In this document: positions 1-64,000 of the stretch, piece by piece
Numbering within the stretch: the stretch's first letter is position 1
Layout of the letters: each line of letters begins with the position of its first letter
NCBI RefSeq assembly: GCF_000003815.2
Contig: NC_049986.1
Location: 12,655,876 to 12,719,875 of the forward strand
Origin: Branchiostoma floridae
Taxonomy: Eukaryota; Chordata; Leptocardii; Amphioxiformes; Branchiostomatidae
Direction: 5' to 3'
DNA: 64,000 bases
The notes under the pieces: model-generated
Told to the model about the DNA's origin: nothing
Database searches by the model: none
Seen by the model: only the letters and a program-made list of their open reading frames with translations
Made by a program: the position numbers and the translations under genes

Positions 1-10
1 CTCAGTAAGG

Positions 11-812
11 GGGTCATTGGTGGGAATGGGTTGGAATGGGTGGGGATGGGTTGCAATGAAGGGGTATTGGTGGGATTGGGTAGATATTGGTGGGAATGGG
101 TTGGAATGGGTGAGAATGGGTTGCAATGGATGGGTATTGGTGGGATTGGGTGGATATTGGTTGGAATGGGTGTAAATGGTTGCAATGAATGGGTATTGGT
201 GGGATTGGGTGGATATTGGTGGGAATGGGTGAGAATGGGTTGCAATGGATGGGTATTGGTGGAATTGGGTGGGAATGGGTTGGAATGGGTGGGAATGGGT
301 TGCAATGAATGGGTATTGGTGGGATTGGGTAGATATTGGTGGGAATGGGTGGGATTGGGTTGCAATGAATGGGTATTGGTGGGATTGGGTAGATATTGGT
401 GGGAATAGGTGGGAATGGGTTGGAATGGGTGGGAATGGGTTGGAATGGGTGGAAATGGGTTGCATTTAATGGGTATTGGTGGGATTAGGTGGATATTGGT
501 GGGAATTGGTAGGAATGGGTGGGAATGGGTGGGAATGGGTCGCAATGAATGAGTATTGGTGGGATTGGGTGGGTATTGGTGGGAATGGGTGGGAATGGGT
601 TGCAATGAATGGGTATTGGTGGGAATGGGTGGGAATGGGTTGCAATGAATGGGTATGGTGGGAATGGGTGGGTATTGGTGGGAATGGGTAGGAATCAGTG
701 GGAATGGGTGGATAGTGGAGGGAATGGGTGGGTATTGATGGGAATAGGTGGGAATTGGTGCGAATGGGTGGGCGGTGGTGGGAAATGGGTAGGTGGTGGT
801 GGGAGTGGGTAA
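11..812. repeat. G-rich minisatellite with 10-bp subunit and about 60-bp higher-order unit
   Basis: The stretch is built from 10-bp words such as gggaatgggt, gggtattggt and tgcaatgaat. Between about 121 and 420 the same order of six words recurs every 60 bp, so there is a higher-order repeat; after 420 the order becomes irregular. One strand is almost free of C, which is why several frames stay open on both strands. Those frames are repeat translations (Trp/Gly/Val or Pro/His/Thr/Ser rich), not genes. Confidence 0.9.
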
Positions 813-1041
813 AGAAAGTTGAAAGATGGGATACAACGTAGTCAATAATGTACAAGGAACTGCTGTATCACCTTTATATATGTCTGTTGCATTTGTAAGG
901 CTAGTACAGATAGTTGTGGGCAGTAGGCGTTGTCTCTTTCCTTGGCGCTTTGCATAGTTGTGACGGCAGTCCCATTTGCATATTTGTGACCGGAGACATG
1001 CGGCCTATGCCCAACGTTTGCGTAACCCTTATCATATAAAG

Positions 1042-4000
1042 ATGGCGTCGCGTCTGATCCCTGGTGCCGGACAGGTGAAGAAAATTTCCGTTTTCTCGTT
1101 TCTTTAGTGGACACAGTGTACTCTTAGAGTGCTATTCAATTACTTAGATATGTAGGAGAACAGTGCTTGTCGGTTGATGATGGAGTTTGATTGATTTGTG
1201 GTCGGTCTTGCCGAAAATTTAAGTCGACCTAGAAAGAAGCACACATAAATTTTGTTGTGACAAGGACACATAATCCTAGTATTGCCCTGTGCTCAAGAGC
1301 ACAGATTAGATGCTTCCTTGCTATCTAAATGGTCATACGAAAGACAAAACGACCAAATGATCACAAAAGGAGAAGCAAAGATCTTAGGTAGACGACGTAG
1401 CCTGGAGCTGGAGGCAGCAAGCAAAGGTTGATGATTTGTGACTGAAACTTGAAAGGGGTCAAATCATGATCAGTACTACAGTAGAAATTTGTAGATGTAC
1501 TGTGCCTGTCACATACTACCACTAGTAGTATTAGGACATTAGAATAGATTGTTAGGTTTTCTTAGTCATCCTTCAGCTTATAAATTCCTTCATGGTCTCA
1601 TACTACTTTACCAGCATAATTTTGTTTCCTTCAATCCAATGCATATAGCAAAGGTCGAACCTTGGTCCCATATGCGTTATAGCACAAACCAAAGCTTAGG
1701 TCTGCATATTTAGTAATCTCCAAGCAGATTTACCGGTGGCATGATACGGTATCAAAAGGGCCAAGCAGTTTCTGGTGGACAGCTGGACACTGCTTGGTGC
1801 TTTTGATACTGTCTTACGCCACCGGTAAATCAGCTTCCAAGGGGATTATGCATAATGGTTGTCTTGGCCCTTTTGTATGTTCTTTTTCTTCTCTAAAAGA
1901 CGTATTCTGTGTATGTTCCCTCCAGTATTTGCGTATTGCGAGCCGCCTGCAGCAGCATGTACGCACCAAGGCCACAGCCCCCAGCCCAGCGGCCACCACC
2001 GCTGAGGGGGCCCCTGGTGGGGGGCGGGGCTACTCGTTTGGTAACTATCTTATCTTATCATCCATCTTAAAAGTAGGCGAGTTGTAAGTCAGCCATTGGT
2101 TTCAACAGGATGAAAACTTATGCTGTTGATCTCTAAATTTACATGTGTACCAAAGACATTATATATATTGTCCTTAGTTATATATGTAGCTATAATCTTT
2201 TGCAAGATCTACAAATGTATATATAGTCTAATAGTCCTTGGTTTATTGTATGTGCAAAGTTACAAATTACTAAAATGAGAAGTTTTATTTTTAAGTTAAT
2301 CTTAAGGGGCCAGTCTTCCAGCATTTATAAGTCAGATATTCTCACATGTACATAAGCAAGGATTGAAACACAATGGGCACAGATTGTAATCTTAATTATT
2401 GTTATCTTTATTTTTGTTGTGATGTAAATATCTGGATCCTGGCAGATCAAAAATGTACTTTTGTTCAATCTGTCCCTTTTTTAAGTAACCGTGAACTATG
2501 TGTAAATTTTCTGTGTATTTTGCAGAGCTGACTGATGAGCAGAGGGAGTACCAGGACCTGGCCCGCAAGTTTGCACGTGAAGAAATCGTTCCAGTTGCGC
2601 CGCACTATGACAAAACTGGAGAGGTACTGTACAGTTTGGTAGTGATGTCTTTGTAGACAACCTACAACAATGTATACCACTTAGCTGCCAACAGTTTGGT
2701 GGTTATTCTGCTACCTGCCTCAGGGCATAGTCTGTGTTTACACAATCTCTCCCTGGCTGGGGTTAAGAGGGCGATTTTAGTCAGGCTACCTGATCGGGGC
2801 AATACTGATCAATGGGTCGTTCCAAAACATAATGGCAGAGGGGGGAAGGAAGAGGCTGGATTGGAGTGTGGGAAGGGTTCAAGCATCTGGATTTGGAACT
2901 AGAGTAGGGTTTTGAGCAATTTGGATTGGGAACTAGGGAGGGTTTGAGCAATTATCCTCAACAGTACGACATGACTTACACAATCTGTGGAGACCACAGT
3001 GGAGTATAGAGTACTGTAACCAAAAATATCAGGGTGGCTTTAATATGACTATTGTTTTGTGGTAAACTCAAACATTTGAAATTTGCCCCTTGAGTTGCCT
3101 TGAAGAAGGTTAAAAGTTCCCTTACCCCACACTCTTTCAGTGCTCAACATAGAGCTTAAAACACTGTCACTTTATTCAACTTGCAACAGGGACAATACAA
3201 TGTGGACACTAGGCAGCTAACAAGCTGATATTGTGACATTTACATAATACAGTACAAAAATGAACAAGTGTAAATACAATCAAATTATGTTTAAAATGCT
3301 CTGTCACAGGAAAAGGATGGACAAATGTTTGGAGATTGGGAAAAGTTCTTCAACTTAGGAAAGAGTTAAATGTAATTGTAGGTTTGAGGTAAAAGATGCT
3401 GCTGTTTTCCCTTTGTCCACAGTATCCTGTCCCAGTGCTGAAGAAGGCATGGGAGCTGGGTCTGATGAACACACATATTCCTGCAGAATGTGGTGAGTTG
3501 GGAAATCTGCTCATGTATCAGACACTGGTCTATCAAACCCCAAGCTTTGCCGGCAAGTTGCCCAATTTTAGAATTGAAAGAGGATTGTGCATATTTTTTG
3601 CCTGAAAATCTACCTTGTCATATTTAATGGGGCCTCTAGTGACTGGTGAACATTGGTTGACTAAAAATTGCACAATGGAGAGAACACTGTGAAAAACATC
3701 GCTTAGAGCTGGAAAACTCGGATGATCAATTTTTATGCTGTGTGATGGGCTTCAAAGCAGTGAAATATCTCTGCTCAAATTTCGTCATTCAAACCTCATC
3801 TTGTTATTCTAATGTTTGCCTGTATAGTACATCCCTCACAAAATAAAAAAAGGTTACTAATGTTATACATGCCACTTTTTTTGTCTGGATGTAGGTGGCA
3901 TGGATCTGGGGATCTTTGATGCCTGCATGATTACAGAAGAACTGGCATACGGCTGTACAGGCATCCAAACTGCCATCGAGGCCAACTCTCTTGGGGTGAG

Positions 4001-7000
4001 GACCCATGTACACCTACATGTACATGCATACAAAGTTTACAAAGTATACAAATGTAAACTTTTGCTTGTGAAATAATACATTTGTATTTCCAAATTTTCG
4101 TTTGTACCGGTAAAAGAGGTATCAAAATCAATCTACTAGTGCAGACTAAATCTAATGATGTACCTTTAGATACATGTTGTGAAAAAGATTTTTAGTCTGG
4201 CTTGAATATTGATATATTTTCTCTTCAGCAAATGCCAGTGATAATTGCAGGAAGTGAGGAACAGAAGAAGAAATATCTGGGAAGGATGACTGAAGAGCCT
4301 CTTATGTGTGTAAGTAATGTGTAGGACCATGACTTCTTGGGACCTAACCACTAGTATAGAAAGTTTCTGGGATGTTAACACTTACAGTGCATTTCATTCT
4401 ATGTTTTACCTATTGTAAAGTATATGAGGGGTTCTCATTTTTGTTTCTTTGTGTGTTTTGGTGCATGGACATGTTCACTTGGGTGTAATGTTTGCCTTGC
4501 AATCAGTTGTTAGTGAGTTCAATCCCCAGCCAAGTAATACCAAAGACTTAAAAAGTGCAACATGCTGCTTTCTCTGCCTAGCACTCAGCACTTGGGAAAG
4601 AGTGGTAGTATGACACACAGACTACTAGTGGTAGTGGACTAACCCCCTGCTGTGATGATTGCATACACACGCTTTACACTAGGTTTTTCTGAGACGTCTT
4701 GGCCAAGACCGTCTCAAGACCGTCTCAGCCAAGACGTCTCAGCCACAGTGTAAAGAGCGATTTGGGGTCTCAAGACCAGATTTCCTGCTGTGCGTCTTGA
4801 GACCACATCAGATGTGGTCTCAAGACGCTCAGCAGGGGTGTGAAGACGCACAGCAGGAGTGCCAAGACCCATTTTTTACTGTGTAAAGAGAACGGTCTTA
4901 GAAAATTCGTCTCAGAGCCTGCTTAGGGCCAACTTTGAGCGGTATTTGTAGGTCAAAGGGTATGTATCATTGAGCCTACCAAGTGCAATCTCTACAGCAT
5001 TTTGGATCTGTGTTTACTAGGAGGTTGTTTTTCATTGTAATTTTTTTTTTCTTATTTTCGACACCTTTTTTTACCTCTTTAAACAGGGACTGTTTTTTTC
5101 TGATAGTTGTTGGAGTCAACTACAATCCAACCATCTATATTTCCCCTGCATTTGTGGAAAAACTGCCTACTTATTACAGAGGAAAGTGTGTGGTTAAATG
5201 CAGAGACACAGAATAATGTCTGCAAGCCTGCTCTGCAGGGAGTCCAAGACAGCTTGTCACAGCGTGTGTAAAGCTCTCGTTAAAGGTCTTGGCTGAGACG
5301 GTCTTGGCCAAGACGTCTCAGAAAAACCTAGTGTAAAGCGAGTGATAAAGAATTGTGCCCCAGGGCTATAGAAACATAGAATGCATGGGTGCCACCTGAT
5401 CCACCATTTGGTGCATGTTCAAGCTTAAGGATTTTATCTTTTTATTTCCTTTTGACATCATTAGTATGGGGAAAATTGCTAGTGTATTTTGTACAATGAA
5501 CAAACGCCTGATAACAGAAGTCCATACCAACAACAACACAGGTGTAATATAATATAACCTCTACCCAGGCCTATGGTGTGACGGAGCCTGGAGCTGGGTC
5601 TGATGTTGCAGGGATCAAGACTAAAGCAGTGAAGAAGGGAGACGAGTACATCCTGAACGGACAGAAGATGTGGATCACCAACGGCGGACACGCCAACTGG
5701 TACTTCGTGCTGGCCAGGACCTCGGACGACCCCAAGATGCCTGCTGGGAAGGCGTTTACTGGCTTTATCGTGGATAGAGAGTGGGAGGGCGTTACACCGG
5801 GCAGGAAGGTAAGACTTATGTATTGCTATTCCCCATTCAGGGAAGGAAATGGATTGTTTTTGTTCATCCTCATCTTCTCACCAAAATGAAAACAATTTGA
5901 CAGACACTCAAAGACAGATGTCACTCACACTCAAAGACAGAAGGAAAATGTGCAGACTATGCATGATGTACAAAATGACTGATACACTGGTAGATGTACT
6001 GACTACAAAGTGTGTACTAGAGTATCAATCCAGGATTGACAAAATCAAAAATTTGTCCTTGACCTCTCTTTTTCATTGGCTAATGCAGTAAATTAAACAA
6101 AGGGCAATACAATTCTGGCATCAAGAAAATTTTGATAAGCTACTTTCAGACCTGGAAATTTCACATCATGGTATAATTTGACTTAATGAAGGTAATTGAA
6201 ATAATTTTCTTCCGCACCTTGTTATTTAGGAGTGGAACATGGGACAGCGAGCGTCGGACACGCGCGGGATCACGTTTGAGGATGTGAGGGTCCCAGCTGA
6301 GAACGTGCTGGGAGCTGAGGGGATGGGCTTCAAGATCGCCATGGGAGCCTTCGACAAGACAAGACCTCCGGTAAGATGTCATCTTCTAGGACACCTATTG
6401 AAGTTACAAATGTATTTCATTTGCTTTCTAGACTCTAGATGTCCTGGTAAAATGCAGTCACTAACAGACTTCTTTTCTTAACACTGCAAAGTAAAATGTT
6501 TTACAGAAAAGTTAGCCAGCTAAAATTTGAACTATGAAGACTGACCACCAGACCAGACATGTTAAAGAGTGGAAACAAGTCAGAATTTTGAAGTGTTACA
6601 TATGTAGGATGATTTTGGGTGAATGGTGTGTTTTTGTATGAACAGGTTGCAGCTGGAGCCACAGGTCTGGCCCAGAGAGCGCTGGATGAAGCCACAAAGT
6701 ACGCCCTGGAGAGGAAGACTATGGGGAAATACATCGCTGAGGTGGGTAGGAGAGAAATGCTGTAGGGTAGTCTACATTTTGAACAGTGACTGTCTAAGTG
6801 TCTATTTGTAAGGAACCTGAAGATCTGTCAGGGTTTTTTTTTATAAGTGATTGTAGAATTTTCATACAAAATGACCTAAATTTTAGGTGTTGCAGTCACG
6901 CTTACTATGAATCATGTATTTTTCTTTCAAATTTCCCCTATCTCAGAAAGAAAGAAAAGCAGTCTACAAACTTCATTGCATCTTACATTGAAAAAGAAGT

Positions 7001-7782
7001 TTTTACATACTCAGTAATATGTCATGAATGTTTTCCAGCACCAAGCGATAGGGTTCATGTTAGCGGAGATGGCCATCATGGTGGAGACCTCGCGACTCCT
7101 GACCCAGCGCTCGGCCTGGGAGATCGACCAGGGGCGGCGCAACACGTACTACGCCTCCATTGCCAAGGCCTACGCAGGGGACGCCGCCAACAAGTGTGCG
7201 ACGGACGCGGTGCAGATCCACGGAGGGAACGGGTTCAACTCGGACTATCCCGTGGAGAAGCTGATGAGAGATGCCAAGATTTACCAGGTAAGTACAGAAT
7301 AATCAGAACTGTAGAAAATGTATCTTAGGACATACATGTGGATAAAGGAAACTTAAACTTGGCACGGTAGCTTTCTACGAGTGATCTTTAAGTTATTGAA
7401 GAACAGGTCACAACTAGATACTTGCTTGACAGAGTTATAAAATCCCTGAAAATGGAATTCGTATAAGATGAGAAGTTACAAGTCCATTCTGTAATTTGTC
7501 TTTATGGTGTTTTTATTGGGAAATTGTTGTTTTGCCTGCTGTTGAATGATGGTGTTGTGACCAATGAGACATGTTATTGCAATGTCTATTATTTCATATA
7601 GCGAAATTCTTAAAAGTCTGCAAAAAACTTTGGCATCATCATTGGTGTTGTATCATGATTTTTCCTTTGTGACATGACACAAATCTACTGTTTCTCCACA
7701 GATCTATGAGGGCACAGCTCAGATCCAGCGTCTCATCATCTCCCGAGAGCTGCTGACGAAGGCCAAACAGACACAGTGGTGA
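1042..7782 (+). CDS. ACADM: Medium-chain acyl-CoA dehydrogenase, mitochondrial (11 exons, complete)
   Basis: The gene encodes the flavoenzyme that carries out the first step of mitochondrial beta-oxidation of medium-chain acyl-CoA and passes electrons to ETF. Exons are 1042-1074, 1926-2040, 2526-2623, 3423-3492, 3895-3995, 4229-4309, 5569-5808, 6230-6370, 6646-6741, 7039-7287 and 7702-7782. All are bounded by AG/GT and phases join exactly to 434 residues (human is 421). The start [11 protein letters not shown], continued by an Arg-rich, acid-poor stretch, fits a mitochondrial presequence. Visible motifs are [14 protein letters not shown] (FAD/substrate region, about residues 168-181), [21 protein letters not shown] and the C-terminal [12 protein letters not shown], whose Glu411 corresponds to the catalytic base. 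Residue-level similarity to vertebrate ACADM is high throughout. A poly(A) candidate AATAAA at 8277 lies inside a MITE, so the 3' end is uncertain. No frame break was seen. Confidence 0.97.
1714..1848. mobile_element. MITE, CCAAGCAGAT family, copy 1
   Basis: The left end taatctccaagcagattt and the right end, read on the other strand, have the same start, and the inner arms (accggtggca, then gatac.gtatcaaaag) also pair. The element lies in ACADM intron 1, about 77 bp before exon 2. Other copies are at 8891, 35681 and 50804. Confidence 0.75.
4668..5344. mobile_element. Terminal-inverted-repeat element, GCTTTACACTAGG ends
   Basis: The left arm gctttacactaggttttt continues as ctgagacgtcttggccaaga. 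The right end is its reverse complement over about 45 bp with very few mismatches. Internally, short GTCTTGAGAC-type palindromes and repeats of the end sequence occur (4766-4860). No transposase frame is present, so it is non-autonomous. It lies in ACADM intron 6. I could not define a clean target duplication, so the superfamily is unknown. Confidence 0.8.
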
Positions 7783-8001
7783 AAACTGTCCTCTGACAAA
7801 CTGCAAACATCACAATGCACATCAGATAGTTCAGGGTCAACTCAACAGTGATAGATCTAAAACTGTGAAAATAACTGTGTTACTTATACTGATCAAAACT
7901 CACTCCCTACATGTATAATGTGTCCAGCTTACCTCAATTTTTCTCTGATGCCGATGGTATCGGTAGCTTACCTACATTACCTTATTATTAACTTAAGTAC
8001 A

Positions 8002-8456
8002 TACAGTCAAACCTGCCCAAGCGACCACCTCTTCTTAGCGACCACCTGGCCATTATGACCGCTTTTTCTCAGTCCCAAAAATTTTCCCCATTGATGTAAG
8101 CATTAAGCGACCTCTTCACAACAACCACCTGGCCAACGCGACAAAAATTGGACCAAATCCCTGCCCATAACGACCACTTCGTTTTCAAATCTTGAGGTGT
8201 CATCGATTTTCAATGATAAGTAGAGCGATTTTGAGCCGAATTCGGCGGATTTTGACCATTACAATGTTATGTTCAAAATAAAGATGGCGGCGGATGCACG
8301 TGCATGTGCTTGCTATTTGCCATTCAACACAATGGAAACCATTTAAACTATGCATCAAGCATGTTGTGAGTCGATTCTCTTCTAACCGACCACCTGACCA
8401 AATCGACTGCTTTTGCCTGGTCCCCCGGGTGGTCGTCTTGGGCAGGTTTGACTGTA
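8002..8456. mobile_element. Tc1/mariner-like MITE with TA target site
   Basis: The ends are TA-CAGTCAAACCTGCCCAAG and its inverse CTTGGGCAGGTTTGACTG-TA. They pair for about 26 bp with one indel and are flanked by TA on both sides, as in Tc1/mariner elements. Inside, the motif gcgaccacctgnccaa recurs several times in degraded form. No transposase is present. The element begins about 220 bp after the ACADM stop and probably lies in its 3' UTR or just beyond. Confidence 0.8.
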
Positions 8457-8860
8457 TAATATGTTTTCGTACATATATATGCTTTGAACATTGTGTATAA
8501 AGGATTCTAAAACTAGAAGGGTGCCTTCTGAAATGTGTATTGTTTCACTAAGTTTGTTTTCAGTGAAAATGGTGTATTTGGTTGAGGTTACTGTGAGAAG
8601 GTTGTACTTTAACTGACTATAGCAGAAGTAGTTACCTGTGTACAGGCTGCTTGTATCTTGAGTATTATCCCATATATGTATCTATATAATCTGAATACAA
8701 CAGAGATGGAATATCGGAATGCTGTGGTATGTTGTCATATGCTGTCTACAGATATCAAGATTGTATCTGCTGTATCAATCAATGAAGTCTGTGAACTTTG
8801 AATGCAGTTGATGCTCTCTTTCAAAGCTTGCACAAGAACAACAAGGCAATATCACGGATG

Positions 8861-9132
8861 GCTAGCCTGGATGCCAGACTTTCTCTAGGTCTTATCTCCA
8901 AGCAGATCCTACAATGGCATAAGATAGTATCAAACTGGCCAAGGAGTGTTGTCAGCCAAGAGGTGTCCATTTGCCGGTAGCGAAACACACTCCTAGGCCG
9001 ACTTCACTCCTGCCAGCTTTTGATACTATGTTGTGCTACCGTAGGATCTGCTTGGAGATTATCCAGGTCGTTAACACAGGCCAGCTCCTCAGGCCTGTGT
9101 AAGCCCTGGAAATAGTCTTGCATCCAGGCTAG
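8861..9132. mobile_element. MITE pair: CCAAGCAGAT family copy 2 within an outer TIR
   Basis: Inner element 8891-9062 has ends atctccaagcagatcctac and the inverse gtaggatctgcttggagat, with arms running on through agatagtatcaaa.ctgg. Outside it, ctagcctggatgc...agact at about 8861-8879 pairs with agtcttgcatccaggctag at about 9113-9131, so a second inverted pair encloses it. This is either one larger element or a nested insertion. Confidence 0.7.
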
Positions 9133-10357
9133 GGATGGCAGATTTCATTCCCAGTTGCCCATACTATACTACTTTATGACCCTTCCAGTTGCAAAGACAA
9201 TGATAGCTGCTGCTGAGACAATGATAGCTGCTGCTGATATATGGCAATGGAACATAGTGTCTTTTACGATTTGCATAACACCAACAAACAAACAAAAATC
9301 TTACTTTGACTTTTATATTATTTTAAGAGGGCAAAGAAGTGAATGTGGTGATGACATAGTGCCCTAGGATTATATATTTATGCTCCTTTGGGTTGAGGCT
9401 GTACCAAATCCACACAAAGTTGCTCTGCATATCCTTTAACTACTACGAGGATCCCCTGTGAAGTAACACTGAAGGTGATATAAAGAGATGCAAAGTACTT
9501 TTGTACACAGAACCCTCTATTGACCTTAGAGTTAGACTCAGTTGTCGTGTTGAAAACTCACAGCTTTGCTGTATCTTAAAAAAATTCAAATCAGTTGGTC
9601 AATATTACACGGACATTGACCATCATTCTTCTTAAATGAAACAAAAGCTCCTTGATGAAAAATATCCATCCAGTTCAATGTATCCCTATATGCACAAAAT
9701 GCAATTATATCTTCAAGAAAATTTCGAATTATAAAAGGCTGATTTATTTTTCTGCCCAATTTTGTCAGCATTACCCATGCAGAGTACTAGTATAGTATAG
9801 TAGTAGCAAAGAGGTTGATTTTGGTTGAAAATAGGGACAATCTCCTTGGTAGACCAAGGAATGTAGTTTCCGTGGACAAAAGTAAAGATAATGAGGTCAT
9901 CAACTCAAACCTTTGGCCTTTCCGTATCTTGCAGAGTCCAGCTTGGTTAATGATTCCGGTTCTTTTATTATAGCAAGGAGGTTAAAAAAACAACTTTGTG
10001 TACACACGGTAGGTTTATATCCTTTGACCTCCTTAGTGCATGTAAACACCCGTCATTCCGTTCGCTTTAAATATATGCATCTCCACAGGCGATCTGAAAC
10101 GTCGCCTTGATTTCCACATGCATCAGAATTGCCCTTTGTCTTTGTCAGCACCGCGTGAGACTCCACGACCGCTAGGATAGGATGAACTAGCCTCCATCAG
10201 TGAACGGGAACGTAGAATTCGGCGAAAAAAATCGGGAAATTGGCTAAGGGAGTCAGTCCATGCTAAGGTTCAGGATTCCCCTCCGGAGCTGCGCGTCCGG
10301 CCAACTGCTCTGGAAGCAAAACTCTCTCGTCAGTCTCAGGTAATCAGTCTGGTAAGG
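9133..10357. other. Spacer before the SLC22 gene; no gene seen
   Basis: No supported coding exon on either strand; the short frames here lack splice sites and family similarity. A TATA-like tttaaatatatgc at about 10066 lies some 290 bp upstream of the SLC22 start codon and could belong to its promoter. This is inference only. Confidence 0.4.
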
Positions 10358-13300
10358 ATGGACTACGACGCTGTTCTGCAGCACCTTGGCGAATCCGGCG
10401 CGTATCAGCGCCGTCTTGCTATCCTGCTGAGCCTTATAGGCATCCCTGCAGGCTTACACGTCGGAGCGATGACTTTCATCGCTGCTGTAACGGCCATGAC
10501 CTTTGACATATGAGATAATTAGGTAATGACTGTCTCGACCATATGAGGAGGAGCTTACATTAGCATATTAGGCAATCCCTGATTGGCTGGATGCCGACAG
10601 CATCCAACCAGCTTACCTGTGATGGGCGGAGTTATACAACCTATTGTCATGCTAGTTAACCTTAGAGAGTGTATGAGGAGATTTAGTTAGTCGGTGCCCC
10701 AAGGACTCAGGTGAGGTTGTTTAAGTAGGGCTTCGTCCCTCTGTTGGATTGTGTACTAGTTAGTAAGTTAGACCAACTCTCTCTGTAAATATACTTAGCT
10801 CTCTGTATCATTATCCTAGACCTGTAACTGTAACTGTAACTTGCTGTAGTCCTAAGTGAAACACATTGTATTATATGTTACTTGAGTTTAGCATAGGTTG
10901 AATAAACACGGCTCACAAATAGTAATCGACTGGTTTGGCTGAGTTCCTGATAAGTTAATATAGGACTTAGATACCAAACAACCCGAATCGTTATATTGGT
11001 TCCCACACCGAATTTGTGAATAACCGTGTTTTACAATCTTATGTTAGACTCTGTAACATAATAGTAGTAAACTTTCCAAACTTTGAATCTATAGTTCCTG
11101 TTTGTGCTTGCCTACCCGCGTTACGCGTTTCGGTTTCTTCTCCGGCCCATTTCAAACACTTAGCTAGTTAGTCCTTACCGGCAGTTTTCTGCATTTAGCG
11201 CTGTTGTTCCTTCTTCTATGCGTTAGAAATTTGCTGTTCTACCTGTTTTGGACTTACAAATTCTTGATTTTGGGTAGGACAGACGCATATTTTGCATTGT
11301 AAATTTCATTGTTCCTGGGTAGCGTGGATTGCCAATTTGGGTCCAAAATTTTGTTCTTGATTCCCACTGACTGCTTTGCTTTAGTCGTGCGTAGTTTCTT
11401 CCCGGCATATTCAAATCTTAGCGTAGGCTTAGTGTGCAAAACCTTTGCTTTGTGTTCATTTGGTTTTGAAATTTTTGGCTTGGCCGGACAAACTCTGCTA
11501 ATTAATTGCTCATAGTGACCATTTGGCACCGTCTACACTAAATTTGCATAGACGCCATTGTCATTCACGCATAGTATTATCACCCCTGCGCGCACTGCCA
11601 TACCTTGTCTTTTGTTCTTGTTCCTGCCTTTTGTTCTCATCCGCTGTGAAATGCCATATCTTTTGTGACTCTACTCCTGCCAGGCGACACTTGCCCAACC
11701 TGTGAAATAGCTGGTTTTGTCTATTTGGTGAGAATTTTGAAAGATTTGTCAACTGTTGTTTTTGCAGTGGTCCAGAATTTGCATTCAAATTTGCGAGGTT
11801 GGATCCTATTGTCCCTTTCCAAAATCTGTTGGTTTAGGCACCTTTTGAATTTTTCTGTTGTTTTTCTCCCAAAGTCCACCGAAAAGTGTTACTCAGTTTG
11901 GCAAACGTTGGGTCTCCGATTTCTAGTTTGGCACATTTTTCCAAACCATGGCCGACAATACGCTACCTTACGACCCAACTGGCGGAAATGAAGTTACCTT
12001 CCCCAAATTGGCTCGCTCCCGGCAGACTTCCACCCCCTCCAACCCTGCTTTTAACAGCTCGAATCCCTTCCGTGCCCTCTCTACCCCTCCCCCTATTCCC
12101 CCTAGGCTTTCTGATTCCACACCCCGCTCTGTACACCCCACCCACACACCCCGTCCTACGCGACCCATTCCCACCCCCAGCCTAGTGGCCTCGCCAGCCC
12201 CAGACTTTCACGCGCTGCCCTCTGATCACGCACCTGCCCTGAGCACTATGCCCACTCCCCCAGCGCGTAAGATTCCAGAACTGCGACTCAGCTTCGACGG
12301 CTCGGGCAAGACGACTTGGGAAGAATTTGAGATGCAATTTTGCAATGAACGTGACTTTTTGGCCTGGGGAGAAGTCACTTGCCGTGCTGTCCTGCTGAAG
12401 CATTTGTCGGGAAGTGCCCTCCAGACATTCGTCTGTGCGCCCGCGTGTATCCGCGACGGATCGTCCGATGAGGTCTTGATGTATTTGAGAGATATGTATA
12501 TGCGTCCGCAGGACCCTATGCACTACCGCGGAGATATTCAGAGCTTGCGGCGACGGCCCAATGAAACCCCGCAGGCGTTCGAGCTGCGGGTGCGCCAAAT
12601 AGTTGCTCTGGCCTACCCCCGGGCAGACCAGGTGATGCGCGAGGAGTTAGGCATCCAAATTTTCTTAGACAAGATAAGCCTGGACAACCCCATCCTCGGA
12701 AAGGAAGTGGGCAAATCTCGGCCGTCAACGCTGCATGACGCCCGCGATCAACTACAATTTTTGGAGGACCTAGAGAAGACGGTCTACCCCTCCCCGCACG
12801 TGCGCCAAACGTCCTCCGCCAGCATGGAAAATGTGCAGCGGCAGATGGACGCCATGCAGCTTGCCCACCAGCGGGAAGTCGCGGCGCTGCGGGGGCAGAT
12901 CGACAACCTCCAGGTGCGCACGGAGTCGCACGCGTCTCAGAGACCGAAGGCTCCACACCAGGAGGGTAGTCACGCATATCTGCCCAGAGAGGCTCCGTCA
13001 GTGCCGAGAGAGTCCAGGCAGCGGAGTCAGGTGCATTGCCAGGGCTGCAATGAGATTGGCCACATCATTAGCCGTTGCCCAAAGGTGCGTTGCTATGGCT
13101 GCTATGAAATGGGCCATATGAAAAGTCGCTGCCCGAATATTGCGTCCAACGCGCGTCAGGGAAACGGCCCCAGACTGGCCTAAGGGGTCGTCGGCCAGTC
13201 TCCAAATTGATGAAGACCCATGCGACACACCGACATACGAATAAAGTCTCTTCCACCACACACACACACACGGGTAGTTTTCACTTTAGCGCGTCCGCAA

Positions 13301-16300
13301 ATGGACAGACTGTTAATGTCCTGATCGATTCTGGGGCCGATGTATCGATCATTAGCAAGGACGCATTTGGGCACTTGTTCGCATCAAACCCGCCGCCGCT
13401 AGCACCGTATTTGGGCCAGCCTCTATTAAGTGTTGCGGGCGATCGCCTGAAAGTGGCCGGTACAGCGAAGATTGTTTTGGAAATTTCAGACCAGCCGTTT
13501 CCGACTGAATTCTTAGTCTGTGAAAACACGGCCACTGGGCTATTGGTAGGGACAGATTTTCTGACCGAGTTCGACTGTGAGGTTTCGATGCGTCATCAGA
13601 CTTTGACACTACGTGGTTGCGAGGGAGATGTGGTAGTTTCCATCAAGCGCAAGGCGAGTTATAAAGTGCAGCGTGTTGTGACGTACAAGGCGTGTTATGT
13701 GGCAGGGCGGACAGCGCAGCTGGTGCCCGGTACCCTGAAAAAACGGGACAAGACCACATGTCCACTGCAAGGTATAGTCCAACCTGCACAGTCGCTCGAC
13801 CAGCTTGGCTTGCTTGGCGAACTTTCCGCACACTCACCCTATGAGCGAAACAAAACCCGAGTGTTCCTAGTTAATGAAAGCCCGGAACCAGTGATCATTC
13901 CTAAGGGTACTGTCATAGGGACTTTTCATCCCATTGAAAATGGCATGCCTTCCTGTGGTACGTTGTCTGTGGCGGCAACTACCTCTTTTGACATCGAGTC
14001 ACAGGCCCCTGTTGCTGACTCGACATTTGACGCTCCTTTGGCAAGGTCACCTGCAGAAGTTCGGGCAGAACTGGAGCCCCTTTTCGATTTAAGCCACATT
14101 TCGGACAGGTCACACAAAGAGCAACTGTTAGATCTCCTCGTGAAGTATGAGGATATCTTTTCACGAAACCAGGAAGACATGGGCATGACCAGTAAAGCTA
14201 CTCACCAAATCGACACTGGTGACGCCCCTCCGGTTCGGTTACCGCCCCGCCGCGTTTCCCCCCAGGCGAAGGAGACAATTGGTCAGGAATTGGATAAACT
14301 GACCCGATTAGGCTTCATAGAGGAATCGACCTCGCCTTGGGGAGCCCCCGTTGTGCTTGTCAATAAAAAAGACGGTACAAAGCGAATGTGTGTTGACTAC
14401 CGAGGTTTGAACAATGTCACCAAGAAATCGTCTTGGCCATTGCCGCGCATAGACGACACTCTTGATGCGCTGTCAGGCTCCCAACTGTTCTCCACGTTAG
14501 ACTTAAGAGCGGCGTATATGCAGGTTCCTCTAGAGGAAGCGGCAAGGGAAAAGACCGCATTTACAACCCCGTTTGGCTTGTTCCAATACAAACGGCTTCC
14601 GTTCGGCCTCTGTTCGGCTCCCTCTACTTTTGCGAGGTTAATGGAGAACGTGTTGCGTGGCCTACAGCCTCATGTGTGTATGGCATACTTGGATGATAAT
14701 ATCGTTCACTCCGATGACGCAATTGCCAACCACCTTGCGAACCTAGAGGCTGTGTTCCAGCGCTATCGCGAAGCGAATCTTAAGCTCAATCCTGAGAAGT
14801 GCATGTTCCTCGTCACTGAAGTCGAGTTCCTCGGCCACGTCATTTCAGGCACAGGCGTGCGTACCGACCCCAAAAAGGTTAGCGCTGCAGCAGAATGGCC
14901 TACGCCGCGCACTGTGCGTCAGGTACAACAATTCCTGGGCTTTGCGAACTACTATAGGCGTTTCATACAAGATTTCGCCAAAAAGGCCAAACCGCTAACG
15001 TCATTGACGCGCAAAAACACTCGCTTCAAGTGGACAGAGGAATGCGACAATGCTTTCCGCGAGCTCAAGCAGCACTTAGTGTCGGCACCTATCCTGGCCT
15101 ATCCTGACTTCTCAAAGCCCTTCATTGTTGACACAGATGCATCTGATGTTGGTATTGGAGGAGTGCTGAGCCAAAAGCAGGACGGTCTTGAGAGGGTAAT
15201 CGCATATTACAGCCGTTCTCTAACGCCTGTTGAGCAGCGCTACTGCGTGCATAGACGCGAAATGCTAGCAGCGGTAGAATTTATCACAAAGCACGAGTGC
15301 TACTTGCAAGGCGATGATGAGTTCTTGTTGCGAACAGATCACAGCGCACTACAGTACTTGATGAAGATGAAAAACCCATCAAGTCAATACGCGCGCTGGT
15401 TATTGCGTTTGGCCACGTACAAGTTCCACATCGAGCACAGGCCGGGAGCCAGCCATGGCAACGCTGACGGTTTAAGTAGAGGGCCCTGTTCCCAGTGCAA
15501 GAAAAGCGACTCGGAGGACAGTGAGCCAGTTAGGGTTTTCGCAGCTCGGCAGGCTGATCCAGATGGGCTCAACCCGATCCCTGCCTTGTCTCAAAATGAG
15601 ATTAGACGAGCCCAGCGTGCTGACCCGACTTTGGCTTGCCTCGTATTGGACGTGCAAAGAGGCACTAAACCCGATAATCTCGGCCTCCAAAGGCTCACTC
15701 GGGAACAGCGCACGCTCTATTCTGATTGGCCATGTCTAGAATTCTGGGACGGCGTCCTGTACAGAAATTGTGATAGGAAAGATGGCCTGGGACCTCAGCT
15801 CCAACTGCTGCTCCCAAGGACGCTCGTCCCTCGCGTGCTTAAGATGGTCCATGACGAACCGCTTGGTGGTCACTTAGGCGTAGAGAAGACCCTTAATAAA
15901 CTTAGGTCTGCTTTCTACTGGCCCGGCATGCGTCACGACGTGACTGCCCACGTGTCAGGTTGTGAGACCTGCATACGGACCAAGAGCGGCAGGCGTAAAC
16001 AGAGAGCCCCCATGCAACCTAGCGCAGTCGGTTTCCCAAACCAACGAGTCGCCATGGACATAGTCGGCCCCCTTCCTAAGTCGCGTGCTGGCAATAAGTA
16101 CATTTTGGTCGCGACAGACTATTTCACGAAGTGGGTTGAGATTTTCCCCATGGAGAATGAGACGGCAGAGTCTGTAGCCAAATGTTTCTACAAAGGTTGG
16201 ATCTGCGTCCACGGTCCTCCACAGTCTCTACACACAGATCAGGGCAAGAATTTCGATTCTGTGTTGGTGAAGGACCTTTGTCGGCTAATGCAAATTCATA

Positions 16301-19300
16301 AGACTCGGACGACGCCGTATCATCCCCAGTCAGACGGTCTTGTTGAGCGCTTCAACAGGACAATGGGAAATATCTTGCGCGCCTACGTGTCGCCCACCCA
16401 GCGCGACTGGGATGAGCACTTGCCCGCGGTCAAGTACGCGTATAATACAAGTTGTCACGCGACAACCGGGTTCTCGCCCTACTTCCTGATGCACGGTCGC
16501 GAGGCACGTCTTCCCATTCATCTAATGGCGCGCATCCCTACTAACGTCGGTGAGGTTCATGAACACGTGGAGGTATTACGGAACCGCCTACCGTCTGTGT
16601 TCAAGCTTGTACAGGAGAAGACACAGCAACAGCAATGTAGACAGAAGGAGCTCTATGACAAGAAAATTCATGGCAAGCCCTATGACATTGGCGACACCGT
16701 CTTCATCCTGAACAAACAGGTACCAACGGGGCTTGCGCGGAAATTGGCGCCAAAGACTAAAGGCCCATTTGAGGTCTTGCGCCGCATTAGCGATCAGGTC
16801 TACGAAGTGCGTGGCATGAGAGGGAGGGCACAGCAGAAGGTAGTAATTGTGAGTTTTGAGAACATGATACCCTTCTCTCCCACCCAGGACGACCCGGATT
16901 ACAATCCGCGGAATGACCGACCCCGTCGGCCTGCCCGCCCTAACCGTAACCGGCGCCGAGAACCTTCCCTTTCAGAGGATCCAGTAACGTCCGGGGAAGA
17001 GTCCTCCCAGGGCACTTGTTCTGCTTCCGTTTCAGGTTCCGACCAGCAGTCTGGCGATGAAGATGACCAGGACGAGGCGACCGTCCCGAAGACACTTGTT
17101 CCGCCGAGGGAGAGACGACCAGCTGTGAGTCCAGACCAGGACGTCTCCAGTGACAGCGAAGAGGAGAGGCCTTCAACGAGCCATGCTGCTGACGTCCCGA
17201 GACCGCGACGACATCGCCGCAGACCGTCGTACCTGGAGGACTTCGCGTTGGACTCTGACTCGGATTATATAGATTTAACATAGTGTGTTATTGTTAAGCT
17301 GTGCTGAGCAAAGACAGACCACTTCGTGTCTCGCGGTTCTGATGGTGCAAATCATTCGGTTGGGTGAGCTGGTGCATTGGTTGTTGTAGATTGTATGTTG
17401 GTTCCTGTTTTGCCTGTAAATCACCGTGGCTAGGTCCCCCGGAAGTTAAGGTTAGAGTTATGAAGATTTTCTTTAGTAATAAGTACGGATGGAACTCCGG
17501 AGCTGAGATGAGAGGATGGGTAGGTATACACGTTTTCTATTATCACGCCGTAGCCATGTAAGTGAGCTCAAGTCTCCTGCTGGTGTCGTCTGCGTGCTGC
17601 GTGTCCATCTCTCGAGGAATTGGATGGGGATTTGAGTATCTAATCTCAAAGGTGATTAGCAGTAAATCTCTCCCCATACCAGGTAGTATGTGTTAAGGTT
17701 ACTTAGGTGTTTATTCGGGTAATGACGGACAAGTTTAAGTGATTGACCAGGTAGCATACATGGGATTCTACATGCCTTCTCTGCTTCTGGTTGTCTGGCC
17801 GCTTTGTCGTCTGCTATGCACCTGTCACCGCCGTACACGTTGGAATTTTGTCTCTTGCGAAGCACACATGTAAATTTTTGTCTGTATCAGACACAGTGTA
17901 ATAAAACCACATGATTATTGCTTATGTATTGCTGATGTATTGCGTACGCATTGCTTCTGTATATGTTTATCTGTATTATGCTGAACTTTTGTATTCTATT
18001 GACCATGTGCGGAATGTGAGTGGCCAATGGCTGGTGAGAGCAGTCTGATTGGTCACAGAGATTTAGATAATGCTGAAAATCTGTACTATGCTGAAATTTT
18101 TGTATTGTATGGACCATATGCGGAACGTGAGCGACCAATGGCTGGTGAGAGCAGTCCGATTGGTCACAGAGAGCTAGATAATGATATATGGCTGATATCC
18201 CACTTTTGTTATTTTATATCAACCTGTTGTATTTTTGTTACACCTCCCTTGTAATGTTATGGTATCTTAACATTTGAGGACAAATGTTCGGTGAGGGGGA
18301 GGTAGTGTAACGGCCATGACCTTTGACATATGAGATAATTAGGTAATGACTGTCTCGACCATATGAGGAGGAGCTTACATTAGCATATTAGGCAATCCCT
18401 GATTGGCTGGATGCCGACAGCATCCAACCAGCTTACCTGTGATGGGCGGAGTTATACAACCTATTGTCATGCTAGTTAACCTTAGAGAGTGTATGAGGAG
18501 ATTTAGTTAGTCGGTGCCCCAAGGACTCAGGTGAGGTTGTTTAAGTAGGGCTTCGTCCCTCTGTTGGATTGTGTACTAGTTAGTAAGTTAGACCAACTCT
18601 CTCTGTAAATATACTTAGCTCTCTGTATCATTATCCTAGACCTGTAACTGTAACTGTAACTTGCTGTAGTCCTAAGTGAAACACATTGTATTATATGTTA
18701 CTTGAGTTTAGCATAGGTTGAATAAACACGGCTCACAAATAGTAATCGACTGGTTTGGCTGAGTTCCTGATAAGTTAATATAGGACTTAGATACCAAACA
18801 ACCCGAATCGTTATACTGCCATTCCCGACCACCACTGCCGAATGCCACAGACGACTCCAGCGGGCTTCAACCTGACCCTGCCCGCAGCGTTAAACATGAG
18901 CATCCCGCTAGAGGAGGTGGAAGGCGCACAGAGACTGAGCCGGTGTAGGAGATACGACGTGACCGACCAGTTCGGTTGGCTCAACAGTACCACTACTACT
19001 AGCACCTGTACGGATGGGTGGGAGTATGACCAGAGCCAGTACCACAGCAGTATTGTCAGTCAGGTACTGTCGTCAAGTTATATGGCTATTAATTTGCTGG
19101 GCGTTCTCCCCATTACGGGCCTCCCTCCACGTACGTACCCTCCCCCATTCTCGATTCTGTCTACTAGTACTCTGTAAACACTAAATTATGGTATATACCT
19201 TCGTGGTATTTCTTGTATTGAGGGCGCAATACATCGACACGAAAAACGCCCCTGCGTGTAATCATGCATGCTGCCATTAAAATACTCCATGACGAAACAC

Positions 19301-22300
19301 TCAAAATATTCTCGTTTGTTTGGGGTAACGCATATGAGGAAAAACTTGAATATGTTGAGTGTCTCGTCATGGAGTATCTTAATGGCAGCATGCATGATTA
19401 CATGCAGGGGCGTAACTCGTGTCGATGTATACTCCCCCCTCTTGCGGAAATTGATCGAACACCATGTAAAACAGAAACACACCGAACCCGCGCCAATCAC
19501 ACCAATCATAACATCCTTCAAGTGCTTCTCTACATCTGCCAGCACTTATCTCCTCATTTTATTACAACAAAACTGACACACATTCGCTTCGCAAAATAAC
19601 ACATGTCCTTGTCCTGTCGTACAAGTCAATTCCCCCCCTATCCCCGATTTTACCTCTATCATTCGAACATTATGTAGTCTCTCACGCCACATACGTCAAC
19701 GATATCACTTAAACCATCCCCCTCCTGTTCCCTCCTATATTTTTTCAAGCCTTGCCACTTTCTTGGAATCCTCGTACCTGTTAAACTAACTTCCAGATCC
19801 TTCATCCCCTCCCCCACTATCATAAAGACCTCTCTGAGCTCTCCCCATATATTGCTCCTCTTGTTCCCCTCACCCGTTGCTCACCCCATGAAATTCTTAA
19901 CCTCCCCCTCTGGTAAATCCTTTGCTTTCTTTCCCCCCTCGTTCAACACTGAAGCGAATCTTGTTTCTCCCCTCCTTCCGCACCGTTTTTCCCCCCCCTC
20001 TTACTACTATTCACCACCTTTTGATCTGGTTTAATCCCATCCCCTCACGACCGTTAAATTGGTTTGCTCCCACCCGCCCTCCTCCCTTGGTTGCCTAGTT
20101 TTCACAAAAATCTCAAAATCCATTTTCCTCTGATACCAAGAACATTTATTATTTTCTATAACGTCCTTGCTAATACTGAGTTGGCCAATTAAAATGCCAG
20201 TGATTTTGAGGTGGCGGGACAAAAGTCATGATGAATGAAATGTCTTGCTTTAGTTTTACAAACATTGTATGTAAAACTAAAAGCAAGACATTTCAAACAT
20301 GTGCTAAAATTTGTCCAAGCACTCACAGAGATCGTGATTTTTGATACATAAACATATGCCTTCCCCCAGACGTGAATCGCGACTACTTCTTGACCAAAGC
20401 CTCTTCTTGATGAATAGATTTTCCATCACCGAGAGAGACTACTGTACTTTCCCGACCTTGGCCTCCTACAGGTCATGAATGTTGTTGGCATTCGAGATTT
20501 GAACCCATGGTCATGCATATGCATATGCCATGATGACGCGAAGTTCGTCAGAAAGGACACAACATAGCCCATAGCCCGAGTACGAGTCCTCCATGATACT
20601 AGTAGTAGTAACCGTTTGCCCAGTCTTTTCGCTTGGCTTGCTAGTACTACATGTAGTAATCACGAGCGAAAAGATTGAGCCAGTGGTTACTAATACTACA
20701 GACATGACAGAGGATGGCACCATGGGTACTTTCCAAGCAGAGGTTCGGCTCTGGCTGTTGTTTGGCGCTTTTTTAGGCGTTTTAAATTTTGTCAGGTTTT
20801 CCATTTTGTTCCGGTTTTATTATGTCCGACCGCTATAAAGAAAACGGTACAAAATTATAAAGCCCGACAAAAATGCCTAAAAGCAGGCCAAAAACAGCCG
20901 GAACCGGACCTCAGCTTGGTTACCATTAATAGTTTACCGTGGCTAAAACTAAAGAAGGAGTTTATTTTTAATTTAAAAAAAAAGTCCCTTAGCAGCACCA
21001 AGGTTATAATATATAAAGTGATAGAAAACGACGAAGGGAGAACTTAAAGAAGACAATAAGAATCGCAGAACATATGAATAAGTACCTTTTCCTGTTGGCC
21101 TTAGTCTTCAGTTTCCACAGCCTTCATACAATGGGAACAAACATTTCTATGTCTGACATTCGTTGGACCATGTTAGCACATGTATAAATCAACAGAAATA
21201 GGTTTTCCCGAGTTTTCTGAGCGCCAACATGACATGAGTCAGAGTGAGAATTGAAGATGGGTGAAATATATTTCTTAGTTCGGACCTTGGCTTAAAAAAT
21301 CTGAAGGAGAAAGTTGCTAGCGAACAGTAATTCTTCAATTCCATACAGAAGACCAAAGAGCTTCCGAAAGCTCCTTGATAACGAGATGTGGTTCTTTGTG
21401 CCTTACAGTACGACTTGGTGTGTGACAGGGCGTGGCTGAGGGAGATGGCTCAGTCCATTTTCATGGCGGGGGTGGGCCTAGGTGGGATCGTCTTTGGCTT
21501 CATGTCTGACAGGTAAGCACATTTTGAATCATGGCAATGACACAAAGATGCTTCTGTTAAACTTTAGCTTAAAATGCTCGCTGTTTAGGATATTTAAAAC
21601 ATCGGAGCTGTCCTAACAGGTACAAGTTATAGCATGCACGAAATGTGTGAAAACCACCACATCGTTAACCCTTTTGAGGCCCGCACCGACTTCGATGTCC
21701 TATAACGCCAGAACGGCTTACGCTAGAGCCACCAAATTTCGTGAGTTTTCCTAAAATATTGTTGGCAACAATTTCACGAAGTTTGACAAACTTTCCATTT
21801 TTTCGTGTTGCCATGGCAACCGTTTGTTCACAGGCAGTTTTGCCAAAAATCACTATTTTTGGTTCTAACAATGTATTTCTCACATTTATTTGCTATATTA
21901 CTGCTACTTTGTTACATAAATAAAATCTTACATTATTTAGCATATCTTTCTTAATTATATATGCATAAATTATGCTAATTTGATGACGTCATCAGCCCAA
22001 AATCCAAGATGGCGGACCGTATGGCCAGATCAAGAATAACAAGCTAATTATCTCTTAAAATTTGTAACTACCTGGTATTTTTTCATAAAAAAAACATCTA
22101 AATGAATGAATTTAGTCTATTTCCATTGCCTTTTGTGATTATTTGTTGCAAAAAAAGTATTTTTAAAAATTCAAGGTGGTGGACATAATATGGCGGAGCC
22201 CAACTCGTATCTTAGATGTGCATGACGTCATTTTATGACGTCATTTTGACGTCATTGATGTTGCTATTGGCAACACAACTCGTAATAAACATTATTATTC

Positions 22301-25300
22301 TGTTATCTGCACTTGTTGTTACATTTTCGTTGCATAACTTGAAGTTTTCTGACAATACCCCTTTTTCATGGGTCCGGCCAATATAATCAAATTGATGACG
22401 TCATAATTACGTCATCGTACGTCAACGTGACGTCAAACGTCAAACACTTGTCAGATATTATGTCGATATTATGTCCTGACCAAAAAAGCCCGGTCTGAAT
22501 AGGGTTAAACCCCTGTGTAGTGACTATCCTTGACCGTACGAAAAAAACACAGTAGACAAGCGGATTGTTTTCGGTCTGTTTGTGTATGTTTGTCTTGGTG
22601 TGTGTCCTTCATCATCATCTAGGCATGCTGGTTGCACAGATGGCCATGACTATCTTCCTCCATCCATCCCTATCCTCCATAGCCTTGGGCAGTTCTGCAG
22701 CCGAGCAGCCAGAATCATCACAAATTTGATGTACATAATTATGTTTTGCGTGGTCTACCTCTGCCTGCATGACTATGCCTGTGAGTCCACAGCGGAACGT
22801 CACTAATGATCTCATCTTTACTCCGACATGCATGACTAGCGAACCTCAGCCTTCTTTCCCGTATGACTTGAGATAACGGTGGTAGATCTCCATACAACAG
22901 TTTTTTTTTGTTGGATGTGTGTCCTTAGTTATATGAATATTGTAGAGTGACATGATGTGAAGTGGGAGATAGTGTAACCTGGAACTGGCGGGAAGTGACG
23001 GGTGATCTAATTTCCTGTATTGAAGTTCTGTTTGACAGTGGGAAAATGCATAGACAGAATCATAGAAAATTTCTACATGTTTTATGGAGGTATGATCGAT
23101 CCTCGACATCTTGGTTCAATTTCAATTTGATTCTGGCCAGAAAGCTATTACTTTAGGTTAGGGGTTCGGGTTCGGGGTGTGCGTCGGGGGTTAGAAGCTT
23201 TCTAGGAAGTACAAATGGATTCCTAAGACAGAGAAACCATAAAACAAATTGGTTCGACTTGTAAGGTATCTGAAGAGTGAAAGTAAATGGTGTGAGATAA
23301 AGGTCAGCAAAGACGTGAACGTGAGCTGAGCTGCCCTGACAAACTGCCCTGGGCTCTCATGAAGTATGGTCTGTGTTTGTCTTACACTTATTGATTTATC
23401 TGTTATCCAAGTACATGGTCAAAGTTATTAGCTTACTGATGAGTTGGCACGTTTTCACACGATTCAGTAGTGGCAAGGGTAAAGCCATCACTTCTTTCTT
23501 TCTTTCTTTTTCCCAAATCAAACATTCTAAGGACCTTTGTGAAAAAGAAAGGCATTCGCAAAGTAGCACAAACCGGCACCTTTGTCGTCTGAAACTACAA
23601 TTTCTTTTTAAATTCTGAACGGCAACTGATGCAAGGTGGCGGACAACGTCAGTGCGGTTGCCATTGGCAAAAGAAGTGTTGGCAGACCTTTATATCAATA
23701 AGAAACCCTTTTGTTTAATACCTTAAATTTCCTATTTAGACGGTTTTAGCCAATAAAATCACATCATTGACGTCATAACTACGTCATATTACATCATAAC
23801 GATATTGAAATTACGGGAAACATAACAATTTATGAGTACATCATACCCTGCAAATTTGGTGATCGTACACCAAGCCGTTTGGTAATTCCCCCCTCCCCCA
23901 GTCACAGGAATCCCAAAAAAAGCCCTGTGTATATATGGTTAAGTTAAAACGCCATTGGAAGTCGGATACTCCAATAAACAGATTCCTTTGTAGTAAAATG
24001 GACCATTGATTGAGTATCGCTCCGTAACAACAAGGTAACAAGTGTCCATGTTCAGGTCCGCACTTGGACCTGATCCTCTGAACCTGAACCAGACTGCCAG
24101 ATCTGTACTTGCATTTTCTGTACCTACACCCACATACCCTTTCTTTGATAAATTTGTGCAAGTTTTTGCATGGCAATGGCATGCAGAGTACAGGAAGTCT
24201 TTAATGCATCCCGATAAGTCGTCACAACGGTAAAAGCTCACCAGTACTATTAAAAATGTTACGATCTTAGCACTTCTCTTATGCGACAGAAATATCCCTC
24301 ACTATGCACAGAAACAATTTACGTCTCCAAGATTTTCCATATAGCTGATCCATAGTTTGCCAACGCTACTTTTATTTCCCAATATTGGTTGTATCGACAC
24401 AAACGTACTTAACTTCCATAATGGTGAGATCTGAGTTCTTCCTTTCCATACAATATAACACCGTATCATCAGTTACTGCTTGTTACCGAATATGAACATA
24501 GGAATAATCCTACAGACAGCTACGTTACTAAGTAGTATATTTTGATGTACAATCCGTTCATTGACTTGCTCCCTTTTTCGGCATTAGCAAGTTGGGCCAA
24601 GGACCTTATCCACCTGTTTAATCACTTCTGCGGCGTCCGGTCTGTCTATGTCTAACAAAGCCCTGTGGATTTGGTCGATGTTAGCTGTTGGTGTATTCTT
24701 ACTATACATGTCTAAAACCATCTCTGTGGGGTTGGGCTTGGTCTCGATGTAGCAGATGTCCTGGAAGCACAGCCCCAGTTCGTCGGCCAGCGCCCTCCAG
24801 TTGTTTCCAAAGATGGGTGCGGGAGGGTCCAGGAGGATGTTGTTGGGGTCCAATATAGCACTGCCAGCTGTGTAGAGGAACAACAAATTTCAGTCTAAGA
24901 AGATGTTTTATGATATCAAGTCAGCAAAGGTTCATCTCTTGATGCACTTTACAGTCAGTATATATAGTTTGTGGTAGCACAGACAATAAGCGTAAGCAGG
25001 AAATAGCTACGTACCTTTCTGTTTAGGCGTTTTGGTGCTCTCTTCTGTCTTCAACTGCCGGGCAATATCCCAAGATGGTTCCTGTTAAAATAAGGGGTTG
25101 TTTGTGGGTTATTCTTTACTGTAGGCATACCTTAAAAGATTAAGTAACCTATGTAAATCAACAGCAGCAGTAAACTAGAACATGCATCCAATTGCAACTT
25201 CCGGATCAGGATCGGCAAAACTGAAAACATACAAAGTGAAAGGTGGAAAACGCAGAGTACTCACATTTCCACCAAGGTCCAGATCAAAGGTTTTACCTCG

Positions 25301-28300
25301 GCACATCAGGGTAACTTTCTCCCCGGGTCGTGGGAGCTCTTCGTCATGTCCTGCTATCCTCAGGATATGTGGAGTCCTTTCGTCCCTTTCGTGGTTAGAT
25401 AATCTGCACGCTGGGCACGAAAGCCCCAATGTGTAGTGCAAGTTAGGGAACTCCCTGTCTCGGATCTGCTGCAAGTCCTTGTGAAGTCTGGACAGTAGAG
25501 AATGAGCACCTCTGTCTGGAGCACACTTGACAGTGACCTGGATCATGTTCTGCTCCACAGATTGACACACCAGCTCCAATCTGTAGTAGAAATCATGTCC
25601 CTGGTAGAATCTGCCCACATCTCTGTAGACATCTCGGTCTGCTCCGCGACCAAGGTCGTGGGTTTTCTGTGATATTGACAAACACCGGGCAAGCAGATGC
25701 AGAAAGATGGCCTCGGGGTAGAACCTGTAAAACTTGAAGTAGATAACCGTGTCCGAATCTGAGGTGTCCCAGAATGCTGAAGCAGAATGATCTGTCTCCT
25801 CGGTATCTTGCTTGACTTTCTTGGCTGTAGTCTCATTAATTGTTTTGAGAAGCAAGGGTACGAGATACTGCTCTCGTGAAATCGGACAGAGAATGTCATA
25901 TCTTTCGAGTAACGCGATGGTGGAAAAGAAACTCTCTGCCGTCAAGAATTTCCATACTCTTCGGAAAGAACTGACATGGACGATTCCAAGCTCATGATCA
26001 TCACAATCAAGCTCCACAAGCTCTACAACAAGCTGAACCAAAGCTTTCAGATTCAAGACTACAACATCACCCATGACCTTGATCTCTCCGATTTCGTCAT
26101 AGAACTGCAGCATCTCCTCAAACTCTTCTGCCTCATCTTCTACCTGAACAACACCTTCCTGTCTCAGCTTGTCAAGCAAGGCACGTTTGTCCATGAGGCA
26201 CGTGTGTGTAGAACTGGATTTGTACTTGCTAATGAAATCACTGACTTTGAGCCACTTGATAGGAACGTGTTTCTTGGATTTTAATGACGAGGAGGCAACA
26301 TCCATGATGGCTTTTCGAAGGAGACGAGCTTGATCATCTTTCCAAAGAGATATAGAGTTTTCCACACAGAACACAACATCATTTTTGCTGCCTGGTTTCC
26401 CCACAATAGACTGGGTAAAGTTTTCATTACTAAGCAATGCCTTGCTTACCTTACTTGCTAGAAACTTTGTTCTGTCTACCGGCAAACTGTTTGTGTGTGT
26501 CCCAACGATGAAGATGTGAGGATTGGGGTTTTGCACGTGGACTATTACAGACTGGACCCAATAGTATATACGCCTAATGTAGTCTGGCTCCTGTTCTAAT
26601 CTTTCCATGTTGAAGACAATCAAATGAGTTGTAAGATTCGATAAAAACAGATGATGTGTGCAGTGATAGACAGTATCTCCTGCAAAATCTATCAAGGTGA
26701 ACTTGAGAGGCAAATCCTTGACATGATTTAAGGTTCTGATGCTCCTACCAACAAGTAGTGCAGGATAGCTCTTAATTTCTTGAGATGCCAAATACACCCT
26801 TTGCCTTTCTGTTTGTACAATAAGGAACATTGCAACAATATTAGGAACGATGTAATATCCATCTGTCCATGTGGATGGCAAAACCATCCGCCAACCGTAA
26901 ATCCAACACAGTCCAATACCATAGACAAAGCCTATTGGGCCCATCAAGACCTCTAGTTGAAGACCGCGGCGGTTGAAGTTGCACAGTCTTCTCATGATGT
27001 CACAGGTTATGAACCCTGTTGCTCCTCCTGAAACACCACCAACCAGACTCAGCATGACATCCAAACTTTCACTTCCATTGTCTGCAGTGTTTGTGATTGC
27101 TAAAGCTGTTAACAGTAGGACAAGTAATCCCGAAATCCTGCGTCTACTGGATGATACCACGATGCCAACAAAAATGGCGGCAACGAAAAGAAAGGTGTGA
27201 GACTGAGATGGTGCATTTACAGTTAACTGAAAATGTGAAGCTAAGTCCTCAAAATGCAATTGAGTTGGAGCGGACATGAGGCAAAAGGCCAGGGCAATGC
27301 CACGTCTTCCTCCCACCGGCCATGGCAGTACAACGACGAAAGTAACTATAACTATGACAATTACAAACATAACGTACTGAATATAGGGATATCCAACCGA
27401 CTGTTCATTCCCAAACGCAATGAAAATACTCCTAAGGAAGCCATACCTTGTAAAGAAGTCAACGGCGAGATGTATCACAATTACATGTGTAGCATATATT
27501 CCTGAAGCATAGTAACCTTGGCCGATTAGCTTGAAAATGCCAATTTGTAATAGAAGTGCGACACCAAACCCAAGCTGAAAACCAACTGACAAAACCGTCA
27601 TCATGGCAATGAGTGCGAGAGCTAAAGCGTAGTTTAACAACGCAATGATTCCTGGACCAAGAAATTTGGGAGGATCGACCACAGACTTCAATTCTCTCAA
27701 AATCTGAAGGGCAACATAATGAGCACGGCCGGTGTTATATCTGCTGTAAGGCCCTTCGTCAGCAACTTGCCAACCTTCACCGACTTTCGTCACATCTGTT
27801 TGTACCAAATCAAACTCAAGTCCTTTTGTTGCTACTTCAGCAGGGTCAAATGGCTTCTCGAGCAGGTGTTTTTCCAGACTTGTCTTACCAGCTCTGGCAT
27901 CTCCGAGGAACGAAACGGTGCTGTGTCGTGTCGGTAAGCTGCCTTGGGTGGCGTCTTGTTGGAACACGTCCTTTGCAGCAATGGAACCGGCCAGCTGAAG
28001 AGGCAGGAGAAAGCTCAGGTTGACTTCACTGTTTACAGTCTGCCACGTTTGACTGTCGAGAATAGACGTCCTCCAAAGGGAAAGAGGTAGGAAAATGTAA
28101 GGGTACACGTATGACAGTTGCTATTACTACGAAATTAGTTTGCTTTGCTTGTAGAAAAATACTGACTTCGCCCACCTTTCCTTCAAATAAGTCACTTCTG
28201 TTTGGCGGTAGTAACCTGTGTCATAGCAACCAACCAAATGCTTCACGGCTCACTAGTCTCAATTGGTCTGTTGTGCACACAGGACGTCTTTAGCGTTGCC

Positions 28301-31300
28301 TTTTATGGTTACAATCAATTTTTCCGTATATCATCTCTTTTTGCCAGTGACAAACATGTTGTGGTGGAAACGTTCAGAGCAGTCTTTTTGACAAGGATCA
28401 AGGAAATAACCAACTACATGCCGTGCATGGTTCACTGACTAACGGTGTGTGATTCATACTTCGTTCCTTTACTTTGTTCCTTTTCGTAGCGAGAGTAAGA
28501 AAAGGAAGGAAAAGGAAAGTACCTGGTAAAGTACCGAAAGTGCGAAAGGGAACGAAAAGGAAAGTAAACGTTTAGGGAACGTTTTCGTTCCTTTTCGATC
28601 CTTTTCGTTCCCTTTCGTTCCTTTTCGCTCCTTTTCGTTCCTTTTCGTTCCCATTAATATATATTCGTACTTTCGGTAGACCCCTGACTAAGGTAACGCT
28701 TGAATAGCAGTGTTTTGGGTAAAATAAACAAACATAGTCGGGACAGTTCTAACCGACAAAATGAAGGAAACATGTTCCGCTTTCTTAGTTGATAAACTGT
28801 ACTTCAAATTATCGATCCGTTACCAATCTACTAAGTAATTGAAAGGACCACCCTAAATATTCATAAAAAATGAATAGATAGAGAGAATCTATTTACATTT
28901 GATGAACACAAACCTGATTAGAACTTATATAGACACAAACGTGTTTCTTCTACAAAAGACATGACGTCCCAAAGTGAGCTAGACTGGAGCATTGAAACAA
29001 GACTATCAGGCTCAAAGGAGGAACCGACGTATGTCGATTTAGAGATGTGACTGATTCATTGATAAAATGAAACATTCTATTTAAATACCAATTTCAAAAC
29101 AAAGCTGGAATATTTTGGTTTCACGGACTTCCTTATAACACCCCTCATAACATGTGTATTGATACTGTTTAAACGTGCAGTTGGCTATCGAAGACAAGTT
29201 ATCTTAAGGTGACTTAATTCACAGACACATTGATTGTATATTTGGGACGTGACGACCAGTGATAGCAAACTCACTTGTCTTCTGTGTCCAGAGTCTCACG
29301 CTTCTTTCCAGCTCTTATTTGGGCGGAGGTGGCCATCTTGTCGAGAAGGGAACACACGTCAATGAAGGTCTCAGAACACAGTTTTTCGCCTATGGGGATT
29401 TACATGGTTAAGGACCCCAAAGTGAGGTGGTTCGACGACTCGAAACCTATAGTAGGGTGCAGATACAATTTACAAGAATTTAGTATGTTGAAGTTGAGGG
29501 TACAAGCTACAAAATATCTGAATATGAGCATAGATTTGCCGGCTCGTTTTTCTTCTATACCAGACACTTTGATTTGACCCCCAGGGGAGGTCATAGAACT
29601 GCAGACGGCGAGCAGGAAGTGCCGGTAACATATCAAGGCGCAAATTCCCGCCGGCCGAAAAAGCGACGTAATCCAACTTATACGGTATGAACACCGATGT
29701 ATTCCTCTACTATTCACCACAGATTCCACCTCGCTGTCGTGCACGGAAGAATAAATACGGCCTTTGCAAGTACTGCGATGCCCTATTGATAAATACTGTG
29801 TTATGAGACCTCAACTGACGCCTTTAGCAGGTAGCAAAACAGTATTCATCCGCGACCCCGAGGTTCTATGACGCGGGCACATATCAAAAGTAGTACGGAT
29901 AAAATTGTTGAAGGGTGGGTTTAGACAGGTAGCCAGATATAACCTGTGCTGCGTGGTAAAGGAATATGTGTATTTTGAGGCTGTATAATTTGGATTGTGA
30001 AGGTTTTCCTGTTCCACAGAGCTGAGTTTCAAAGAGGGCGTCGAAAGGCGATACGCGACAGATTTTTTAAAAATATTTGGTGGTTTGTACCCTTCACCCA
30101 AACGTAGCCGTTTTTCGTACATCTCTATTGCACCTTACTTTAATTTTTACCGGTCGAAGCCAGTCACCTTGTGGCCCCCAGCTATGGAAATCCGCATAGG
30201 CCGAAAACTGTGTTCTGCTACCTTGAGGGGGAGTCGTACTGTTTGCTTTGGATTGTCTTCCACATCACATCATATTCTGTTCTGGACTGGTCTGTCTCTT
30301 AACATATATACAATGGCCCTATACTGCAATTTCGATATACAATGTTTTCAGGTCAGGTCGGCAAACTAGTAGGCAGAACACTGCCCGAAATTACTTATTT
30401 GAAGAGGACAATTTTATTTTTCATCGTCTTTATATGCTTTTTCCGCTTGTTCATATCATAATTACCTTCGGCAAGAAGGTTATGTTTTCGGCGTTTCTCT
30501 CTCTCTCTCTGCATAATTAATGAGGAAAGTTTAGAAATACCCTGCATTCCATGATAGGACTGTCAAACTTGTCACATATTGCTACATTTCCGTCACAGTA
30601 AATGATTCGCACCTTAAAGCCAATATCCTTTTGATGGATTGGTCTGACATTTGTCAAACACCTTTATAGCCACACCACGAACACCTTCACGAAAGATTGT
30701 GTCATATGGACTATTTTTTAGACGTATTTTACGCATATACGTCCCATATACGTCCCAAGTCAGCGCAATGAGCTGACAATGCCGTCCATAAGTTAAATCT
30801 CGTCTTAGCTAATCTAAATGGAGGATTAGTGGTCACTGTTACTGGGAAGAAATTTAAGGGATCACCAAATAGTGGCCACAATGCACAAGTGGTCCTTGAA
30901 TATGCAGAGAGGTCCTTGTGTGCGGCCCTTTTATGTGTGGTCACTAGTATGCATGATGCATGTACAAATGTTTATGAGCTAGTAGAGTAGACACAAACCT
31001 GTACTATTATTATTTCCGTGAAATCACTCCAGATTCGGGCGTCACGTGACGCTGATGACGTGCCTCCTGCTCCAGCTGACGTTCGGCGTCAGCGCGGCGT
31101 TCACGTCAAACCTCGTCACGTTCGCAATCCTCCGCTTCCTGGTCGGAGCGGTCAGCAACGGAGCGTACTACGCTGGGTTTGTGATAGGTACAGTACAGGA
31201 GAACAGCTGATATTAATGGCATCACTATTTCATTGTACCGTATGATGTGTGTTAGTATCCATCATCATCAGCCTGGCATATTTTGGCCTTTAATAGAACC

Positions 31301-34300
31301 TGACGCAAATGGCCGGAAAAAAGTGTTCAGGACGTTTGAGCACCACAGTGTAGCAAGTATGTAGCCTGAGTACCATCCTCCGTAGTGACCGCTGGCTCGA
31401 TACTTTCGCTTCCTAATACCCCTGTCACATTATGTACGATCTTCGGACGTACTTCGCAATCGCTGGAAGGGCGGGTAATTTTAAGATCTTCAGAAGTTGC
31501 GTATTATTCGCCCCAAAACTGTCCCTGTCATATATAAGCGAGGCTCGAGCGATCGCCTGTGAATAAATCTATGATAATGAACCTTCCATGACCTCTTGCA
31601 CGCGGACAAGGTAACACAAAACGTTCCTCATAAAAAGGCGCGAGATCATCGATCAATAAATGTTTATTCTTTTGTTGTCGGGATCTTCGCGACATCGTAA
31701 GACCCCTGAAAATCGCCGGTGATTCCGAAAAATCGCGAGATGATCGTGAGAACACCGGACGTCTTACTCACGAAAATGTCATTTAGAGCTCGCAGAATCG
31801 TCATCCGATCGATTTTCGCGTAATGTGACAGGGATCCATATATCCACGGCACGGACAAGAATCCGTGGTTAGCAAGCGAAAGTATCCAGCCAGCGGTCAC
31901 TACGGAGGATGGTACTCAGGCTATAAGCTCACGGTAACCCCAAATTACCATGCCAAATACACGGAGATATGTATAGAGATACATGAGACTAACGTTGAAT
32001 ACATGTGGATAGACTAGATAGAGAAGATTGCCATTGGTCCCCCAAGAGAAAGATCCCAGTCAATTACCCACTTCGTCTGAAATAGACACTCCATTCCCAG
32101 GGTAATGTGGGGAGGGAGCGTTAAAAAACTCCCCGGCCACTACTACTAANNNNNNNNNNNNNNNNNNNNNNNNNNNNNNNNNNNNNNNNNNNNNNNNNNN
32201 NNNNNNNNNNNNNNNNNNNNNNNNNNNNNNNNNNNNNNNNNNNNNNNNNNNNNNNNNNNNNNNNNNNNNNNNNNNNNNNNNNNNNNNNNNNNNNNNNNNN
32301 NNNNNNNNNNNNNNNNNNNNNNNNNNNNNNNNNNNNNNNNNNNNNNNNNNNNNNNNNNNNNNNNNNNNNNNNNNNNNNNNNNNNNNNNNNNNNNNNNNNN
32401 NNNNNNNNNNNNNNNNNNNNNNNNNNNNNNNNNNNNNNNNNNNNNNNNNNNNNNNNNNNNNNNNNNNNNNNNNNNNNNNNNNNNNNNNNNNNNNNNNNNN
32501 NNNNNNNNNNNNNNNNNNNNNNNNNNNNNNNNNNNNNNNNNNNNNNNNNNNNNNNNNNNNNNNNNNNNNNNNNNNNNNNNNNNNNNNNNNNNNNNNNNNN
32601 NNNNNACAAGAAATTCACCAAAAGACCTCTCAATATTTCAGACAGGCGTGAAATGTACGATTTCTTGGTTAAAGATTGATTCAGGCCACAACAAAGCATC
32701 GTGGTTTGTTCTTCGTTTTGCCTAAACACCTCAAACGACCTCAAGCAACCTCAAACAACCCCTATGGATGAGAAGTGTATTCTGCTATGTATCAAAATTT
32801 AAGACAGAAGAACAAAAGTCAACAGAGACGTGAACGTGAGCTGAGCTGCCCTGACAAACTGCCCTGGACTCTCATGAAGTGTGGCATGTGTTTGTCTTAC
32901 ACTTAGTGATTTATCTGTTATCCAAGTACATGGTCAAAGTGACATTGATAAGGTCCTATGAATAGGCACAATGTCCAGTGGTAGGGGTAAAACAAACAAT
33001 TTTCCGTCGAGGGTATTCATGATTACGTAACAATATGATAATGGTTTACAAGCGTTATGCAAGTGCAACGGATTTACATTGGGACTTACTTTGCATGTTT
33101 GGTTAGGAGAATCTATATTTGTAGTGTTTTTCATTATAGGACTCAAATACATGTACCATGTGGCAGGTGGAACATTACCAGGTACCGATTATGCATATAA
33201 GTGCTTAATTTGCATAATTAATGAAAAACTCCTAAGTGGTGAATGGTTTGAGTTTGACTACTGGTATCAACATTTTGATGGGTGTAAGTTGTTCAAAGGT
33301 GCACATAACCGGGCATAGATTATGTTGATGTGGCAGTTATTTGCATAATCAGAACATTTCATGGAGATATGAGGTCCCCGAACACTTGTTTTCTTTGTTT
33401 CCTTACGCTAGGTTTTTATCAGAGTCTCCTCGCTGGTTAATCTTTGCCAAGAAAACGGACGAAGCCAGGAAGGTCATAGAGCGCATCGCCAAAGAAAACG
33501 GCGTCAGCCTTTCGCAGGAAACCTTTGAGAAGTTGAACGGTTGTGCAAAGGTCCAACAAGAGCAGACGACACCTAGCAACAGAAGCAGGAAGTACAGCGT
33601 TATTGATCTTGTCCGCACACCGCAGATGAGGAAGATAACGCTTGCAATGAATGTAGCATGGTGGGTTTCTCATATTTACTATACACAACACGTACTGTAC
33701 GTATTTAGCTAAGCATACGATAGCAGTCTGTTAGCTATTAAAGGCATTTTTCGAATTTTGGCTTGGATTCACTTTCTGCTTCGGGATTCAAACTTTCAAG
33801 AATAGTATTAGGTCCTTAATGCATACCTTAAGCTTAAGCCAGGAAGCCAAACAGTCCAAAAGAAACTTATTCGTTCTAGAAAGGATTTTATCTGTTCCCG
33901 TTGCACTAATTCAATTAATATGTTTTTGTTACCTTTCCAGGTTGATCTCAGTGTGTGTTTACTACAGCCTCATGTTGGGAACATCACAACTGGTCGGCGA
34001 CCACTACGTCAACTTTGTCCTCGGGGCATGCGTGGAAATCGTCGCCATGTTTGTTGCCTGGGTAACCATGGACAGATGGGGCCGGAAACGTCCTTTTATC
34101 ATCTTCATATTTGTGGCCGGAGTGTCCTGTCTGGCCGCGGCCGGCGTGCCACATGGTATGTATGACCTTCGCTTTACAAGCATAGAGACGGTGGGCGGTA
34201 TAAACTTCCTGGCACTTTTTGACTAAAATGCATGACGTCACGTGTACACAAAAGCCACGTGACTTATTAGGACTGTTTACTTGAATTCTGAAGAAGACTG

Positions 34301-35622
34301 CAGAAGAACAGTCAAATATCTTCATCTTTGTACTTTGTGACTTTATTCTGTTGTCATCGTTCGATGACGTTCTTCAAAGTGCAGGGTATGTGCTACTATG
34401 CCTTGGTTGTTCGTTCCTATCCTCGAACTGGGAGAAGGTAGGATGGCTAGTGCCGTACTGACATACCTTTTACGACTTTGTGCCCAGACTTAGGAGTCAT
34501 CACCACGACATTCGCTATGGCCGGGCGGTTCGGAATCAGCATCGGGTTCTGTACTCTGACGGTGTACTCTGCTGAGGTCTTCCCAACAGTCATAAGGTAG
34601 GTACAAAAACTCTTATGATGTACTTTTGTCCTTGCAAATGCAGATTCTTATGACACCATTTGCCTTTCAAGTTGTAGTTGTGTATCAAAAAGTGGTTCTG
34701 CAGTAGAGAAAAGGAAAGAGAAATTAACTATGCAGATAAGCAGACAGATATAGATAAGACAGATTGTTCTGAACTCTTTTTTTTTTTTGTACACAGAAAT
34801 ATGGGTGTCGGCCAGGCCAGCATGGTGTCAAGATTGGGTGGGGTCATGGCGCCATTTATCGGTCTCCTTGGTAACGTGTGGCGGCCCCTCCCCCTCCTGA
34901 TGTACGGGGTGCTGTCTTGTGTGGCGGGAGCGGCCGTTACAGTCCTGCCCGAGACACACGGCATATCACTTCCTAACACTCCCGAGGATCTGGAATGCCT
35001 GGCAAGGTACTAGTATTTTCTAATCTTTCAACATTTTTGAGCCAAAAATTCCGTGGCCCATGAGAGCAATGCTTGACAGTGCTTCCGCAGTGATCTTTGA
35101 AGGTGCTTTCACGCTTGCTTGTACTTGCCACGGTACGAAAGGTTCGTATCCGTTATTCAATGGTCAATAGCGTTAACGAATTGCTGCTCATAGACGTCGG
35201 AAAACGGGAATTGGAAAAAAAATCAAAGGCATTATAAAATGAGAATCTGTCATATCACGAGTTGCCACGTTACCCCTCACGGCGGCCGGCCTAGCCTGGA
35301 TAACCTCCGATTTTTAATGGGGATTTCTAGATATTTCCTAAACTTTTTAGGGCAGCGAGTGCAAGGAGCCCCGGCAGAAATCGGACGGTACCCCGGCTAT
35401 TCACAATCTTCGACGATGTCTAAATATTCTTATCATACCATGACATACCTAGAAAAATGCCCAGGAGAAACTTTTTTCTATGGTTTCGTACAATTGTGAT
35501 TGTTCTATTTGTTTTTCAGACGCTTGTCGATCCCCAGTGCAGCAAAGTGCCCGGATGAGACAGAAAGCGCCACAAAATCGTCTGATGAAACGGCCGTTTA
35601 CGAGATGGTTTCAAGCCTGTGA
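10358..35622 (+). CDS. SLC22-family organic ion transporter; exon 1 interrupted by an LTR retrotransposon, one exon missing
   Basis: This encodes a twelve-helix major-facilitator transporter of the SLC22 (OCT/OAT/OCTN) family of the plasma membrane. Exon 1 is split: 10358-10485 and 18820-19063. Removing the insert plus one target copy gives an unbroken frame that starts MDYDAVLQHLGE and contains the family's large outer loop (PDHHCRMP, CRRYDV, DGWEYDQSQY). Further exons are 21409-21512 (YDLVCDRAWL, FGFMSDR), 31033-31187 (starting FGRH), 33412-33660 (FLSESPRWLIF), 33941-34155 (MDRWGRKRP), 34488-34596 (YSAEVFPTVIR), 34797-35006 and 35520-35622. Phases match at every junction except between 31187 and 33412. 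There, the segment leading to the family's dWR...WF region is absent and must have length 1 modulo 3; it probably lies in the gap at 32150. As assembled, translation runs from exon 1 into the LTR and stops at 10511 after 51 codons, so this allele should be null. OCT/OAT/OCTN subgroup and substrate cannot be told. Confidence 0.9.
10482..10485. repeat. Target-site duplication CTGC, left copy (right copy 18816-18819)
   Basis: CTGC occurs directly before the 5' LTR and directly after the 3' LTR. Both copies fall in the transporter exon, and one is needed to restore the frame, which supports a 4-bp duplication at insertion. Confidence 0.85.
10486..10995 (+). repeat. 5' LTR
   Basis: The LTR starts TGTAACGGCC and ends CGTTATA, so the ends form an imperfect short inverted repeat rather than the usual TG...CA. 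AATAAA at 10901-10906 is a poly(A) candidate. I see no difference from 18306-18815 over 510 bp. Confidence 0.95.
10997..11014 (+). other. Primer-binding site candidate
   Basis: TGGTTCCCACACCGAATT begins one base after the 5' LTR. Starting with TGG it can pair with the CCA end of a tRNA. I cannot name the tRNA without a search. Confidence 0.65.
11948..13183 (+). CDS. gag: Retrotransposon Gag (411 residues)
   Basis: This is the structural particle protein of the gypsy element. It has a Pro/Ser/Thr-rich N-terminus (about residues 20-110), a central region of retrotransposon-gag type with FDGSGKTTWEEFEMQF, a helical stretch near 285-320 and two zinc knuckles close to the C-terminus, both C-X2-C-X4-H-X4-C (CQGCNEIGHIISRC and CYGCYEMGHMKSRC). 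The start ATG at 11948 follows a long leader. The stop at 13181-13183 lies inside the predicted stem-loop of the frameshift signal. Confidence 0.92.
   Translation: MADNTLPYDPTGGNEVTFPKLARSRQTSTPSNPAFNSSNPFRALSTPPPIPPRLSDSTPRSVHPTHTPRPTRPIPTPSLVASPAPDFHALPSDHAPALSTMPTPPARKIPELRLSFDGSGKTTWEEFEMQFCNERDFLAWGEVTCRAVLLKHLSGSALQTFVCAPACIRDGSSDEVLMYLRDMYMRPQDPMHYRGDIQSLRRRPNETPQAFELRVRQIVALAYPRADQVMREELGIQIFLDKISLDNPILGKEVGKSRPSTLHDARDQLQFLEDLEKTVYPSPHVRQTSSASMENVQRQMDAMQLAHQREVAALRGQIDNLQVRTESHASQRPKAPHQEGSHAYLPREAPSVPRESRQRSQVHCQGCNEIGHIISRCPKVRCYGCYEMGHMKSRCPNIASNARQGNGPRLA
13159..13201 (+). promoter_or_regulatory. -1 ribosomal frameshift signal between gag and pol
   Basis: GGGAAAC at 13159-13165 is read in the gag frame as G GGA AAC, the canonical X XXY YYZ slippery heptamer. 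After a 6-nt spacer, AGACTGGCC (13172-13180) pairs perfectly with GGCCAGTCT (13193-13201) around a 12-nt loop. The loop holds GGGG, which could pair with CCCC at 13168-13171 to make a pseudoknot. The pol frame is open from 13108, so the signal sits within the 75-nt overlap. Confidence 0.85.
13165..17283 (+). CDS. pol: Retrotransposon Pol: protease, reverse transcriptase, RNase H, integrase
   Basis: This is a single long frame, -1 relative to gag and most likely reached by frameshifting. The first in-frame ATG at 13210 has no independent support. Counting residues from 13207, the aspartic protease motif DSGAD is at about 41, the reverse-transcriptase box YLDD at 494-497, RNase H DTDAS at 642, the integrase zinc region GGHLG...CETC from about 889, and the catalytic D951, D1011, E1047 (35 residues between the last two). 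The C-terminal tail is acidic, then Arg-rich, with no chromodomain seen. No internal stop or frameshift appears, so the enzyme set looks intact. A short CA microsatellite near the start (13256-13271) codes for alternating Thr-His. Confidence 0.95.
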   Translation, partial: RPQTGLRGRRPVSKLMKTHATHRHTNKVSSTTHTHTGSFHFSASANGQTVNVLIDSGADVSIISKDAFGHLFASNPPPLAPYLGQPLLSVAGDRLKVAGTAKIVLEISDQPFPTEFLVCENTATGLLVGTDFLTEFDCEVSMRHQTLTLRGCEGDVVVSIKRKASYKVQRVVTYKACYVAGRTAQLVPGTLKKRDKTTCPLQGIVQPAQSLDQLGLLGELSAHSPYERNKTRVFLVNESPEPVIIPKGTVIGTFHPIENGMPSCGTLSVAATTSFDIESQAPVADSTFDAPLARSPAEVRAELEPLFDLSHISDRSHKEQLLDLLVKYEDIFSRNQEDMGMTSKATHQIDTGDAPPVRLPPRRVSPQAKETIGQELDKLTRLGFIEESTSPWGAPVVLVNKKDGTKRMCVDYRGLNNVTKKSSWPLPRIDDTLDALSGSQLFSTLDLRAAYMQVPLEEAAREKTAFTTPFGLFQYKRLPFGLCSAPSTFARLMENVLRGLQPHVCMAYLDDNIVHSDDAIANHLANLEAVFQRYREANLKLNPEKCMFLVTEVEFLGHVISGTGVRTDPKKVSAAAEWPTPRTVRQVQQFLGFANYYRRFIQDFAKKAKPLTSLTRKNTRFKWTEECDNAFRELKQHLVSAPILAYPDFSKPFIVDTDASDVGIGGVLSQKQDGLERVIAYYSRSLTPVEQRYCVHRREMLAAVEFITKHECYLQGDDEFLLRTDHSALQYLMKMKNPSSQYARWLLRLATYKFHIEHRPGASHGNADGLSRGPCSQCKKSDSEDSEPVRVFAARQADPDGLNPIPALSQNEIRRAQRADPTLACLVLDVQRGTKPDNLGLQRLTREQRTLYSDWPCLEFWDGVLYRNCDRKDGLGPQLQLLLPRTLVPRVLKMVHDEPLGGHLGVEKTLNKLRSAFYWPGMRHDVTAHVSGCETCIRTKSGRRKQRAPMQPSAVGFPNQRVAMDIVGPLPKSRAGNKYILVATDYFTKWVEIFPMENETAESVAKCFYKGWICVHGPPQSLHTDQGKNFDSVLVKDLCRLMQIHKTRTTPYHPQSDGLVERFNRTMGNILRAYVSPTQRDWDEHLPAVKYAYNTSCHATTGFSPYFLMHGREARLPIHLMARIPTNVGEVHEHVEVLRNRLPSVFKLVQEKTQQQQCRQKELYDKKIHGKPYDIGDTVFILNKQVPTGLARKLAPKTKGPFEVLRRISDQVYEVRGMRGRAQQKVVIVSFENMIPFSPTQDDPDYNPRNDRPRRPARPNRNRRREPSLSEDPVTSGEESSQGTCSASVSGSDQQSGDEDDQDEATVPKTLVPPRERRPAVSPDQDVSSDSEEERPSTSHAADVPRPRRHRRRPSYLEDFALDSDSDYIDLT
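17971..18183 (+). repeat. Tandem duplication, 110-bp unit, in the retrotransposon 3' noncoding region
   Basis: ctgtattatgctgaac at 17971 and ctgtactatgctgaaa at 18081 start two diverged copies. Both include ccaatggctggtgagagcag, then attggtcacagag and agataatg. The function is unknown; such repeats occur in noncoding ends of several retroelements. Confidence 0.8.
18291..18303 (+). other. Polypurine tract candidate
   Basis: gtgagggggaggt lies two bases before the 3' LTR, where the plus-strand primer of an LTR element is expected. Confidence 0.75.
18306..18815 (+). repeat. 3' LTR
   Basis: A 510-bp copy of the 5' LTR with no difference that I can see; AATAAA at 18721-18726. It is followed by CTGC and the resumed SLC22 exon. 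Confidence 0.95.
19221..19440. mobile_element. Foldback element, arms of about 85-95 bp
   Basis: acatcgacacgaaaaacgcc onward (19230-19312) is the near reverse complement of 19345-19429, around a loop of about 34 bp. Both strands therefore show nearly the same translated frame, which is a symmetry artefact rather than a gene. It lies in SLC22 intron 1. Confidence 0.8.
20237..20293. repeat. Short hairpin, about 23-bp stem
   Basis: aaatgtcttgctttagtttt pairs with aaaactaaaagcaagacatt with one bulge, around a loop of about 11 bp. It may be a tiny MITE or a solo inverted pair. It lies in SLC22 intron 1. Confidence 0.7.
20598..20919. mobile_element. Two adjacent foldback elements
   Basis: The first pair is about 20598-20700: accgtttgcccagtcttttc against gaaaagattgagccagtggt. 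The second, 20733-20919, has ends ccaagcagaggttcggctct and the inverse of ccggacctcagcttgg, with arms extending through a shared accgttttc/gaaaacggt region. Related pieces lie at 48715-48870 and 59231-59360. Confidence 0.7.
21665..22508. mobile_element. piggyBac-like MITE with TTAA target duplication
   Basis: TTAA-CCCTTTTGAGGCC at the left and the inverse of GGTCTGAATAGGG-TTAA at the right define an 844-bp unit. TTAA duplication plus CCC...GGG ends is the piggyBac hallmark. The interior is rich in gacgtcat words and has no transposase. It sits just inside SLC22 intron 2, about 150 bp past exon 2. Confidence 0.75.
23298..23440 (+). repeat. Dispersed repeat, first of a direct pair (second at about 32815-32945)
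   Basis: gacgtgaacgtgagctgagc...gccctgacaaactgccctgg...ttatctgttatccaagtaca appears in both places with few changes over roughly 125 bp. Both copies lie in introns of the SLC22 gene, 9.5 kb apart. Confidence 0.8.
23441..24370. other. SLC22 intron 2, left part; no gene supported
   Basis: Contains CTTT-rich and gacgtcat/tacgtcat-rich fragments that resemble the 21665 MITE (about 23620-23810). Minus-strand frames of 100-113 residues at 23841-24241 have no splice support or recognised domain. Confidence 0.4.
24371..24376 (-). terminator. Candidate poly(A) signal AATAAA for the Roc-COR gene
   Basis: AATAAA on the minus strand, about 210 nt past the stop codon at 24584. Positional inference only. 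Confidence 0.4.
24584..27994 (-). CDS. Roc-COR GTPase with C-terminal death domain and a multi-helix membrane insert inside the GTPase domain (5' end not found)
   Basis: Exons in transcript order are 27994-25265, 25081-25015 and 24867-24584, with matching phases and a good acceptor (cctcttcag) at the first. The open frame continues to 28108 but begins with GTG, so upstream exons probably exist. Numbering from 28108, the P-loop GDARAGKT is at 69-76, then about ten hydrophobic segments run from 150 to 435. G3 DFAGD is at 474-478 and G4-like GTHTN at 536-540. A COR-type region spans about 612-800, followed by a beta-rich tail with CPACRL. The last exon gives a death domain (FGNNWRALADELGL, then MVLDMYSKN). 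The order Roc-COR-death recalls DAPK1, an apoptosis/stress kinase, but no kinase or ankyrin repeats are seen here. The gene lies antisense inside SLC22 intron 2. The membrane insert is the odd point; a localised signalling role is inferred only. Confidence 0.82.
28460..28655. repeat. Low-complexity repeat of cgttcctttt with inverted half
   Basis: The right half (28578-28652) is about seven copies of a 10-bp word cgttcctttt; the left half carries the complementary gaaaaggaa words, so the whole can fold back. A 61-residue Lys/Glu-rich minus-strand frame here is only repeat translation. Confidence 0.8.
28656..31032. other. SLC22 intron 2, right part; no gene supported
   Basis: Upstream exons of the antisense Roc-COR gene may lie here, but I found no convincing exon with splice sites and family similarity. 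Frames of about 100 residues at 29275-29577, 29400-29744 and 29811-30122 look random. Confidence 0.35.
31362..31924. mobile_element. Nested MITEs: CCCTGTCACAT element inside a TAGCCTGAGTACC element
   Basis: Outer ends tagcctgagtaccatcctcc and the inverse ggaggatggtactcaggcta pair for about 50 bp (31362-31412 with 31870-31924). Inside, cccctgtcacattatgtacg near 31420 pairs with cgcgtaatgtgacaggga near 31834. A related CCCTGTCACA end appears at 62576. Confidence 0.75.
32150..32605. other. Assembly gap (456 N)
   Basis: A run of N. It falls exactly in the interval where one SLC22 exon is missing. Confidence 1.
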
Positions 35623-35680
35623 ACTGCGCACGTACGCGTAATTCTCTGTGACACAATTGTCATGCCATGCCCAAAATGTG

Positions 35681-35824
35681 TTATTCTTCAAGCAGATGTT
35701 GCGGTCTCGTGGCTAGAAGTAGCTGCGATTGGTTTCATCTGCCTGACTCTTGGAGGAGGAAGGTAGACGGAGAGAATCGTGGCCATTATTCACCCCGCGA
35801 CCGTAACATCTGCTTGGAAAATAA
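35681..35824. mobile_element. MITE, CCAAGCAGAT family, short-arm copy
   Basis: ttcaagcagatgttgcggtc at the left pairs with gaccgtaacatctgcttgga at the right. It begins about 60 bp past the SLC22 stop codon. Confidence 0.7.
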
Positions 35825-36203
35825 TATCTGTGAATTTGGTTGGCTTTGGTAATCAGGCCAACCGCAAAGTAACGCACAACCAGTAAAGACTATAGAAGTC
35901 TTTATATATAAGACTATATAAAGACAGTACAAACTAGCCCCCATAATACTTCCTGAGCGCTTGAAAATACACTTTAATACACTGATTTTCGTCACAGTAA
36001 CGGATCATTCTTTTGATATATTTTCTGGTAACTTCTGGAGTCTCTTTACTTAAAACGCCATCATCATTCTAGGAATTTTAAGGTTTAAGTTACTTTTATG
36101 AGCACTTTATTTGAAAGATAGTTAGATAAGCACAGAATTTTGACTGATTTTAGCTATGCAGCGGTAGGGCTTGATATGAAATATGAATGTGATTGGCGAT
36201 TTC

Positions 36204-36209
36204 AATAAA
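36204..36209 (+). terminator. Candidate poly(A) signal for the SLC22 gene
   Basis: AATAAA inside aataaaaaaaaaa, about 580 bp after the stop codon. Positional inference only. Confidence 0.35.
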
Positions 36210-39200
36210 AAAAAAACGAGGTGTGTCAGAGAAGGTGTTACCTTAAGAAATAGCAGGTGGAACGAGAGGAGACTTAAGCTTTGAACAAGTCTAAGTACTG
36301 ATGGATCACAGACAATGACAGCAGGATGGCGTCACCAAATGGCATGTACTAGCCTATGGTTATGAGCTTGTTTCATGGCGTGCGCAGGTGCCCATGAATG
36401 AATAGACCAACAGCCTTTTTTCAAATGCCAAGAAGACAATAAAAAGTTGCATATATCTTGTCATGAGCAGTCTCGGGGGAAAAGGGTTTGTTTGTCAAGC
36501 GTATGTACCCATCAATGTCACGTGGGCCTAACTTACCTTTTCTTACGGGGACAATACAGCCGGTCGCGTTTGTGTCCAACCGTAGGTGTCAGCTGGAAGT
36601 AAAGGTCGCCATTTTGGGGCGCAGGTGTTGAAGGACCTTTGACCCTGCACATTGTTGTTGTCGGTGTAACGACCAGCCTGTGGTGTGGGTTACAGGACAA
36701 GATGGATCTGTGGGTACACCGCACTGGACAGGGGGGTCCATACCATTCATTTCTTCAGACTCCTCATAAAACGTGCGTCGTCCAAAGCTTAACGACAGTG
36801 ACAGGTCATTTCTTTCCGTTTAAACCTTGTGCACAATGGTCATTGTTATCATATAATGAGATTATGAACAATAGCTTTTCTTATGAACAGTTTACGAGCT
36901 TTAATCTTAAGAATCTAAAACAGAAACGTTTTTACGTTTGAATCAAAATCAAGAAGAAAGAACTTTGTCGGCAGTTACTATCACTGCGACGATATTTGGA
37001 AGAGCGTACATGCGCTCCATAAATTCTAGATAACGTCTTTTGAAAACATAATATATGATTGATATAATAATTTCGTGTTTAGCCATTTTTCGAAATAAAA
37101 GCAAAGAGTGGAAATTTGAAAACAAACGATTTCGTTACCGACAATTTGTTTTATCTCAGACGTTATCACACATTTGGTAAATGAATTCAATCGCGAAATA
37201 TTTACATAGCACTGTATTTGCTCCATGTCATACCTAACGATGTGGCCTTATTTCTTACTTCAATTCCTGTTTAGATGCATGCATTGATGCTTGATAACTT
37301 TGAAAATGTGTCTTCAACTGAACACACTTTAGAACGTTCATAGGAATCAGATAATTCATCGGAAATTACGCTATGTTGGCATGGGCACACAGGTAGTCAT
37401 TAGCTGTTAAATACAACAATCCATATCCGTTTTGCACCTGAAACCTATACGCGGTTTGTTTCAACAGTACAGATGTAAAAGATCGTAAAAACGCTGTGCA
37501 GTTCACCTGAACCCAGACACAAGCTGATGGAGATAAACGACGTCTGGGCCAGACGCGCCAAACCTGGACCTTTGTCTGTGTTAAAGAGGAAAGCTTATTG
37601 AGAGTTCTTCCTGCTGAGAAAATTACTGCGTCCGTTGTGGCGAGGTGTGGGGACCTGGCCAGATTTACGGGTGGCCGGAGGGCGTGTGGGGGCACACTGG
37701 AGCGCCGAGAAAAGAAAAGTTACAACAAGAATGCCCCAACGAGGAATTGAGTCGTCAATACTATGTATAAGATTTATATTCATGTTGTTACTCGACGAAA
37801 TTATGATCATACCTTTTTACACTGTTCTTTTTGTTTTTACGCTAAGAGCCAAGTTTACTTTTGAATCCGCAGACATTTTTAGGGCATAAAAATGATACAG
37901 CTCACCAACAAACTTTGGGAAACAACGACAGTAGTACTGGGTCACAATTGTTCTGTTTTGTTGTCTTTGGACAAGAACATTATCTATATGACACAAATTA
38001 CGTTGGCAACGGATCTCCATAGAAAATATACTATACATACGTGGGCAAAATAAAAGAGTTTGAATGATAGAATCGGATAGGGAACTGGACAGTTTTCACT
38101 ACTAGTACTTTCCCTACGTGGTTTGGAAAAGGTTTCGAAAAGTGGTAGGATTCCGTTGGGAATTGGAATGTTAATTCTGCGGAAATGTTCCTATGTCTGA
38201 GAAGACGAATGTGTTCAACATAGGCACGGTGTGTCCGAAATGTCAGGCACCACAATTACCGCGCTAAACGGTCAATAAAACCGGCAATTAGCCAAATTGA
38301 ACGGTACGGGCACGTGCGCACAGGTGGAGAGCGACCCCTAGCGGGAGGTCAACCGTCCGCTTTGTGTGTGTCAGACGAAGTTTAGACAAACTGGTCTGGC
38401 CGCAAACAATGGGAGGTTAGGATGGGTTTGTACAGGAGCGACCTTTACTCGGCCACGCGCTGGTGTTTGTGAAACAAGTTAGCTGCCACGCGGCGAATTT
38501 GTACCGTACCGTCCGTACCGTCCGCCTAACACACGTGTCCTGCAGCACAATTAAATCTTTCCGTTTCGTTTACTACATTGAGCGTTTTGTCGGCTCTTTG
38601 GATGCCAGTGTTGGTAGCACAAACTTGCAGACGCTGTGGAAGTCGCCTTTAAAAGTTAACAGCCCGTCAGTAATTCTGATAGAATGAAATAACGGTCAAA
38701 GGCATATTACATGGACTCGAACTTTTTATTTTTAGGACATCGACGCGGACACTGTCTTTTGAATGCTTATTGTGTTTAAGTCTCTCTATTTGACTAGTTC
38801 CGTTTACATCATTGTTCAAGCTAACTTTGTCGAGCTATAGCTACAACATCCAAAAAGTGTTTCTATCATCAGTTTTAGTTAGTCTGTTGATATAGCTTTT
38901 TCCATATTGCTGTAACACAATCATTGTCAAGCATGTTATTTGAACATCCATTTTTTGCTTAGTAATGGTACAAAAACATTGATGATCGTAACTTGTTTCA
39001 ACACTTGAGACATACAGAATAGCACACTAACATCGTGATGTATTCGTCGTGGCTGAAAATGAGACACAATGTGAAGTATTCAGAATAGAACACTATGATT
39101 ATCTCTCCCGCTTCGAGGGGTTTCTTACTCACGTATCACCACGTAACAAGACAGAAAGGTTAGTATTACGGGTTACATGAATAGGAGCAGAGCAGTTTCT

Positions 39201-40800
39201 TTTCCCTTTTCCCTAATACTCGAGAGAAGCCCTACTCACTGAGATAACGCTTAGGTCACATTTTCAAACCAGGATCTGACCGGGCTGTTTTAGGAGACGT
39301 AAAATAAAAATTAATACCTAGAAATAATCAAAAATCATGCCCGCGACTCTTCTTTTACGTTCTGTGTACTTTGGTGTCTTTTTTATCATTATTTTCGTTA
39401 CCGAAAGCTGCCTCGCCGGGCCCCGGTTTGGAAATGTGACCTAAGCATTTCTAAAGTCCTTTCAATGGCCACTGTGGCCAGTCAGGGATTTAACTAACAA
39501 AATGAAGCAGATGATTTGGACCTCATTATCACATAGTTTGGGAGGCAGCAGGAGAAACCTTGAGAGGAAATCTGGGTCAAAACTCTTCAGAAGAATGAGG
39601 TCATGATTCAGAGCAGGACCGTTTTGATGTACCAGAGACCAAGGAAAGTGAAGAATCGTTTAGACACATATCCAGTCCTCGCTGGTTGTAACTACGTATA
39701 TATGTGTTACATTATGGTCGGAAAGTGCATTCAATGCATCTCAATATCGCAAATTGTCTCTATACCTTATCATGGGCTATTTATGTCATATATTTAACAT
39801 ACACGAAAGAACAAAAAAGAGCGGACTGCCTTCTTCACAACATCGGCTTCATTGTAGACACAAAGCCAGAGCTTTTACAAAGCTCACAGAAAAAACGAGA
39901 GTTCTTAAGTTACCAAGGAAATATATGCGCTTGTTTTTGTTCTCGTTTGATTGTTCAAAAACCAATAATTTTGGCATACCAACAGATCTAGGGAAACTCC
40001 AGGTTAGAATGTTTTGCTAATTTATGTAGATTATACCGCAGATTAGCAGAAATCCTGTCAAATGTCGGCCGGTAAAACCGCCGGTCCGGTCCCTAACCAC
40101 CGGCACACCGCGCGGTATGGGCGTGCATGGCGGGGGAACGTGCTTTCAGTACCAAGGACGTACATTACGTGCGGCCGGTAATGTTTCTCAACCACCATGG
40201 CCACTGGAGTAGAACCCCAAAGCAAGCTCTCTTATCATCAATATCAATGATTGAAATTTGCAATGGTTTTGTGTCTTCATATACATGCCCCGAATCCTTA
40301 CCAAATTAACAATCTCATTCGTTTATCACACGAACGAATCTAATTCGTGGTTGAACAAAGAAAATGAAGGGAAAGTCTTTGTTAATTTTGGGGTATATCT
40401 AGCTATTATTGTAAATTCATAAACTATGGACCTTAATTTGCACAAGTAATTATGAAATACCGGGAGACTTAATATGTAACTGAAATTTAGAACAGCTTTC
40501 ATGCCAGTACTTTGCTTTTGCGACCTTAACTACATTTTGTGTATGAAATATGTAAAACTCAAATTTGTGAAGGATGAACACCACTAGAATAGATTCTGTT
40601 CTGTGTGTTTTTCAAAATACGGGCAAGGCAAGGTTGTATGTTCTAATTGCGTTATCTTAACTACCCACCAAGAGATCATCTGTATCCCGTTACGGCGTGT
40701 GTGCGCTTTGGTCTTTTGTTTACCTTGGCTTTAAGCCAACACTCGGGTAGCAAAACACCGATTCAAAGGTTAGCCTCAGCGAATAGAGTTTTTTTCTCTG
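36210..40800. other. Intergenic spacer with no gene recognised
   Basis: No frame on either strand shows family similarity or matched splice sites. The one structured item is the MITE at 39249. Short cgtaccgtc repeats occur near 38505-38525. Enhancers for the downstream receptor may lie here, but nothing in the sequence identifies them. Confidence 0.5.
39249..39446. mobile_element. PIF/Harbinger-type MITE (GCTTAGGTCACATT ends)
   Basis: GCTTAGGTCACATTTTCAAA at the left and the inverse of TTTGGAAATGTGACCTAAGC at the right form a clean inverted pair of about 22 bp, weaker to 37 bp. Its ends resemble those of the copies at 44047, 56311 and 61853 and the larger element at 57733. Confidence 0.8.
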
Positions 40801-40839
40801 AAAGGATACAGAAGGAAAGATGTGAACAAAGACATCCCC

Positions 40840-41110
40840 CGGAGACAAGCGGCGGTGGATGCGAGGATACAGCCCCGACAAAAGCTGTGATGCAGAGCTA
40901 ATGAGAGTTGGCAGCGACGCGCGAGCTAATTACCGTGTGATAGCGGTACGCCCGGCGGGCACACGGCGGCGGCCTGCCCGCGGATGCCGACTGACGTGCG
41001 CCGGGACTCGGAGCCAATCGGCGGCGGGGGAACAATCGCGCCGTCGCCGTCGCACCTGGAGATTCCCACGGCACCGCCAGCCTGTGACGTGTGAAAAAGA
41101 AAAGGTGGGT
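40840..41110 (+). promoter_or_regulatory. CpG-rich block, candidate promoter/5' exon of the nuclear receptor
   Basis: Dense CpG (for example gccgtcgccgtcgcacc) in an AT-rich setting, a CCAAT word at 41014, and a splice-donor-like gaaaaggtgggt at about 41099-41110. It ends about 230 bp before the first receptor ATG. The open frames here are a by-product of GC richness. Confidence 0.45.
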
Positions 41111-41339
41111 GACGGGAATTTGTAGGGGTGTCAGGTAATTTTTTTGTCACGATGAACTTTTTAGATGGAGCTAATCACACAAAACAAGATATGCAAAGTT
41201 GCGTAGTCTTTAGAAACACTTATGCTGCTTTGTGATCTTAGACATTCAATATCTTAGAGTTGGCAAAGTTTATCTTAAGACACTGTTGTCATCTCTCGAC
41301 ACCTATCCTTGGTGATGGTTTGCTCCAAAAATCGCGGAT

Positions 41340-44300
41340 ATGAGTAAGAAATGTGACCCAAGTCCTGACGTAACGCCGAGTCAGGAAGCCAAGTGTGTGG
41401 ATAGCGAGACCCCGACACAGACGACTGGTTACCCGAGCACGATCGGAACGCCACTCCGCCGACTCGCCATCACCTACCCCCGGGACACAGCCGCGCCGAC
41501 CCCCGCCGAAACTATGGTAGACGCTCCGGTGACTTCAGTGGAGGGACGACTCACCCCTCCGATTTCAACCTCTGCGATATCAGGTAGTTTTTTTCCCTAT
41601 ATATCTATGATAAAACAAATTCACTGTAACACAGAAAACGACTCTCTTAACCTCAGGAAACATATGCTTCATTGTCACAAAGATTAACTGTCACAAATCT
41701 TCAGGAATATCAAACGAACTTGTCTGTATGGTTGCCTACTTCTTTAGCAAATTTCCATTGATGCTTTGTTTGTTTGATTTCTTGTTTTCTTTGCTTAAGT
41801 TTAAGTTTTCAGAATCTGTATACGTGTAAGCCGCCCGCACTAGTGCGTGTGTATTCTAACCATCATGTTCTTATGGCTATAGTTTACCTTCACTCAAGGC
41901 TCGAGTATGGCCCTTTTCATACTGACGTACAAAAGCGGTATGTTTAAGGCATTAACGGTTTAACTGTCGAGTTAGCCTTGAAAAGCTGAAGACTCGGACA
42001 AACACGGATTGATAGCCGAGAACAATCGCTGGCAAATTGACCACTGCATCATTTCATCATTGCTCTTTCCTGGCCCTTTCTGCCCGTCGTGTTTGCCCAG
42101 CGTGCGGTTATTGAAACAAGGTGTTTAGTACTTTGCTGCCAAAGACCCCCTTTATTTGCGCGCGCGTTTATCGCATGAACACTTGCTGGTTTCTCACATT
42201 AGCTGGTTGGTGGACCCACCCCCTTGTAAAAGCTGACACGGATGATAAGCTGCTTGGCGCGTGGCGCGTGGCATTCCCCTCCTGACTCCCGTCGCGAACG
42301 GTCGCGCCACTGAGGTAGCGTTGTACTGAGATCCTTTGGCTCTTGAACAAGATGACTTACGGCACAGGTGAGTATGCGGACAGTACGGCTAGCAATCCCG
42401 GAGGATAATGTGAAGTTGGTACCACGCACAGCTTGTGCTTTGCGTTATGTCAAGGGCTCTTTCTGTCAATTCATTTCTTGTGTTCTAATTTTTCAAAAGA
42501 TTTCGCCCACCGCCTTGTCCATCGCTACAGTAACAATACCGTCGTGTTCCAAAGAGGCTAATTGCAAGAGAGGTGCCTTTAAATACTATCGCGATCGGCA
42601 TATCGAAATGCTTTCTTTTAACTTCCAGAACTGGTTTATGAGTGTGTCATGATATTTCTTCATATAAATTATAATTTCTAAATAATGGAGTCTTTTGTGT
42701 TTTATGAGATCTGAATTTCTATATCATTTATCTCTCTACGAAGCCATCTTCGCGTATTCTTCTAAGTAGCAGTGTTGATAGATAACTACTGAGGATTTAA
42801 GTGGCGCTAAACTGAGAAGATTTGACTGTAAGTCTTAATGAAAATGGCACAATGTGTCCTGTGGCCCCTACCAAAAGTTAGAACACAGGCAGGTGAAGAA
42901 AAGCAAACAGAAATCTCTCCACGGAGCCATCTTTGCGTATTCTTCCGAGTAATAGATAATTGCTGAGGGTTTAAGTGGCGTGTAACTGAGAAGTTTTGAC
43001 TGCAAGCCTTGACTGATATTATAAATGAAGGTTTGACTGAAAATGACACAATGTGTCCTGTGGCCCCTACCAAAAGTTAGAGCGCAGGCAGGTGAAACAA
43101 AGCAAACAGAACTCACGTCAAGAGCCCTGGTTGCTACCTGCCTGTATATTACAGCAGGTGATTGTGATGACCCGGCGGCTTGGCGGGTAAACACGCAGCG
43201 GTGCTGTATGAGCGTGGGGGCGCGTGGGGCCTGATTTGTTAGTATTATACGATGTTTAGATATGCTCAGCGAGGTGATTAGAGAAACAGGCAAGCTTACA
43301 CGTGATTGAAGTTTTAATCTAAACAGCACAACAGCGTTAGGCTAGCCCCAGCGTGCTTTATTTGTTTGATTGTCGTCCTGTATTGGGGTGCAAACGGCTT
43401 TCTGATTTTCATTCACGGATCATTGTTAATGATAGAAATATCCTTCCTATTTAGTTGTATAGAAAATAGATTTCATCGCTTAACACATATAAGTAACACT
43501 GAAAAGGTTTATACTCCTGATGCGTTTTGATAAACCCATATAGCTAAACCTATAAAATCTTACATTTCCAACATTACCAAGAAGCGAGAAGAAGCCGAAC
43601 TACGATACTCGTTCCAACATGTGCATATTTGTTAACGATAAACATGTCTTTGTAGTGAACTGTACGTAGCTGAGTTGGGCAAAAATGTATAATTGAGGTT
43701 TCATTCATTCATCATACCAAGTTGGCTGTTCTGTAGTTAGACACTGGTTATATATTTATCAATTTTAAACGACTTCAGTGGAACCCAGTTTTTCTAAAAC
43801 CGACACTCGTATTAGATTTGTCCTTATCAGTTATTTGAATCGATTTTGGACCCTGTCCCTTGATACCTGTGTTAAGCTGTTTGTTCTTCGTGTTTTCTGT
43901 CCACTAATCACCCATTCAGTTCATTATGTAATTGGTCATCTTGTGCAAAGCATACATGAAGACTTGCCTGTCTGTGCAACCGCAATGCCTCCCGTTATAT
44001 AACAAAAGAACAATGCGCGCTAGATCATAAAATGGGTCACTGTAAGCTTAGGCTTACGTCACATTCCCACAAAGGGGTTAGGCCGGACAGCTTTTGGGAA
44101 CAAAAAGTACGATATAAAAGACAATAAAAACACAAAACGGACTACAAAAAATCAACAGCATGTCTTGTGCATATTTATTGGCATAAACGTTAATTTTTCG
44201 TTTCCGCAAACAGCCCGTCGAATCCCTGGTATGAAATGTGACTGATAGCCGGGAAAAAGACAAGCAAGATAAACAAAGAAAAACTTTTCCTTGTTGTAGA

Positions 44301-47300
44301 AACCGCGGCAGTGGTGACGGTGTCGCCGCCGCGCCTGACCAACTCGACCCGCGGGAAACCTGACATCCCCTGCCGCATCTGTGGGGACCGCAGCTCGGGG
44401 AAACACTACGGGGTCTACAGCTGCGACGGCTGCAGAGGCTTCTTCAAACGGAGCATCCGCCGGTACGGACGACGTCCTTGTTTTCCCATTCGTTTCCATA
44501 TGTGTGACATTTCATATCGAATAAGACGTTTGGAAACCCGTATGGTTGAAGCTTGCCATTCAATTCTGTATATATTGTTATATATATTCTACATGTAGTA
44601 TAATTTGTGTCTTTGGCTACGTTTTTCGAAACGGACTCGCAGTAACGACTTTGCACAAAGTGAGCGATATAGGGATTGAACAATGCATGTTTGTTATTAA
44701 CTCTTGGTATCTGTGAGGTTGGGAACATCCCTTTGACTCTATGTACTTGTAGGGAGTCTTTTTTTCGACCGGGGTGTTTTTTGTTGGTGTGTGTTTGTAT
44801 GGTGGCAGTGGAGTGGTCACGAGGAAGTCAGGGAGTGGGAAGATGACCAGAAAGGTCTTGCTTGAGTGGAAGGAAGTGCAGTTCAGAGGTGGTGAAACTA
44901 TCTTTATCTGTCTTTTTTTCACAAAGACCTAGCATGGTCTACACGTGTGCTCTCGTCAGGCTTCAGAGTACTGTCAGTATAAGATTGGTTTATTGGTTCA
45001 GTAAGTGAACAATAAAATACATTGCAGCTACTTCTACACAGTAGAAGCGGCTGAATTGCGCATTCTAGACATCGTACTTCATACATGTGTAAAATCTATG
45101 AAAATATACAATTACAAGAAGTCTTATTATAGGAATAGAGCAAAAGGAAACAAAACAACTTGTTATACAAGGTATAAATGAAGACTGTGGCGGTGGATTG
45201 AGAGACATGGGAGATCTTTTCAGGTACATGTATTTAAAAGGTGGGTGAAGTATGGGATTGGGCTGTTTTTGTAGCGGTTAGTTTTGGTCAATGGAATGCA
45301 GTGTGTACTGTCAGAGAAAAAACTGTGTCTTGCCCTGTTCCCCACAGAAACCTTGCGTACATCTGTAAGGAGAACGGCTCCTGTGTGGTGGACGTGGCCA
45401 GACGGAACCAGTGCCAGGCCTGCCGCTTCAAGAAATGTCTGGACGCGCAGATGAACAAGGACGGTAGGACGGCAGCACACTTCATTCATGGTACACTTAT
45501 AACTGCGATGTGTGTGAACTAACAATGTAACACACTTCATTCATGGCACACTTATAACTGCGATGTGTGCGAACTAACAATGTTACACACTTCATTCATG
45601 GTACACTTATAACTGCCATGTGTGCGAACTAACAATGTTACACACTTCATTCATGGTACACTTATAACTGCGATGTGTGTGAACTAACAATGTTACACAC
45701 TTCATTCATGGTACACTTATAACTGCGATGTGTGTGAACTAACAATGTAACACACTTCATTCATGGTACACTTATAACTGCGATGTGTGCAAACTGACAA
45801 TGTTACACACTTCATTCATGGTACACTTATAACTGCGATGTGTGTGAACTAACAATGTTACACACTTCATTCATGGTACACTTATAACTGCGATGTGTGC
45901 GACTTAACAATGTTACACAATACAGACTTCTTTCGTGGGAAATGATAATTGTGTAGTGTGTGACATGTGAACCACTTTTTAGGGCCCTGAGTCTACTTAC
46001 ACATGTAGCTAAGGACATGCAAAAAGTAGCAGAAACAAATAGCATAAAGTAAATCTAAAGCAGATGTACTACCATGATCAAGTCAGAGTTTGGTCATTTT
46101 GCTAAAGCTTATATTCTCATATCTCTTGGACACTAAGCTTGTACTAAAATCAAATTACAGAAGGGAAACTGGGGAATCCATGTTACTTTCTGCTAGAAAA
46201 AATTAAAGAAGCGACCGGTTAAATTTTATGACTGTGCAAAAGTGACAGACAGGATACAAAACTGCGCCTAATGTTGTGGCTGATTTTGTACATAGTGTAA
46301 TTAAGGAGAAAGAGTATACCAGTACAAATGTCTGTACAGCAAAAAGTATAATGATCCCTGTCAATTTTCACCATAGAAATTGCAAATTTTCCTGTAGACA
46401 TCTAATGCAGAGCTTGTATCTCAATAAGCATGGTCACAAGTTACAAGATCTCAAAGGAATGGAGAGTGAATGATGTTGTACCCATGAAATGGTTAATTTT
46501 CAAAGATCTCTGGTGTAATTTTTATCTTTTCATCCGACTTGCAACGGGAATTGACACCGCTGTACCTGCCGGAGATTGTTTTCTGGGAGATGAAGACATC
46601 AGTAAAGTTTATGTCCCGTAGACCCTCTGGTGCAAATTGAAATCATGATTAAAGTGTTTGTCCCCAGGGCCTTTCATTATACATGCAATAAAGCTGCCCA
46701 TTGCCCCGCCACGCTTCTACATTGAATCAAAGGCCACAAATGCCGTGCCCGTTCTCACATACGCCATAGGTTGCCGACGCTTTGATAAACTCATTACAAT
46801 CTAATGACTCGTATTTCTATGAATGAAATTAACTGCAGCGGAAGCCCTTAGACGCGACCAGAAGCTTTGAAAACTGGTCTTTAAGTTAAAGAGCTTCAAA
46901 GGACCTCATCAGACGAAACCGGGAGCGCTTGTCAGATTGTCTTTAGAATCCAATCGCATTGATATTTGGTCCTGAGAGACTTGTCTTTGATGAACGTCTG
47001 TGTGACTTGTTTTTCTGAGGAATCAAGTAGATGTGATATTTGGAAATGGATCTGGATTTGGATACGCTGATCAAGTTTGTCAAATGCTATGGCGCAAGAG
47101 CATTGATTTTTTTTTCGGAGAAAGAGCACAGTTTTTATGAACTCGACCATAGCGCAAGTCGAACTCTCACTCACTCACTCACTCACTCACTCACTCACTC
47201 ACTCACTCACTCACTCACTCACTCACTCACTCACTCACTCACTCACTCACTCACTCACTCACTCACTCACTCACTCACTCACTCACTCACTCACTCACTC

Positions 47301-50300
47301 ACTCACTCACTCACTCACGGTCCATGACCACGGCAGTGGTACATTCGAAGGCTGTACGGTTTTGTAAGTAGTTCTATTCCTAATTTTTCGTCTAATTCCC
47401 CAAATAAAATCGTGTGCCCCTAGTAACTACATTAGCCTGCATATATTGACTGTGGTGTCCTTTTGCGTTTTGCAGCGGTGCAGCACGAGCGCGCTCCCCG
47501 ATGTTACCAGTACCGGCGGGACGACTCGGACCGAGCCAGCCCGCCCAGCCCGCCTAAAGTCGAGCACAGGATGACTCCTGGGGACAACAGAGACGTCACT
47601 CCCATCAAGGTACGTCATCGGGGTCTTTCTCAGGCAGGTATAGCGAGGAGAGGTGAAAAAAAAGAAAAAGGAAAGAGATCTTGATCCTGTTTTAAATAGC
47701 TCACTGAAGAAATAGCTCACTGAAGAGCTAGTCTTCCACTGTTTATGACAGAGAGGACAGGCGCTATGTAACGTTACAATATTTACCGGTTCATTGTACG
47801 GGGAAATTCCCCTTTTTTTTCGACAAGCACAATGAACAGTGGACTACGGCTTAACGTTCGGTCCTAAGGACTGCAACCCTTAAGCTTTCCGATGTAGTCC
47901 AGTGGTCCCTGCCTTTGGAACTAGTCGCTTACCTGACATACCCGCTATGATAGCGTGTCAGGTAAGCAGAGGCAGGAACCACTGGACTACGCACGCTACC
48001 GTGCATTCTCGCTGACGGCGCCGGTGAAAGGGTTTTCAAAAGTAGCTACGGCGAGGCTTTCGGCAGTGCAACCACCTGTTGCTGAAGAACACCCCTCCCT
48101 TTTCCTTCTTTTATATGCTATCAAATACTTTTCTTGGTAACTGTTATAAAACTTTTCCAGACTATTTTGTCCGTATTTCCTACCATGACAACCAAACAGC
48201 AAGAACAACATAATTAAACATACAGTATGTCCTACAAAAATTCCAATCTCAAAATCTATACTAACGTTACAGCCTTAACAAGTCAAGGTGTTTTATACTA
48301 TTAAAAGCACCTTTATCACTGTCACTCTCCTACCAGGTCCCAGCCACCAGACCGTTCCTTGTGACGTATGACCAATCAGGACTGCTGGACGGCAGAGCCT
48401 TCAGTCACCATCTGATGACGCAGTCAAGTCACGTGACAATGCCTGGAGAGACCCATCAGTTATTAGACGCCATTTTGCAGGCCGACAAGCGGATACCCGT
48501 TCAGGGTCTTCATCAGGATAGTGACGGCAAAGACGGTAACTACAACTCTGACATCTTCTCATTGTTTGTACGTTATGTGCGAAGCAATGCAGCCCTGCCA
48601 TTCAAAGTTACTCTAACAGGCTTTAACACTACAGTAATGGAACTGGAATATTGTAACTGTTGCAGTATTTAGAAAAAGATTGATACTAAAAGCGCGCATA
48701 AATTGACTGGGCGCATAGGTTCGGCTCTGTCTGTTTTTTTTTACGTGTTTTAGACTTTTTTTCGTGCTTTCTATTTTGTGTTGTTTTCCGGCAGAGATGA
48801 GATACAGGAACGTCACTCTATAACACGTAAAAGTAACCAGCCAGAGCCAAACCTCTGTTTGGAGAGTACTACTTGATACCTTGACCAACTTCTACGGTAA
48901 TGTGTCCGAAGTATTCGTTCAGAAGACCGGGGACACGGTTAGAGATTCGGTAAGTTGGTATTTTATAGTTTTCGCGTTTGTGACACAAAAGAGAGCTGAT
49001 TTTAATTTTTTTCATGTAGGAAAAACTTCAAAGATGCCCACAGAGCACGCGCAGTTCCCCTTCCCGGGTGCTGCGGACAACATGTACGAAACCGCGGCCC
49101 GCCTGCTCTTCATCGTCGTCAAGTGGGCACGGAATATCCCGTCATTCCTACAACTTCCGTTCCGCGATCAGGCTATCCTATTGGAGGAGGCGTGGAACGA
49201 GTTGTTCGTCCTGAGCGCCGCGCAGTGGGCCATGCCGATCGACCCAGGTTAGTGATCCGATGATGTCTTCATATGGATGACCACGTTGCCAAACACGCAT
49301 GACAGGGAGAGATTTGATATAATTTTCAATCTTGAACAAATTATCGGAAAAGTGTGCAAAGAAGGTGAAGATAAACATGATAGAGTAGTAACGTATGTAG
49401 TAATGTGCAGAAGTCAAAACTCAACAACTTGGGTAAGGCAAGAGGACACACTCCTCTTTTTAAACCTTTTTGAACTGGAATACGCTAGAATATTGTAGTG
49501 ACTTAAACTTTATGTACTTCGCCAGGTTCCCTCCTTACGGCAGCCACCAGCAGTCCGGCGTCAGCTGATCGCGTCATCCAGTCGTCAGAGCAGTCCTCAC
49601 TCCTGATGGCTGACATCCGGGGTCTTCGGGACGTGACGTCACGCTTTCAGGAGGCACAGGTCGACCCGACGGAGTACGCATGTCTGAAGGCAATCGTGCT
49701 TTTTAAGTCAGGTACGTTTATGCTCAGGAAATGTTGCTATCTACGTAAACTAGCGGTATGGTTTTGGTTTGTGTATGTCTGTATGTGTATTTTTTTTGGG
49801 GGGGGGGGGGGGGTACCGACAGTATGTTCGGTAAACGTACTTTAACTTGGTTCGGTCAAATCAGACGGTCAAAAAATATCCAAGAATAGGTTATTAAAGT
49901 TTCTCATTTACTGCTTTAATTCCCCTACATATACATATGACTGTTGCCTTATGTGCCTTATGGTCTCCACTAAATAATGCATAGAAAGAAATTCACATTG
50001 ACGAATAAGTCAAGAAACTAAATACTCTTGATATTTCACAAAGATATAAGATCTTTGATTTCTTGTTATGTTAACTGATGTTCAGGACCAGACTGATAGG
50101 GGGCATTGTAGCGATGGGTATTAAAATCTGTCAGTAAATACAGCAAATCTTGCACATCAAAAGACAGGTACAGCACGGTATGTAAAATTTGGTTACAAAT
50201 AGTCATTCTAACAGTGGTATCCTTTCCAGACGCCCGTGGGTTAAGAGACGCGGGACAAGTCCAGGCGGTTCAGGACCAGGCGCAGATCATGTTGGGGGAG

Positions 50301-50728
50301 TACATCGCCTCAAAAAATTCCGAAGACAAGGTATGACAACACTCCGCCTTTTTTTACATTCTTTAGATATTCCCACAATATATCAAGAAACAGTAAAGTA
50401 CTTATTTTGATAACACTGTGAGGAAAGTTAACACTCCGCCTTTTTTACATTCTTTAGATATCCCCACAATATACCAAGAAACAGTAAAGTCCTTATTTTG
50501 ATAACACTGTGAGGAACGTTAGAGTAAAGATCAGTTAGAGTATAAATCTGACGGAGCTGACGTCATGTTGATCACGTGGTTCTACAGGTGCGGTTTGGCC
50601 GGCTGCTGCTGCTCCTGCCTGCGCTGCGGGGAGTCCGTGCCCGCGGCCTGGAGGAGCTGTTCTTCCGCCCCACCATCGGCAACATCCCCATCGAGCGGCT
50701 CCTGTGCGACATGTTCAAGTCGAGCTAA
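41340..50728 (+). CDS. Nuclear receptor, NR2E subfamily (9 exons, about 503 residues)
   Basis: This is a DNA-binding transcription factor of the TLX/PNR group. Exons are 41340-41583, 44300-44462, 45348-45463, 47476-47609, 48337-48535, 49020-49247, 49526-49711, 50230-50330 and 50588-50728, with all phases closing exactly. The zinc-finger domain starts at Cys106 ([18 protein letters not shown]) with P-box CDGCRG. The second finger begins CKENGSC and ends [13 protein letters not shown], followed by [14 protein letters not shown] Ser/Pro hinge follows. The ligand-binding domain (about 285-503) has [32 protein letters not shown], a LLLLLPALR helix and the AF-2-like [16 protein letters not shown] has P-box CDGCSG and vertebrate PNR CNGCSG, so the R here is a distinct feature; DSF, HR51/FAX-1 or HR83 type is also possible. 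The N-terminal start is the only ATG seen in that exon's frame before the fingers; an upstream noncoding exon is likely. Confidence 0.93.
42731..43111 (+). repeat. Tandem duplication of about 185-200 bp in receptor intron 1
   Basis: Copies at about 42731-42912 and 42913-43111 share agccatctt.gcgtattctt, ttaagtggcg, and cacaatgtgtcctgtggccc followed by ctaccaaaagttaga. They differ by small indels. Confidence 0.8.
44047..44242. mobile_element. PIF/Harbinger-type MITE just upstream of the receptor DNA-binding exon
   Basis: ggcttacgtcacattcccac at the left and the diverged inverse gaaatgtgactgatagcc at the right; the centre carries an aaaaacacaaaacg...ttaatttttcgtttccgc core like the 61853 copy. 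It ends 57 bp before exon 2 and overlaps the normal branch-point zone of that intron only at its edge. Confidence 0.7.
45481..45915 (+). repeat. 55-bp tandem repeat, about 8 copies
   Basis: The unit ttcattcatggtacactt... recurs at 45481, 45536, 45591, 45646, 45701, 45756, 45811 and 45866, exactly 55 bp apart, with one to three changes per copy. It starts 18 bp after the donor of receptor exon 3, so intron 3 begins almost directly with the array. Confidence 0.95.
47167..47318. repeat. (ACTC)n microsatellite, about 38 units
   Basis: Perfect tcac/actc tetranucleotide run in receptor intron 3. The Leu-Thr-His-Ser frames through it are repeat translation. Confidence 0.97.
47894..47990. mobile_element. 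Small foldback element
   Basis: gtagtccagtggtccctgcc...cttacctgaca pairs with tgtcaggtaag...ggcaggaaccactggactac; the two arms are about 35 bp with a small insertion. It lies in receptor intron 4. Confidence 0.75.
48715..48870. repeat. Diverged foldback, related to 20733-20919
   Basis: ggttcggctctgtctg at the left and ccagagccaaacctctgttt at the right resemble the ends of the 20733 element. The arms have decayed. Located in receptor intron 5. Confidence 0.5.
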
Positions 50729-50803
50729 CCGTCACGCCCGCAACGGCACAACCAATGACTGATCTCCAAGTACATGTCGACTGGTTCTGACTTGCGTTGC
50801 AGG

Positions 50804-50971
50804 TAATCTCCAAGCAGATCCTACGGTAGAACAAGATAGTATCAAAAGCTGGCGAAGGAGTGAAGCCGAACTAGGAGTGTGTATGCTGCCCGTCTAACTC
50901 CCTATGCCGGCTATACTCCTTGGCCAGCTTTGATACTATCTTATGTCACTGTTGGATCTGCTTGGAGATTA
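50804..50971. mobile_element. MITE, CCAAGCAGAT family, copy 3
   Basis: taatctccaagcagatccta at the left and its inverse ggatctgcttggagatta at the right, with inner arms agatagtatcaaagctggc. It lies about 75 bp past the receptor stop codon, probably inside its 3' UTR. Confidence 0.85.
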
Positions 50972-51088
50972 CGTTGCGGTGTTTTGCTTGTCTTTCGGTC
51001 GCAGTGTGCATATTTTCATGTTTGACTCGCCCTGTGGCACGCGGGAAAACGCACGCCACTAGAAATTCGTACGGAATGCCGGTTGATA

Positions 51089-51305
51089 TAACGCTAGTTC
51101 ACCTTTATCCATTGGGTAACCTATATCCGTTGCTTTTAAAAACAGGGTATTGGGGGATATCACGTTGATGGACTTTAGTTTCAAATTGCAATATTGTCAG
51201 GATATTGCAGTTCAAAACTATCACCCGCCTACTTGATGTGCCTAAATACACAACCTAAAAGCAACGGATATAGGTTACCCAACGGAAAAAGGTGAACTAG
51301 CGTTA
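51089..51305. mobile_element. MITE with TAACGCTAGTTCACC ends
   Basis: taacgctagttcacctttat followed by ttgggtaacctatatccgtt is matched by its reverse complement at 51253-51305. The arms are about 50 bp with few mismatches around a core of about 115 bp. No coding content. Confidence 0.85.
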
Positions 51306-52238
51306 CGTACAAAAAAAACAGAACCGTACGTGGACTTAATTGAACACCAACGAAATTCCAAGGTCCATTGTCGTAGACAGCTTTAAAGGATAGTAAATAC
51401 TGTATATCAAAAGTGATACAGCTTTAAGAATGACTGTTTGATGAAAAAAATATACATGTAAATCCACGATTGAAAACCAGATATAGAAACCAGAGAAGAA
51501 GGGACAAAATTAACCGTTTGAATTTTCAAAGATTTGTGTAACGTTGTTATGTTGTAAAATGTATGCTGACACAAAATTCAAGCACGATAACTTACAAAAA
51601 TCATGTGGTTAATCGAAATGCAATGTCACAATTGTCAGCCATGCAGTAATAGGACCGACCACGAAGACGCATGACCACGTTGTTATGGTCTGAGTTGTAC
51701 TCTACACAACTAAAGACTACAGATAGACTATAGATGTTTAGTTGGTCTAGGCGTACAAGTGACCTTGCAGAATGTACCAAGTAAACGTAATATAGAATTA
51801 ACGTTAGGTGCAGGTCTTTGAGAACAGCATATCGTTCTTTTATGACGCTTTGCTTTCACTTAAAAAAATACATATTGACGTTTTGTTGCGGCTTATCTAT
51901 ATAGGGATTATTGTACAGGACCGCATAGTCTTGTATCGTGTCTTCATTGTGTAGCTATGTATTTACATGGTTGTTACGGAATAAAGTGAGCTCTTAAACA
52001 CAAGATACAGTGTCTGTATCATGATTCGAAATTCCTCGGAAGAAACAGAGAGAAAGTAAAAAATTACGTCCATGGTTAAAGGGTCCACGTTTCCAAAACC
52101 AAAACTATTTCTCTCACACTTGCCAGAAAATGGGATCGTCCTGTTTTGTAACGTTGACACAGTTCACCGACCTCAAGTAATAACAGAGGATCAGCCGATA
52201 CATTCAGCCATATTTCAGCACCGAAGGGACCGATCAAA
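51306..52238. other. Receptor 3' UTR and spacer; candidate poly(A) signal at 51980
   Basis: No coding region is supported. AATAAA at 51980-51985, about 1.25 kb after the receptor stop codon, is the best-placed candidate signal. The first microprotein gene begins about 250 bp later. Confidence 0.4.
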
Positions 52239-52427
52239 ATGCCTGGCCGCACTGGCACATCTTTCGGGGCCAACTATTACCCCTACTATCACGTCGTCGG
52301 TGAAGATGGCACCTACAGTGGTAGAAAACCCAGTGCCTCCCGTAGTACTCGCATCCTGTACGTGCTGGCTGCGTCGTCCATTGTACTGGTTTTTGTCGTC
52401 GTACTCGCAGTTGTGTTCGCAGCATGA
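52239..52427 (+). CDS. Small tail-anchored membrane protein 1 (62 residues)
   Basis: I do not recognise the family. ATG at 52239 opens a 62-residue frame. The N-terminus is Tyr/Gly-rich (GANYYPYYHVVGEDG), then a basic stretch (SGRKPSASRSTR), then one hydrophobic helix of about 22 residues that runs to the last residue (...VVLAVVFAA). That is tail-anchored topology with a cytosolic N-terminus. A splice donor (ATG-gtaagt) starts at 52438, 10 nt after the stop, so the 3' UTR is probably spliced. It is the first of four genes in a row sharing these traits. Coding status rests on the shared architecture, not on homology. Confidence 0.6.
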   Translation: MPGRTGTSFGANYYPYYHVVGEDGTYSGRKPSASRSTRILYVLAASSIVLVFVVVLAVVFAA

Positions 52428-53082
52428 TTACAAAATGGTAAGTTGCATCCCAATCTTTGTACTCGTAGTTGGTGCACATGAAATAAAACCAAGGTAAAAA
52501 AAAACTGCCTTCGAAAATATTCCCATAGAAAGGCAGTTTCTCTGTTCTACTTTTGAAACCCCCCAGGCAAAATTCACAAGCACTTCTCTTGAATTCCATC
52601 TTTTTATATTCATCATTATAACATCTCAGAAGACATATTTTGATGGTTTCTTGTGGTTGAAGGTTTTCTTGATGTTCTGCTTACTCGAACGCCCTCTTTT
52701 TTTTAGATAAGAAACCAAGTGAGAAACGTTGGACAAAATATGCTGAGAGTTTTTTTTGTTTGTCAATTCTTCTCACACACTAATGGTTCACGCAGATCAG
52801 TGAACCCTTCCCAAACACTGTTTAAAGAAAACAGGTCCGACAAGTACGTTTTGGGCCCAAACCATCAATTAGGGGTCAGCAAAAATATTGGCGACAAAAC
52901 AACACAGTAGCATGCAAATACAGTCAATCTTAAATGGCGTGTATGTATTTATGTATGTATTTATGTATGTATGTGTGTGTGTGTTTATGATAACTTCATA
53001 TGAGTCCACACTTCCCGGGTGCTAAAGAATCTTAGTTTGAGCAGGTTTCGAAAAAGATACACATCTCAGTACATACAAAATG

Positions 53083-53175
53083 GTTTCTCCCTCAATCTGT
53101 ATGTTGCCTTGAGGATTAAAATCATACTGCGTAGAAAGGGGCAAATAAGTGGTCGGTCAAAACAACAACAGCAAG
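53083..53175 (+). repeat. Upstream block duplicated between microprotein genes 2 and 3
   Basis: tggtttctccct, gttgcct, aaatcatact and gtca..caaaacaacaacag recur in the same order at about 53969-54064. This shows that genes 2 and 3 arose by tandem duplication including upstream sequence. Confidence 0.85.
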
Positions 53176-53182
53176 CACTGAA

Positions 53183-53368
53183 ATGCCTAATTGGTTTAAG
53201 AAATCGCCCGACGCTGGAAATAGCGCCTTCTATAGTGAGGCTATGTACGGCATGTATTTCGGACCAAACGATGAGCCGCCGCCATCCACGACTACCACAA
53301 TATGTACAATGGTTATCCTGTGCGCCTCCATCGTGTTCCTCATCGTCTTCGCCATTGTTGTGAACTAA
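53183..53368 (+). CDS. Small tail-anchored membrane protein 2 (61 residues)
   Basis: No family recognised. The N-terminal half is polar (MPNWFKKSPD, then MYGMYFGPNDEPPPSTTTT), followed by one membrane helix from about residue 39 to the end (…FLIVFAIVVN). The YFGP motif and the VVN end are shared with gene 3. The stop is followed at 53385 by a possible donor (gaggaggtgggt). A long GT microsatellite starts within 60 bp and has no coding role. Confidence 0.62.
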   Translation: MPNWFKKSPDAGNSAFYSEAMYGMYFGPNDEPPPSTTTTICTMVILCASIVFLIVFAIVVN

Positions 53369-53398
53369 ATGTGTGATAGGAGGAGGTGGGTTATTGCA

Positions 53399-53433
53399 GT
53401 GTGTGTTTATGTTTGTGTTTGTGCGTATGTGTT

Positions 53434-53527
<94 letters not shown>
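53399..53527. repeat. (GT)n microsatellite
   Basis: Almost pure gt run from about 53439 to 53525 with an impure leader. A related GT/GC run at about 54436-54504 follows gene 3 in the equivalent place, consistent with duplication of the whole unit. Confidence 0.95.
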
Positions 53528-54123
53528 TGTCAGTCTGTAAATTTGTACCACGCTCGTGTGCTAGTGACCAGACACTAGATGGTTTGTTTTGCACCCATTT
53601 ATTAGCCCCAAGCCACTATTCAATGGTTACGTCGATGAAAGGTAGACATTCAGATTATGCTAAACTCAATGTGAAAGTTACTCTAATGACTGGATGTGTT
53701 TTTGGGTAAACGGGCAGATGTTTCAGACAGACGGCGCTTCAAACGTTGGTGTACGTTGCTTGACTAACTTTTGAATTGAGAATCTTTCACGGTCCAGTAA
53801 AAGGTAGAAAATCAGCTGAGTTCTAATAGGCCCAATGCTACGCAAACATAACACATCTTGAATATTTGTGCTTATTATACGTCCATATGGGCATGATTAA
53901 CTTGCAAGCTGTTCTACCACCTTAGATTTAAACAGTTTTTTAAACAATCTACCCCCATAAGAATAAATGGTTTCTCCCTTGATCGATATGTTGCCTGAAG
54001 GAATGAAATCATACTGGACAAAAGGGGACGTAGAGGCGGTCACTCAAAACAACAACAGCAAGAACTGTTGGTGTAAAAAAAACATTCTGCGTTAGAAACA
54101 GGATAATCTTTGGTCCGCGGACT

Positions 54124-54267
54124 ATGGAGGGCGTATACTTTGGACCATACGGTACCGGTAAAGAAGGGTTGCGCGACTCGACATCCACTGGTACCATGAT
54201 ATGTGTGATGGTGATTATGGGCCTCTCTCTCATCTTCCTCGTCGTTTTCGGGATAGTTGTGAACTAA
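54124..54267 (+). CDS. Small tail-anchored membrane protein 3 (47 residues)
   Basis: This is the duplicate of gene 2. It starts at a Met that aligns with an internal Met of gene 2 (MEGVYFGPYG against MYGMYFGPND), because the region matching gene 2's start codon has lost its ATG and carries in-frame changes. The membrane helix and the end VVN are kept (…FLVVFGIVVN). A strong donor (caag-gtgagt) begins at 54287, about 20 nt after the stop. Either it uses the shorter start or it is decaying; the preserved stop-donor layout favours function. Confidence 0.58.
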   Translation: MEGVYFGPYGTGKEGLRDSTSTGTMICVMVIMGLSLIFLVVFGIVVN

Positions 54268-54439
54268 GCGTACGTTAGGGTTCAAGGTGAGTTTTCACAA
54301 TGTTGTTTGTGGAGTTATCCATGTATTGATATGGTACAATGTCCAGAGAAGAATGAGTGATCTTAACGTTAAACCTTCTGTCACGTTTCTTCTTGGAAAG
54401 GTCGTGGATGAGTGACTCATGAGTCGTACGAAACGAGCG

Positions 54440-54504
54440 TGTGTGCGTGCGTGCGTGCGTGCGCGTGTGTGTGTGTGTGCGTGTGTGTTTGTGTGTGTGT
54501 GTGT
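54440..54504. repeat. GT/GC dinucleotide repeat
   Basis: Alternating gtgc and gtgt. The paralogous position to the run after gene 2. Confidence 0.85.
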
Positions 54505-55403
54505 CCAGAAACTAGATGACGGTACATGCACGCCCTTGATTTGTTTTGCACTGGTGAGGTCATGACTGTATCGCCATATGTTTTGTAGGTATCGCCTAAA
54601 GGCAAGTGTCCTCGTCTGGGGAATGCAGTAAAACACCTATCGCCACAAGGATTGTGTCTGACAGCTGGTGTAGCAATGCAAGAACATATATAGGGCCTTT
54701 TTTTTCAAATGCTATGTCAGTCGTACAACTAACCTTGGGAAGAAGGGGTCACCTTCTGACGGAGTATTGTAGTTAGGGTTGTAACGCCGTTTGCAGCTGT
54801 ATCCCTAAGATCCTCTTGATGTATTCGTATGCATGTCTCGTCGATGAAGGTTAGACTTTTCAGATAGAATCCACTACCTTTCGTCGGTGACACAGGAATG
54901 GCACTTTGTCATGTCGTCTGCTCATAATTTCGAGATGATACACCGTAACTGTCGGTATAAGTAATGCAATATTTCAGAAATCTCCCCTATCTTCTTGGTA
55001 TTGCAACAAGCGCTATCGATGTCGCCAGATGGTTTGGTCGTTCGGTAATTGGATTATCTCCAAGCAGATGTTGGGTTATGTACGTGTTGTCTTGGCGTAC
55101 TTTATCTGGAGGCAAATTGATAAAACACCTGTTAGTCCAGATGAAACTCTAGATGTTGAGTATACAAGCATATACAACGATAGCCTTCTTTGCTAAGGCG
55201 AGATTTTCATACTTTGAACAACTTGTTCTCGTCTCGGTCTGTGTCTTCGCACCTATAAATCAAGATCCTTTTAATGGATCTGTCTGACATTTGGCCTGTT
55301 AGTGGTTAAACAAGCCCAGGGTATCAAACACCTTAGCCACACCACAAACACCATAATTATTTCACGGAGTGTTATGTCCCACGGACTCTTGTTTTCCTTT
55401 CAG

Positions 55404-55507
55404 AGCAGCAAGCTAATAATCCAAAGGTTAACCCATTTCGTTTTTGCCTTTTGGCCGAGTGCCATCTTGGTTTGGCTCTCATTACGTATGCATACGTGCA
55501 GAAACAG
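55404..55507 (+). other. Candidate exon of unknown gene
   Basis: A pyrimidine-rich acceptor (gttttcctttcag) and a consensus donor (acag-gtgagt) enclose 104 nt just upstream of microprotein 4. It has no ATG and may be a 5' UTR exon of that gene or the 3' UTR exon of an upstream one. Confidence 0.4.
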
Positions 55508-55583
55508 GTGAGTCAAAGCAGTCGGGCGAGTGAAGAAGCAACCGAAGCGAATTTCCTCAGTCTGGGAGGAAGAGTGTGTGAGA

Positions 55584-55745
55584 ATGGCCAGGGGAAAAAG
55601 GTTTTTACGAAAGCTGCGTCATAACCACAGGAAGACGGGCGCCGACTCTCCTTGGTGTAGTGGGAGGACAGCAATGATGCTGTGCGCTGGGTCTACATCA
55701 GTAGTTCTGACTGCGGTTGTAGTTGTGGTCGTCTTGCTCGTTTAG
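55584..55745 (+). CDS. Small tail-anchored membrane protein 4 (53 residues)
   Basis: No family recognised. ATG at 55584 opens MARGKRFLRKLRHNHRK, a strongly basic N-terminus, then a short polar middle and a Val-rich helix that reaches the C-terminus (…VVVVVVLLV). The basic side should be cytosolic. A donor (ctaag-gtatgg) starts at 55758, about 13 nt after the stop, as in the other three. Sequence similarity to genes 1-3 is limited to layout. An acceptor-like ttttcag at 56651-56657 could start its 3' UTR exon. Confidence 0.55.
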   Translation: MARGKRFLRKLRHNHRKTGADSPWCSGRTAMMLCAGSTSVVLTAVVVVVVLLV

Positions 55746-56310
55746 TCTGCATCTAAGGTATGGAAGTATCAACGCATTGCAGAAAATGTTGACGTCAGCT
55801 CTTTTTAAAAGTTCTTGTCAGACCGGAAAGAAAGAGAAGAATTCGGACCCCGTTTTTATGCCAAACCTATCCTCGTCAGAGAAGGTAACAACGAAGATTG
55901 CGGTTTGCACCTTTAGACGGCTGTTTGTGGAACCATTTGCGGAACAGTTGAGACAGAATGAGCGCATATCCCCAGGGCAGCGCAGACAACTAAATGAAAC
56001 CGCTGCTCTTTGGTTGTGTATAGTGTATAGTATTGAACGTCACGGGTAGTTTTCAAAAGTTTCTATTCGTGCACCGAATATTATAAATGGTCATGTTGAT
56101 GGTGAAAAGTTTGTAACATTTAGGTTATTCATGTCAATCAATATATTGCTTTTCTGCTGTTCTAGTAAGAACGTGCTATTTAGTTCTTACGTATTACCAA
56201 GGCATAGACAGTCTGTTTTTGTTCATTTTCCCTCAATTGAAAAAAGAACGTATAGAGCGCTTGTTTAGCTTCATTTATCTATTTACGTCTTTTGACGGTT
56301 AAGACGGTTG

Positions 56311-56494
56311 AGGCTTGGGTCACATTTCCAAGCCGGGGCTCGGCCGGGATGTTTCAAAAAACGAAAAATCAACTTGTATACCAAGAAAAATACACAAATT
56401 ATGCCCTTTAATCATTTTAACATTTTGTGTATTTTGATGTCTTTTCTATCTTTATTTTCGCTCCCGATAGCTTTTTTTAATGTGACCTAAGCCT
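56311..56494. mobile_element. PIF/Harbinger-type MITE
   Basis: aggcttgggtcacatttcca at the left and the inverse of taatgtgacctaagcctt at the right; the left arm continues with ccggggctcggccggg, which matches the start of the large element at 57733. Confidence 0.8.
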
Positions 56495-57732
56495 TACCGT
56501 GCTCGAGTTGTTCAGTGATGTGTTACTCAACAAACCTGTAAAACCAGTTGTGAAAATGATATCCTAAAGAAATAGTCACAACAATGCACTGACAACATAT
56601 GAGACCAGATCTGTTAAGATATATGTCCCTATTGATACCTGCTATGTGTTTTTCAGGAAGCAGAGCGGTAAGAAGAAATGGAGATGACATCCATTGGACA
56701 CAAAGTACAATGACATGCGCACTTCATTCGTACAACATGGTCGACACATCCGGCTTCATCAACACCATCGAAGCGTTACTAGTCAACAGCTTCAGGCACC
56801 ATCTGAGGCCACTCTGATAAGAAATGTATAACTACTATGGGCACTGTTCGTAGGATTTATCTTGGGTGTGTTGATAGCATAATAAGTTTATTGTAGCTGT
56901 GGTGTGGTTTGTGGCATCGAGCTAAATTTGTGGAATAGCAAAGTAGCTATTATAAACACGTTTTTGTGTGATTTAACGTAAGTGTGTGGTGCTCTGAATG
57001 CATATGAAGCATAAGAGGAATTACCTGTAGTTTCCTTTCTAAATCCCTTTGTGTAATTATTTGATGTCGTGATACGTTCGAAATCTATACCGAACTGACC
57101 TGTATGGCTAACACATAATATCGCCTGATATCGCTTGTTACGACATCGTTGCGTATCCTTATTAACATACCTTAAGCTGTTGATCCAAAATGGGAAGCAT
57201 CAACATTACATGGATTAGGTCAATGACAATTTTTATGTGTCACAGACAGACATATGCATGTTAAATGATTTACCATGCACAGTTTAAAACCTTCAGTGCA
57301 CTAAATAGATTTAAGATTTCTCAAGAGATGAACTCAAGATATCAGTATAGCAACTTGATTTCTGTCGAAAACACTAGCAAGAAGCATTGACCGGACCCAG
57401 GCTTTGCCTATCGGACTGACTGTCTGAAGCTGAAACACTTGTTAGATGACGTTACGGCGGATGCTCAAGAACACAAGACATTTCAAAAACTCTTACATAT
57501 TTGCAGACGAAGGAACGCAGGACTTTCGTGGATTCATCGGTGGTAGTGATTCTTCTATCGTTCTTTGTGTATTTTTTTTACATTTCATTAATAAACAACT
57601 ACAAAAAATCGTTGATTCTCGTACTTGTATCATATTTGCCTGGGCTTGATGAATAGAATAGCACCTTACAACATTTAATATCAAGTTTGCCTGAAATTTT
57701 TGCATATCTTTGGCATAACACGTTACATTATG
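56495..57732. other. Spacer with no gene recognised
   Basis: No convincing coding region. A possible noncoding exon begins at 56658. Otherwise AT-rich unique sequence. Confidence 0.45.
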
Positions 57733-58861
57733 CTAACGTCACATTTCCACAAAGGGGCTCGGCCGGGTATGTTAGGGACTGATTTGTTGCACTTTCCTGC
57801 GGGGCCCCGGGAGACCCCCGGCGGCTGCCGGGCTATTTTGGGGCTCGGGCGGGGCCCCGGTTGATTCTAAGTCGGAGTTAAAATCAACCGGGGCCCGGGC
57901 AGGAAAATACGCCGAATGCAAGCCGTCAACTAATCGCGAACACATCGCAGGCTCCCCTACAGTACCCGTCCAGTAACCGCCCGGCACCCCGACGGTACTC
58001 GACGGTACAGGCCCAAATTTCTTACATTACAAACTATTGCATCCGTGGTGTCATCCCGGAACACCGCCAGGGCCGCTGACGGGGTCCCTCGGTCATCAAA
58101 CAGGACAATTTGGGACACAGTCACATTTCCACATAGGGACCCGAGCGGGTAATTTACGGGCTGTTTCTTAGCACTTCCGGTCGAGGTCCTGCTGGTCTCC
58201 CAGCGGCTGCCGGGTTATTTTTGGTCTCGGGCGGGGTCCTGGTTCATTTTAACTCAGACTTAAAATGAACCGGACCCCGGCGAGGAAATATTGAGGAAAT
58301 ATCAGCAGTAAAAACTCACTTTCTAGTCTTCTCAATCAAAGATCCCACACACATGAGCAGGTCATAGAACATTTGGTGCTCCATGCGCATGAAGAACTTA
58401 AAGTTGCAACAATGTTCTCGCATTAGCTTGCTCATCAGCGTATTGCAGAACCCAAACATGGGTCGGCGCCTCAACCAGAGTTGAACCCACCACGATCTTC
58501 CTCTCTGGCACTGCCGTTCCGCTAGTCTCTCTTCTTCAAGGACAAAGAAGCAACAAAAATAAGGAAGCAATGGTGACGTGCGGCACGTGCCCACCAGACC
58601 CCTACGGGGTACCCCGGGACATCCCCAGGACAGCTTACGGGTACCTGCCGGAAATCGACCGATAACGGATTAAAGCATACGACTATTGCACGAAAGCCGC
58701 CGGAATGCCCACCGGAGCCCCCCAGGACCTCTAACGGGACGCGTGAAGAAAAAATGATTTGTGACTACGTGAGCCGATGTCCACCCGGCTTCAGAGCCCG
58801 GCCGGGGCCTATATCGGTTAGACACCGCGCGGACACCCTGGGTAATGTGACGTAGGCCTTA
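57733..58861 (-). mobile_element. PIF/Harbinger-like relic with a captured transposase exon
   Basis: The left end ctaacgtcacatttccac and the right end gtaatgtgacgtaggcctta form an inverted pair around ACGTCACATT. The left half contains two diverged GC-rich copies (57737-57910 and 58118-58300), each with a foldback of the type gattctaagtcggagttaaa...ccgggg. Between the second copy and the right end lies a minus-strand transposase fragment (58320-58594). The ends resemble those of the four short MITEs nearby, so this may be a source-type relative. Confidence 0.7.
58320..58594 (-). pseudogene. Harbinger (HARBI1-like) transposase N-terminal fragment
   Basis: The translated stretch has the RSWWVQLWLRRRPMFGFCNT and NFKFFMRMEHQMFYDLL pattern typical of the start of PIF/Harbinger DDE transposases (W-WxRPW, then FxxFxRMxxxxFxxLL). 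About 90 residues remain; the frame has no ATG start (it opens with GTG) and ends at a donor-like AAA-gtgagt, so it is a single exon without the DDE catalytic part. It cannot be active by itself. Confidence 0.75.
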
Positions 58862-59397
58862 CCCAAACCACTGACGGTAGAATTGTCAAATGATCCTTTG
58901 CCTCTCTTCGTGGGTCACATGAAACATAAATTGATATATGGATAAAGCAGCACGAGGCAATAATTCTAACATCATAACTAATATGACGGTTTGGTATTAA
59001 ATAGAGTTAGCTAACTGTGAAACTGGGTACCATAAATCGCCTGCATGTGTTGTTCAGTAAAGAAAACACCATTGCATTGATTTGGTTCGGTTTGTTTAGC
59101 TTTATTCTTAACGTTATACTCTGTTATACATCGTACTCTCTGATAATTATACTCTCTCTCTTAAGACTCATACTCTCTCTCTCTCTTATACTCTCTGTCA
59201 TACGCTCTTTTATCTTATACTCTTTAGCGTTTTGATCGGACTTTATCTTTGTACCGTTTTCTCTATGTTATGTTCGACCGCGAAACATTTATAAGAAAAC
59301 GGTAAAAAAATTAGAAAGCTTAAATACACGTCAAAATGTAGCCAAAGCCGAACCCCTGATTGAAGAGTATTTATTTTAGACTATCAAAAGACTGTTT
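58862..59397. other. Spacer with CT-rich tract and a foldback remnant
   Basis: ctctctctta-type repeats at about 59140-59220. At 59231-59360, tttgtaccgttttct pairs with agaaaacggtaaaaaaa and the right end (ccaaagccgaacccc) resembles the 20733 element. No gene. Confidence 0.5.
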
Positions 59398-62300
59398 TCA
59401 GTCCGCGAAGGTGATAGTAGTGGTGAGCAGATCGGCGGGCAGGCTCTGGATAACGGCGCTGAACCCGCTGCGCTCGTCGGAGCCGTCCGTCACGAACCGT
59501 ACCGCCAGGGTGGTGTCGACGGGCGCGGAGAGCTTGGACCCCGCCGGGATGGCCGTGCCACAAGACGGAGGGGACGGCCGACCTCCCAGCGGTCTGGACA
59601 GGCGGAGGAAACAGTCACAGATATGATATGAGAATGTATAATGTTAGTCTGTGTAACACAAACTCCGCTGTCCAGGGCTGTAACTGGCCCCTCCCCGCCG
59701 AGTGGGCCGGCGGATGTTGGGCGGGCTGCTATAAGCGAGATTTAATCAGGCTAGCATAATGTGTATAAGGAAGAACAAACGCAGGCCAAGTTACATGTAC
59801 ATGTAAATAGCAGGTTATCCATCATAGTTAATTTCATGGTCTATTCCAAACCATTAAATTAACCAGGACGGTACTACCTACATGTAGGTACCACATAAGA
59901 AGACTCGAATATAACTAGCCTCAACAGGTGCCCAAGAAATACTAGAATACAAAACGCCGACAAAAATGAGAAGAATGCAAATCAAATGCACATTTTGACG
60001 ACACCCTTAAAACGTTTCTTATCGATGCAATGTAGCTTCACCAACAGAAACAACGAAAACTTGTAAGATATTCATTATCTACCATGGATTGCGATATCGC
60101 TATTGACAATCAGTGAGATGTTGAGAATTGAAAACTTGTGTCAAGTGTATCTAAAAAGTAGCACAGAGTCTTAATACTCACAAGTGGAAAATGACGTAAT
60201 CGGCACAGTCACCGGAAACGCCATTGGTCGGCTGAGGTCGAGGCTGTAGGTCAAAGTTCAACATGCTGATCTGCACGCCGAAGCCAGGCTCGGTAGTCAT
60301 GACGAACCAGCAGTCCTCGTTAGGCTCGTACTTCAGGGGGTACCCGGGGGAGCTCATCACATCGATGCTGTTTGCCGCCAGGTGATAGTTATGCCTGCAG
60401 GCTGGGTCAGGTAAGAAGGAAAGCAATTTTTGTCAGACGTTTTCTCGCATACGATAGGCGACACAATCACTTGCATTATCAGGAGATAACAAGTACTGTC
60501 CTTGGTACTGAAAATCTCGACTTTTGTCATTATGCTGGTCATTGGATTCAGCAATGTAGCTTTATCAACTGTTGTCCTCTGTTTTAACGATAGAAATTTT
60601 ATTTTGCTTTAAACCTTTGCAACCAGACTATTAAGACTTTACACAACCATGTGAGGATGATTTCGATTGGTGGGAGAATCACAAGAATGAAGCTGTACAG
60701 ATTGTAAGTTACAAGGGTATCGTTGCAAGAATTGGAATGGAGTAGTCGATCAGTGACTCATCGTATTTGAATTGTTGTAAATTTTGGGTCTACGAAATGT
60801 ATTTCGTTGCATGAACCTGTAGGAGGGATGACTGTTGAGGACACCGGGCCTGATGTGGTGTTGTAGCCGACGATAACGGGGCTGCCAGTGGTCGGGTGCA
60901 CATGAGGGGTGCTGGTCTGAGGAAGGCTTGTAGTCGATGGTGGAAGAGTTGAAGTCGTTGGTGGAGGGGTTGTTGTTGGTGGAGGGGTTGTTGTCGGTGG
61001 CAGCGTTGTTGTTGGTGGAATGGTTGTTGTTGTCGGTGGAAGCGTGGTGGGAACTAACAAAGACGGAAATTATACACACATGGTTATCATAGTGAAGCAT
61101 TCAAGTGAAAATGAGCATTTGAAAAGTTCAAGAAAGATACACAGGAATATTCTTGAATCAAAAAAGTCTCTTAATTACGTTTAATTGCACCGAAGGACCA
61201 ACCTGCCGGTTCAGGATGCGTAGGTTTTATCATTCTGTTGGTGTGCAAATTTGCTTGACGTTAGAAGAGCAATTATTTCTGTTTAACTTGTTTTTACTGT
61301 ATGTCATATTAGGGTGAGGGCAAATAAAGATGAGACAGTTTTTCTCTCACCCCTCCACGTGTGTGGTAACTTCTGATAAACAAACCTGGGCAGTGGTCGC
61401 TTGGTATGAGCGAGATCTCATCAATGGCCATGTCACTCTCGAAGCCCGTTCCTTGGATGGCCTCAAATGTCACCTAAAAATAAAATAAAAAGTGCTGTAT
61501 TTGTTTACAAGCACATTTCGCGGATCTAAATACTTTTAGGGGATTTATGTACTAAGTAACTACGTCGGACCCCTAAAAAGTACTGTCTCACGTCATCGTC
61601 AGCAATAGGTTGAGTTTTACTTGCGGTATGGCACCGGTGAGACGTAGCGACTCACAGCAGCGAGTCAGGCTTTCAAGGCAGTGTAGCGAGCTGTTTTTGT
61701 TGTAGCATACTGAATGAACTGGGTAGGAGCCGTTCGGGTCGTTCGGCGCAATATAACCAGCTGCTGCCGCGCCGCGTGCCTGCGAAGCTGGTGTGTTACG
61801 CCGAACGGCGGTTATACTGGCTATATAGATACAGATACAGAGCCAATGTCACTAAGGCTTAGGTCTCATTTCTAAACCTGGGCCCAGCAGGGATGTTTGC
61901 AGAAACGATAACTACAAATATTTATCTAGGAATATACACAAATCATGGTCATGACTATTTTTTTTACGTTATGTGTGTTTTGTTGCCTTTTATATCCTAC
62001 TTTTTCGTTTCCGCAAGCTACCCGACCGGGCCCCGGGATGGGAATTGGGACTTAAACTTTACCAAACATGACAAACATATCAAACTGGCACCCCAGGAGC
62101 AGAAGAACATAGTTGAACTTTTTTACGATTACAAAAAAAATAAACCACTATGAAGTTGTCCTACCTTGTGGTATCCCTCCTCTGGAAGATCAATTGTCAC
62201 AGCACGCCAGGAATTTACGTCTTCGCCAGAAGCCGTCCAGGCAAGCTCGCTGGTAATGTGGTACGTCCTACATGTATATCACATAATGTTAAAACAATAT

Positions 62301-63482
62301 GAATCAGAAATATCCCAATGATGAAGCTGAAAATCTATGTATTTTTCATCAAAGTGAAACCGTGTCCTATAAAGAACAGTTGATTTCTTTATTCTGAAGG
62401 GTATTGTGATTACAACTGCCCCAATGGACTGAAATATAGGCAAACCCTGGTCAAGTTAAGACATTGTCTACAGTATTGTCAATCGACATGAACAAGTCAC
62501 AACGTCACGGTGTCATCCTCCTACGGCCCAAGTTATGACTGAAGTCAATGCGTGACGTACATGTACATAAGATCCCTGTCACACATTCAGGACCTTCCCG
62601 AAACTTTCCACTTCCCAACCAAGGTCGGCTTTGGGTTGGTAGTACCCTCGGACCGCATCTAAGCAGAATATGACTTTGATTTTCAAAAGTTATATATGGT
62701 AGGCTGGCGCAGAACGACGACCAGTTGACAACCTCGTCGACCAAATCCCAACCACAAAAGACCTTGCGCAAGACTGACTTTCAACTAACTTGGTATACAG
62801 CCGTATTATAGCCGCCGAGTCTCTTCTGTCCTCTCCGTATTTGTGGAGAGGACAGAAGAGACTCGGGAGCTATAATACGACTGGATACCAGGCTAACTTT
62901 CAACCATGGTGTGGAGATAGTCGGGAAGCCATGGTCGGCAGTATGTGACAGGGGCTTAAGAAGGATACTACAGGGCACCAAAGGCGATGTCGTTTGACGT
63001 ACCGTGTCGCCAAGTAGACGTTAAGAGTGCCCATCTCGCTCCCGTACATGTGATAGTAGAACTGCAGCTGTTGACATCCCTCGGTTTGGAACTCTGCACT
63101 GGAGATCCGAGCCACCTCCCCCTGAACACGCGGGCTGGACGCCTCAGTATACAAGTACCAGTCTGCGGAAACAAATCCGTGATCACGTGTTAGGTGATGA
63201 ATATACGGGTTATAATTATGTTACAACTAAAGTCATAACTACCACCAAGATTATAGTGGTGTTCAACATACTGGTTCAAGCCTTAATGGTGACTTCCAAA
63301 TGGCATTGGAAGATAATCAGCAGTGGTAGACAATATCAGTTGAAAGAGATGCTAACTTCATCCGCATCGTCACACAAACACGCGCCCAAACTCCGGCTCG
63401 AGGGTCTGGCAGGGATCATAAAAGGTTTACCTCCTGATTGGGGACGCTAGCTTAAATCTTTTACAAAATAGACTGTGTAACT

Positions 63483-63534
<52 letters not shown>

Positions 63535-63740
63535 CCCTTAGTAAAAGATACCTAAAGTAGGCTGTTATAACTGTAGAAACGTAAATTCCTATCTCATTGA
63601 CATACTGGAATTGTATCCTGAGCTCGGCCCTGTGTCAGAGGACGCAGTTACTCCACTGTTCCTGGTCCAATCAAAGTCGTCGGTTTGGCGATCTTGTTGG
63701 TAGCCACAGATGCTCGCCTCAAAGTTACACTGGACTGGGT
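59398..63740 (-). CDS. Secreted or cell-surface protein with MAM domain, Thr/Pro linker and CUB domain (3' part, 5' end outside window)
   Basis: Seven exons in transcript order: 63740-63606, 63162-63003, 62267-62165, 61473-61386, 61053-60817, 60401-60182 and 59593-59398, giving about 379 codons with no phase conflict. The first four form one MAM domain (CNFEASICGYQQD, DWTRNSG, QLQFYYHMYGSEMGTLNVYL, FESDMAIDEISL). The fifth is a mucin-like linker of PTTT repeats, suited to O-glycosylation. The last two form a CUB domain (SSPGYPLKYEPNEDCWF; then LAVRFVTDGS...SGFSAVIQ). Domain borders carry phase-1 introns, the usual mark of exon shuffling in extracellular proteins. There is no membrane helix after the CUB domain, so the C-terminus looks secreted. 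Proteases of the meprin or enteropeptidase type also combine MAM and CUB, but no catalytic domain is visible here; it could lie upstream. Confidence 0.9.
61741..61825. repeat. Inverted repeat in MAM/CUB intron
   Basis: cgttcggcgcaatataacca...gct pairs with agc.tggtgtgttacgccgaacg and again with cggttatactgg. A shorter hairpin (aatacttttagggg / cccctaaaaagtact) lies at about 61530-61584. Confidence 0.6.
61853..62060. mobile_element. PIF/Harbinger-type MITE
   Basis: taaggcttaggtctcatttc at the left and the diverged inverse gaattgggacttaaacttta at the right; the core tttttcgtttccgc is shared with the 44047 copy. Located in an intron of the MAM/CUB gene. The plus-strand frame of 86 residues here is chance. 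Confidence 0.75.
62571..62958. mobile_element. MITE with CCCTGTCACA ends containing a near-perfect 100-bp hairpin
   Basis: Outer ends aagatccctgtcacacattc and the inverse of gtatgtgacaggggctta. Inside, 62791-62890 is a hairpin with arms of 46 bp (ccgagtctcttctgtcctct against agaggacagaagagactcgg, continuing outward to tggtat/atacca) and an 8-nt loop. Only a few positions fail to pair. Lies in a MAM/CUB intron. Confidence 0.7.
63485..63530. repeat. (AT)n microsatellite
   Basis: A run of about 22 at units in a MAM/CUB intron. Confidence 0.95.
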
Positions 63741-64000
63741 CTGGAAACAACAAGGTTGAACTATTAGATTAGTCATGGACATACGATGTTGTGTTAGCTA
63801 TAGACGCACAAGGGGAGTGGGAGGGAGGGAGACAGAGAGATACAAGAAAGATAGAAAGTGTGAAATACGACGTCAGTCATATGTATATATGTATATCGGG
63901 CACATCTACGGACATGTTTGGTCATCGACACTTTAGTGTAAGTTGCCTTTTTTGTTCTACAGAATTATTAACAGATTATGTAAGGTCCTGTTCAAATTCA

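Follow-up and report, generated by a model that had tools for sequence, protein, structure and literature searches.

A candidate membrane-embedded Roco-type GTPase in Branchiostoma floridae, with a multi-pass helix block inside its Roc domain

Can a bundle of membrane helices be built into the nucleotide-binding core of a Roco-type GTPase? Roco proteins, LRRK2 included, are usually soluble or peripherally bound. The question is raised by a gene on the minus strand of a 64,000-nucleotide stretch of the Branchiostoma floridae genome (contig NC_049986.1; the whole stretch analysed is called the window here), which the original prediction described as a Roc-COR-death-domain protein with about ten membrane helices between G1 and G3. 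The frame open from stop to stop at 28120-25175 (-) measures 981 aa and is presumably the 977-residue frame of that prediction. As had been proposed, G1, G3 and G4 share one exon (exon A; Table 1), with GDARAGKT at residue 31, DFAGD at 436 and GTHTN at 498, counting from the frame start used for the analyses (27994; end 25265). The end of G1 and G3 are separated by 397 residues, and the hydrophobic stretch, put at about 285 residues beforehand, contains 283.

The Pfam Roc profile (PF08477) matches the window in two stretches and above its cut-off (E 1.4e-11, 45.1 bits; cut-off 27). The proposed COR-type region holds up through an alignment of residues 472-758 of the 981-aa frame with LRRK2 Roc-COR, which extends into COR, and through the COR-A profile (PF16095), which is below its cut-off of 35.3 in the window (E 0.0014, 19 bits) and above it in the paralogues L012 (5.2e-13) and L013 (4.2e-10). 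The death domain was expected two exons further on, and is found there: exon A ends at the donor GGAAAT/GTGAGT (25265) and is followed by a short exon B and by exon C, with fitting splice sites and phases and a Death match at 24889-24587. Kinase, LRR and ankyrin domains gave no Pfam match in exons A and C. The assignment of the N-terminus is tentative. Exon A begins at 28052 or 28070, in phase 2 either way, and the candidate first coding exon has a compatible phase 2 and a single weak look-alike upstream of the paralogue L003 (E 0.057). In six paralogues the exon A acceptor (CAG/TTTGG or CAG/TTCAG) lies slightly upstream of its place in the window; this site is not kept in the window at about 28090-28050, where a nearby phase-2 acceptor seems to be used instead.

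Table 1 Features of the split-Roc gene, in window positions.
Feature	Position	Strand	Basis
Candidate first coding exon (tentative)	29275..29336	-	Sequence reading; MATSAQIRAGKKRETLDTED..., phase-2 donor GTGAGT
Exon A: split Roc, membrane block, COR	25265..28052	-	ORF and splice sites; acceptor tentative
G1/P-loop GDARAGKT	27881..27904	-	Motif and Roc profile, two stretches
Membrane block (exon A residues 114-396; about ten helices)	26807..27655	-	Hydropathy, loop charges, AlphaFold helices, dN/dS 0.35
G3 DFAGD	26675..26689	-	Motif and C stretch of Roc profile
G4 GTHTN	26489..26503	-	Motif; Asn replaces Asp of THxD
COR-type region	25385..26284	-	COR-A PF16095 (window, L012, L013) and LRRK2 Roc-COR alignment
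Exon B, 67-nt linker	25015..25081	-	Entered in phase 0, left in phase 1
Exon C, Death domain and stop	24583..24867	-	PF00531, E 1.3e-12

The hydrophobic block behaves as coding sequence. The 957 nt that cover it (27664-26708) are open in one frame only: the two remaining forward frames contain 22 and 10 stops and the reverse ones 17-22. A chance hydrophobic frame is ruled out by an order-1 Markov simulation of matched composition, in which 0 of 20000 sequences stayed open over this length. Synonymous codon preference was neutral and did not separate the frames (-0.009 in the true frame versus -0.005 in the next). The five further intact copies (L002-L006) keep the block open as well, and in all 15 pairs among the six the dN/dS (NG86) of the block lies between 0.24 and 0.59 (median 0.35), compared with medians of 0.19-0.23 for the Roc parts and COR of the same copies. 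Identity averages 57% over the block and 81-83% over the Roc parts and COR, while helices 2, 9 and 10 and the loop between the last two approach the level of the GTPase (0.75-0.80). On these measures the block is constrained yet faster-evolving than the Roc parts and COR, a difference that can also reflect relaxed constraint.

The block was predicted to occupy a surface loop near switch I, and three lines of evidence, from the Roc profile, an archaeal Roco structure and a structure model, agree with this placement. In ordinary Rocs of this genome, G1 and G3 are 35-41 residues apart in 16 of 16 fetched (the count ending one to three residues short of the G3 Asp, and excluding a Rab and one N-masked copy; the 16 were picked mainly from unbroken one-stretch Pfam matches and are not a census), against 397 in the window copy. 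The spacing is about 40 residues in 13 of 13 copies of a C3 cluster that were found with the window protein rather than preselected. This cluster of uninterrupted ordinary Roc frames lies at C3:31.9-33.3 Mb (L018-L030; 13 fetched). Taking the best stretch of each copy, the 119-position Pfam Roc profile stops ahead of the block at position 45-46 in L005, L017 and L043 and resumes after it at 47, 48, 53 and 54 in L012, L010, L013 and the window, respectively. Similarly, the aligned stretches of the archaeal Roco 4wnr end at chain residue 77 and resume at 85, and the intervening residues 78-84 correspond to positions 58 to 418 of the family profile. The switch I threonine (ATKGLEF) directly precedes the block. 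The insertion point would therefore be the b2-b3 turn, after switch I and before the G3 strand, as judged from alignment, the known secondary structure of Roc domains and the model.

Compared with known Roco proteins (LRRK2, DAPK1, MFHAS1 and the archaeal Roco2 4wnr), both Roc halves and COR are alike by sequence and Roc also by fold, the Roc of the model matching that of LRRK2. DAPK1 also carries a Death domain, as the window protein does. In contrast, 4wnr and the LRRK2 Roc have no insert, whereas the b2-b3 turn of the window protein is longer by about 360 residues, which include a membrane bundle. By sequence, the protein belongs with Roc and COR, and its interrupted core is a departure from Roco. 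A second departure concerns G4, where the guanine-specific THxD or NKxD is replaced by GTHTN in the window. The G4 Asp is absent in 6 of 7 close copies and also in L008 and L009, and is present in L004 and in the distant L010, L012 and L013. Guanine specificity may accordingly be weak, and the close copies may differ in nucleotide binding or act as pseudo-GTPases. This loss weakens the claim of a GTP switch, but not Roco homology.

The split Roc is not confined to the window. At least 12 loci with a membrane-block Roc were found, on C8 (the window), C1, C15 (six), C2, C12, C17 and C18, a lower bound because protein searches of the whole genome score best candidates only. The window exon and the C12 Roc part each recovered 12 of the 12 as queries, and the first exon of C18 recovered 11 (L008 was missed). 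The C15 copies form a tandem cluster of six TM-Roc-COR-Death genes at 12.97-13.01 Mb (L062-L066). Between some of them lie extra partial Death-like matches, some with a stop. The C2 copy is broken by a frame change within the block, L007 has a frame change near its end and L008 contains a run of N. In the more distant C12, C17 and C18 copies the block stands at the equal position with 28-43% identity. In C17, G1 stands on one exon together with five or six helices, and three or four helices, G3 and COR follow on a second exon 10 kb further along; presumably both belong to a single gene whose block is interrupted by an intron. A run of N separates the C18 copy into two pieces, and the helix count of this copy is incomplete: four or five in the first exon and, in the second, zero by HMM and two hydrophobic segments by hydropathy. 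Conservation of the family is described within one genome, where a Pfam Roc search gave at least 147 matches from the best 150 of 370 candidates, many of them partial over the profile. The uninterrupted homologues found are distant, ordinary Rocs, and none of the refuting observations named with the original prediction was met with in the tests that were run. In a test for a single origin of the insert, a tree separated 19 ordinary Rocs from 10 TM-Rocs and the Rab outgroup with a support of 97/100, its Rab branch being very long and its rooting unsure; in the free tree the 10 TM-Rocs did not fall on one side of a branch, and grouping them was not rejected (p-AU 0.405).

Of the predicted topology, the multi-pass character is clear, while the exact number of ten helices is plausible and not settled, since HMM counts ranged from 4 to 10. 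A home-made topology HMM gave 8 or 9 helices for the window sequence alone; with a seven-row family profile it gave 10 or 5-6, depending on the weighting, and with an eight-row profile 9-10 or 4-5, where the tenth helix is spurious because it falls in the Roc C half. The AlphaFold model places 14 helices between residues 114 and 421, ten of which, one in two pieces, can be taken as membrane segments, and a long helix connects the last of these to b3. The model is weak in the membrane part (block means 31-75), and its input of 28 rows included 14 ordinary Rocs gapped over the block, which favours the meeting of the two Roc halves; from the single sequence the exon gave a useless model (pLDDT 39.8). 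In 8 of 8 rows, the loops predicted to face inside have the greater K+R density; counting internal loops only, the K+R number is larger outside in 2 of 8. The even helix number that had been argued for if G1 and G3 both face the cytosol is therefore favoured by charge density rather than proven. A ten-helix bundle with both ends in the cytosol is most likely, and the GTPase would then assemble on the membrane.

Searches for relatives of the block gave no Pfam or NCBIfam match for that of the window and no match of the block profile among PDB sequences, and neither the block nor the protein had a confirmed relative in the prokaryote genomes, viral contigs or phages searched. Foldseek and VIA-align, queried with more than the block alone, listed GTPases or GTPase-containing entries. 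The sole hint of a block relative is a match of the helix half of the C17 copy (L012:1420-3336 (-)) to TM7S3/TM198, below threshold (E 0.78; 9.8 bits versus a cut-off of 29.2).

The C-terminal ends vary among the copies. Death matches follow six of the six C15 copies and C1 in tblastn, with weaker look-alikes of the linker exon (E 2e-4 to 0.04), and a partial match lies downstream of C17 (E 2.5e-6), in a tally that covers the C15, C1 and C17 copies. C12 has a CARD instead of Death (1.5e-12; L068:8627-8944), and its linker exon has the 67 nt and the phases of exon B, so that the CARD very likely belongs to the C12 TM-Roc-COR gene. In C18, a caspase is reached via four phase-consistent GT-AG introns, in a chain of 817 codons without a stop that begins after the run of N and so excludes G1; the caspase exons (L067:8567-9574) carry SHGGDEG and QACRG in frame. 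Exon chains in C12, C17 and C18 were picked by eye. C18 is possibly a single-chain membrane GTPase-caspase, and with their exchangeable Death, CARD or caspase ends the copies suggest a cell-death or inflammatory output.

Among published systems, the nearest precedent in layout is reportedly that of the KAP P-loop NTPases, said to have been described by Aravind et al. in 2004 with membrane segments inside the P-loop NTPase domain. KAP NTPases are another P-loop class and have fewer helices, and no KAP profile was among the Pfam hits up to E 10. The literature searched, which took in few subscription journals and no supplements, gave no account of a Roc domain containing membrane helices. In brown algae, non-conserved sequence is inserted in a long ROC domain of ROCO proteins (PMC11378527); those proteins have an LRR-ROCO architecture, and the available part of that report does not describe the insertions as membrane helices. 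Innate-immune genes of amphioxus are known to shuffle modules of the Death, CARD and caspase kinds, and a predicted transmembrane TNFR-caspase protein is one of the products (Zhang et al. 2008, PMC2575513); words beginning with GTPase, Roc, P-loop or Miro do not occur in the main text of that paper. In the lancelet pangenome, no domain is more over-represented than Death among the dispensable genes (PMC12373286). Tandem copies that evolve fast would fit this finding; the accessible part of that study does not name the TM-Roc family.

These features lead us to favour, as rather probable, a membrane-embedded Roco-type death switch with a multi-pass bundle in the b2-b3 turn and Death-domain clustering as its output. 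The two Roc halves would close into a single domain beneath the membrane, with COR next to Roc and a death-fold or effector domain at the C-terminus. Most probably, a change in the bundle, from a ligand, lipid or ion stress, or mechanical or pathogen-made damage, would shift its two ends beside switch I and b3, and the shifted ends would alter the nucleotide state or the geometry of the COR dimer. Roco proteins are characterised by COR dimerisation and nucleotide-dependent switching. The altered switch would cluster Death domains, or act through the CARD or caspase found in the same place in paralogues. As both bundle ends are attached beside switch I and b3, a membrane change could act directly on the switch, or the reverse. 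We give about an even chance to the broader proposal of a receptor or channel class whose ten-helix bundle passes through a Roco switch, so that membrane event and nucleotide switch would form one mechanical unit, exon-shuffled to Death, CARD or caspase, as an NLR-like membrane death switch. If true, this would add a membrane-spanning class to the initiators of animal cell death, including an apparent single-chain membrane GTPase-caspase, and the bundle joined to switch I and b3 would be a natural construct to test membrane control of Roco nucleotide state.

The bundle could also tether a Roco death adaptor to the membrane without sensing or transport, as might be expected of the fastest-diverging part of the protein and of a window block with no sequence match in Pfam, NCBIfam or the PDB. 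This seems unlikely, since a single helix would suffice, a position beside switch I is odd for that role, and helices 2, 9 and 10 with the loop 9-10 are nearly as conserved as the GTPase. Still less probable is the reverse direction of signalling, in which the bundle would be a pore or transporter gated by the GTPase, and controlled or localised by the Death, CARD or caspase part; the ten-helix size and the predicted long helix from the last membrane segment to b3 would suit such a gate, but no pore or transporter family was matched by sequence, and a caspase with both motifs in frame suits an output more than a regulator. A retained intron or mobile insertion, which would make the hydrophobic frame an artefact and the real protein an ordinary Roc-COR-Death protein, is very improbable. 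In its favour is the single strong donor found in exon A by pattern search, at 27888, but this lies inside P-loop codons, so that splicing there would destroy the P-loop, and the open frame, the constrained dN/dS in six copies and the equal insert position in C12, C17 and C18 speak against it.

The surroundings of the gene include further coding sequence on the opposite strand. Exons of sugar/organic-ion transporters occur at 33329-34226 (+) by Pfam and at 10181-10513 (+) by eye, the latter with no Pfam hit, and such transporter genes may enclose or flank the Roc gene. A long open retroelement pol frame with RT, RNase H and integrase (Pfam) lies at 13108-17280 (+). An acyl-CoA dehydrogenase exon is found at 5548-5889 (+) and nuclear receptor exons, with zf-C4 and a ligand-binding domain, at 44242-49252 (+), both by Pfam.
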